DNA from: Gemmatimonadota bacterium
Lineage (GTDB): Bacteria > JBHIER01 > G020348925
Assembly: GCA_020348925.1 (NCBI GenBank)
Contig: CP070758.1
Coordinates: forward strand, 52,682 to 93,947
Direction: 5' to 3'
Length of the DNA stretch: 41,266 nucleotides
The notes beneath the pieces were generated by a model, which saw nothing but the letters and a program-made list of their open reading frames with translations, was not told the DNA's origin and did not search any database. Both the position numbers and the translations under genes were made by a program. This document shows positions 1 through 41,266 of this stretch, in pieces. Every line of letters starts with the position of its first letter. Position 1 is the stretch's first letter.

Positions 1-31
1 AGTACCCTGGAACCTATCAGATCCCACGGTA

Positions 32-480
32 CTACTCTTCGACGTTCAACTCCACATCCCCTGCGACAGGCTCTGGACAGATCTGACTTAGAACAGACCT
101 TTCATCAGTGGAACCCGCGTAATACACCGAATACGCCTGAAATCCGTCCAATCCGTGGATCTCCTTCATCAACACCAATCGTTTCGTCGCCGAAAAATCA
201 CCCGCCGTCAAGCGGTAGAAAGAGATGCCGCAGGCAGCGTCTGATCCCTGCTCGTTTCACCCATCCCGGCTGACGGTGTAATATCCCGGTTCTTTCAACG
301 CCTCCACCAACGTCCGTACTTCTTGTCCAAGAACATTATAGATCTTGAGAGTGGTGGGGAGGGATGATCTACCATCTGGTATCTCATATCTAATATCTGT
401 AAACGGATTGAAAATAATTTTATCAAGACAGAATAAGAGGGTATCACACTCGAAAATTAGTGGAGATTCCGAAATTTATA
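32..480 (-). pseudogene. Decayed C-terminal sorting domain remnant
   Basis: Read on the minus strand, an open frame gives the block FNPFTDIRYEIPDG, then TTLKIYNVLGQEVRTLVEAL, then a degraded tail with ISFYRLTAGDFSATKRLVLM. This is a type IX-like sorting domain, as found intact at the ends of the genes at 612, 12780, 22537, 25401 and 37117. A TGA at 259-257 falls where the family has the WDGR motif, the YPNP half of the opening motif is missing, and the usual final lysine-stop is replaced by about 40 further residues ending at a TAG at 34-32. Upstream a TAA closes the frame at about 480. I infer a dead 3' fragment of an exoprotein gene whose body has been lost. A live gene with sequencing errors is less likely, because several lesions coincide. 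Confidence 0.75.
364..398 (-). repeat. Five heptanucleotide units in sorting-domain remnant
   Basis: Minus-strand units AGATATT, AGATATG, AGATACC, AGATGGT, AGATCAT follow each other without gaps. They sit at the same point of the sorting domain as the repeats at 808-842, 25604-25638 and 37320-37354. Confidence 0.7.
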
Positions 481-576
481 AACGGGCGTAAAGGAGGCGT
501 CGTGACCGGCTCTCCAACACGCTCGTGGTCTGGCTGCACACGCCCCAGATGCAAAACTACTCACCAAGCCTATTCA

Positions 577-611
577 ATTGTTTTATTTAAAGAAGAATCC
601 CCTGCGGATTC
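577..611 (-). terminator. Intrinsic terminator of the 612-3092 gene
   Basis: Directly after the TGA stop (614-612) the minus strand has GAATCC, loop GCAGG, GGATTC, then TTCTTTAAATAAAAC. The six-pair stem with a partly U-rich tail fits a weak rho-independent terminator. Confidence 0.5.
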
Positions 612-3092
612 TCACTTGAGCAACAACATCCGCCTTGTGGCAGTCCATTCACCCGCTTCCAGACGGTAGAAGTATAGCCCACCGGATACTTCATTGCCGT
701 ATTCGTCCCGACCATCCCAGGTGATTATGTACGATCCCGGTTTCTGGGATTCATTCACCAGGGTCCTCACCTCCTGCCCTAAAATATTATAGATCTTCAG
801 GGTGGTGTGGACTGCGGATCTGACAGCTGACAGCTGATATGTGATGTCTGTCCCCGGATTGAATGGGTTGGGGTAATTTTGATGCAACGCATAATCGGAA
901 GGGCACTCACCCATCACGATCTTAATCGGAAAGGGAAGCTTTATTACTGTTTGTTCGTTGATTTTTACGTACAATTCGAGATCGATCTCAGCGGACTCCG
1001 CTTTGAAATCGATCTCCACGATATCACCGCTCCCCGATATCGGCGCATTGCCGGCCATTGCAACCCGAATTTCTCCTGGATCGATTTTGTATGCCAAGGA
1101 ACACCCCGAGCTCAGCTCGGTCGTCCTGGCTTCGATCGCGGTCAGGACATCCTGATCGTAGGTCACACGAAATTGAGCGGCAATGATGCCATCGGCGTTG
1201 GTGAAGGTGATGGGAAAGGTGAAGTAGTATTCCTCCTCTTCCTCCTCCTCGTGACCTCGAAATCCGAAGGAAACATCGTCCTCAACGAAGGTGCTCAACT
1301 TCTGGCTCATCACGTTGTGCCAGTTCTGGGTCACATCGCCGATGATGACCCCTTCGTAATCCTCGCCCGTGCGATTGGCCGAGAGACTGGCGTAACAGCG
1401 ATAGGCCGGCTCGAATATCCACTCGCCGACGGGAGAGGCCGTCTCGAACCCGACGATCTCCCTGAGCAGCTGGGACACATCGTAGCCGGTGATTGCACCA
1501 TTCCGTGTCACATCAGCGGCCAGAGAATCGTTGTGCGAAAAGGGCCACGTTCCATCCAAATGCATGAGAATGTATGCGGCGTCGAGCGAGGTGATCACCT
1601 GAGTGGGATCGGGCATCTCCAGGGGCTCCATCTGAATCCTGACGCAATAATCGGAGCACCCCAAAACCGGCGTGATTCCGTAATGGCCCATGAGATCCGT
1701 GAACACAGTATCATCGGCCGGCGGTGTCATCGTCGAATCGTTCACCCAGATCATCACCTCAGCCTCCGGTATGGGCTCACCGTTATCGCTGTAAAAAACG
1801 TCGCCTTCAATGGAGAAATTGATGACGTGAAGCAAGCCGCCCTCCCAGCATACCCTGGGATAGGCCTCGTTGATCTTCACATGATCGATACTCAACTCGA
1901 AAATGCTGCTGCCCTCACTTGTTCCTGACACCTCATATCCCACATACAGAACAGGGGCAGGCATAGTACACCCCGTCAGGTTCCTGTTGAGGGCCTGCGA
2001 AACGACGATCCGTCCCAAATCCTCGTTGATAGAATACGTCAACGGGCCGAGGTTCTCCGTGATCAATCCCTCGTTGCCCACCTCGAAGACATCGAGCTGT
2101 TCCGTATCGTAGCTCAATTCCCAAAAGAGGGACAGGATGTTGAGGTCCTCGAAACAGAGCCCGTAGTTCGTCTCCAGAAGGACGGGAATCTCAACCCGCC
2201 CGCAGGCGTGGTAATGGGTCGTATCCGGCCAGAAAGCGTGGAGATGGAGGGAATCGACGCACGTTGAGACGACGAGGGTATCAAAGCAGCACGAGGGTGA
2301 GCTCAGGCCGCTTGCTCCGCACGTGCTGGAGACGACGAACGTGTCGGCGTAGCAAGTTCCGGCCAGGGAATTTCCAACACGCTTGGGCGGAGCCCAACAC
2401 CACCGCCATTCACCTGGTCCCAACGTATCGAACGCCGCACCGTTGGTGAGCGTCGAATCGTGAGGGAGCCAAAGGATATGTAAGCTGTCTCCGTCCGGAT
2501 CAACAGCCGTGATAGTGTAACAGAGCGTATCGCAACCCTCCTCAGGACCCTCTTTGACGTGAAACTCCGCATCATCTTCAGGTGACGTAAAATACGGTCC
2601 ACTATTGACAACGACGAAACCATCGTAGGTCATGGCCTTCGGTGAACCCTCGTTGATGACAACCGCGCTGAACTGAAGCATCGTAGAATCGCCACCACAT
2701 TTTTGAACGCAGTCACCGTTTATGACAAATCCGATCCTCAAGCCGCACCCGTTGCAGTCCATCTCGTTTCCACCGACCAGCCAGATCTCGAGAGCCGTAT
2801 AGGATTCATTGTGCACCTGGATGTGCCAGCCCATGGAATCGAGGCACGTGCCCTCGTAAGTCAGGGTACCATCCCAGAAGACGACGCAGGTATCGTACGT
2901 CAGGGTGAACTGGATCATCGTGATGGCCATCTCCTGATCCATACCCTGAAAGTCGACGCACACCACGATATGGGAATCCGGTTTCGCAATAGTCGTGGCG
3001 GGATCGATGGAGAGGGTCACTTGGCCTTCGGCAGAAGCGCTGATGATCGAAAGAAGAGCGACAGTACCAAGGATGATTGCCTTGCGGTTCAT
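612..3092 (-). CDS. Secreted surface protein: cohesin-like domains, dockerin, sorting domain
   Basis: An 826-residue exported protein. A signal peptide covers about residues 1-22. Three beta-sandwich modules resemble type I cohesins (about 25-165, 280-425 and 620-735), recognised by the pattern IQFTLTYDT / LFWELSYDTEQL / AAQFRVTYDQDVL. Between the first two is a cadherin-like segment with DPDGDSL. An SdrD/carboxypeptidase-regulatory-like fold (GDVFYSDNGEPIPEAEV) and a degenerate dockerin-like EF-hand segment (AADVTRNGAITGYDV) precede the third. The last 80 residues are a sorting domain (QNYPNPFNPGTDI to RMLLLK), so export and surface attachment are expected. A run of seven glutamates lies just before the third cohesin-like module. 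The start is firm: AAAGGAG lies seven bases before ATG 3092. No catalytic domain is visible, so I infer a scaffold or adhesin role. Cohesin assignment is by pattern only. Confidence 0.85.
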   Translation of the reverse strand: MNRKAIILGTVALLSIISASAEGQVTLSIDPATTIAKPDSHIVVCVDFQGMDQEMAITMIQFTLTYDTCVVFWDGTLTYEGTCLDSMGWHIQVHNESYTALEIWLVGGNEMDCNGCGLRIGFVINGDCVQKCGGDSTMLQFSAVVINEGSPKAMTYDGFVVVNSGPYFTSPEDDAEFHVKEGPEEGCDTLCYTITAVDPDGDSLHILWLPHDSTLTNGAAFDTLGPGEWRWCWAPPKRVGNSLAGTCYADTFVVSSTCGASGLSSPSCCFDTLVVSTCVDSLHLHAFWPDTTHYHACGRVEIPVLLETNYGLCFEDLNILSLFWELSYDTEQLDVFEVGNEGLITENLGPLTYSINEDLGRIVVSQALNRNLTGCTMPAPVLYVGYEVSGTSEGSSIFELSIDHVKINEAYPRVCWEGGLLHVINFSIEGDVFYSDNGEPIPEAEVMIWVNDSTMTPPADDTVFTDLMGHYGITPVLGCSDYCVRIQMEPLEMPDPTQVITSLDAAYILMHLDGTWPFSHNDSLAADVTRNGAITGYDVSQLLREIVGFETASPVGEWIFEPAYRCYASLSANRTGEDYEGVIIGDVTQNWHNVMSQKLSTFVEDDVSFGFRGHEEEEEEEYYFTFPITFTNADGIIAAQFRVTYDQDVLTAIEARTTELSSGCSLAYKIDPGEIRVAMAGNAPISGSGDIVEIDFKAESAEIDLELYVKINEQTVIKLPFPIKIVMGECPSDYALHQNYPNPFNPGTDITYQLSAVRSAVHTTLKIYNILGQEVRTLVNESQKPGSYIITWDGRDEYGNEVSGGLYFYRLEAGEWTATRRMLLLK
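808..842 (-). repeat. Heptanucleotide repeat in sorting-domain coding sequence
   Basis: Minus strand: ACATATC, AGCTGTC, AGCTGTC, AGATCCG, CAGTCCA. Only the two AGCTGTC units are identical, but the period is seven and the place in the sorting domain matches the other copies. Confidence 0.55.
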
Positions 3093-3104
3093 ATTTATTT
3101 CTCC

Positions 3105-3116
3105 TTTACGCGTAAA
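3105..3116. promoter_or_regulatory. Palindrome abutting the ribosome site of the 612-3092 gene
   Basis: TTTACGCGTAAA is a perfect 12-base palindrome. Its last three bases are the AAA of the AAAGGAG ribosome site, and the promoter -10 box lies about 30 bases upstream. It could be an operator or an RNA hairpin hiding the ribosome site; nothing here decides between them. Confidence 0.4.
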
Positions 3117-3146
3117 CGTACAACGTCCCGTTGTTGATCAGCTTGA

Positions 3147-3175
3147 ATACTAAATAAAAAATACATCAAAGTCAA
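3147..3175 (-). promoter_or_regulatory. Sigma70-type promoter for the 612-3092 gene
   Basis: Minus strand TTGACT at 3175-3170, 17-base spacer, TAGTAT at 3152-3147. The predicted start of transcription is near 3140, giving a leader of about 48 bases containing the 3105-3116 palindrome. Confidence 0.55.
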
Positions 3176-3256
3176 TGAAAATAAGAACGCACACCACGGT
3201 TGCATGGTAAATCGATGGCATGATTTTTTCGAATCTGTAATAGGTAGTTTTTTCAA

Positions 3257-3285
3257 TTGACAATCCTTTTCACACTACCTATAAT
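3257..3285 (+). promoter_or_regulatory. Consensus sigma70 promoter for the rRNA methyltransferase
   Basis: TTGACA at 3257-3262, exactly 17 bases, TATAAT at 3280-3285: a perfect consensus. The ATG at 3294 begins only eight bases after the -10 box, so the transcript should start at or within two bases of the start codon. Confidence 0.85.
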
Positions 3286-3293
3286 TAACCGTT

Positions 3294-4604
3294 ATGATCG
3301 AACGGCTTAGATTAGAAAAAATGGTTTACGGGGGGTCGGCCCTGGGACAGCACGAGGGGAAGGCGGTCTTCGTCGCTGGCGGTATTGCCGGCGAGGAGGT
3401 CGATGTCGAGATCATCGCCGAAAAGACCGATTACTGTCTCGGGAAGGCACTTCGAATTCTCAAGCCCTCACCCGCCAGAGTTGAACCGCCATGCACCTCT
3501 TTTGGGGACTGCGGCGGTTGCCACTGGCAGCACATCGATTACCCGACCCAGCTCAAATTCAAAGAGCAGATCCTCGCCGAGCAGTTACGGCGGATCGGAG
3601 GCTTTGAAGACCCGACCATATTGGACATCATCGGCATGGAGGAACCCTGGCATTATCGCCACAAGAGCAGATTCGGTCTGAGGACTGTGGGAACAACCGT
3701 TACCTTAGGCTTTTACAAACCTGGGACACGGCAGCCCGTGGAGCTGGCAGACTGTCCCATTCTGGAGAGTCACATAAGCCAGGCGTACGCAAAACTGAAA
3801 GACGATTTCAAAAGATTCTTTTCTCCCTTTCAAGGTTTTTGCACCGTTGAGGTCAGATCCTCGCCACACGAAGCCCAGATCCTGATCAATACGTCCTCAC
3901 GTTTTCAAGGGCGTCTCGATGAAGTGGTCGATGGCCTGAGAACGCTCCCCTTCGTAAAAGGGGTGCACCATCGCATTCTTCGCAAGAATGCGCCCCTGCA
4001 ATACAAGACACTCTTCGGTGATCCGTTCATCACGTATACTATGGGTGAGTGGAAGTTCCAAGTCCAGCCGACATCATTTTTTCAGGTCAATATTCGCCAG
4101 GCGGAGCGCCTCTTTTCCAGGGCGATGGAGCTCATGGAGATTAAGGGAGGACGCATTCTGGATGGATACTGCGGTGTTGGAGTCCTGACGCTCATGGCCT
4201 CGAAATCTGCAGAAGAGACAGTGGGTATTGAAGTTGTCCCGTCGGCCATCGAGGACGCCAGGAGAAACGGAGTACTGAACGGCGTCAAAAATGCGAGGTT
4301 TCTCGAAGGCCTGTTCCAGAACATGCTGCCGCAGCTCGCCCAGGAGAGTTGGGAGGGTATTATGCTCGATCCACCCAGAGAAGGTGTCGTTGTCAAGAAA
4401 ACTCTGCGTCGCATAGCCCAGCTCCGGCCGCCTAAAATTCTTTATGTCTCGTGCAACCCGACAACCCTTGCCCGGGATTGTCGGCGCCTGCGTGAGGGCG
4501 GCTATACTCTCCGCCTGATCCAACCCATCGACATGTTCCCCCACACTTACCACATCGAAGCATTGGCGCTGCTCGAAAGGGAATCAGCCCTCAATGGCTC
4601 GTGA
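3294..4604 (+). CDS. rlmD: 23S rRNA (uracil-5-)-methyltransferase, RlmD/RumA family
   Basis: Methylates C5 of a uracil in 23S rRNA with S-adenosylmethionine, in the cytoplasm. The 436 residues match the family in length and order. A TRAM RNA-binding domain (about 1-60) opens with LEKMVYGGSALGQHEGKAVF. The iron-sulfur cysteines are C67, C73, C76 and C154 (CTSFGDCGGC and LADC). The AdoMet loop is LDGYCGVGVL (about 289-298). LDPPREG is at about 359, and the catalytic cysteine C387 is in YVSCNP. The cluster separates it from tRNA-acting TrmA; the exact target (RlmC, RlmD or RlmCD type) cannot be read from sequence. The start at 3294 is needed for a whole TRAM domain, yet no Shine-Dalgarno site precedes it and the promoter ends eight bases upstream, so translation is probably leaderless. 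It is the only plus-strand protein gene in the window. Confidence 0.93.
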   Translation: MIERLRLEKMVYGGSALGQHEGKAVFVAGGIAGEEVDVEIIAEKTDYCLGKALRILKPSPARVEPPCTSFGDCGGCHWQHIDYPTQLKFKEQILAEQLRRIGGFEDPTILDIIGMEEPWHYRHKSRFGLRTVGTTVTLGFYKPGTRQPVELADCPILESHISQAYAKLKDDFKRFFSPFQGFCTVEVRSSPHEAQILINTSSRFQGRLDEVVDGLRTLPFVKGVHHRILRKNAPLQYKTLFGDPFITYTMGEWKFQVQPTSFFQVNIRQAERLFSRAMELMEIKGGRILDGYCGVGVLTLMASKSAEETVGIEVVPSAIEDARRNGVLNGVKNARFLEGLFQNMLPQLAQESWEGIMLDPPREGVVVKKTLRRIAQLRPPKILYVSCNPTTLARDCRRLREGGYTLRLIQPIDMFPHTYHIEALALLERESALNGS

Positions 4605-4633
4605 GGACACTTGCACATTTATTCCCAAATCCG

Positions 4634-4648
4634 AAATTATAATTTTTT
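4634..4648. terminator. Weak convergent terminator
   Basis: AAATTATAATTT palindrome followed by T bases on the plus strand, between the convergent ends of the genes at 3294-4604 and 4662-5312. It is AT-only, so the stem is weak. Confidence 0.3.
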
Positions 4649-4661
4649 CAGTTAAGAAGTT

Positions 4662-5312
4662 TTACCGCAGTCCGATCCTTTTGACTAACACAAAACTGCT
4701 GAGATAGGTGGAAAGAAGAAAGAGCAACGCAAAGGTGAAGGTGTTCATGGTAAAAATGGGCGTAACGAGTTCACGCAGTATAGAAAGAATGAGAAGCGCT
4801 CCAGCGAGGTACCCGAAATAACCGGCAATGAGTGCCAAGTGAATGTTCATAGCTATCATGGTGTTGATGGTTAGAGACTTGATGAAAAGGAAAGCAAAGA
4901 TCACCTGAAAATACCGCTGCGCTGTCAGAGACATCTCCCCTGACATATGAAAAACGGGATGCAGAGTCCAAAGTAAAAAATAGAGTCCAGTAAAGACCAA
5001 GAGATTCGGTACAAGAACTGAAATGTAAAAGAGGGCCAGTGTCATCTTCTTGTGAATGGGCAACTTCAGGAAAAATGAAAGGTTCGCCGTGTTCCTCTTG
5101 ATAATCTGAGATTCAATAATGGCAATAAAGACGAATCCCACTAAAAGAAATACACCTTTGCCGACGGTGAAATCAAGTTGAGACTGAGTCCCAAAGACAT
5201 AGGCCAGGCCAATGATGATAAGAGGGGTATCAAGTTTAAAGCGCTCTAAAAATAGTTTTGAATTAAGAGAGAAAAGCTGTGCGTATCTTCCGTAGATTGA
5301 GTTCACGTTCAT
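4662..5312 (-). CDS. Integral membrane protein, second permease-like subunit of ABC system
   Basis: About 216 residues with roughly five to six hydrophobic helices (for example the segments around IIIGLAYVFG, GVFLLVGFVFIAII, ISVLVPNLLVFTGLYFLLW, LALIAGYFGYLAGALLILSIL, FTFALLFLLSTYLSSFVLV). I recognise no catalytic motif. The start is set at 5312, where ATG overlaps the TGA of the preceding gene as ATGA; a longer reading from 5372 would lie inside that gene. The tight coupling to a membrane protein and an ABC ATPase makes it the third part of an ABC-2-type transporter, probably an exporter. The substrate is unknown. Confidence 0.75.
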   Translation of the reverse strand: MNVNSIYGRYAQLFSLNSKLFLERFKLDTPLIIIGLAYVFGTQSQLDFTVGKGVFLLVGFVFIAIIESQIIKRNTANLSFFLKLPIHKKMTLALFYISVLVPNLLVFTGLYFLLWTLHPVFHMSGEMSLTAQRYFQVIFAFLFIKSLTINTMIAMNIHLALIAGYFGYLAGALLILSILRELVTPIFTMNTFTFALLFLLSTYLSSFVLVKRIGLR

Positions 5313-6181
5313 GATGGAAGGACCTTCAGTTTTCTTAATATAGTTTTTGACATGATGACGATCGACACACATGTTGCGAAAACCGTGACGACGAGAAATA
5401 TCACTGTTATATCCACATGCTGAAGAATGAAGCGAATCCCGATACCTACTTCCTGTTGCGAAAGCATGACCTCGGACAAGAAAATGAGGGCAAGGAGGAG
5501 AAATACTCCGAAGGGGAAACTGTGAAAAAGAGCGCTCAAAAACTTTCGCTTCGTATCCTTGAATTCCCTCAAAACTTGAAAGATCGAAATGTAGACAAAA
5601 GCGAGAACAAAGTACAGTGTAATGAGCAGTGGAGCTCCCCCGACTTTTGAGATCAGATCGAAGAGGATTGATTTCTCCAAGACAAAGGAGACAAATCTGG
5701 GTACGAACCGCCGACTGAAGGCAATGCCCGTCACCGTCGTGATGGTGTCTCCATCAGGAGCAACGGATTTGTGGAATTCAATATGCTGCAAATCCGGGAG
5801 TTTCATGAAGTGCGCGAGCAGAAGAACAAGGGCCGTGCAAATAAAAACAGCATAAATAATGGATGACAAAAGGTAGGAAAAGTAAACCTCTCGGCCCGAA
5901 ACCGGCATGGCCTGAAAATGCCGGGTTATGGGTGCGCACAATGCATTCTCATCAATATCTTTGGAACGCCGGAACATATTGCCCACAAAACAATGACTGA
6001 TGACAGACAGGTACAGCATGAGGGCAATCTGGTACTTGTCAAGGCTGCCTTCGACGTAAAAGAAGACGACGAGAATCGCTACTATTAAAAAGACCGGGTT
6101 GTTGAGTGGATTAAAAAGAAATGTTCTCAGAAAGAATATGGTTAGTGAAATATACCTTTTTAACGTTCGTCCCCGATTCAC
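5309..6181 (-). CDS. Integral membrane protein, ABC-2-type permease-like
   Basis: About 290 residues. Two helices near the N-terminus (NPVFLIVAILVVFFYV and the next) are followed by a cytoplasmic stretch (RRSKDIDENALCAPITRHFQ) and then an alternation of membrane segments including IIYAVFICTALVLLLAHF, LLITLYFVLAFVYISIF, GVFLLLALIFLSEVML and ITVIFLVVTVFATCVSIVIM. The GTG start at 6181 overlaps the TGA stop of the ATPase gene as GTGA, so the two are translationally coupled. The layout ATPase then two unlike membrane proteins is usual for ABC-2 exporters. No gntR-type regulator gene accompanies it here. Confidence 0.78.
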   Translation of the reverse strand: MNRGRTLKRYISLTIFFLRTFLFNPLNNPVFLIVAILVVFFYVEGSLDKYQIALMLYLSVISHCFVGNMFRRSKDIDENALCAPITRHFQAMPVSGREVYFSYLLSSIIYAVFICTALVLLLAHFMKLPDLQHIEFHKSVAPDGDTITTVTGIAFSRRFVPRFVSFVLEKSILFDLISKVGGAPLLITLYFVLAFVYISIFQVLREFKDTKRKFLSALFHSFPFGVFLLLALIFLSEVMLSQQEVGIGIRFILQHVDITVIFLVVTVFATCVSIVIMSKTILRKLKVLPS

Positions 6182-6906
6182 CTTGATCCGCCTGCATCGA
6201 TAAGACCATCAGCTGATATGCCGTAGTTTTGAATGAACGTTTCTTCGACAGAGGACTTCAAACTCGCAATCTGCTCATCCAGGGATATTTTGCCTCCACG
6301 AATAAAAATCACCCGCTTGGCGATCTTCTCTATATCCGAAAGAATATGGGAGGAGTAAAAGATTGTTGTTCTCTGTTGAGCGTTCAATGTTTTCATTGCG
6401 CTCAGTACACTGAACCGCATAACCGCATCGAGACCGACAAAGGGTTCATCCAGAACGAGAATCTCAGGATTGCAGCTGAAGCAGAGGGCCAGTTCTGCCA
6501 GACGCTTTTGCCCTTTGGACATCGACCGCATGCGTTTGTCGGTCACAATGTCCCATTCGTCAATGAATCGGTCCAGCATATCCTCATCCCATGTGGGGTA
6601 CAGATTCTTGTAAAGCTCGGCCATGTCCATCAGCGTCGCCCAAGGCAACAGTCCTGTTTCTTCGGCAACGAAGCCGATTCGTTCTTTCGTGGCCGCGTCG
6701 AGCCTGGCGGACGGTTTATCCAGAATCTTCACGCTGCCTTCATCAAAGGGAAGAAACCCCATGAGTATATGCAGGAGTGTCGTCTTTCCGGCTCCGTTGG
6801 CACCGACGAGGCCGACCGACTCACCCCTATCAACGCTTAGACTGACGCTTCGAAGGGCCTTTACCGTGATATATGTTTTCGAGAGGTTGGAGACTTCAAT
6901 ATCCAT
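6178..6906 (-). CDS. ABC transporter ATP-binding protein
   Basis: A 242-residue ATPase subunit. Visible motifs: Walker A GANGAGKTT (35-43); Q-loop region FVAEETGLLPWATL; signature variant SMSKGQKRLAELA, where SKGQ replaces the commoner SGGQ; Walker B ILVLDEPFVGLD; switch histidine in YSSHILSDIEK. The SKGQ form and length are typical of ABC-2-type ATPases of the YtrB/EcsA/CcmA-like group. GAGGAA precedes ATG 6906. It is followed with overlap by two membrane proteins, so it presumably powers them. The 84-base gap to the upstream M1 peptidase gene suggests possible read-through from that operon. Confidence 0.92.
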   Translation of the reverse strand: MDIEVSNLSKTYITVKALRSVSLSVDRGESVGLVGANGAGKTTLLHILMGFLPFDEGSVKILDKPSARLDAATKERIGFVAEETGLLPWATLMDMAELYKNLYPTWDEDMLDRFIDEWDIVTDKRMRSMSKGQKRLAELALCFSCNPEILVLDEPFVGLDAVMRFSVLSAMKTLNAQQRTTIFYSSHILSDIEKIAKRVIFIRGGKISLDEQIASLKSSVEETFIQNYGISADGLIDAGGSR

Positions 6907-6990
6907 TTTTCCTCAGCCAGTGATCCTCTCTTCGTAAATTGATAACGAGCATATTCCCCGACACAAGGGCATTCAACCCGGACAGTATTG

Positions 6991-9885
6991 TTATCTTGGC
7001 CGCAGAATAATATTCACCACACAGACCAAGTCAAAGATGTTGATCGCATCATCCTCAATGCAGTCCGCAGCCCAGAGCTCATTGTCCGTGGGCGGACTCC
7101 CGAGCCCTAAAATGATGTTTACAGCTCTGCCGATATCAAGAACATCAATGATCCCATCCTCGTTTACATCTCCTTTTTGAGGTGAGAAACGAAACCAGGC
7201 TAAGATGTTTCGCAACAGAGCAGTTTTTTTCTGCTCATGCTGTACTCCAAAGTCCCCCATTCCCTCGAATCCAAAACCAAAATAGACAATTTTATAATGA
7301 TCACTGAATCTGATAGCCGCCACATCTCCTGAGGGTGAGTACTTGAAGACGGGGAGGGCATCGGCTTGGGGAGCGATGATGTCAGGGGAATCCTGGTTTC
7401 TCGCTTCAACTCCTCCCAGACTCCAAAAACCGAGGGTTCCGGATATGGCATCGCCGCTCACACCGATGAGAGTCAACGCCGTCGACGTATTGCCCACATA
7501 ATCGGCATGGAGATAATTCCGGTAGAAATTTTGATCTGCTTCCGATCCATTCTCAACGAGGTCATAGCCAATGTTCTGCCCTGTAACGAAAAGATTGCCT
7601 CCACCATTCAAAAAAATAGCCAGATCCGTCTGCTCTTCTTCGTCTAAAGTTGATGAAGCATCATCACCGGTGAACCACACAACAACCTCGTAATGGGATA
7701 AGGTTTCTCCTGGAGTGCCGCTGGTCATCACGTCCCAGTAATCGAAGGGAGCCACTTTGTTTAAACTCGTTACGAAATAATCCTCGTATTGATCTCCATC
7801 ATCATCATCCACCAAAAGAGCGATAGGAAGGCCAACATTGAGATAGAGATCATCGATACCCTGGTAGCCCTCACTCCCGGTGATCGTCACTGTGAAGTGC
7901 ACGACCCGACTGTTCGCTTCGGAATCGATGGCGAACACAAAGGGGTCCTGGCTGTTGTCGGCTTCGGCGAAGTAATCCATATCACCAAAATCCGAAACAC
8001 CATCGACGACAGACACGTATGGATCATCAGTGGAAATTTGAACCGCGACACTATTTACAGGAATGGCTTTGTTGATCAAAGTGATGAAGAGAGAGACCGT
8101 TTCCCCCGGATCGGCCTTTCCGTCACTGTTGCCTTCACTGTCATCGATGGTATGTGACTGATAGGCAATCTGAGCAGAGGTTAATTGGGCCACTTCCTTC
8201 AGAATCCAATTATCCGGGTTGAGAATGATTTCCATCGGCTCCGCTTGCAGCACGAACTGATACGAGTTCAACTCCTCGCTCACGATCACTGTCTGCAGCA
8301 CATCACCCTCATGGGATCTAATCACAATATCCATTGGCATCCGAAAGAGTGTGCCGGACGTTTGCATCTGACGAATAAAGAGCGTCACGACGTATTCGTC
8401 GCCAGTATCACGATAGTGATACGTATAACCGTATTCGGGGTACCCCTCTTCGTAGATCCATTGATGAAAGTACCAATCCAAACTCTGCCCGTGAACACTT
8501 TCACAAACCGATTGAAAATCTTCGGTACTGGCATGACCGTACGCATACGTCCGGCAGTACGTGCGCATGATGTTCCAGAAGCTGTCATCACCCACAACAT
8601 ATCTCAGCATGTGAAGCACCCAGGCCCCTTTGTTGTAGATAATCCCGACAAACACCCGAAAAGGATCACTCACATCATCGAGATAGATAGTCCCGTCTCC
8701 GTAATAGGTCATGCTCGCCATATAATTTTTGTACTCATCAAAGCCGAGAAGGTGCTCGATCCAGAGCGCCTCACAATATGATGCAAAGCCTTCATTGACC
8801 CAACCGTGATGCCACATGGAGCAGGTGATCATGTCACCAAACCACTGATGGGCCAGTTCGTGGAGAACAATCATATACCAATCCGGGCTGACACCACCCA
8901 TGATGGTATTTGTTTGATTTTCGATGGCCCCGTAAAAACCTATCTCCGACATGGCGTACTTCTCCGTAACAAAGGGATACTCGAAAAATCGATCGGAGAG
9001 GAAACCGATCATGTCCACAACATCTTCGAAGGTCTCCTGAGCTGCGTTGTAACTCTCCGGGAAGACGTAATACGGAACCTCCATTGAATCAGAATCCGAG
9101 TATGCGTAATAGTGAGAAAAGATTCGGTAATTGGACACACAAATTCCGACATAGTAAACCGGAACAGGATAGCCCTCGTGCCACCTGAAGGTCTTTGTCC
9201 CATCACCGTTATCCACGACATCGACCAATGTCCCGTTTGAGGAGGCGGACAACTCGTAACCGTTATACGACTCATCGGGGATAGTGATATGAATATCGAC
9301 CGAATCGGGCTTATCCTCAGGGCCGTCCTTGCATGGCCACCAGGTATGAGCCAGAAAAGGCGTGGACAGGGTTGCCACGATAGGGGCATTACTGTGCTGT
9401 CTGAAATTGAATGCCTTGACATCGTTTAAAAGCCTTGGTACGCCGTGATATGTGGTCGTAATTTCAAAAATCTCACCTGCGTTGTGCGGGCGATCGAGAG
9501 TAACTTCGAATTCTTCACCATAGAGTTGATAGGCGTTGACATTTCCCGTGACCGCATCAATCGTAAGCGTCTCGTCAAAGTCCAGTACGACGGTTTCCAA
9601 GCCATCGACCAGACTCTGGAAGCGCCCGGTGACCGTAGCTTCAAGGTTGTTCGGATCGAGAAATACTCTCACGTGCAACTCGTAATAGAGGGCGTCGAAA
9701 TTTTCTTGGGTTCGGATCTGTCTCTCTCCCCTGAGGATCAGACTCCGCCAACTCTCCATTTCCTGTTCCTTGACCTTCTGGAGCAGTTCCATCGACTCAA
9801 TCGTTATCTTTCTGTTTTGAGCCAGGATTGAGGGTACGATTCCCGTCATTCCCACAATGAGAAGCAGGACGATGATTCGTTTCAT
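6991..9885 (-). CDS. Secreted M1-family metallopeptidase with GATase-like domain and dockerin
   Basis: A 964-residue exported aminopeptidase-like enzyme. After a signal peptide (MKRIIVLLLIVGMTGIVPS) comes the M1 beta-sandwich. The substrate motif GAIEN (GAMEN in most relatives) is at 321-325. The zinc motif HELAH at 344-348, with the third ligand E367 in NEGFA, gives the full HExxHx18E pattern, so it should be active. A CARDB-like sandwich follows (about 570-690, with DSEGNSDGKADPGET). Next is a segment resembling a glutamine-amidotransferase-like fold (ALLVDDDDGDQYEDYF ... VWFTGDD ... LNGGGNLFVTGQNIG). A type I dockerin ends it (GDVNEDGIIDVLDI and ADCIEDDAINIFDL). There is no sorting domain, so the dockerin is the likely attachment. 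The start is ATG 9885, seven bases after GGGGAG; GTG 9891 is possible. It lies 26 bases downstream of the DUF790 gene. Residue numbers count from GTG 9891. Confidence 0.9.
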   Translation of the reverse strand: MKRIIVLLLIVGMTGIVPSILAQNRKITIESMELLQKVKEQEMESWRSLILRGERQIRTQENFDALYYELHVRVFLDPNNLEATVTGRFQSLVDGLETVVLDFDETLTIDAVTGNVNAYQLYGEEFEVTLDRPHNAGEIFEITTTYHGVPRLLNDVKAFNFRQHSNAPIVATLSTPFLAHTWWPCKDGPEDKPDSVDIHITIPDESYNGYELSASSNGTLVDVVDNGDGTKTFRWHEGYPVPVYYVGICVSNYRIFSHYYAYSDSDSMEVPYYVFPESYNAAQETFEDVVDMIGFLSDRFFEYPFVTEKYAMSEIGFYGAIENQTNTIMGGVSPDWYMIVLHELAHQWFGDMITCSMWHHGWVNEGFASYCEALWIEHLLGFDEYKNYMASMTYYGDGTIYLDDVSDPFRVFVGIIYNKGAWVLHMLRYVVGDDSFWNIMRTYCRTYAYGHASTEDFQSVCESVHGQSLDWYFHQWIYEEGYPEYGYTYHYRDTGDEYVVTLFIRQMQTSGTLFRMPMDIVIRSHEGDVLQTVIVSEELNSYQFVLQAEPMEIILNPDNWILKEVAQLTSAQIAYQSHTIDDSEGNSDGKADPGETVSLFITLINKAIPVNSVAVQISTDDPYVSVVDGVSDFGDMDYFAEADNSQDPFVFAIDSEANSRVVHFTVTITGSEGYQGIDDLYLNVGLPIALLVDDDDGDQYEDYFVTSLNKVAPFDYWDVMTSGTPGETLSHYEVVVWFTGDDASSTLDEEEQTDLAIFLNGGGNLFVTGQNIGYDLVENGSEADQNFYRNYLHADYVGNTSTALTLIGVSGDAISGTLGFWSLGGVEARNQDSPDIIAPQADALPVFKYSPSGDVAAIRFSDHYKIVYFGFGFEGMGDFGVQHEQKKTALLRNILAWFRFSPQKGDVNEDGIIDVLDIGRAVNIILGLGSPPTDNELWAADCIEDDAINIFDLVCVVNIILRPR

Positions 9886-9911
9886 GTTCACACTCCCCTC
9901 TTCTACAGCGA

Positions 9912-11108
9912 TTATCCCTCGGGATTGGTCTCCAGCACGTCGATGACCCTCTGCGGCCGAAGGCCGGTTTTAAAAAAGATCACCTCTCCGTCAAACTCCT
10001 CCTTCGAACAATTCAGTGTCTCGTTGACGGCGATGATCATGTCAGGGCGGCTCGCTCTTTTCAATTTAGCCAGCTTCTTCTCGAGATACTCCGGCGTCCA
10101 AAATCCCACGATTTCCATGTGGAGACGCCGTCCGTCCGGATGGGTGAATGTGAAATCCGGGATCAGGACGGTCTCTTTCAGGTCGATCACGTCGGCCTCT
10201 CGGTGAATGTGCCAATCGGTCTTTGCCGCCTGGAAAGCAGTAAAGAATTTTTCTTCCAAGCTGCTGTCAAAGGGATGCTCTTTCCTGTAAAATGTATGCA
10301 AGCCGCAGGCAGCGTCCAGGGCAAAGGTCTTCAGGCCCTGCTCGGTCTCAACGAGCGCCGACATTCGCCATCCTTTGGCCAAAAGCAGACCCGGAAGAAA
10401 GCGAGCCATATGGATGCCATACTTTTGCGTCCGCCGCAGAACCGAAGCCGGACCATCGAGCAGTATCTCATACCCGCCCGAAGCAACGGGACGAATCTCG
10501 TGAATGAGCTGAGCGAGTTTTATGTATTTGAAAACAGGCTTAAAGTCCTGCTGTATCCATATTCTCATTCGTACTGCCCGATAAAGGATCCCCTGCGCCA
10601 GAGCCAGGTTGTATCTCCTGAGCAGCTCCCGTGGGCTCATTTCTCTTTCAGTCCCAGTGAGAATCAGGTTCTCAGACAGGTCACCATACAAGAGACCGTC
10701 AAGTCGCTCCGATGTTTCGCCAAACTCCTCACCAATCTCTTTCAGAACAAGGTGCTTTGTCGTTTGATGCAGGAGATCCGGCTGCAAAACAATGGGATAG
10801 GCCGTCTGCGCTTTTTCAAACACTTTCTGTCTCAACTGCGAATAGTCGCCTTCCCAGATCGGGGCAAAATTGCAGTTGTCCAGGAGCAGCTTGGCCAAAC
10901 CGCGATAGATCTTGAAATCGGTCGAGGTGGATTCGTACTGTTCGAGGGCATCGGAGAGCTCCTTCCGCCTTTTCCCTTCATGATCGGCGAAGATGTGAAT
11001 AACCTCCCGGCAGATCCTCAGATACCGAGAGCTCTCCCGGCGTGAGATGAAAAGGGGGATGATGTGATCTCCATCAATATAATATCTGACCAAATCACTG
11101 GTAAGCAT
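9912..11108 (-). CDS. DUF790 nuclease, Bax1-type XPB partner
   Basis: About 398 residues matching the DUF790 family, whose archaeal member Bax1 is a structure-specific nuclease that binds XPB helicase. The N-terminus MLTSDLVRYYIDGD is typical. In the C-terminal third, IPDFTF, HPDGRRLHMEIVGFW and a lysine-rich helix form a PD-(D/E)xK-like core (D in PDF, E in MEIV). ATG 11108 is chosen because AGGAGG sits about nine bases upstream and the family begins here. It overlaps the end of the XPB gene by 14 bases, which supports co-translation and a joint role in DNA unwinding and cutting, probably repair. Confidence 0.88.
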   Translation of the reverse strand: MLTSDLVRYYIDGDHIIPLFISRRESSRYLRICREVIHIFADHEGKRRKELSDALEQYESTSTDFKIYRGLAKLLLDNCNFAPIWEGDYSQLRQKVFEKAQTAYPIVLQPDLLHQTTKHLVLKEIGEEFGETSERLDGLLYGDLSENLILTGTEREMSPRELLRRYNLALAQGILYRAVRMRIWIQQDFKPVFKYIKLAQLIHEIRPVASGGYEILLDGPASVLRRTQKYGIHMARFLPGLLLAKGWRMSALVETEQGLKTFALDAACGLHTFYRKEHPFDSSLEEKFFTAFQAAKTDWHIHREADVIDLKETVLIPDFTFTHPDGRRLHMEIVGFWTPEYLEKKLAKLKRASRPDMIIAVNETLNCSKEEFDGEVIFFKTGLRPQRVIDVLETNPEG

Positions 11109-12462
11109 CGCTGGCTCTCCTCCTGTAGGAGACACCTGTTTCCTTGGTTCCCTTGGTGATCACTTCGTACAGTAACGCCTTCTTCCCACTCCGTTTTCTC
11201 AGGATCCGGCCCAGCCTCTGCAAATGTTCGCGAGGACTGGCTGAGCCGCTCAGAATGACGGCCACATTCGCCTCGGGAATGTCGACACCTTCGTTCAGTA
11301 CTTTGGAGGTGACAATGAGATGATAGATCCCACTCCGAAATCGATCGAGGATCTCTTTTCTCTCTATGATCTTTGTCTGATGGGTGATTGCCGGAATGAG
11401 AAAATTTTTCGAAATATGATAGACGAGGTCATTATTCTCAGTGAAGATGATGACCCGCTGAGAATGGTACTGTTTGATGAGCGAATCGAGGACCTCCATC
11501 TTTCGCCTGGCTCCCAGAGTAATTTTCAACGCCTCGCGCCTGGCCAGAAGTGCCCTCCTGGCCTTTTGATCGTAGCTGCTCTCTCTGATAAACTCCTCCC
11601 ACGGGCGGGACTTCGATCCAAAATAGGCCACACCGTGCTCCCGTGCATAGGAGGCGTATACGTCGTGATGTTCATCATACCGAGTCTTTTCCTCAGGTTC
11701 CAGGGGAACACTGATGCGAACGATCTCATAGTCGGAGAGGTGCTCGCCTTTGAAATCTTTAATGGATCTCTGGTAGACCACCGGTCCAATAAGGCTGCGC
11801 AGCTTCAGATGCAGTCCGTCCAGGCGGCGATAGGTCGCCGTCAATCCAAGGTGGTTGGGTGCGATGCTCATCTGAGGGATGTGGGAGTTCTTCGGTGCCG
11901 GGAGGTGGTGCACCTCGTCAAAAACAAGCAGCCCAAAGCGATCCCCGTACTGATCGATATAGATGTAGGCACTGTCATACGTGGTAACAGTGATGTCCCT
12001 CAGTTCGTGGTACCCTCCACCGACAATACCAACCTCCACATCGAAGGTACCGGACAAAAGATCGTACCACTGGTTCATGAGATCGATGGTCGGAGCAACG
12101 ACGAGGGTACTCAAACCCGCGGATTCGATAGCCTTCAGTGCGACGATACTTTTCCCCGTTCCTGTCGGAAGAACGACACTGCCCCTGCGTCCGCTCTGCT
12201 CCCAGGCCAGCAAAGACTCCTTCTGGTAAGGTCGGAGATCGAAGTCCGACTTGGCGTGGAGATCGAGCGAATGAAAATGACACGCATCGTCTTTGACATC
12301 ATAGTTTCTCTCATCAAGCCACTGGAGAATTTGGCTATAGGCCATGGCAAAGGCCCGCCACCGCTCTAATCGTCGATCCCACGTGAAGGAAGGCGGCGGT
12401 TTCGGATCCTCCCAATTTTCCAGAACCAGTGTTCCCGCCTCGAACTTCAAGCGAACTTCCAT
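11095..12462 (-). CDS. XPB-type DNA helicase (superfamily 2)
   Basis: About 455 residues. The N-terminus MEVRLKFEAGTLVLEN has the small damage-recognition-like fold of short archaeal and bacterial XPB proteins. Helicase core: Walker A LPTGTGKS (about 98-105), motif II DEVHH (182-186), motif III GLTATYRRLDG, then the second RecA domain with VIIFTENND, VTSKVLNEGVDIPEANV and the motif VI region REHLQRLGRILRKR. The RED motif of characterised XPBs appears here as RLD. The open frame reaches upstream to 12639, but that stretch contains a perfect hairpin (12616-12633) and palindromes and does not look like protein, so 12462 is preferred although its ribosome site (GTGGA) is weak. It overlaps the DUF790 gene. 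It acts on DNA in the cytoplasm; I infer a repair role. Confidence 0.9.
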   Translation of the reverse strand: MEVRLKFEAGTLVLENWEDPKPPPSFTWDRRLERWRAFAMAYSQILQWLDERNYDVKDDACHFHSLDLHAKSDFDLRPYQKESLLAWEQSGRRGSVVLPTGTGKSIVALKAIESAGLSTLVVAPTIDLMNQWYDLLSGTFDVEVGIVGGGYHELRDITVTTYDSAYIYIDQYGDRFGLLVFDEVHHLPAPKNSHIPQMSIAPNHLGLTATYRRLDGLHLKLRSLIGPVVYQRSIKDFKGEHLSDYEIVRISVPLEPEEKTRYDEHHDVYASYAREHGVAYFGSKSRPWEEFIRESSYDQKARRALLARREALKITLGARRKMEVLDSLIKQYHSQRVIIFTENNDLVYHISKNFLIPAITHQTKIIERKEILDRFRSGIYHLIVTSKVLNEGVDIPEANVAVILSGSASPREHLQRLGRILRKRSGKKALLYEVITKGTKETGVSYRRRASDAYQ

Positions 12463-12499
12463 TTGTATTTCCACTTTTTGATCACGCGATAGATAGTCG

Positions 12500-12513
12500 T
12501 CTGCAATTGCAGA
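12500..12513. promoter_or_regulatory. Perfect palindrome upstream of the XPB operon
   Basis: TCTGCAATTGCAGA is a perfect 14-base palindrome, 38 bases before the XPB start and just downstream of a possible promoter. The position suits an operator. It is not a standard LexA box. Confidence 0.4.
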
Positions 12514-12525
12514 AAGATCACATCT

Positions 12526-12554
12526 AAAATACTGTAATATTTTGAGACGTACAA
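12526..12554 (-). promoter_or_regulatory. Possible promoter for the XPB-DUF790 operon
   Basis: Minus strand TTGTAC at 12554-12549, 17 bases, TATTTT at 12531-12526. Both boxes are weak matches. The rest of the gap 12463-12779 holds the hairpins listed here and no gene that I can support. Confidence 0.3.
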
Positions 12555-12615
12555 CAAAGAAACAGAGAGCGCGATTTCGATCGCCCGGTATATGTTTGCC
12601 GGTCGTTAAGTGTAC

Positions 12616-12633
12616 CAGGGATTTATATCCCTG
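12616..12633. other. Perfect hairpin in XPB leader region
   Basis: CAGGGAT, loop TTAT, ATCCCTG: seven pairs. A second smaller hairpin, GCGAT-CGAA-ATCGC on the minus strand, lies just downstream. No U-tract follows, so neither is a clear terminator. Confidence 0.4.
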
Positions 12634-12721
12634 ATCCATTCTGTAATAATAGTTTCCAAAGAATATTCCTATACGATGAACTTACTATGGATCTTAATAT
12701 TGAGGATCAGTTTTGATATAA

Positions 12722-12763
12722 AGAAGCCACCCCCAGTTTTGAAACCGGAGGCGGCTCTTTTTC
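12722..12763 (-). terminator. Rho-independent terminator of the first subtilase
   Basis: On the minus strand AGCCGCCTCCGGTTT pairs with AAACTGGGGGTGGCT (some G-T pairs) around a two-base loop, followed by TCTTTAT. T-runs flank both sides, so it may work in both directions. It is closely similar to the terminator at 22473-22515, behind the other subtilase. Confidence 0.8.
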
Positions 12764-12779
12764 GTAAAAATGCAGGAAC

Positions 12780-14501
12780 CTACTTCAACAGGAGCATTCT
12801 TTTGGTGTCTGTGAACTCACCCGCCTTCAATGTGTAAAAATAGACGCCGCTAGTAACCTCTTTACCGGATTCATCCCTACCACTCCAGGTTATTGTGTAG
12901 TGACCCGCTTCTTTATGTGCGTCGACTAAAGTTTTGACTTCTTGCCCAAGGATGTTAAAGACCTTAAGAGAAGTGTAGGTCGCAGATGGTATCTGAAAAC
13001 TGATTTCAGTTTCCGGATTGAAGGGATTCGGGTAATTCTGGCTGAGGGTATATGTCTCTGGCAATGCGGTATTCTGCTCAGCTTCCGCCCTTGTTTTCAG
13101 TGGGATGATGCCAGCGTTGGTATTGGCAAGGAGGATATCACCGAATTCAAGACCGAAATTAGGATCCTGAGGGATATTCGTAATATCATCGATGTCAAAA
13201 ACGATCTCGACAGCAGTCCCGGAGCCTGGGCCGAAGGCCTCGCCGTGTTCGCCGTACATCACCAAAATGAGCCTATCCGATTTCATCGAATATCTCAATT
13301 TCATATCTTTGGTGAAGGACGACGTTTTAAGTTCGTAAGGTACCAATGCGTTCGGTCCTAACTTGAAAACCATTTGTATACCGGCAATGGGGATTTTGGT
13401 ACGGATATTAATGGGCAAGACGCATCGAGAGCCTTTGGCCAATGTCAATCCAGTGTTCTGTCCAAACCACACTTCTGCTGGCACTACATCGCTATTCCAG
13501 GCAATGCTTTTTCCTCCACTTTGATTAATGATGTTAATTATGCATACAACGTCCAATACATTTATTTCTTCATCGTCGTTGCAGTCAGCGGTCCAGAACT
13601 GATAGGGAGTGGGATCAACATACCCAAGTATAATATTTACAACAAGAGTAACATCGAGTGCATCAATATCACAATCAGCATTCACATCTCCTTTTTGCCA
13701 TGCACCGGCCTCAATGATAGCTCTACAAGCATCTATTCGTCCAGCACCATACTCATTGTCCTTCCCCGGATCTCCTAACTCAACTGACGTCATTTGTAAA
13801 TACTGAGATAACTGAGCGGGAGTTAAGTTGGGATTGTAGGATAGTAGAAGAGCCATCGCGCCTCCCACGTGCGGAGTAGCGGCTGAGGTTCCACTAAATG
13901 ATCCATATCCTCCTCCCAGTTGAGTTGATTGAACACCAGCAGGAGCAGTCACGTCAGGCTTTAAGAGTCCTATTAACTCTCCTTCGATTCCTCCAATCCC
14001 CCAGGGATAATCTTGGTATTCCGGTGGTATATCGTATGGATAACCTGAGTAAATTATTTGCATCCATGCTGCAGGTCCTCTTGATGAAGAGGAATACAGA
14101 TTATCGTTGAGATCAGTGGCGCCCACCGCTGTAACCGCACCCAACCCCCCTATTAGAGTCTGATCAGGATGCAGCCAGGGTGGGGGACAGTTGGCTGGAG
14201 CACTGATATTGTAAGGCAGAGGATATTTAATAGGATTATTCCCTGAGCAATCCAGCTTTTCCCCGTCATTACCTGCAGCGCAGGCAAGAGATATCTCGGC
14301 AATTAACAGGTCCGAAGTTACATTTCTCCATCTGGCATAGTCGGGAGTTTCAGTATACTCACCAGACTGACAACTAATCCCGAATGCTGTACCCCACGAC
14401 ATGCTGATAACATCTGCCCCAAAGTCAGCCGCAAATTCCAGACCTTTAATAAGGATATCCTCCGTCCAATCCAAATTGTCATCAGAAATTTTTACTGCCA
14501 T
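12780..14501 (-). CDS. C-terminal part of interrupted subtilase: catalytic Ser, dockerin, cohesin-like, sorting domain
   Basis: This is the larger part of a subtilisin-like protease gene whose first part is at 14589-15344; a TAA at 14591-14589 separates them in the same frame. The open frame begins at 14588 with NGHGTKAAG, the catalytic histidine motif, before the first ATG at 14501. A product started at 14501 would lack Asp and His. Then follow the oxyanion region (ACAAGNDG), catalytic serine in SGTSAATPHVGG (residue 206 of this part), a dockerin pair (GDVNADCDIDALDV, ADCNDDEEINVLDV), a cohesin-like sandwich (residues about 330-470) and a sorting domain ending RMLLLK. The family degrades extracellular protein. 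As it stands the product is probably inactive unless the stop is read through. Confidence 0.85.
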   Translation of the reverse strand: MAVKISDDNLDWTEDILIKGLEFAADFGADVISMSWGTAFGISCQSGEYTETPDYARWRNVTSDLLIAEISLACAAGNDGEKLDCSGNNPIKYPLPYNISAPANCPPPWLHPDQTLIGGLGAVTAVGATDLNDNLYSSSSRGPAAWMQIIYSGYPYDIPPEYQDYPWGIGGIEGELIGLLKPDVTAPAGVQSTQLGGGYGSFSGTSAATPHVGGAMALLLSYNPNLTPAQLSQYLQMTSVELGDPGKDNEYGAGRIDACRAIIEAGAWQKGDVNADCDIDALDVTLVVNIILGYVDPTPYQFWTADCNDDEEINVLDVVCIINIINQSGGKSIAWNSDVVPAEVWFGQNTGLTLAKGSRCVLPINIRTKIPIAGIQMVFKLGPNALVPYELKTSSFTKDMKLRYSMKSDRLILVMYGEHGEAFGPGSGTAVEIVFDIDDITNIPQDPNFGLEFGDILLANTNAGIIPLKTRAEAEQNTALPETYTLSQNYPNPFNPETEISFQIPSATYTSLKVFNILGQEVKTLVDAHKEAGHYTITWSGRDESGKEVTSGVYFYTLKAGEFTDTKRMLLLK

Positions 14502-14588
14502 TATGGTGGCATCTGGTGCAACTCCTGTATGGGTTCCACTTATACCATCACCGGCCGCAATCCCTGCTGCCTTCGTTCCGTGTCCGTT

Positions 14589-15344
14589 TTAGTCCATCGG
14601 ATCATTGTCAGCAATGGGATTGTTCGTGTCTATGCCAACAAAATCGAATCCATGGTGAATGAGTTCAAACCAGTTGCCAGATTCTGGAGGATATTCGTAA
14701 TATTGGCCACTGCCGTCCCACATGTGATCGCTCAGGTCGGGGTGGGTGTAATCAACTCCACTATCAATGATAGCAATCAACACACCCTGACCCGTATAGC
14801 CCTTATCCCAGACACCCGGTGCATTTATTTTGAGGACGCCTTCGGCAATATCAGAGCTACTTTTTATTGAAAGGCCACTCCGATCCTTTGTTAAATTTTC
14901 CTCAAATGGTGGTAACACTCTATCCCAACTTATCCTTTCAACTTCTTCAAAATCAGCAACTACTTCTATTACCTTCCTTGTGAGATTCGCACTTATACCA
15001 TTACTTAACCAGTGACTTCCAACATGGGCAGCCTGTCCTGCACGTTCATGTCCTCTCAAAAAATCAAGAAGTTCGGCTTGAGACCTTTGGGCAAAGCTTT
15101 TCAGTTCCGAAATTACCGCCGCGCGTTTTTCCCTCTTTGCCATACCAGCAGTTATGGTTTGCAGGTAGATTTGAGAAATCTGAGGCTTCATTCTAATGCT
15201 TACGGGTATTAGTTTCTCAGGGCTGGAGGTTTCCATTACATTCCTCAATGCAGGTGTTATTTTCTCAATGGCGTCAGAACTCACTGAAAACACTATAGTA
15301 AATACCGCTATAAACACAACCTTCACAAAATATTTGTTAGACAT
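14589..15344 (-). CDS. N-terminal part of interrupted subtilase: signal, propeptide, catalytic Asp
   Basis: A 251-residue product. A signal peptide (MSNKYFVKVVFIAVFTIVFSV) is followed by an inhibitor-I9-like propeptide region and the start of the S8 domain, with catalytic Asp at about residue 194 in IIDSGVDYTHPDL. It ends DNDPMD at a TAA exactly where the family has a residue before NGHGT, and the same frame continues unchanged through 12780. ATG 15344 follows CGGAGG by seven bases, so the start is firm. With the downstream part the intact gene would be about 855 codons. Either a recent nonsense mutation or a base-call error is likely. Confidence 0.85.
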   Translation of the reverse strand: MSNKYFVKVVFIAVFTIVFSVSSDAIEKITPALRNVMETSSPEKLIPVSIRMKPQISQIYLQTITAGMAKREKRAAVISELKSFAQRSQAELLDFLRGHERAGQAAHVGSHWLSNGISANLTRKVIEVVADFEEVERISWDRVLPPFEENLTKDRSGLSIKSSSDIAEGVLKINAPGVWDKGYTGQGVLIAIIDSGVDYTHPDLSDHMWDGSGQYYEYPPESGNWFELIHHGFDFVGIDTNNPIADNDPMD

Positions 15345-15346
15345 TT

Positions 15347-15460
15347 TTAAACCTCCGAGAAGAAAAACGAAAGAGACATAAACTGTACTCCCCACGAAAA
15401 ACTGAACGCACTACCCAACCCCAATGCAATCTTCATCATTTCGTTTTTGTCTTTAATCAC
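15347..15460 (-). CDS. Possible 37-codon leader ORF coupled to the subtilase
   Basis: A frame from GTG 15460 to TAA 15347 ends two bases before ATG 15344 and its last codons contain the GGAGG of the next gene. An internal ATG pair at 15439 would give MMKIALGLGSAFSFSWGVQF and 10 more residues. The GTG is part of a perfect AAAGGAGGTGAT ribosome-site sequence, so it is too close to be a normal start. No homologue recognised. It may be a leader peptide or chance. Confidence 0.25.
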   Translation of the reverse strand: MIKDKNEMMKIALGLGSAFSFSWGVQFMSLSFFFSEV

Positions 15461-15527
15461 CTCCTTTCAAAGCCTTAACAATTGGAGTAAGTTGAAAATT
15501 TCGCCGTCATTTCATCTGTGGATTTAG

Positions 15528-15550
15528 TAGAAAACGTATTCAAGAATACG
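15528..15550 (-). terminator. Intrinsic terminator of the 15576-17747 gene
   Basis: Minus strand CGTATT, loop CTTG, AATACG, then TTTTCT, 26 bases after the stop codon. Six perfect pairs plus a U-run. Confidence 0.6.
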
Positions 15551-15575
15551 GTCACCGCTGTCATGAGTCGCAATA

Positions 15576-17747
15576 TTAGGAATTGTCACTGAGAATTTGT
15601 CTTATCATTCCCACGATGTCCAATGCGTTGATTTCTCCGTCGCTATTAAAGTCCGCGGCCCACAGCTCGTACTCTCTCCATGTAATGGCAGGCCAGATAA
15701 TGATGTGCACCACTATCATCACATCAGCGACAGCAATTGTTCCATCTCTATTCACATCCCCCTTAGCCGGAGGTGGGGGTGTAAATTTTAGAACATGTAG
15801 TCCACCCAAATCAGAGGCCAGATATATGGTATCCCCTGAAACATATATTCCTCTTTCGTGGTATCCCTCGCCCATCATACCATAATGTCCAATCAAAAAA
15901 GGGCTTTCTGGATTTGAGACGTCAAAAACTCGCAATCCCCCAATTTCGCTGGTAACATATAAAAATCCATCACTGGCGAAGATTTCTTCAGCAGTCCCAC
16001 TAATTCCTGCGAAACCCACCTCTTCAGGGATCTGAAGGTTTGAAATGTCTATAGCCATTATGCCGTTCTTACGATGGGCCACAGAAAAGCATCCGACAAA
16101 AGCATAGTCATCGTTTGCAGCTACAACATAGGAATGCCCATTAATTCCGAAACTACCAACCACCTTCGGTTCTCGCGGATTTGTAACATCAAGGATCGAC
16201 AAACCCTCTTCAAACATACTTAGATAAGCATATTTATCTGAGGCATAAATGTCTGTAACCCATCCCTCAACAGTGTATTGACAGATCTCATTCGGATGTT
16301 CGGGAGTTGAAATATCATAGATTCGAATCCCGGGGGGATTAGCAACGACAAAGGCCAAACTGTCCTGTATAAAGAATGATCCCACGTACATACTGGTGGT
16401 ATCAGGAAATCCAACCTCTTTTGGAGTTTGAGAGTCCGATACATCCACAACGCGAAGTCCGTCACTTCCGGAGGCCAAATACGCAAAATGATTCGCAACC
16501 TCTATGTCATAACCTCGAGTCTCACAGTACCCTAACTCCTGCGTTGCCTCCGGGTTTGAGACATCAACCACTCTCAGCCAGGGATCAGTAACATAAGCAT
16601 AACCGTCAGCGACAGAGACATCGTTCGCCCAACCCCCCGTAATATACTCGGCCACAAGTTGTTGATTCTCAATATCCGAAATATCGATGACCCTCAGCCC
16701 AGCGTATCCTACAGAAAGATAAGCGTAATTGTCCTGTACATGAACTGTCCCACCGGAATGCTCCCCCCTTCCTATCAATTGTGGTATCAAGGGATTTGAG
16801 ATATTCAGCACAAAGAACTCACAGCCCGCAACATAAGCGGTGTCATTCAATATGAATATGTCAAACCCACCAAAGGGTTCCTCACTGGCCACATACGGAT
16901 TTTCTGGATCGGATACATCTATAATCGTCATCTGCCAGGAGACGATATAGACATAGTTTCCCAATAGTGCCACACTGGCAACAGGGGTATTATAACCTGG
17001 ATCACAGAATCCAACTCCTTTAGGGTGCGCTGGATCGGAAATATCTGCAACCCAAAACCCCCAATTTGCATCAGGAGTAGGCCCATCGGAACAGGCGATG
17101 TAGGCATACTCTCCAGAAATTACAACATCCTCAGCATAATCGCCCCTGAAACCCCACTCGGGCCCATAAAAACTGCCAAGTTCTCTGGGATTTTCAGGGT
17201 TTGATATATCGAGTATTTCCAAATTTCCCGAAATAAGATAGACGTAATTGTCGTATATATGAATCCGACGGCCACCCTTGTAAATGTACCCAACCAATCG
17301 GGGATTCTTGGGATCAGAAATGTCGAAAACCCATAATCCATTATACCTTGTAACAACGAAAGCATAGTCGCCTAAAAGTGCAAGGTCTTCGACAACCCCG
17401 GATGTATAAATTCTACTGACAAGAGTGGGATGTTCAGGATCGCTGATATCAAAGATCACGAGGGCTCCGCCTGCTCCAACGTAAGCGTAATTGCCCTTGG
17501 TGGTGGCACAAGTTGCAGGACCCAAAAGGGCTCGACCCAATAAAGTGATGTTCTTGTCCTCTGTAATGGTTCCAGCGCTTAATTGAGACAGGTTTTCATT
17601 ATGGCCATATAGAAAACTCTCTCTTGTCGGATGAGTTAGATCATGGATACCGTAAACTGACTGGGCATAGTTTACGGATACGGGTAAAATCAAAAGAGCT
17701 AAACAGATCGGAATTCTTGATTGAATACATTTAACACTACGATTCAT
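15576..17747 (-). CDS. Secreted LVIVD-repeat double propeller with dockerin
   Basis: A 723-residue exported protein. A signal peptide ends near NYAQS. It is followed by 14 LVIVD repeats of 40-50 residues, each marked by a strand like LWVFDISDPKNPRLVG (others are MTIIDVSDPENP, FFVLNISNPLIP, LSILDVTNPREP). Fourteen repeats fit two seven-bladed beta-propellers. After a PPPPAKG linker comes a type I dockerin (GDVNRDGTIAVADV, ADFNSDGEINALDI) which ends the protein. There is no sorting domain, so attachment through a cohesin partner is inferred. GAGG lies eight bases before ATG 17747. LVIVD proteins have no established function; a binding or scaffold role is plausible. Confidence 0.88.
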   Translation of the reverse strand: MNRSVKCIQSRIPICLALLILPVSVNYAQSVYGIHDLTHPTRESFLYGHNENLSQLSAGTITEDKNITLLGRALLGPATCATTKGNYAYVGAGGALVIFDISDPEHPTLVSRIYTSGVVEDLALLGDYAFVVTRYNGLWVFDISDPKNPRLVGYIYKGGRRIHIYDNYVYLISGNLEILDISNPENPRELGSFYGPEWGFRGDYAEDVVISGEYAYIACSDGPTPDANWGFWVADISDPAHPKGVGFCDPGYNTPVASVALLGNYVYIVSWQMTIIDVSDPENPYVASEEPFGGFDIFILNDTAYVAGCEFFVLNISNPLIPQLIGRGEHSGGTVHVQDNYAYLSVGYAGLRVIDISDIENQQLVAEYITGGWANDVSVADGYAYVTDPWLRVVDVSNPEATQELGYCETRGYDIEVANHFAYLASGSDGLRVVDVSDSQTPKEVGFPDTTSMYVGSFFIQDSLAFVVANPPGIRIYDISTPEHPNEICQYTVEGWVTDIYASDKYAYLSMFEEGLSILDVTNPREPKVVGSFGINGHSYVVAANDDYAFVGCFSVAHRKNGIMAIDISNLQIPEEVGFAGISGTAEEIFASDGFLYVTSEIGGLRVFDVSNPESPFLIGHYGMMGEGYHERGIYVSGDTIYLASDLGGLHVLKFTPPPPAKGDVNRDGTIAVADVMIVVHIIIWPAITWREYELWAADFNSDGEINALDIVGMIRQILSDNS

Positions 17748-17826
17748 GACCAGGACCTCAAATACGCATAGATTTAATCACAGGCTATAAAATTCGGGCT
17801 TCATGCTATAATCAATTTAGAATTTG

Positions 17827-17849
17827 TTACACCATTAATCACCTCCTTT
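17827..17849 (-). promoter_or_regulatory. Orphan perfect ribosome site with start-stop element
   Basis: Minus strand AAAGGAGGTGAT is a 12-base complement of the usual 16S rRNA 3' end. It is followed by TA, ATG, GTG, TAA: a two-codon ORF, 80 bases before the true start at 17747. Confidence 0.45.
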
Positions 17850-17862
17850 ATATAAAATGAAG

Positions 17863-17947
17863 AACGAATCTTATAACCATCTCACGCTGTCAAGATAATC
17901 TTCAGATCATTTTAACAAGTCCTTTCTGTGTAAAAAGGTGTCAGGAA
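17863..17947 (-). repeat. Leader/promoter repeat, copy 1
   Basis: Shares with 20221-20312 the minus-strand strings TTCCTGACACCTTTTTACAC and TATCTTGACAGCGTGAGATG, upstream of the two LVIVD-dockerin genes. The middle part differs. TATCTT at 17897-17892 is the likely -10 box; its -35 box (CTTGTT) is poor. Confidence 0.7.
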
Positions 17948-17964
17948 ACTCTATTTTTCAACCA

Positions 17965-20193
17965 TCATTGTACCATAACATTTCCTATAGTGTTTTCTCT
18001 AATTACGGGTCGGCCGAGAATTGAGTTGATTATTCCCATCACATCCAATACGTTGACCTTGCCATCGCCATTATAGTCTGCGGCCCAGACTTCGTATGCT
18101 GTAGGTGCAGGAGAAGACCTTACGATAATATTCACGATTCCGATGACATCCCGAACATCAACGGTATCATCCCTGTTGATGTCACCTTTCCCTCCAAGGG
18201 GCAGGTCGCTGTTTAATATGAGTAAACCTTGATTACCAGCGGTCACGTAAATTGTCTGATCCACGACGGCCAGCCCATCAGGCTGGTCCCAGGTTCCATA
18301 CTGCCCCACACTCTCAGGGTTTGTCGGATCGGCCACATCGATAATGCGGATGCCGGAGGTGTAATTCATGTAGACATAAAAGTTTGAGACATTAAGATCT
18401 ATCGACCAGTTTATGCCTTTTACCCAAACGTATCCTATCGGGGTGGGGTTCATCGGGTCAGACACATTCAGAATGTTCAGCCCACTGTTGGCCGTCACGT
18501 AAGCCAGGGTATCCTGTACGGAGACTCCCTTGGTGAAGTCTGCCATCCACAGGACAACCTGGACTGGGTTTTGAGGATCGGTCACATCGATGACTTTGAG
18601 TCCGTTGTGTGAATTGGCCAAATAGGCGTATCCGTCGGAGACGTCCACGTGGTACAACTCCTGGCAGGGGAAGAATCCGACCTCTTGAGGAAAGATAGGA
18701 TCAGAGACGTCAATGATGCTCAAACCCGTATCTCGTCGGGCCGCAAAGAGGAATCCCTTCGAAATGACCATATCGTCCACACCTGCAGGCCACTGGGAGA
18801 TCTCCCGGGGTTTAGTCGGATCGGAGATGTCAATCACCAGCAGAGCGTTGTGCGTGGCCAGATACACCTTCGAACCCTCTACAAGCACATCGGTGGCTCC
18901 CTTCTCCGTCCCCAGATGACCTGCTCCATGGGGGCGAAAGGGATCGGAGATGTCTATGACCCACAGGCCGGCGTATCCACCGGCAACGTAAGCGTATTCC
19001 CCTGAGACAGCGACATCGAGAGCAAGATGCCCCGTGGCGTAAAAGGCCCTATCTAAAGGTTCATCGGGTATTGAAATATCGACGACCCACATCCCACTCC
19101 GGGCAGCCATATAAGCGTAATCACCACTAATGATGAAATCCATAGGCAAGATGTACCAGGGAGGCTTACTGAGCTGGGTCACCACTGTTGGGTCTGTCGC
19201 CTCGGAGATGTCCACCACCAACAGATCCTCTCCCTCCACACCCAAATAGGCATAGGTCCCCTTTACGGCTATCTCACGAACGTCCCCGGCTACATCGAGG
19301 CTGCCCGCCTCCTGGGGCCATGCGGGCTTGGAGAGATCCAAAACCCGGAACTCAGGATCCGTCCAGACACCAGCCAAAAGATGCCAATCGGCATCGACGA
19401 GATCATACGTCAAACATTGAGAGTACCACAGGCCCGCCCAGTCAGGATGTATTGGATCGGTGAGATCAAACACATCGACAAATAAGGCTCCGGTAGCTAA
19501 ATAGAGATATTGGCCGATCATCTCCATGGCGCTTGGGTACTCATCACTTGCTGCAAAATAATTAGCTCTGCTCGGACTCTCAGGGATCGATATATCAATA
19601 ATGTGTACAAATCCCCAAACATCCACAAGGTATGCATAATCACCTGACACCATCAAGATTCTGGGGTTCCCCAGATCAATTATTTCAATCGATATTGCGT
19701 GTTGAGGGTCAGAGATATCAAAAATCTCCAGGCCGAGGCCACAGGCAACATGGGCATATGTCCCGACAATTTCGATGTCGTGGACAAATCCCCTCGTCCT
19801 TATCTCTCCCACCAGGAGAGGTTGAGAAGGATCAGAGATGTCCAGCGTCTGAAGGAAGCTCCCGCAGCCGATGAAGGCATAGGGGACCACAACACTGACG
19901 CAATGGCATGCTCCCCAGGCCCACTCACCGAGGAAGGTTATGTTACTGTATTGGAATCCAGAATCATGGTAGAGTGGATATTCGTATTCAGGATCAGGAA
20001 AAGGGAAATAAGATGAAAATTCTGCTCGGACACTCCGGTTATCCCGGTGAAGAGTATCAGGTTTCTGCAAAGCTTGCGCCTGAGTTAGCCCTGCTGCAAT
20101 GAACAGGAGCAATAGTCCGATCTTTATATTTGTAAGGTGATAGACTTGTGGTAAAATGAGAAGTTTTTTACAGGAGTGAAGTATATGGGACAT
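17965..20193 (-). CDS. Secreted LVIVD-repeat double propeller with dockerin
   Basis: A 742-residue relative of the 15576-17747 product. A long n-region precedes the hydrophobic signal core IGLLLLFIAAGLTQAQA. Fourteen LVIVD repeats again (LQTLDISDPSQP, LEIFDISDPQHA, LWVIDISDPFRP, LNILNVSDPMNP, IRIIDVADPTNP and others), then LPLGGKG and a type I dockerin (GDINRDDTVDVRDV, ADYNGDGKVNVLDV) near the end. AAGGAGG lies eight bases before ATG 20193. The two genes are adjacent, on one strand, and share a promoter repeat, so they look like diverged tandem duplicates. Function is unknown; a surface binding role is inferred. Confidence 0.88.
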   Translation of the reverse strand: MSHILHSCKKLLILPQVYHLTNIKIGLLLLFIAAGLTQAQALQKPDTLHRDNRSVRAEFSSYFPFPDPEYEYPLYHDSGFQYSNITFLGEWAWGACHCVSVVVPYAFIGCGSFLQTLDISDPSQPLLVGEIRTRGFVHDIEIVGTYAHVACGLGLEIFDISDPQHAISIEIIDLGNPRILMVSGDYAYLVDVWGFVHIIDISIPESPSRANYFAASDEYPSAMEMIGQYLYLATGALFVDVFDLTDPIHPDWAGLWYSQCLTYDLVDADWHLLAGVWTDPEFRVLDLSKPAWPQEAGSLDVAGDVREIAVKGTYAYLGVEGEDLLVVDISEATDPTVVTQLSKPPWYILPMDFIISGDYAYMAARSGMWVVDISIPDEPLDRAFYATGHLALDVAVSGEYAYVAGGYAGLWVIDISDPFRPHGAGHLGTEKGATDVLVEGSKVYLATHNALLVIDISDPTKPREISQWPAGVDDMVISKGFLFAARRDTGLSIIDVSDPIFPQEVGFFPCQELYHVDVSDGYAYLANSHNGLKVIDVTDPQNPVQVVLWMADFTKGVSVQDTLAYVTANSGLNILNVSDPMNPTPIGYVWVKGINWSIDLNVSNFYVYMNYTSGIRIIDVADPTNPESVGQYGTWDQPDGLAVVDQTIYVTAGNQGLLILNSDLPLGGKGDINRDDTVDVRDVIGIVNIIVRSSPAPTAYEVWAADYNGDGKVNVLDVMGIINSILGRPVIRENTIGNVMVQ

Positions 20194-20220
20194 TGAATCT
20201 TCCTCCTTTTCGGCTTACTG

Positions 20221-20312
20221 ACGAACGAGCCTCACAACCATCTCACGCTGTCAAGATACCCTTCAAACCCCTTTGGGTCAAGCCCCTTTTTGTGTAAAAA
20301 GGTGTCAGGAAC
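20221..20312 (-). repeat. Leader/promoter repeat, copy 2
   Basis: Counterpart of 17863-17947. The outer part (GTGTAAAAAGGTGTCAGGAA on the plus strand) resembles short dispersed repeats seen in many bacterial genomes; this is recollection, not a search. Confidence 0.7.
20253..20281 (-). promoter_or_regulatory. Promoter of the 17965-20193 gene
   Basis: Minus strand TTGACC at 20281-20276, 17 bases, TATCTT at 20258-20253. It predicts a leader of about 53 bases. Confidence 0.5.
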
Positions 20313-20414
20313 CTTAATCTTCCATTTTCATATGTTTCTCACTCCCAGTTCCCACGTCCGTGTATGGTAGATTACGGTTCGTGAGGAGTCTGAGAGAAAG
20401 CTAAAAACGAAAAA

Positions 20415-21887
20415 TCAATCACTTAAAATTCGATGGATCAAACATACAACATCGAGTACATTCACCAGTTCATCTTTGTTGCAATCAGCGAGTAAGAGTT
20501 CGTCTGAGTTAGGCTGATGATGGCCTATGATGATTTCGACGGTGAGCCACACATCTTGAACGTTTACCTTGCCATCAATGTTCACATCTCCTCTGACAAG
20601 AAGTTTCAATATCCCGTTCTCCGATGAGACGGGTATGATATTGATCCAGGGATCACCAAGTTCAACTCGGGAAAATACGAATTCATACTCTCCCAATGGG
20701 GCGTCTTCAACGATATCTAATTGAATAGCACAGATCGATCCGAGACCAGGTTCAATGTATCCAAGAGTGGAGCTCGTGTTTCTTCTTTCTACCGGACCAC
20801 CACAATCAACAAAAGCTATACGAATTCCTCTCTCAACAGAACTCCAAGAAGAGATAATACAATCTTTAGTCCTTTCAGTTCTAAGTACATCTTTCACAAT
20901 TAAATTTTCAGTGTTAAAGAAAAGGTCAAGAACAAAAACTATAAGAGAAACATCATTCTCTAATTCAACTGAAATATTAACTTCTGAGGTATCGATAAAC
21001 ACTCTTCCACTCTCTACCCAAAGAATGGCAGGACTTATAGTGAGAATACCGTCAATGCTTGCAGAAGCAATTGGACCACTTGTAGAATCTCTCAGAGCTA
21101 AATTTTCAATATTTATATCGTAATCATTGTACGGGGTTTCTTCAATCACTTGAAAGACAATTTGAGCAATTGGTTGACTGATGGGCGACAGATAATGTGC
21201 TCCTCCAATTTTTCTGACTCGTATTCCACTCACTGCTGACTCCCACTCGTAATCCCACTGAGAAACTGATGTACTTCGTACGTCAGTCACAGTCAATACA
21301 TCAGTGTCAAAATGAAGTTCGAACTCACATCCAAGAACACTTATATTATTCATTAATTCGAGGCTCATTCTTCTCTCTGAACTCCCAGGGAGACTAACGA
21401 TCCACTCGGCCGCCAGAATGGCGTTGCGAACAGAGAATACGCCGTTCTCTTTGGACATACTGAGAGTTGTGGGATACACAACAACATTACTCAAAATAAG
21501 GGGATACGTATCGAGAAGGGAGGAATCATTCACATCAAAGACTACGTTTGCCAAAATCCCTGATCCCGGAAAGATTTTTGAACGAACAGCCACTCTTACA
21601 CCATTATCGACAATGGACCATTCTAAAGCGTGAATCCTACTACTGTGTGTCAGCATGACATCACGTATGACTATTTCATCAGTATCGAATACCAGATCAA
21701 AATCACACCCATTCATAGGTTTCTCGTTTCGAAGATAGATCGGCACGATGTTACCCGTGCTTCCGGGAAATCCACCACCCCCGATAACCTTCAAGAGCAC
21801 ATTTTCGGACTGGACAGACGTGAAGACAGTGGTAAGAGTGACGAATACTATTACAGGAATACATTTTTTTCGAATATCTGTCACCAT
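20415..21887 (-). CDS. Secreted protein with three cohesin-like domains and a dockerin
   Basis: About 490 residues. After a signal peptide (KKCIPVIVFVTLTTVFTSVQS) come three similar modules of about 135 residues. Each runs from a short strand through a line such as GCDFDLVFDTDEIVIRDV, GCEFELHFDTDVLTVTDV or VFVLDLFFNTENLIVKDV to an ILANVVFDV-like strand. This is the cohesin pattern of two sheets with LxFDTxxLxVxDV. A type I dockerin ends the chain (GDVNIDGKVNVQDV, ADCNKDELVNVLDV). It has no sorting domain and no enzyme domain, so it looks like a small adaptor scaffold. The start is uncertain: ATG 21887 has GGGG six bases upstream; the frame is open back to 21932. A 200-base promoter/leader repeat lies upstream. 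Confidence 0.82.
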   Translation of the reverse strand: MVTDIRKKCIPVIVFVTLTTVFTSVQSENVLLKVIGGGGFPGSTGNIVPIYLRNEKPMNGCDFDLVFDTDEIVIRDVMLTHSSRIHALEWSIVDNGVRVAVRSKIFPGSGILANVVFDVNDSSLLDTYPLILSNVVVYPTTLSMSKENGVFSVRNAILAAEWIVSLPGSSERRMSLELMNNISVLGCEFELHFDTDVLTVTDVRSTSVSQWDYEWESAVSGIRVRKIGGAHYLSPISQPIAQIVFQVIEETPYNDYDINIENLALRDSTSGPIASASIDGILTISPAILWVESGRVFIDTSEVNISVELENDVSLIVFVLDLFFNTENLIVKDVLRTERTKDCIISSWSSVERGIRIAFVDCGGPVERRNTSSTLGYIEPGLGSICAIQLDIVEDAPLGEYEFVFSRVELGDPWINIIPVSSENGILKLLVRGDVNIDGKVNVQDVWLTVEIIIGHHQPNSDELLLADCNKDELVNVLDVVCLIHRILSD

Positions 21888-21981
21888 ATTCATCCCCATT
21901 ATTTCAAAGTATTCCGAAGATTTGAAATACAACCCTGAATTCGTGTCCCAGAATAAAAACGGACGTATTCACAAAGACCAC

Positions 21982-21997
21982 TAACACAAAAGTGTTA
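21982..21997. other. Small hairpin in leader of the three-cohesin gene
   Basis: TAACAC, loop AAAA, GTGTTA. It lies within the long leader between the promoter at 22117-22145 and the start near 21887. Confidence 0.35.
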
Positions 21998-22041
21998 ACG
22001 ATAAAATTCAAACTTTCAGATTTTCAGAGACATTGATTAAT

Positions 22042-22247
22042 CGACATTTCAGATCTCTCATCACCTCCAGTAAAAGATAAGAGTGATGATTGCCACCCTC
22101 CAACTCTCGAAAGTTCAATGTATCAAACTCACACATTCATGTCAAGCAAATTCGTGACAAAATATGTTGCAAGTCAATTATTTTTCATATGTTACACTTT
22201 TTTGCATTGAGCACGAGAATATTAACACAAGAATTAACAATTTTTTT
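22042..22247 (-). repeat. 200-base promoter/leader repeat, copy A
   Basis: Aligns over its whole length with 30384-30586. Shared parts in minus-strand order are an AT-rich upstream stretch (ending TTGC), TTGACA, a -10 box, the AACTTTCGA(A/G)AGTT palindrome, GGAGGGTGGCAATCATCAC and ACTGGAGGTGATGAG. The stretch 22248-22472 beyond it holds one imperfect stem (22316-22342) and nothing else I can support. Confidence 0.85.
22117..22145 (-). promoter_or_regulatory. Promoter of the three-cohesin gene
   Basis: Minus strand TTGACA at 22145-22140, 17 bases, TACATT at 22122-22117. It lies in the conserved part of repeat copy A. The leader to the start codon is about 220 bases. Confidence 0.7.
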
Positions 22248-22472
22248 ATCGATTTCAGATAACTTCTCCTGATCTTTTTTCGAAATAAATCCACCCTATC
22301 TAACTCGCTTGGCTTCAGGAAACTAGTGATGTTTCCCCTGATTTCATGATCCAGAATCCAAAACCACCTTATCAAATCCAGCCTTCACATCCTTCCTGAT
22401 ATCTCGAACAGCGGCAGATTTTCCGGTCTCAATCGTACGGCCTCATTTTCCATGCCAACAACTCAAAACTGT

Positions 22473-22515
22473 AAAAAAACCGCCCACGGCCTTGAAACCG
22501 GAGGCGGTTTTCTTG
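22473..22515 (-). terminator. Rho-independent terminator of the second subtilase
   Basis: AAACCGCC (from 22477) pairs with GGCGGTTT (to 22510) around an interior with CGG/CCG, and on the minus strand a run of T follows. It is near-identical in loop and upper stem to 12722-12763. Confidence 0.8.
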
Positions 22516-22536
22516 TCTGAAAAAGAGAGTACAAAC

Positions 22537-24522
22537 TTACTTCAGCAGCAGCATGCGCTTGGTGGCTGTGAACCGGTCGGCTTTCAACGTGTAGAAATAG
22601 ATACTGCTGGAAACTTCTCTACCGAATTCATCCCTACCGCTCCAGGTAACTGTATAGTGCCCCACTTCCCTATGTTCGTCTACCAGAGTTTTGACTTCTT
22701 GCCCAAGGATGTTAAAGATCTTGAGAGAAGTGTATGTCGCAGATGGTATCTGAAAACTGATTTCAGTTTCAGGATTGAAGGGATTGGGATAATTCTGGGA
22801 GAGCATAAAGGTGTTGGGCAACGACTGATCCGCCAATTTAGGTGATCCCGTCCTCCTTATGACCACTGGAATCTCCGTGCCTGTGGCGGTGCATAAAATT
22901 GCTCGGGTTATGTGAAGACTACCCCCCGACTTCTGGGGAGACATATGAACAATGGGTCCGGTTCCTGGAACCATTTCATCACCCGTGGGGTTGGCCAGCA
23001 TGACCATCAGTTCACCATCCTCATTTCTGTAATTCAAGTCCAACATGGCACTGCGATCTGTAGTCTTAGGCTCTCCTGGAGTCCACGCCTGTGGGTTATA
23101 GGATATCCAGAGCTGAACACCTGCAACTCCTACACTGTTTTCCAACATGACACTATAAGCACCCGTCGGTCCCGGAACCTTCGACAGGTAAACTATAGCT
23201 GGCTCTGATGGAATTTCAGGAATACTGCGTCTATCCTCTCCGTACAAGACCTTATCCCATAGCAGCATATAGTCAAGAAGATCTATCTCTCCATCGTAGT
23301 TCATATCACCCGCCCACTGTTGGTAATCGTCAGGATCGTCATATCCTAAGATAATGTCGAGCATAACAGGAGGATCTAAAAGATCGACAGACATATCTCT
23401 ATTCATGTCACCTTTTTCCCCGGCACCTGCTTCTAAAAGCGCCCAGTAGGCATTGACCCTCCCATACCCGAGCTCATCACATCGTCCATCGATGTAGTCA
23501 TACAGGTCCTGACGGACTTTTTCTGCAGACTTCTGGAGGATTTCTTGCACTTCATCGGAATTGAGATCGGGATACATGCTGAGGACGAGAGCCGCTGTGC
23601 CGGCCACGTGAGGACAAGCCGCTGAAGTACCCCGGAACAACCTATAATGTTCGAATCCTGATGAGCTAAAGTTGCCGGCGCTTATCATAATGCTTGTGGT
23701 CCATATATGGACACCAGGAGCAGCCACATCCAGATTCGGGCCGTAGCTGCTGCCCCACCCTTCACCGTCGCAGCTTGAGGGGTTTTTTCTTTCATCACAT
23801 TCACTGGTAGCACCCACAGCAATGACTTCTGAATACCTGGCAGGGTATCTAATCGGCTTGGTGTTCTTATTTCCTGCACCACAAATGATTACGCACCCCA
23901 AGGAGTCTCTGCCAGCATTTTTTGCCCTCTGAATGGCGTAGTGAACAGCATCGTAGTCGGAAGGCATAGCCCAACTGTTGCTCAAAACATGAGCACCCCA
24001 AGACCAGGCCGTATCGAAACCAGCAGCCACTGAATTGGGTGTCGTCACCAACTGGCATAAGGTCTCGCACTCAATTTCGCCTATTCGGATAGGCATCATT
24101 TTACAATTGTATCCAATGCTGGCAACCCCCGTGTCATTGTTCGTTGAAGAAGCAGCGATCCCGGCACAACACGTTCCGTGATCGTCTTCTTCTTCCATGT
24201 CCGGATTCGTAAAGTTATCATCATCCCAGGTATCGTAGCCGCCCACGAGCTTCCATTTGAGATCTCCGTGATCATCCCACACTCCACAATCGATGATAGC
24301 AATAACGATGTCTGGACTGCCTGTACAGATGTCCCATGCCTCCGGGGCGTCAATGTCCGCGTCCGGAATACCTACCTCAGCCGGGCTGTTGCTTCCGGTA
24401 TTGCTCAACCCCCACTGTTCAGGGTAATATTCGTCATTGACCGCACCCAGTGGCTCCGTTTGCAGTATGAAATTGGGATGGGCGAAATCTGTAAGAGGAC
24501 TTTCGTAATACAGGTTGGCCAT
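22537..24522 (-). CDS. Main part of frameshifted subtilase: catalytic triad, dockerin, cohesin-like, sorting domain
   Basis: A 661-residue part with the complete S8 triad: D78 in AIIDCGVWDDHGDL, H115 in DDHGTCCAGIA, S300 in GTSAACPHVAGTA, plus the oxyanion region ICGAGNKN. It continues with a dockerin pair (GDMNRDMSVDLLDP, GDMNYDGEIDLLDY, about 365-425), a cohesin-like module (about 430-550) and a sorting domain ending RMLLLK. The preceding gene at 24552-25043 encodes the signal and propeptide; the frames meet at 24554-24568 with a one-base loss. Started at ATG 24522 the product would have no signal peptide. Cysteines near the active site (DCG, GTCCAG, AACPH) are more frequent than in the other subtilase. 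It is probably a degrading or processing surface protease in its intact form. Confidence 0.87.
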   Translation of the reverse strand: MANLYYESPLTDFAHPNFILQTEPLGAVNDEYYPEQWGLSNTGSNSPAEVGIPDADIDAPEAWDICTGSPDIVIAIIDCGVWDDHGDLKWKLVGGYDTWDDDNFTNPDMEEEDDHGTCCAGIAASSTNNDTGVASIGYNCKMMPIRIGEIECETLCQLVTTPNSVAAGFDTAWSWGAHVLSNSWAMPSDYDAVHYAIQRAKNAGRDSLGCVIICGAGNKNTKPIRYPARYSEVIAVGATSECDERKNPSSCDGEGWGSSYGPNLDVAAPGVHIWTTSIMISAGNFSSSGFEHYRLFRGTSAACPHVAGTAALVLSMYPDLNSDEVQEILQKSAEKVRQDLYDYIDGRCDELGYGRVNAYWALLEAGAGEKGDMNRDMSVDLLDPPVMLDIILGYDDPDDYQQWAGDMNYDGEIDLLDYMLLWDKVLYGEDRRSIPEIPSEPAIVYLSKVPGPTGAYSVMLENSVGVAGVQLWISYNPQAWTPGEPKTTDRSAMLDLNYRNEDGELMVMLANPTGDEMVPGTGPIVHMSPQKSGGSLHITRAILCTATGTEIPVVIRRTGSPKLADQSLPNTFMLSQNYPNPFNPETEISFQIPSATYTSLKIFNILGQEVKTLVDEHREVGHYTVTWSGRDEFGREVSSSIYFYTLKADRFTATKRMLLLK

Positions 24523-24551
24523 CTCGAGGGCATGCTGAGGGATACCGCTTT

Positions 24552-25043
24552 TTACGGTAACAGGTCACTGTACGTTCCTTTTCTGACGATTTCAACACCG
24601 TGTTGCTCGTTGAAAGACTCAATCTCTGGCTCAGACACCCAAGACTTGAATTGAACAACAAATTCGTCTGTCAGGAACATCCTGCCATCGTGGGAGTCGT
24701 AGACCGGGTTCAGTCGTAGGATCCTTGGCGCCGACTTGAGGACCTCTATAGTCTGCTTCACCTGAGCTAAAGTGACATCTTTTTTAATCTTTAGCACGTT
24801 TATTCTGCCTTTTCCAACAGTACTCTGGGGATCGAAGGTGTCAAGATAGAGAACACTGGAGACAACGATCTCCATCTCTGATAACGTTACGCCCTCATTG
24901 AAAGTGACGGCTACCACTTCAGTGGAGAGTTCCAGAGATATTTTCCTGCCACCGGAGTAATAGAAGTCGTCTGTGTGGCCAGCGTGAACCACAACTGCCA
25001 CTAAAATGAAAGTGGCCACTGCAAGTAGTGTATTCCTTTTCAT
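24552..25043 (-). CDS. Signal peptide and propeptide part of frameshifted subtilase
   Basis: 163 residues: a signal peptide (MKRNTLLAVATFILVAVVVHA) then a fervidolysin-like prodomain (VAVTFNEGVTLSEME, VLKIKKDVTLAQVK, LTDEFVVQFK, IVRKGTYSDLL). In other members this runs straight on as ...VTxKSG..ALEMANLYYE, and exactly that string (TVKSGIPQHALEMANLYYE) is found in the next frame just beyond the stop. A missing base between 24554 and 24568 explains the break. GGAGGTG lies seven bases before ATG 25043, so the start is firm. Confidence 0.85.
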   Translation of the reverse strand: MKRNTLLAVATFILVAVVVHAGHTDDFYYSGGRKISLELSTEVVAVTFNEGVTLSEMEIVVSSVLYLDTFDPQSTVGKGRINVLKIKKDVTLAQVKQTIEVLKSAPRILRLNPVYDSHDGRMFLTDEFVVQFKSWVSEPEIESFNEQHGVEIVRKGTYSDLLP

Positions 25044-25238
25044 TCTTCTTCACCTCCAGGTTTTTCCAAATGTTTCTTTCAATTGAGGTTTTTCCCCTTT
25101 TTGGTAGCAGCTATAAGCGATCACCTCCCTTCCAAGTAAGTTGGTGAAAATCCTGTCCCCTGAGAGCTGATCTTCATATTATCACATCATAACCACCCCC
25201 TCCAAGATTGAAGTTGTCTGTTTAATGTGTCTTTCCCC

Positions 25239-25267
25239 TTGACAAATGGGGAGCAATTGGCTATTTT
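25239..25267 (+). promoter_or_regulatory. Plus-strand promoter of candidate small RNA
   Basis: TTGACA at 25239-25244, 17 bases, TATTTT at 25262-25267. Transcription should start at 25273-25275, exactly where the closing stem of the hairpin RNA begins. Confidence 0.6.
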
Positions 25268-25272
25268 GGGAT

Positions 25273-25393
25273 TGAGACCCAAAAAGGGAAGGCCCTTGTG
25301 AATCCAATAGGATTCGGGCGTATCACCTTTCTGGTCTCACACGGGCTGTCGGCCTTGGTCTTTAGCCGGTCCGGGCTGACAGCCTTCTCTTTT
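25273..25393 (+). ncRNA. Candidate structured small RNA with own promoter and terminator
   Basis: The region between two minus-strand genes can fold as a long hairpin: TGAGACC (25273-25279) with GGTCTCA (25333-25339); inside it AAAGG (25283-25287) with CCTTT (25326-25330); GCCC (25292-25295) with GGGC (25316-25319); then GAATCC-AATA-GGATTC (25300-25315) at the tip. A second stem, GGCTGTC (25344-25350) with GACAGCC (25378-25384), is followed by TTCTCTTTT, a good terminator in the plus direction only. With the promoter at 25239-25267 this gives a transcript of about 120 bases, opposite in strand to its neighbours. I do not recognise it as 4.5S, 6S, tmRNA or a known riboswitch. Besides this, 25044-25238 holds an orphan GGGAGGTGATC site at 25119-25130 and no gene. 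Confidence 0.55.
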
Positions 25394-25400
25394 GTCGTGA

Positions 25401-27761
25401 CTATTTCAAAAGTATCATTTTGCGCGACTCCGAGAATAGCCCTGTTTGCAGCCAATAGAAATAGACTCCGCTGCCCACCTCTCTCCCCGAAGTGTCCCGT
25501 CCATCCCAGCTCACGGTGCAGTGTCCGGCATCCTGAACCTCATCGACCAGCGTCCGCACTTCCTGCCCGAGAATGTTATAGATCTTCAGGGTGGTGCGGA
25601 GAGGATATCTACTATCTGGTATCTGGTATCTAATATCTGTAGATTCATTGAACGGATTGGGATAGTTTTGCGCCAGCGAGAATGTCAGCGGAGTCAATCC
25701 TTCTTCTCCATCGTCATTAACCGAGGTGCCTTCACACACCAATACGTTGACACCACCGTATACTGTCCCACACCAGATATTCCCTGCACTATCAATGGCC
25801 ACTTCCCCTATGATATTGTCCGATATGGGGCTATTCTCTATGGTGTACACTACCCACGTTGCGCCATCAAACTTCACCAGGCCATAGCTTGTCCCAAACC
25901 ACATGTTGTCATCTCTGTCCACTGCTATTGACCAAATTCTGTCACTCTTCAATCCACTGTTCGAGGTGTCATACGTCACCCAGATTGAGCCATCAAATTT
26001 GCTCACACCGGTCAATGTCCCAAACCACATGCTCCCCTTACCGTCTGGAGCGATGGATACCACCCTGTTACTTGCCAGACCGCTATTGAATGTGGTGTAG
26101 GTCGTCCACGTAAAACCGTCAAATTTGTTCACTCCATCTGCCGTCCCGAACCAGACATTTCCCTTTTCGTCAACAACCACCGAATACACGTGATCATTTG
26201 CCAATTCACTGTTCTGAGGGGTGTATACGGTGCAGGTTGTATCATAAAGCCTGACGGCTCCTCCACCAACGGCAATCCATTTGTTATTCTCATTATCTAC
26301 TGCAATAGAACGTACAGTGAGATAGGCCAACCCGAAGTCTGGAAGATGATAGTTTGTCCAATCAACCCCGTCAAACTTGGTTACCCACTTTATTATTGTG
26401 GAGTTTATGGCTCCAGAGCCTCCAAACCAGATATTCCCATCATGATCTTCTGCAATCGCATCAACCATTTCAAATTGTACCCCACTGTTGTCCGGATTGA
26501 AGACTGTCCAATCCGATCCATCCAACACACAGGCTGCACCCAGATTATAATATCCGGAGACTCCAAACCACTTCCGGTTCGCGTGATCAATTAGAATAGT
26601 GCGTATGTAATTATCTGGTAATCCGCTGTTGGAGGACTCGTAATGGGACCAGTTTTCACCGTCAAATATACACAAACTGGCCCATCCTTTCCTGAAAGGC
26701 CTGGTCCCGAACCATTTCTTGCCCTCGGGATCAATGGCCACCGATAACACTCCGTTGCTGGTTAATCCGCTGTTTTCCATCGTGTAATTGACCCAGTTGT
26801 GCCCGTCGTAAGAGTACACCCCGGTCATCATGCTCACACACCAGACCGTACCCGCACTATCTATGGCGATGTCATGTATGTTATTGTCTCTCAAATCGCT
26901 ATTAAACATGTCAAAACTTATCCAGGATTGGCCGTCAAAAAAGCTGATGCCACCGTCCCCAACACTCCACAACGTACCCATGCAAGCTATCCAAATGTTG
27001 CCCTTGTTGTCCTCGGTGATGGCCGAAATGTTGTTGGAAGCGATATCTGCATTCTCTGTGTCATACGTCGTCCAGACCGACCCGTCAAATCGACAAATGC
27101 CACTTCCATCGACCAATTCGTCACCCGCTGTACCGAACCAGCAGGTCCCCGATCTGTCCACATAGACTGACCACACCAGGTTGCTGACAAGACCGCTGTT
27201 TGAGGTGGTGTAACTTGTCCATTCGGTCCTGTCGAACATGCTCACACCTCTTGTTGTTCCAAACCACAGACGATCCCAGTGATCCAGGAAAATCGAACTA
27301 ACAGAATCGCAGATCAGCCCACTGTTCATGCTGTTATAATAGGTCCAGTTCTGCCCGTCAAATTTGGCCACCCCCCGAATTGTAGAAATCCACTTGTTTC
27401 CCAGACTGTCTATCACTATATAACCGACACGATTATACGGAAGCCCTTCAGCCCTGGTGTAGTAAGTGACGTCCTCGTGAGAGTCGGTGAGGCTTCGTTT
27501 GATCAACCCGCCCCGGGTGCCCTCCCAGACGTAATCACCTTCGAAAGCCACATCCGCAACGATGGAGGCATTGGTGTAATTTCGCCAGGTTTCTGAACTC
27601 CCACTCTGGGCCCATAATGTGCTAAAGAGAAAGAACAGAGTCAAAACTATGCTTGCCCGGATTTTCCAACACGTAAAAACAGACCATAAGTATTTGTCTT
27701 CTCCTTCTTGTCTCATATTGAGAAAGAAACTCATCTTCTTGGCCTCTCTTTGCCTTTTCAC
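25401..27761 (-). CDS. Secreted two-component-regulator-type double propeller with sorting domain
   Basis: About 786 residues. A long n-region and hydrophobic core (ASIVLTLFFLFSTLWAQ) precede 14 repeats of the Reg_prop type, each with a core such as LWFGTTRGVSMFDR, VWFGTADGVNKFDG or MWFGTSYGLVKFDG followed by WTTYTTFNSGLASN. Fourteen repeats fit two seven-bladed propellers, as in the sensor half of hybrid two-component systems, but there is no membrane anchor, kinase or regulator domain. The chain ends with a sorting domain (QNYPNPFNESTDI to KMILLK), so it is exported and surface-bound. GTG 27761 overlaps the upstream stop as GTGA; ATG 27734, with GAGAGG upstream, is an alternative. It probably binds a polymer or partner protein. 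Confidence 0.87.
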   Translation of the reverse strand: MKRQREAKKMSFFLNMRQEGEDKYLWSVFTCWKIRASIVLTLFFLFSTLWAQSGSSETWRNYTNASIVADVAFEGDYVWEGTRGGLIKRSLTDSHEDVTYYTRAEGLPYNRVGYIVIDSLGNKWISTIRGVAKFDGQNWTYYNSMNSGLICDSVSSIFLDHWDRLWFGTTRGVSMFDRTEWTSYTTSNSGLVSNLVWSVYVDRSGTCWFGTAGDELVDGSGICRFDGSVWTTYDTENADIASNNISAITEDNKGNIWIACMGTLWSVGDGGISFFDGQSWISFDMFNSDLRDNNIHDIAIDSAGTVWCVSMMTGVYSYDGHNWVNYTMENSGLTSNGVLSVAIDPEGKKWFGTRPFRKGWASLCIFDGENWSHYESSNSGLPDNYIRTILIDHANRKWFGVSGYYNLGAACVLDGSDWTVFNPDNSGVQFEMVDAIAEDHDGNIWFGGSGAINSTIIKWVTKFDGVDWTNYHLPDFGLAYLTVRSIAVDNENNKWIAVGGGAVRLYDTTCTVYTPQNSELANDHVYSVVVDEKGNVWFGTADGVNKFDGFTWTTYTTFNSGLASNRVVSIAPDGKGSMWFGTLTGVSKFDGSIWVTYDTSNSGLKSDRIWSIAVDRDDNMWFGTSYGLVKFDGATWVVYTIENSPISDNIIGEVAIDSAGNIWCGTVYGGVNVLVCEGTSVNDDGEEGLTPLTFSLAQNYPNPFNESTDIRYQIPDSRYPLRTTLKIYNILGQEVRTLVDEVQDAGHCTVSWDGRDTSGREVGSGVYFYWLQTGLFSESRKMILLK
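25604..25638 (-). repeat. Heptanucleotide repeat, five units, in sorting-domain coding sequence
   Basis: Minus strand AGATATT, AGATACC, AGATACC, AGATAGT, AGATATC. It encodes part of DIRYQIPDSRYP. Confidence 0.75.
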
Positions 27762-29974
27762 TTTTCTCCCAGGATATGGTTGGTAGAGAAGGCAGGATTC
27801 AGGATCTTATTTACTATACCAACCACGTCCAAGATATTAACCTCCCCGTCACTGTTGAAGTCTGATGCCCATAGCTCATATTCTGTCGGAGAGGGTGGAA
27901 GCTTTAAAATAATATGTACTACTCTGAGGACATCGAGCACGTCCACATTGTCGTCTCTGTTGACATCACCTTTTGCACCGGGCGGAAGGGTCAAACTCCA
28001 TACCCCTGCCTGGGTGCCCGCATGAAGAAGATAATTACCCTCCCGAACCAGCACCATGGTATGATCAAGTTGATACGAATGGTCAGCTTGTTTAAAAGGC
28101 AATTGTGGGTCCATCTCAGTCCACTTTGCGCCACCATTGGTGCTCTTAAAAATACCTTGCCGGCCCGTCTGGGTATAAAGGATATCAGGATTTGATGGAT
28201 CAATACGTATCGATAGAATGCCATCGGTGAGGGATGGAAGTCCCTCATTTATAGAAGACCATGTGGATCCTGCATTATCACTCTTAAGAATATGCTTAGC
28301 CGAACCCGTGGATCCTACGTACAATATGCTACTATTCGCAGGGTTGATAGTAAGGGTGGTTATAAGCTCGGGAAGTATGCATCCCCAATTCAAGCCAGAA
28401 TCATAAGTCTTGGCCAAACCGGGGGTGAACGTATGTGGTTGGATGTAAGCATAAATTACGGCTGTATTCGTAGAATCTACAGTGATCCAGGTAACTAATC
28501 CCCGCAGCAATTCGTCCCAGGATTCACCACCGTTGGTGCTTTTATACAAAGCACCTCCTTCCGTACCACCAGTCCCTAAGTAAAGCACATTTGTCGAATC
28601 AGGATTTATCGCTATTGAATAGGGAGCCTCCCAAGCCAAACTCAGGCCGCTATCGATTTCTGTCCAGGAGTGACCATGATCGATGCTCTTTTGCACGCCG
28701 GATCCGGTCATATATATAATATTGGTACGTAGCGGATCAATCTCAATAGATGATATCCATCCCCTCTTGAGTCCCGTCTCCAGCCAGATTTCACCACCAT
28801 CCAAACTTCGAAAGAGACCTTCGCGTTTGCTACCGGCATAAAGGATGGTCTCATCCTGAGGGTCTTTGGTTAAAGCCGTAATCATGGGATACCCCATCTC
28901 AACTTTGGACCAGGTGAACCCTCCGTCCACACTTTTTAATAATCCCCCTGTGTGCAATCCTGCATATACAGTACTCGGATTCAGTGGATCAATGCAGAGA
29001 GAATTTACGTCATTGGTGTATTCTAAATCTTCGCTATTGACGTACACCTCCTCCCAAGTCCACCCGGTATCGGAACTCCTCAGAATTTCTCTGCCCGTAC
29101 CGGCAAACAATATGTCGCTATCGGAAGGATCGATACATATGGATTCAATCGAAGAGTTCAAAATCTGTGAGCTGTAAATCGTAGCCCAGGAAACTCCGCC
29201 ATCGGTACTTCTAACTATCAAACCCTCAGCCATTCCAACGCAGCCACCGACATAAAGAGTGCCAGTGTGATTGAGATCTATAGTCTTAGGCCAATATAAT
29301 TGAGGAATATAAATCGCATCTGACCACGTAGAGCCAGCGTCTATCGTCTTAAAAATCGGTCCCCCTTCTATCAACACATAGACTACATCTGGACCAGTGG
29401 GATCCATTGCCATATCCCTAATGAGACCGAATAGCCCTATGGAGTCAGTAGCCGCTTCCCAGCTCTGTCCGCCATTTATCGTCTTGTAAACTACATCGTT
29501 GCTACCGGCAACGTAAATAATATCAGGATCCAGCGGATTTATGATTATGGAATTTCCAACCTTGTCGTTGATCTTTGTCCAGGTCTCACCATAATCCGAA
29601 GACTTATATAACTCCTGCCAGTTGCCCGCATACACATTCCGGGGCTCCAGAGGATCGACCGCAACTGAAGTCACGCACTCAATCTGGCCAATCGTTACAG
29701 GGATACCTCTCAATCCACCCTCAATACTCTTGAACACGCCGCCATAAGCAGTTCCTGCATAGACTCTATCGCTTGACACCGGATCGACGGCCACAGACAG
29801 CACCTCCCCCCCATAAGGTCCGTGGCTTATCCACTGTTGATCTTGACTGGCTAAGGATGAAGATTCCAAGTTAGAATAAGTAATTATCGTAGCGATTGAT
29901 AAAAATATATTCATAGAAACCATGGTAAATTTAACTTTGATGTTAATTCTTATTTTTTTCTCTTTTGGTATCAT
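27758..29974 (-). CDS. Secreted BNR/sortilin-type double propeller with dockerin
   Basis: About 738 residues. Fourteen blades carry BNR (Asp-box-like) strands: thirteen of the type LYKSSDYGETW, VYKTINGGQSW, LLKSVDGGFTW, GIFKSTNGGAKW, and a closing GVWSLTL. Each is preceded by a D(P/S)...(V/I)(L/I)YAG strand as in sortilin, exo-sialidase-like and YCF48-like propellers. No catalytic set of a sialidase is evident. After PPGAKG a type I dockerin closes the chain (GDVNRDDNVDVLDV, SDFNSDGEVNILDV). The signal core MNIFLSIATIITYSNL is clear, but the start is not: ATG 29974, 29980 or 29923, with the frame open to TTG 30025. The downstream propeller gene overlaps its stop codon, so the two are co-translated and may work together. 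Confidence 0.85.
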   Translation of the reverse strand: MIPKEKKIRINIKVKFTMVSMNIFLSIATIITYSNLESSSLASQDQQWISHGPYGGEVLSVAVDPVSSDRVYAGTAYGGVFKSIEGGLRGIPVTIGQIECVTSVAVDPLEPRNVYAGNWQELYKSSDYGETWTKINDKVGNSIIINPLDPDIIYVAGSNDVVYKTINGGQSWEAATDSIGLFGLIRDMAMDPTGPDVVYVLIEGGPIFKTIDAGSTWSDAIYIPQLYWPKTIDLNHTGTLYVGGCVGMAEGLIVRSTDGGVSWATIYSSQILNSSIESICIDPSDSDILFAGTGREILRSSDTGWTWEEVYVNSEDLEYTNDVNSLCIDPLNPSTVYAGLHTGGLLKSVDGGFTWSKVEMGYPMITALTKDPQDETILYAGSKREGLFRSLDGGEIWLETGLKRGWISSIEIDPLRTNIIYMTGSGVQKSIDHGHSWTEIDSGLSLAWEAPYSIAINPDSTNVLYLGTGGTEGGALYKSTNGGESWDELLRGLVTWITVDSTNTAVIYAYIQPHTFTPGLAKTYDSGLNWGCILPELITTLTINPANSSILYVGSTGSAKHILKSDNAGSTWSSINEGLPSLTDGILSIRIDPSNPDILYTQTGRQGIFKSTNGGAKWTEMDPQLPFKQADHSYQLDHTMVLVREGNYLLHAGTQAGVWSLTLPPGAKGDVNRDDNVDVLDVLRVVHIILKLPPSPTEYELWASDFNSDGEVNILDVVGIVNKILNPAFSTNHILGEK

Positions 29975-30187
29975 GACCATGGCCTGCCATTGGATGAGGT
30001 TCGATTTGAGTCTGAACAAACACAACTGTAGAAAAGAGCATTAATAGAACAAGACTCCGACCATATATGTGATTTCGAGTTAGATCTGAAAGCGCTGAAA
30101 CTCATATTAGGAGCAAATTAGATGAAACATCAATCTATCCGAAGAGTCTTGATTAGAACATAGCTCGCCTCGCTCGCAACGTTCCCA

Positions 30188-30320
30188 AGGGGCTTTCGCC
30201 CCTATGGCGAATTTCGATGCTCCGCCAGCTCACATCGAAATTCTGTACCCGTTGAGGTAAAGCACATCCTTTCCCCCAAAACCCCTGATACATCTCGAAA
30301 ATCGTAGAATTTCCGAGATG
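30188..30320 (-). other. Structured leader with three successive hairpins
   Basis: In minus-strand order: CATCTCG/CGAGATG with four further pairs after one mismatch (30291-30320); an 11-pair perfect stem GAATTTCGATG/CATCGAAATTC with a 13-base loop (30209-30243); AGGGGC-GAAA-GCCCCT, a six-pair stem with a GNRA tetraloop (30188-30203). All lie between the promoter at 30459-30487 and the propeller gene. No U-tract follows. It may be a regulatory leader or a remnant of a small dispersed element. Confidence 0.5.
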
Positions 30321-30383
30321 TTGAGTTACACTACATGTTAAAAAGTAAAATCAATAGGTAGATTTAAATGAGAAATAGTAAAT

Positions 30384-30586
30384 TGACATTTCAGATCGCT
30401 CATCACCTCCAGTAAAAAGAAAAAGTGATGATTGCCACCCTCCAACTTTCGAAAGTTCAATATATCATACTTGTTCATTCTTGTCAAGCAAAATCATAAC
30501 AAAAAATCTTGCAAGTCTAATTTTTTTCATGTCCTTACAATTTTTGCATCGAACACGAAAATATTAAAAAGAATTGACAATTTTTT
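30384..30586 (-). repeat. 200-base promoter/leader repeat, copy B
   Basis: Counterpart of 22042-22247. The palindrome AACTTTCGAAAGTT is perfect here. In both copies TCATCAC can pair with the GTGATGA that includes the GGAGGTGAT ribosome-like site. The stretch 30587-30829 contains nothing I can support. Confidence 0.85.
30459..30487 (-). promoter_or_regulatory. Promoter of the BNR propeller operon
   Basis: Minus strand TTGACA at 30487-30482, 17 bases, TATATT at 30464-30459. It predicts an unusually long leader of more than 400 bases. Confidence 0.75.
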
Positions 30587-30829
30587 CGACGAAAGTTTTA
30601 ATCGGAGAACGTTATTGAGAAAAGCTGTTTCTGATTGAAAAAACTCAGTTCGGAAATTTCGTTTTTGGTAATTTTTATATCTTTTGTGACTTGATGTTTT
30701 CGTGGCAAAATTGTATGAATAATTCAGACTGGAAATGATAAAACGATTCTGCTGAACGTCAGAATCAGGAGGATATTCGTAAAAGTGCGGCACCCTGCGG
30801 TATTCAGAATTGAGTAGCCATATTCCTCA

Positions 30830-31867
30830 CTACTCTTTCGCAATGATAACCAATCCCAGGTCTCGATCGACAAGGTAGACATAGTTGTCAGTGGCGAAGA
30901 TACCTTGAGCATAGGGAGTTTCAACCCAGCCGGCGAGAGTCGGTTGACTTGGATTTGAAATGTCAAGAGCGACCATGCCTTCGTCCCGGTCCGCCATATA
31001 CGCAATAGTATTGAAGACACATACGTCAACTACTCTATCCACATCCTCATAACTTCCTACTATTTCCGCTTCTTCTGGGATTGATACATCAATAATCTGA
31101 ATTCCTCTCTGATAGGCTGCCAGATATATATGATTGTCCCACAGCGAGAGGGCCCGCGCACCCCCCGGTGTGTCGACGGTTTTTATATGAGCGGCACTAT
31201 CCGGCAGCGACAGATCAATGATCTCCAGTCCGATGTGATCATTGGCCACATACGCAAATTCCTCGGAAGCAACCACGTCCAACGCATCGCCATAGGCAAA
31301 AGGAATCCTTTTGTAAAAATTATAGAAGAACCAGTTCCAGTCACCGCCATCTCTCTCGTATCGATTGACCTTGAATCCCTCGTGCCTATCCGCCCCAAAA
31401 ATAAAAAGAGTGTCTCCCTTATCAATTCCGAAGGTACCCTCAATATCACGATCAAAGGCAATATTCAGCAACTGCGGCTCATCAACAGTACTCACATCAT
31501 AAATCAGTAATCCAATGTCATAATCCGCGACCAGAGCAATGTTGTTCTCCTCTAAGATATGAACCGCCTCGACGTTCGTGGCTGACTGGTCATGACCTAT
31601 GGTCGTCACAAAGGATGGATCCTCGGGATCTGAAACGTCGAGCACCCATACACCAGCTTGGTCGTCAACAACGTAAGCATACGTATCGACGACATACACC
31701 TCGAGAGCATACCCCGGAGTCGCGAAGGTGCTGACAACGCGGTATGGATTCTCAGGTTGAAAAGGATCCTTCTGTTTCCCGCAGTTCGAAACAAGAATCA
31801 AAACAAGAGAGATCGTCGCAACGACGAAACGCGGCGCAATGTTTTTCATGGGCTGCTTGTTTTTCAT
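30830..31867 (-). CDS. LVIVD-repeat lipoprotein, single seven-blade propeller
   Basis: 345 residues. The N-terminal signal ends in a lipobox (LVSNC, cysteine about residue 29), so the protein is lipid-anchored. Seven LVIVD-type repeats follow (VWVLDVSDPEDP, LLIYDVSTVDEP, a divergent third blade with FKVNRYERDGG, LEIIDLSLPDSA, IQIIDVSIPEEA, MVALDISNPSQP, LVIIAKE), enough for one propeller. It has no dockerin and no sorting domain, unlike the two longer LVIVD proteins here. GAGGA lies four bases before ATG 31867. It is the last gene of the operon starting with pgsB, only 34 bases after the barrel gene, so I infer a periplasmic or outer-membrane accessory of that system. Confidence 0.85.
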   Translation of the reverse strand: MKNKQPMKNIAPRFVVATISLVLILVSNCGKQKDPFQPENPYRVVSTFATPGYALEVYVVDTYAYVVDDQAGVWVLDVSDPEDPSFVTTIGHDQSATNVEAVHILEENNIALVADYDIGLLIYDVSTVDEPQLLNIAFDRDIEGTFGIDKGDTLFIFGADRHEGFKVNRYERDGGDWNWFFYNFYKRIPFAYGDALDVVASEEFAYVANDHIGLEIIDLSLPDSAAHIKTVDTPGGARALSLWDNHIYLAAYQRGIQIIDVSIPEEAEIVGSYEDVDRVVDVCVFNTIAYMADRDEGMVALDISNPSQPTLAGWVETPYAQGIFATDNYVYLVDRDLGLVIIAKE

Positions 31868-31901
31868 AGTGTCCTCAGTACATTCATTTCTCGAATATAT
31901 T

Positions 31902-33368
31902 TCAATACGTCAATTCAAACCCTACGGAAATGCGATTGCGATTATAGTTCTTCACCTCTGTGATTCGTTCTTTCTCTTTTGAGGAGACGTCCCTCCTCTG
32001 ATATTCATATGTCCCGATGATCGAAAGGCTGCGGAAGATCTCAACTTCTGTCATCAAGGAAAATCGGTGTATTGTATCTCGCCTTCCGGCATGAAACGGA
32101 TCCTGTTCCAAGGATTTTTCGGTTGTGAAGTATCTTTTGTTCAGCCGGTATTGTAGCGTGACATTCGCAGGGAGTGAAACATAGTTTGAGATGCTGAACT
32201 CTATTCCTCCACGAAACTGATCCTCGTCATACGATATGTCTGAATCGTCCGAGAGGTCTTTCGTTTCTCCCGGTTCATCATATCCCTTTGCCTCAGCCAT
32301 TTTAAAGGCATACTCAAAAGTCGTCCGAACAATCGGATTGAACGTATGAACAATTTCAAAGCCAAAAGTGTTCGCTTTCGTATCGTATTCGGTAAAATAT
32401 TGATTGTAATAGAGTATATCACGTTCATAGTGTACGGACACCCGGGTGGCGTGGAACACTTCACGCCCAAGCTTTATTGAAAAAAGGTTTCTGGCAAAAT
32501 CACACTCTCTATACTTCTCACCGTCATCCGAACTCAGGGGGGAAACATCCTGATCCCAATACGGACGAATATGAAACTCTGGAATATGAAAGTAACCCAA
32601 TTGCAGATAATTTTTCTTGAATGCTGTTGTTTTCAGAAAGGTAGAGAACGTCTGATAATTTCTATCGCCATTCTTTGTGAAAAGGTTGCACCTATAACTC
32701 AGACGAAGTCTCGATTGTATATTCTGGGAAAACCGTCTTGTCACAAACACAGTCAGGGAAGGGGAAACAATCAGATCGTCATAGGTCTCCATGGAGAAAC
32801 GCTCATCCTCTCTGTGATAGACAAAATTATCGATATCTCCCGGTGAGTAACGGTAAACGTTATCATCGTATGTATTGGTCAAGGATGTTTTCCAGTTCCA
32901 GCTCCACGGCTTGGTCAGAGTAATATGGGCCAGAACTCCCCTCCCTTCAGGCCTCTCCAGAAAAAAAGTATACGTGTGGATTCCCTTTGGCACGTCAAAT
33001 GTTATTTTTTTCGGAAGACCGGGTTGGAGCTCGGGAGATTTTTCTAATATTGCTTTCGACGATGGCCTGGCACTAAACAGAAAAACATCCTCTCGAGCGT
33101 TGTTTGTTACGACAGTAATATTATACGCCTCCGGCCCATCAAAGTCCTGGGGAAAGAGCCAACGTGTTATTACGGTCAATTCTCCAGGACCACTCACTTC
33201 CAATTCAAGGGGCGCTCTGTCGGAAAAAGAATAATAGTCGTATGGTTTCCCATGAATACTCACCTCAACCCGATCAAGATACATCTTCGGTATCAGGCTA
33301 CCCCCCTGTGCCTTGGCAGCTAAGAATGTCATTACAATGATTGAAAAAAATATGTTCTTTTGAAACAC
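31902..33368 (-). CDS. Outer-membrane beta-barrel protein with N-terminal repeat domain
   Basis: 488 residues. Signal peptide (MFQKNIFFSIIVMTFLAAKAQ), then one copy (about 30-147) of the same unrecognised beta domain found twice in the neighbouring 33417-34328 product (APLELEVSGPGELTVITRW ... FDVPKGIHTYTFFLE). From about 155 on, alternating amphipathic strands (SLTNTYDDNVYRYS, SRLRLSYRCNLF, YLQLGYFHIPEF, TRVSVHYERDILYY, NVTLQYRLNKRYF) end in RISVGFELTY with an aromatic final residue, the usual sign of an outer-membrane barrel (about 14-16 strands). The GTG start at 33368 is supported by the signal peptide. In this operon it is a candidate outer-membrane exit or anchor for the polymer made by PgsBC; this is inference. 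Confidence 0.8.
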   Translation of the reverse strand: MFQKNIFFSIIVMTFLAAKAQGGSLIPKMYLDRVEVSIHGKPYDYYSFSDRAPLELEVSGPGELTVITRWLFPQDFDGPEAYNITVVTNNAREDVFLFSARPSSKAILEKSPELQPGLPKKITFDVPKGIHTYTFFLERPEGRGVLAHITLTKPWSWNWKTSLTNTYDDNVYRYSPGDIDNFVYHREDERFSMETYDDLIVSPSLTVFVTRRFSQNIQSRLRLSYRCNLFTKNGDRNYQTFSTFLKTTAFKKNYLQLGYFHIPEFHIRPYWDQDVSPLSSDDGEKYRECDFARNLFSIKLGREVFHATRVSVHYERDILYYNQYFTEYDTKANTFGFEIVHTFNPIVRTTFEYAFKMAEAKGYDEPGETKDLSDDSDISYDEDQFRGGIEFSISNYVSLPANVTLQYRLNKRYFTTEKSLEQDPFHAGRRDTIHRFSLMTEVEIFRSLSIIGTYEYQRRDVSSKEKERITEVKNYNRNRISVGFELTY

Positions 33369-33416
33369 AAGAAATATTCCCTGAAAAGCTGGATCAGTAA
33401 GAACTCATCCCATGAA

Positions 33417-34328
33417 TCATCTGACGTCTTCGGTAGGGATCTGAAACCGAAGACAAACACCCTGATACTGAGAATTCGGTAATTGAAACTCATACGTGTG
33501 CGAACCTTCCGGCACTTCGATCTCAAATCTCTTTGCCGCACCAGGTATGATCGCCGACCTGTCCTCATAGGTCACCGTTGTTGACCGGACACTTTCAATA
33601 TGTAGGGATTTCAATGGGTGGCCATCCTCCGCGACATTCAGGACGTACATTTGCTTTCCAACCATGCCGGGATCGTAATCCAGACGAGCCTGAACTTTCA
33701 ATTGGGTCGGTCCGTTGACCCACACACGAACTGCTTGTTCACGGGTCAGGAGATAATAGGTCCTCTCTCGGCTTTCGGACAGAAAGGCTGTCACAGTCTC
33801 CGCATATTCGTGCGGAGTGATTTCAACCACATCGTCCAATTCATATATCCTGGCCTCGACCCGGTGTTTGGAATTCGCACCCAACCGCACCTGGAAAGTG
33901 TGGCGACCGGTATCGCTGATTGTATGATCGAGTTTCAGTGCCTTTCCCAACGTGACATCCTTCAATTCTATATATGCTGCCTTTTTCGTTTTTGTCGCCC
34001 TGTGAAGAATTTTTTCCTTTTCCACGCCGTTCTCTGAGAGTATGACCTCGTATGATTGTTCGCCCTCCATCCCTGGAGTAAAACGCAAGCGGGAAAGCAC
34101 TCTCACCTGAGTCGGCCCCGTGACCGTAAAGACGAGGGGCGTATCCGCATCGAAACCATAATAGACGAGCTCCGAGCCAAAAACCCTGAGTATAACACGC
34201 TCGATAAATCCCTCCGGAACGAGCGCATCCCAATCAGGCACCTGTCCTTGACTGCTGCCGGAGCAGAAGACAACGCACACGGTTGTTATCGCAAGAAGTG
34301 AAATGAAACTTCGGCGTATTGTATTCAT
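33417..34328 (-). CDS. Exported protein with two copies of an unrecognised domain
   Basis: 303 residues. A signal peptide (MNTIRRSFISLLAITTVCVVF) is followed by two beta-rich copies of about 125 residues (about 36-160 and 170-300). Shared line: hydroxyl- or aromatic-rich strand (ELVYYGF / ERTYYLL), then PLVFTVTGPTQVRVLSRLRF in the first and VRVWVNGPTQLKVQARLDY in the second, then pGMxGxQxY, and a closing G(R/S)HT(F/Y)(Q/E)FxL. The first part of the barrel gene 31902-33368 is a third copy. No family recognised. Its ATG overlaps the TGA of the pgsW-type gene (ATGA), so it belongs to that system; a periplasmic binding or bridging role is inferred. Confidence 0.8.
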   Translation of the reverse strand: MNTIRRSFISLLAITTVCVVFCSGSSQGQVPDWDALVPEGFIERVILRVFGSELVYYGFDADTPLVFTVTGPTQVRVLSRLRFTPGMEGEQSYEVILSENGVEKEKILHRATKTKKAAYIELKDVTLGKALKLDHTISDTGRHTFQVRLGANSKHRVEARIYELDDVVEITPHEYAETVTAFLSESRERTYYLLTREQAVRVWVNGPTQLKVQARLDYDPGMVGKQMYVLNVAEDGHPLKSLHIESVRSTTVTYEDRSAIIPGAAKRFEIEVPEGSHTYEFQLPNSQYQGVCLRFQIPTEDVR

Positions 34329-35440
34329 GGGGAAATCTCCTTACCCTCGGGTCGAATGAGGTAGTGTTTCATATCGAAGCGTATCGTGCAGAACATAATA
34401 ATCGAATACAAAACAAGAAAAGCAATGGTTATCGGTACGCTGTAGACGGATTCGGAGAAGATCTTCCCCTCTCCAATTTCGGGGAGAGGTACCGGTTCAA
34501 GGGGCAGATCGAATCTCTCGGCGATCCGATCGATCTCGAGGAGGTGAATGATTGGCACACCCTGTTCGGCCATAAGAATCGTAACACCTTTTCGGGGGAA
34601 CGCTCTCGTCCCCAAACGTCTCGTCAGTCCCGGCGGAATGAGCCTGGCATTCTGACTGCTCCCGAGACTGGCCAAACCGCCGCCGACATTGATAAAGACA
34701 CCCATATGTCGATCAGCTCTGAGACTGTCATAGATGGCCATTCGTTGAAGGATGTTCTCCTCAAGCGAAGAACCCTCGATCAATCGTTGACCGTTTCTTT
34801 CCACTGCTTCGCGGATCAACCCTCTTCCTCTCGGACTCAATCCGTTTCCCAGATCGGCCCCACCGCCCAAAGAGGCTGCCACGGATACGTGCTCGAAGAC
34901 TCCCTTTCGATGCAACTCCGATTCCATGTCGAGCCAGGTGTACGTGGGATCTGTCGCACCCCATGAGGAAGCACCAACGGAAGTAATAACGATAGACTGC
35001 AGACCCAATGTTTCAATGGCGGCCAGAACAGCGATGTTCAATCCCGGTGAAGCCCCGGTGAGTGCCACACCGACGACACCACCTCTGCCGGTCTTGGCCT
35101 TTTTAAGAAGCTGAACGACAACGGCCGCAAGATTTGGATTGGTTGCGGTCAACTTCATCCCCAAAGCAGCTCTGTCGGTGGTGATGAGGGTGTATTGCGG
35201 TCCGATCAGCCCTGTGTTATTGGGATCATTGACCGGATCAATGGGCAGTCCTCTTGCAAGTCGGTTCTCCCTGATGACACCCTGTGCCCTCTGAGCCAAT
35301 TCGGATGCTTCCATTTTGGCTGAAAAATAACGGGCCTTTCTCTCCACCTTGAAACGCTCAACACCAAGCGTACAAAGCAGTGCAAGAAGCCCTAATACGA
35401 TCAATACCCGATTTGAGACTCTACCAGAGCGCCACCTCAA
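34325..35440 (-). CDS. pgsW: Poly-gamma-glutamate system protein (PgsW type)
   Basis: 371 residues resembling the poly-gamma-glutamate system protein that accompanies pgsB and pgsC in many non-Bacillus bacteria. There is one membrane helix near the N-terminus (VLIVLGLLALLCTLGV) and one near the C-terminus (VPITIAFLVLYSIIMF). Between them lies a large extracytoplasmic domain with conserved-looking stretches GVVGVALTGASPGLNIAVLAAIE, ITSVGASSWGATDPTYTW, VAASLGGGADLGNGLS and GVFINVGGGLASLG. The start is TTG 35440, eight bases after GGAGG and inside the pgsC gene. Its precise reaction is not known to me. In Gram-positive systems PgsA/CapA fills the third position; here no CapA is visible, so this protein may take that part. 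Confidence 0.82.
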   Translation of the reverse strand: MRWRSGRVSNRVLIVLGLLALLCTLGVERFKVERKARYFSAKMEASELAQRAQGVIRENRLARGLPIDPVNDPNNTGLIGPQYTLITTDRAALGMKLTATNPNLAAVVVQLLKKAKTGRGGVVGVALTGASPGLNIAVLAAIETLGLQSIVITSVGASSWGATDPTYTWLDMESELHRKGVFEHVSVAASLGGGADLGNGLSPRGRGLIREAVERNGQRLIEGSSLEENILQRMAIYDSLRADRHMGVFINVGGGLASLGSSQNARLIPPGLTRRLGTRAFPRKGVTILMAEQGVPIIHLLEIDRIAERFDLPLEPVPLPEIGEGKIFSESVYSVPITIAFLVLYSIIMFCTIRFDMKHYLIRPEGKEISP

Positions 35441-35882
35441 TCAATCCACCTCCGTGAATAAGAATCACCAGCAGCCGGACCAAAAAACCGGCCATAAACA
35501 TTGTCGTAATTGTTTCGAGCACCCCCTGTCTCTCCATCCAGTTGGCAATAAGGCCGGGTATTATGTAGCCGATGGCTTGAAGAGCGTAAGCTTCCTCATT
35601 CATCCTGAGAAAGGGAAGCTGTCGGGAAACATATCCCAAAAGAAAACCGAAAAGGATGACCATCACGAGACGGCGTCGGCCGTAAATGATCATAAAATTC
35701 GACAGGAATCTTACAACGAGGAAAGCGCCGAGAGCGGCCAGGAGTGTCCCCAAAATACGCAAGGGTTGGTCCAAATAGAGAGCGATATATCCCGGGACGA
35801 CCATCCCCCCGGCAGCCAGACCGAGAATCTCAGAAAACACGAGGCTGATAACCAATCCAATGCCAATCGCTTCAGCAATCAT
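35421..35882 (-). CDS. pgsC: Poly-gamma-glutamate synthesis membrane protein PgsC/CapC
   Basis: 153 residues with about five membrane helices, the standard size for PgsC/CapC. Recognisable parts are LGLAAGGMVVPGYIALYLDQP near the N-terminus and a VLFGFLLGYV segment in the middle. With PgsB it forms the membrane-bound amide ligase that elongates the chain from the cytoplasmic side. The ATG overlaps the pgsB stop as ATGA and its 3' end overlaps the next gene by 20 bases, so stoichiometric expression is likely. Confidence 0.92.
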   Translation of the reverse strand: MIAEAIGIGLVISLVFSEILGLAAGGMVVPGYIALYLDQPLRILGTLLAALGAFLVVRFLSNFMIIYGRRRLVMVILFGFLLGYVSRQLPFLRMNEEAYALQAIGYIIPGLIANWMERQGVLETITTMFMAGFLVRLLVILIHGGGLIEVALW

Positions 35883-37048
35883 GCCGCTGTCCCTTTGCTC
35901 TCAAAGAAAGAGGCGACCTGTTCACCCGCACCGACGATGTTGCCAATACCGACCACGAGGGATTTTTGTGGAGTGAGCTCCACAACCTTTTCGAAGATCC
36001 GTTCGGGAGACATCCCTGCCATATTTACAATTGTTCTCTTGTCGAGTCCCTCTTTTACAGCAATATGTTCGACAACAGGAGTCGCCGTCCCGATCAAAAT
36101 ACAATGATCGGCTTTAAGCTCATGGGCCACGAGCTTGCCAAATTCTTCGGTTCTGTCGAGCCGATCCTCTCGGTTATAAAAAATCGTGATAAGAGGTCTG
36201 TCTGCGTGCGACGAGATCCGCAACTGCTTCCAGATACTCACGGTCGACTCCGGATCGTTCGCCGCAAAAGCATTGATAAACTCGATCTCTTTGTTCGAAG
36301 AGCGTATTGTAAGTCGACGCAAGGCTCCGGGATCCGGTACGGCCTTCACCATACCCTGCAGGGCCGTCTCCCTGTCTATGCCGACAAATTCACAGACAGC
36401 CGATGCCAGGGCGACATTCTCCCTGTGTTCAATGTAGGTGAAACGGCTCATCACCTCTTCCGGAATACCGTCTCCACCGACAGCATGGACTTTCGCCTTC
36501 AGATCTTTGGCCTGTCTCACAATGATCGGAAGCAGCTCTCTCTCGGCAGTGAAGACGATGCCCTTGCGAGGTATGGTAAGACTGAGGGCGAGGGCAACGT
36601 TCTCCAAGGTTGGCCCCATCTCATCGAGATGATCTCCCCTCACATTCGTAATCACTCCCAGCGTGGCATGCACCATCATGCGCTCCGAAACGGATTGAAG
36701 TTCAGGCCGTATGGCCATGCACTCCAGAACAAGAGCCTGAGCATCATGCCTGTTCGCGATCCGAAAGATCTTGAGCTGTTCAATGACATTGGGTTTCCCG
36801 TGACGCACGACCGGCTCTTCCCCTCCGTCTTCATAGATGAGCCTTGCTCTTGTGCCGGTCGTCTTGGCCACCGTGCGTATGCCGCCCTCTCTCAGACCGG
36901 CGGCAATAAGACGCGTGACGGACGATTTCCCACGTGTGCCGTTGACGTGTATCCGCATGGGTATAGATCTCACCTGGGTCACGTGACGGCGATACTCGAC
37001 GAGACCGTAAACGATCAAACAAAACACCAATAAAAGGATCATACGCAT
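35879..37048 (-). CDS. pgsB: Poly-gamma-glutamate synthase PgsB/CapB
   Basis: 389 residues. After an N-terminal membrane helix (MILLLVFCLIVYGLVEYRR) comes the Mur-ligase-like ATP site RIHVNGTRGKSSVTRLIA, then AKTTGTRARLI, LVLECMAIRPE, GVITNVRGDHLDEMG and INAFAANDPEST. These are the hallmarks of PgsB/CapB, which activates the chain end with ATP and adds the next glutamate. The length matches CapB. The frame is open to 37324, but that lies over the end of the C25 gene; ATG 37048 (or 37042) places the helix at the N-terminus. The polymer could be another gamma-linked amino acid chain; the sequence does not fix the substrate. Confidence 0.93.
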   Translation of the reverse strand: MRMILLLVFCLIVYGLVEYRRHVTQVRSIPMRIHVNGTRGKSSVTRLIAAGLREGGIRTVAKTTGTRARLIYEDGGEEPVVRHGKPNVIEQLKIFRIANRHDAQALVLECMAIRPELQSVSERMMVHATLGVITNVRGDHLDEMGPTLENVALALSLTIPRKGIVFTAERELLPIIVRQAKDLKAKVHAVGGDGIPEEVMSRFTYIEHRENVALASAVCEFVGIDRETALQGMVKAVPDPGALRRLTIRSSNKEIEFINAFAANDPESTVSIWKQLRISSHADRPLITIFYNREDRLDRTEEFGKLVAHELKADHCILIGTATPVVEHIAVKEGLDKRTIVNMAGMSPERIFEKVVELTPQKSLVVGIGNIVGAGEQVASFFESKGTAA

Positions 37049-37116
37049 CGACTCTTCGGGCCCCTCGCACCGCTTTTGACAGAGAAATACATTTACAGAG
37101 GATGATTTGAAACCGC

Positions 37117-40100
37117 TTATTTCAGCAGCAACATCTTCTTCGTCTGCCTCACATCGCCCGCTACAAGGCTGTAAAAATAGATACCGCTGGGAACAGGATT
37201 TCCAGACGTGTCGCAACCATCCCAAGTGACGATGTAATGACCTGACACTCTGGGCATATCCACAAGCGTTCGCACCACTTGTCCGAGGATATTGTACACT
37301 TTCACGGTGGTCTGGACGGGACATCCACTCTCTCCTATCCGGTATCTGATATCCGTTTCAGGATTAAAGGGATTGGGATGGTTCTGAAAGAGCGCAAATC
37401 CTTCGGGAACGCCCTGAGACAATTCGAGTTCGACATCGGTCGCAAAGGTATCGGGAGGGTCCGTAGTAAATTTAATGGCCATGCCCGAGATCAGGTGGGC
37501 AGCCGCTGGGGGATATCTGTTGGCAAACGTATACTCAAGACCGTCCCCTTGAGTGGGCGATTCGATACCCACTGTGGCGAAATTGCCCGTGGCATCGACG
37601 TTGTTCACCGTATGATACTGAAAGAGGATCTCTCCGTCGCCGGTGTGCGTGGGCCAATATTCGGGATCGTACAGAACGGCTTCCAGTATCTCCATGGAGC
37701 TGTCGTAATGGTTCAGAACCCGACTCCACTCCACGACAAAGCGATGCTCGTCGGGTTCATAGAGCGAACAGACGTGGATCTCATCGTGCGCCGATCCCGA
37801 AACCAATGTGGAATCGAGATCGTCCCAGAAAACGGCGATCATACCGTAGGGCCCCAGGGCTGCCGGGATGCCCCAGTTCCGAAAGTCATTCATCCAGCTC
37901 TCACCCGGAGCCAGCCAGCCGTTGGAGCTGACGGTCACCTCATCGTACGCACGGCCGTAGTACCGGAAAGGAAAGGGCAGATCGAGCACGATTTTGTCGT
38001 CGTCTCCCAAAATCATCTTTATCCCCTCCCCCCCGTAATCGGGATCGACCTCGATCCAATCGTAAAAGGGCGCCTCATCATATGCGACATCAGTATGATC
38101 GTAAGCGTAATACCCGTACGTATCCGGACCCAAAGGATCCGTGGATGCCACCGTTCCTATGGTCAGGGAAAATGATGTCGTGTCCGAAAAAGCATCACGT
38201 CCGCTGAGACAGAGCCTCAGGGTAACAACCCGACCGACGGTCGCCGAAGAGGCGACGCGTAGGGTGAAAGGATCCGACGCGTTCTCCACTGCTTGGCCGA
38301 CCTGAAGATCGTGGAATGTCCCGTTCGAATCAATCACAGTTACGGCCGCATTTCCACTTTTCAGAAGACCGGTCACATCGGCCACTGCCAGGAGACCGTC
38401 ATTCTCAATCATCACAACCACATCTGCGCTCTCTCCGGGATCGAGGAGACCGTTTCCGCCACCGTCATCTATGGTATGGCCTGCATATGCGATATTGGCA
38501 CCGACCACGTCCAGACCGAATTCGGAAGAATAACTGTCAAGGTCATCCTTGGTACCCAAGGTAAAACGGATAGTACGACCGTCAGGACAGGAAGGATTCA
38601 CAACAAATTCAAAACTCTCGGTACCGGTGCTGGTATACCCCGGACCTACGTTCCCAAAACTCACCACAGCATTCGTAATCGTAACGAGCGGATCCGACGT
38701 TTTCAGAGTGCCTGTGACGGCAATGGCAATATGTGCGGTGCCGTAATTTTTCACTGTGAGGGGTAAGAGAATCGCCTCTCCCGGATTCACCATCCCATTG
38801 TCGTTTCCAGCACTGTCGTCGATATCATGATCATAGTACCCGATGTAGCTGCGGTTTTCGGTGACCAGTGCATATCCCACATAGGGGATGCAATTATGGG
38901 CCGTTACCGTCACAAACATGGTATCCTCGGTCGTCGGCATGATGGCAAAATCTATTCCTCCGCCAGCATCCGTGTAGCCGTGAACGTACACTTCCTCTCC
39001 CTTGTGAAGGCAGACGCTTGCGCCTTCCAGGGGCTCAGCCCCCTCCCCCATCACCGTCACTTCAAAGGTGTTTTCACCCAGGGAGATCTCGGCGGCATGA
39101 GAAACTGATAAGTGCTGCGGCACATCAGTCCACAGGTCAAGACTGGGATCGCCCAGAATGTTGTACACGTGGAAATAGAACTCCACCCAGCCGTCCGGTT
39201 CGGCCAGATTGGGAAAGCCGAGATACAGTTCGAGTTTACCCCGCGCAGCGGCAGCACCCAAGCGGGACAATTGCTCGTCGAACAATCCCCAGTACAAGCC
39301 GGCATCGATGGCATTGTTGTACTTCGTACTCGTGTACAGGTCGCTGGGGCCGAAGAAGGCCACGCCGCCCTTGGGCTGCATGGGTGTGCCGGCCCGGAGC
39401 CAGACTTCGCCGAAACAGGGATCGACCGTCTGATTCCCGAAATCACCGGAGTTACAGACAATGGACGTCATGACCGGCAGCATGAATCCGTTGTTCAGGA
39501 TGAGAATATCATCCGTCTTGAAATTCGGATAGTGCCAGCCGTTGGCGTCGCCCCAGCCGCGGTAGTTGACGATTCCTACCCCCCGGTTGATGGACGCCGA
39601 GATGAGTTGCGGGCCGGTCGTGGGGGGATAGAAGACCGTATCCACCTCCGTGTAGCCGTAGTTCAGCATCTTCTCCCGGAGCCACAGGGACGTCAACCTC
39701 GGCGTGGTCGGTATGGGCGGGGTTTCACTGTAGTTGCCGGCAATAACCAGAGCCCTCTTGAACCAGGCGGTCTGGGTCAGGTACGGTTCCCGTTCGTAGC
39801 TCAGGATTTTATTGACCGTGACGACGAGATCATAGGCCGAGTCCACCGATAAACGCCCCACCAGAAGATCCGAAAAGTAGTCATCACCCTCCAACAGGCT
39901 GTAGGGATGATCGGTGACGTCCGCATCTCCCCCGCCTGGAGGTTGTTTGTAGAAGGTGCGAAACTCCCCGACGCCCTGCATGTGCGTGTCGCCCACGAGC
40001 AGAACGTACTCAGGGGGGATCTCCCAGTTGAGGTAGGCATCAAGAACGAACGCCCGTATGTCATTGCCGGTTGGATCCGATCCGATGTCCGACAACCTGA

Positions 40101-40875
40101 CGACCAGGGTGGGCCAACCGTTGCGGTGCTTCCAGTCGGCCAGAGGCTGGATGTGTTCGGCAAAGGCATCGTGGGTGATGATGAGAAAACTCCCTCGGTG
40201 GTACTCCGCAACACCTCGACAGACATTACTGTAATTCAAGATCACATTTTCATATATCCCTCGAAAAGCCTCCGAGAGCCGGCGCGATGTCTCAGCTGCT
40301 GCTTCGGTCACGGGTGCCGAATACGTCAGCTCAATCACGATTCTTTTATAGACGAGTAACTCATCTCTTTCATTATGATATCGCATCGGATATATCATGA
40401 CCGGCGCCACGCGAAAATCCCTCATCGCACCCGCGGCTCCAACCGCCGCAATCTCCTCCGGCCAGAACCCGTCCCGGCTGCGAACTTCCGATTCGACGAT
40501 ACCTGTTTTGAGTTTGATGTTTGAGACGATGTCGTATTCATATCCCAGGATCCTCAGGCCGACGTCTCCATCATCAGGAACGGCCACCAGCTTTGCAATA
40601 AACGGTAGTCCTGGCCTCCCCTCTACGCCGGTCAAGGTACAATCGGGCATTCGGATCGTCTGATACATTTCCCCTTGCGCGGTCTCTTCACGGATCTCGA
40701 AGCCCGGAATCTCCACCTCCAGGATCGTCCCGACGTTGTCCGAACGCTGAACAGTTATGAGGGGGGCATTCCCTTCGCTATGAGTATTCAGCTCGTACCA
40801 TTCCGCTTGTGTGATCGAACAGAATAATAGAAGTAGACAAATAATAACGAAAAGATTTCTTGTCGCAGGAATCAT
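37117..40875 (-). CDS. Gingipain-family (C25) protease-like protein with sorting domain
   Basis: 1252 residues. Signal peptide (about 1-24), C25 propeptide (to about 225), then the gingipain-like core (about 228-600) with FLIITHDAFAEHIQPLADWK, YVLLVGD and YNILGDPSL. The catalytic cysteine C474 is kept in TSIVCNSGDFGN, but the histidine of the usual NYxGHG motif is a tryptophan (NYRGWGDANGWHYP, W441; a histidine follows at 448). After the core: a carboxypeptidase-regulatory-like segment, two CARDB-like sandwiches each with a DPGE/NPGE calcium-type loop, a larger beta domain (about 950-1140) and a sorting domain (QNHPNPFNPETDI to KMLLLK). SD GGAGAG precedes ATG 40875. It may be inactive, altered, or rely on H448. 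The core resembles a secreted substrate, not the PorU sortase, because it carries its own sorting domain. Confidence 0.87.
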   Translation of the reverse strand: MIPATRNLFVIICLLLLFCSITQAEWYELNTHSEGNAPLITVQRSDNVGTILEVEIPGFEIREETAQGEMYQTIRMPDCTLTGVEGRPGLPFIAKLVAVPDDGDVGLRILGYEYDIVSNIKLKTGIVESEVRSRDGFWPEEIAAVGAAGAMRDFRVAPVMIYPMRYHNERDELLVYKRIVIELTYSAPVTEAAAETSRRLSEAFRGIYENVILNYSNVCRGVAEYHRGSFLIITHDAFAEHIQPLADWKHRNGWPTLVVRLSDIGSDPTGNDIRAFVLDAYLNWEIPPEYVLLVGDTHMQGVGEFRTFYKQPPGGGDADVTDHPYSLLEGDDYFSDLLVGRLSVDSAYDLVVTVNKILSYEREPYLTQTAWFKRALVIAGNYSETPPIPTTPRLTSLWLREKMLNYGYTEVDTVFYPPTTGPQLISASINRGVGIVNYRGWGDANGWHYPNFKTDDILILNNGFMLPVMTSIVCNSGDFGNQTVDPCFGEVWLRAGTPMQPKGGVAFFGPSDLYTSTKYNNAIDAGLYWGLFDEQLSRLGAAAARGKLELYLGFPNLAEPDGWVEFYFHVYNILGDPSLDLWTDVPQHLSVSHAAEISLGENTFEVTVMGEGAEPLEGASVCLHKGEEVYVHGYTDAGGGIDFAIMPTTEDTMFVTVTAHNCIPYVGYALVTENRSYIGYYDHDIDDSAGNDNGMVNPGEAILLPLTVKNYGTAHIAIAVTGTLKTSDPLVTITNAVVSFGNVGPGYTSTGTESFEFVVNPSCPDGRTIRFTLGTKDDLDSYSSEFGLDVVGANIAYAGHTIDDGGGNGLLDPGESADVVVMIENDGLLAVADVTGLLKSGNAAVTVIDSNGTFHDLQVGQAVENASDPFTLRVASSATVGRVVTLRLCLSGRDAFSDTTSFSLTIGTVASTDPLGPDTYGYYAYDHTDVAYDEAPFYDWIEVDPDYGGEGIKMILGDDDKIVLDLPFPFRYYGRAYDEVTVSSNGWLAPGESWMNDFRNWGIPAALGPYGMIAVFWDDLDSTLVSGSAHDEIHVCSLYEPDEHRFVVEWSRVLNHYDSSMEILEAVLYDPEYWPTHTGDGEILFQYHTVNNVDATGNFATVGIESPTQGDGLEYTFANRYPPAAAHLISGMAIKFTTDPPDTFATDVELELSQGVPEGFALFQNHPNPFNPETDIRYRIGESGCPVQTTVKVYNILGQVVRTLVDMPRVSGHYIVTWDGCDTSGNPVPSGIYFYSLVAGDVRQTKKMLLLK
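37320..37354 (-). repeat. Heptanucleotide repeat, five degenerate units, in sorting-domain coding sequence
   Basis: Minus strand GGATATC, AGATACC, GGATAGG, AGAGAGT, GGATGTC, encoding part of DIRYRIGESGCP. Confidence 0.6.
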
Positions 40876-40910
40876 AAAAACGGCTCTCCTCTCCCTGATT
40901 GGTATCGAAG

Positions 40911-41266
40911 TTAGTACATCGGGTCATATCCGTGAAACTCAAGGGCCTCGGGTCCAAGCTTCGCATGGCGCGTCCCCGGTGCACATTCACCCGTACCAAG
41001 AATCACGTCCACGATGCCCATCACGTCGTAAACGTCAATCCGCCCGTCGTCATTACAATCGGCCAGACACAATCCATCGTCTTCGAGATGTTCAATCCCT
41101 AATATGTGTCTCACCGCCAATAAAACATCCAGGATATTGAAAGTTCCATCGCCGTTCACATCCCCCCTGTCTCCCCCCCCGCCACCGGATACTCCCCCGC
41201 CACAGATACGATCATCAGCCACGCACCACCCGTCATCGTTCACGGAGCCGTCGGTCAGCCGCCGAC
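40911..41266 (-). CDS. C-terminal dockerin of a secreted protein, 5' part outside window
   Basis: The frame is open to the right edge, so this is the end of a longer gene; an apparent GTG at 41243 is not a true start. The visible 117 residues contain DGSVNDDGWCVAD (perhaps the last turn of another dockerin-like unit), a glycine-rich linker (GGGVSGGGGG) and a complete type I dockerin (GDVNGDGTFNILDV, ADCNDDGRIDVYDV), then a short tail ending GYDPMY. It lies 35 bases upstream of the C25 gene on the same strand. Confidence 0.8.
   Translation of the reverse strand, partial: RRLTDGSVNDDGWCVADDRICGGGVSGGGGGDRGDVNGDGTFNILDVLLAVRHILGIEHLEDDGLCLADCNDDGRIDVYDVMGIVDVILGTGECAPGTRHAKLGPEALEFHGYDPMY

Follow-up and report, generated by a model that had tools for sequence, protein, structure and literature searches.

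What is known of poly-gamma-glutamate comes mainly from Bacillus, a Gram-positive genus in which the PgsBCA/CapBCA machinery needs no outer-membrane exit, and the described monoderm PgsBCA systems lack the periplasmic and outer-membrane genes found downstream of the synthase genes here. pgs genes also occur in many uncultured diderm phyla, where the polymer's way out has so far been left open, and no described poly-glutamate system accounts for the outer-membrane step. CapBC was noted in Cloacimonadota in an Antarctic-lake study (PMC8542988). In a 2026 study of the same phylum, 99% of digester genomes had capB and flocs stained as poly-gamma-glutamate; the study called the CapB-CapC-CapA operon typical of Gram-positive producers, and the term 'outer membrane' is absent from its main text (PMC13082233). 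Among exopolysaccharides, the alginate, Pel, PNAG and cellulose operons each include an outer-membrane-associated TPR protein (PMC9384988). Such synthase-dependent systems (AlgK/AlgE, PelB, PgaA, BcsC) combine an inner-membrane synthase, a periplasmic repeat protein and a barrel in one operon, an arrangement that the locus described below is predicted to share. In PgaA, PelB and BcsC, scaffold and barrel are parts of one protein.

The window analyzed here, a 41,266-nucleotide stretch of a Gemmatimonadota genome assembled as one contig of 5.04 Mb, carries on its minus strand the six open reading frames of the original prediction, all borne out in position (Table 1). PgsB and PgsC are orthologs of the Bacillus proteins by NCBIfam equivalogs and are encoded in the same order: PgsB scores 450 bits against TIGR04012 (cut-off 223) and contains the ATP-binding P-loop NGTRGKSSVTRL, and PgsC, whose gene adjoins pgsB, scores 135.6 bits against TIGR04011 (cut-off 96). 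The start of pgsB is the ATG at 37048, in agreement with the original prediction; a longer frame reaching 37324 is spurious. Unlike the Bacillus systems, the locus encodes PgsW, which has one hydrophobic segment close to either end, in place of PgsA/CapA; the predicted lack of capA holds for the whole genome, with zero matches to PF09587. The overlapping junctions described earlier are real (4 bases, ATGA, at pgsB/pgsC and at pgsW/two-copy gene; up to 20 at pgsC/pgsW), as are the gaps of 48 and 34 bases ahead of the barrel and LVIVD genes.

Table 1. Features of the locus, with positions in the window
Feature	Position	Strand	Evidence
C25 (gingipain/PorU-type) peptidase-like protein, FlgD/T9SS-type C-terminal tail	37117..40875	-	PF01364 E=3e-64
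pgsB, Mur-ligase-like poly-gamma-glutamate synthase subunit	35879..37048	-	TIGR04012 E=6e-135; Mur_ligase_M PF08245
pgsC, membrane subunit	35421..35882	-	TIGR04011 E=1e-39; PF14102 E=7e-36
pgsW, 'poly-gamma-glutamate system protein'	34325..35440	-	TIGR04332 E=8e-89, 298 bits, cut-off 100
Two-copy exported (periplasmic) protein, 303 aa	33417..34328	-	Type I signal peptide by inspection
Domain copy 1, two-copy protein aa 42-150	33879..34205	-	HMM envelope; E=7e-13 to copy 2
Domain copy 2, two-copy protein aa 177-284	33477..33800	-	HMM envelope
Outer-membrane barrel protein (predicted), 488 aa	31902..33368	-	Signal peptide by inspection
Domain copy 3, barrel N-terminus aa 31-138	32955..33278	-	E=4e-14 to copy 1; E=3e-10 to copy 2
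LVIVD beta-propeller lipoprotein, lipobox VSNC, accessory	30830..31867	-	PF08309 E=1e-29
Terminator-like hairpin 3' of LVIVD gene	30744..30767	-	Consensus scan, overall count near chance

The earlier reading had missed that a C25 peptidase gene is a recurring neighbor; here it precedes pgsB in the same orientation, at a distance of 68 bases. Promoter and terminator scans gave counts near chance except for the hairpin at the end of the LVIVD gene and a good promoter-like site at 30487, which are consistent with a transcription unit ending after the LVIVD gene. Behind this site, downstream of the LVIVD gene, lies a gene for a 755-aa VPS10/BNR-repeat protein with a dockerin domain (27758-30025). 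The window also encodes a 786-aa propeller protein (25401-27761) resembling T9SS PorZ (NF052228, E=9e-49, 167 bits, below the cut-off of 260).

The LVIVD protein exceeds its Pfam cut-off; neither the two-copy protein nor the barrel has a significant family match in Pfam or NCBIfam. The former does contain the claimed internal repeat, its two copies being 27% identical over 104 aa (E=7e-13), and the barrel has one more copy of the domain, the third, at its N-terminus, which went unnoticed originally. This barrel architecture recurs at five other loci (L040, L045, L046, L061 and L062), and L061 and L062 hold extra barrels distant from pgs genes, each with one N-terminal sandwich copy (2986-4524 in genome G104 and 6424-8043 in genome G272, respectively). 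In the window's genome the domain was detected solely at this locus. An AlphaFold model computed from the three window copies alone is all-beta with a mean pLDDT of 90.3, so that a beta-sandwich fold is predicted with confidence. Foldseek placed it closest, among PDB entries, to carbohydrate-binding-type sandwiches on glycan-active enzymes, including CBM35 and CBM36 modules (E 1.6e-4 to ~4e-3, TM 0.40-0.55). The two-copy family has no significant sequence match in Pfam, NCBIfam or PDB, and PDB sequence searches with its profile (A1), the barrel profile (A2), PgsW and PgsB likewise returned nothing significant. The modeled domain thus shares the jelly-roll beta-sandwich of the galactose-binding-like CBM6/35/36 modules as a resemblance of fold rather than as membership in a CBM family. 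The 'new repeated domain' of the original prediction is new by sequence, whereas its predicted fold is of a known, galactose-binding/CBM-like kind.

Most members of the two-copy family are basic (17/19 with a pI above 7.7), as expected for proteins handling a polyanion. In the window, both the two-copy protein (pI 5.7) and the barrel (pI 5.9) are acidic, which counts against a simple electrostatic model; basic charge was therefore rejected as a hallmark, being true of most of the family but failing for these two proteins. More distant relatives of the domain were also seen. In three genomes without pgs (G014, G167, G306) a weakly similar domain occurs in an apparently different barrel-like protein. 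Proteins of 374-427 aa encoded in genomes without pgs (L068 6342-7466, L071 5798-7081, L072 5288-6454) have a weak N-terminal sandwich match, followed by what may be a C-terminal barrel; they are possibly a sister family with another cargo. A variant cluster at L065 (4257-19444, genome G219), in which pgsW was not found, encodes three proteins: one of 801 aa with PgsC domains, one of 1695 aa in which a sandwich copy is weakly matched, and a PgsB-like one of 767 aa.

The barrel fold is suggested by sequence features of the family. Strand-pattern z-scores for alternation range from 0.7 to 5.0, and many members end in an aromatic residue of the outer-membrane-protein type. OMP_b-brl (PF13505) matches 5 of 17 members weakly and below cut-off, and a single-sequence AlphaFold model of the window's barrel reached a pLDDT of 30. 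Four of the 17 homologs match part of the profile of EpsL (TIGR03014), an outer-membrane protein of exopolysaccharide loci, with a best E of 2e-6, below cut-off; the window's barrel itself scores 14.6 bits where the cut-off is 275. Since EpsL comes from exopolysaccharide loci, this partial likeness points toward polymer export.

The distribution of these genes was determined in 386 genomes, nearly all of other families, searched with PgsW, A1 and A2; a contig scan with PgsW alone returned 2 loci and was too narrow. Forty genomes contain pgsW, and PgsC was found in all 40. Strong matches (E below 1e-30 to profiles seeded from pgs loci, and hence biased against homologs elsewhere) to the two-copy protein occur in 26/386 genomes and to the barrel in 27/386, every one among the 40 with pgsW (hypergeometric p ~1e-30 by genome; ~2e-21 by family, each of 256 families being taken once). 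The distance between pgsW and the two-copy gene is below 600 bases in 21 of 26 genomes, and that between the two-copy gene and the barrel gene in 17 of 25. In G003, G104, G151, G241 and G291 the two-copy gene stands away from pgs yet still co-occurs with it, which argues against mere linkage.

Omp85 is present in 40/40 pgsW genomes; all are therefore diderm, and a monoderm/diderm split is ruled out as the cause of the module's presence. Twelve of them lack both the two-copy protein and the barrel, meaning either that other exits exist or that detection failed. Module-less loci (G265, G315, G180, the Myxococcales contig L014 and others) have the same pgsB, pgsC and pgsW genes, and no two-copy or barrel gene was found there; the module serves as a genomic marker splitting diderm pgs loci into two classes. 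In a PgsW tree of 36 rows the module-bearing sequences fall on one side of one branch (1 change versus 10.2 in shuffles, 0/500 as low), although this branch is poorly supported (36/0); PgsW of module-less loci lies outside the module-bearing group, with the same weak support.

A second sample comprised 118 genomes of the phylum of G140, presumably Cloacimonadota, and was largely but not wholly independent because two seed sequences came from the same phylum. The two-copy protein is present in 94/118 of these genomes, and 19 of 20 loci from genomes other than G140 show the order pgsB-pgsC-pgsW-two-copy-barrel, the twentieth being a short contig with the two-copy and barrel genes alone. The Cloacimonadota described with CapB-CapC-CapA (PMC13082233) are also diderms with pgs genes; loci of G140's phylum, probably the same, have the two further genes directly after them. 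At L108 a single open frame of 639 aa joins the two-copy part (aa 15-270) to the barrel (aa 312-637), and G427 and G466 have matches in open frames about as long. The L108 fusion and the additional sandwich carried by the window's barrel give good grounds for a joint role of the two proteins. Far from occurring mostly apart from pgs genes, strong matches to the two-copy protein (26/26) and the barrel (27/27) were found among the 386 genomes in those with pgsW alone, mostly in the same order directly after pgsW, and their belonging to the pgs system of diderms is well supported. The original prediction had tied the last three genes to this system; it stands for these two and is less firm for the LVIVD gene.

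Of the 27 barrel-bearing genomes, 13 (G000, G001, G003, G068, G098, G101, G104, G148, G207, G210, G272, G287, G340) have the LVIVD gene next to the barrel gene or the two-copy gene; in the rest it was not seen there. The 13 include loci in which the barrel and two-copy genes are far from pgsBC, and the LVIVD gene is then still beside the barrel. G068 and G101 yielded just three LVIVD repeats each, and those listed with positions lie at the module locus. The lipoprotein is treated as accessory. C25 genes occur near pgs or barrel loci in 13 loci including the window, and the peptidase is probably accessory as well. The window's C25 protein has GWG where the family has GHG, replacing a histidine that we take to be catalytic, and keeps the cysteine. 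The same GW is found in C25 proteins beside the pgs loci L045, L046, L059, L063, L016 and L035, and GHG is kept in one C25 copy at L023 and L027.

The observed gene content and order, co-occurrence, shared domain, natural fusion and synthase identity are likely to mark a diderm subtype of poly-gamma-glutamate synthase with a dedicated periplasmic and outer-membrane export module. By analogy with the alginate, Pel, PNAG and cellulose operons, PgsB, an ATP-dependent ligase, would synthesize a gamma-linked glutamate polymer together with PgsC and with PgsW, which would replace PgsA/CapA, and the three would extrude it across the inner membrane. The two-copy periplasmic protein, with its tandem CBM-like beta-sandwiches, would receive the emerging chain and pass it to the outer-membrane barrel, the proposed exit; in the window, a third sandwich would sit at the periplasmic mouth of the barrel. 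At the outer membrane or on the cell surface, the LVIVD lipoprotein and the C25 peptidase would assist as optional partners. Relay, pore, barrel fold, polymer identity and both the direction and the fact of export are inferred. The exopolysaccharide exporters differ in having a glycosyltransferase synthase, in place of which there is an amino-acid ligase here, with no glycosyltransferase synthase among the operon genes scanned, and in having a TPR/Sel1 scaffold, whereas the window's periplasmic protein consists of two beta-sandwiches and has no TPR; no sequence relation to the alginate, Pel, PNAG or cellulose exporters was found. More likely than not, though with a little less assurance than for the subtype itself, PgsBCW, the CBM-like relay in the periplasm and the pore in the outer membrane form a dedicated two-membrane secretion system for an amino-acid homopolymer. 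Such a system would extend over 19 or more bacterial families and almost the whole of one phylum and would have evolved separately from the TPR-based exporters; a described precedent was not found. Outside subscription papers, the literature searched contained no description of the module. The two undescribed genes that stand beside pgs genes in many diderms probably carry the polymer across the outer membrane. How the polymer leaves the cell is given a testable answer in the form of two protein families, one conserved gene order and a naturally occurring fusion, and both families, the two-domain sandwich protein and the barrel, can be added to annotation libraries.

The last three genes may export the polymer, or they may fix it to the outer membrane, as the original prediction also allowed, and the present analysis does not separate the two. 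If the polymer reached the surface by another route, the sandwiches, barrel, propeller and C25 protein could retain it at the outer membrane or link it to surface proteins. In Gram-positive bacteria, CapD joins poly-gamma-glutamate to peptidoglycan. Anchoring of this kind would suit the LVIVD and C25 neighbors, which act at the outer membrane or surface, and the 12 diderm pgsW genomes without the module. The window's genome moreover encodes the T9SS translocon SprA, making a type IX system plausible, and the T9SS sortase PorU is a C25-family protein. However, roughly half of the genomes conserve the two-copy protein and barrel in the absence of LVIVD or C25, barrel homologs resemble EpsL of exopolysaccharide loci, and the window's C25 protein has tryptophan at the usual catalytic position; anchoring in place of export is therefore rather unlikely. 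That the distal genes are unrelated neighbors carried along with pgs is scarcely credible: the LVIVD gene alone could fit such hitchhiking, its repeats being abundant in many of these genomes, but family-level co-occurrence, the order conserved in 19/20 loci of the second sample, co-occurrence when unlinked and the two-copy/barrel fusion led to its rejection.

The module might also handle a product other than gamma-polyglutamate, if the PgsB-like ligase polymerized another amino acid or modified another envelope polymer. In favor of this, CapA is missing from the genome, and PgsW is distinct from PgsA. We know of no demonstration of polyglutamate in Francisella. A gene of that genus annotated as 'poly-gamma-glutamate system protein' is called capA (PMC5362203). 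Set against this, PgsB and PgsC lie far above their equivalog cut-offs, and a Cloacimonadota enrichment with capB formed flocs that stain as poly-gamma-glutamate (PMC13082233). A different polymer is thus unlikely, though marginally less so than anchoring, and export of poly-gamma-glutamate is the preferred reading.

CapA was also considered as the missing partner and rejected as a fixed part of the system: absent from the window's genome, it is present in most other module-bearing genomes, usually elsewhere. At L022 (genome G140), ORFs at 97-4724 are full of a repeated peptide and are probably a translated array of short repeats, CRISPR-like or otherwise. On the far side of the barrel of this locus, some 2.5 kb away, a gene (14333-17281) encodes a secreted protein of 982 aa that combines PKD and PGA_cap (CapA-type) domains with a type IX sorting tail; it is possibly a surface-exposed CapA relative. 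Many module-bearing genomes have PGA_cap matches in ORFs of comparable length.
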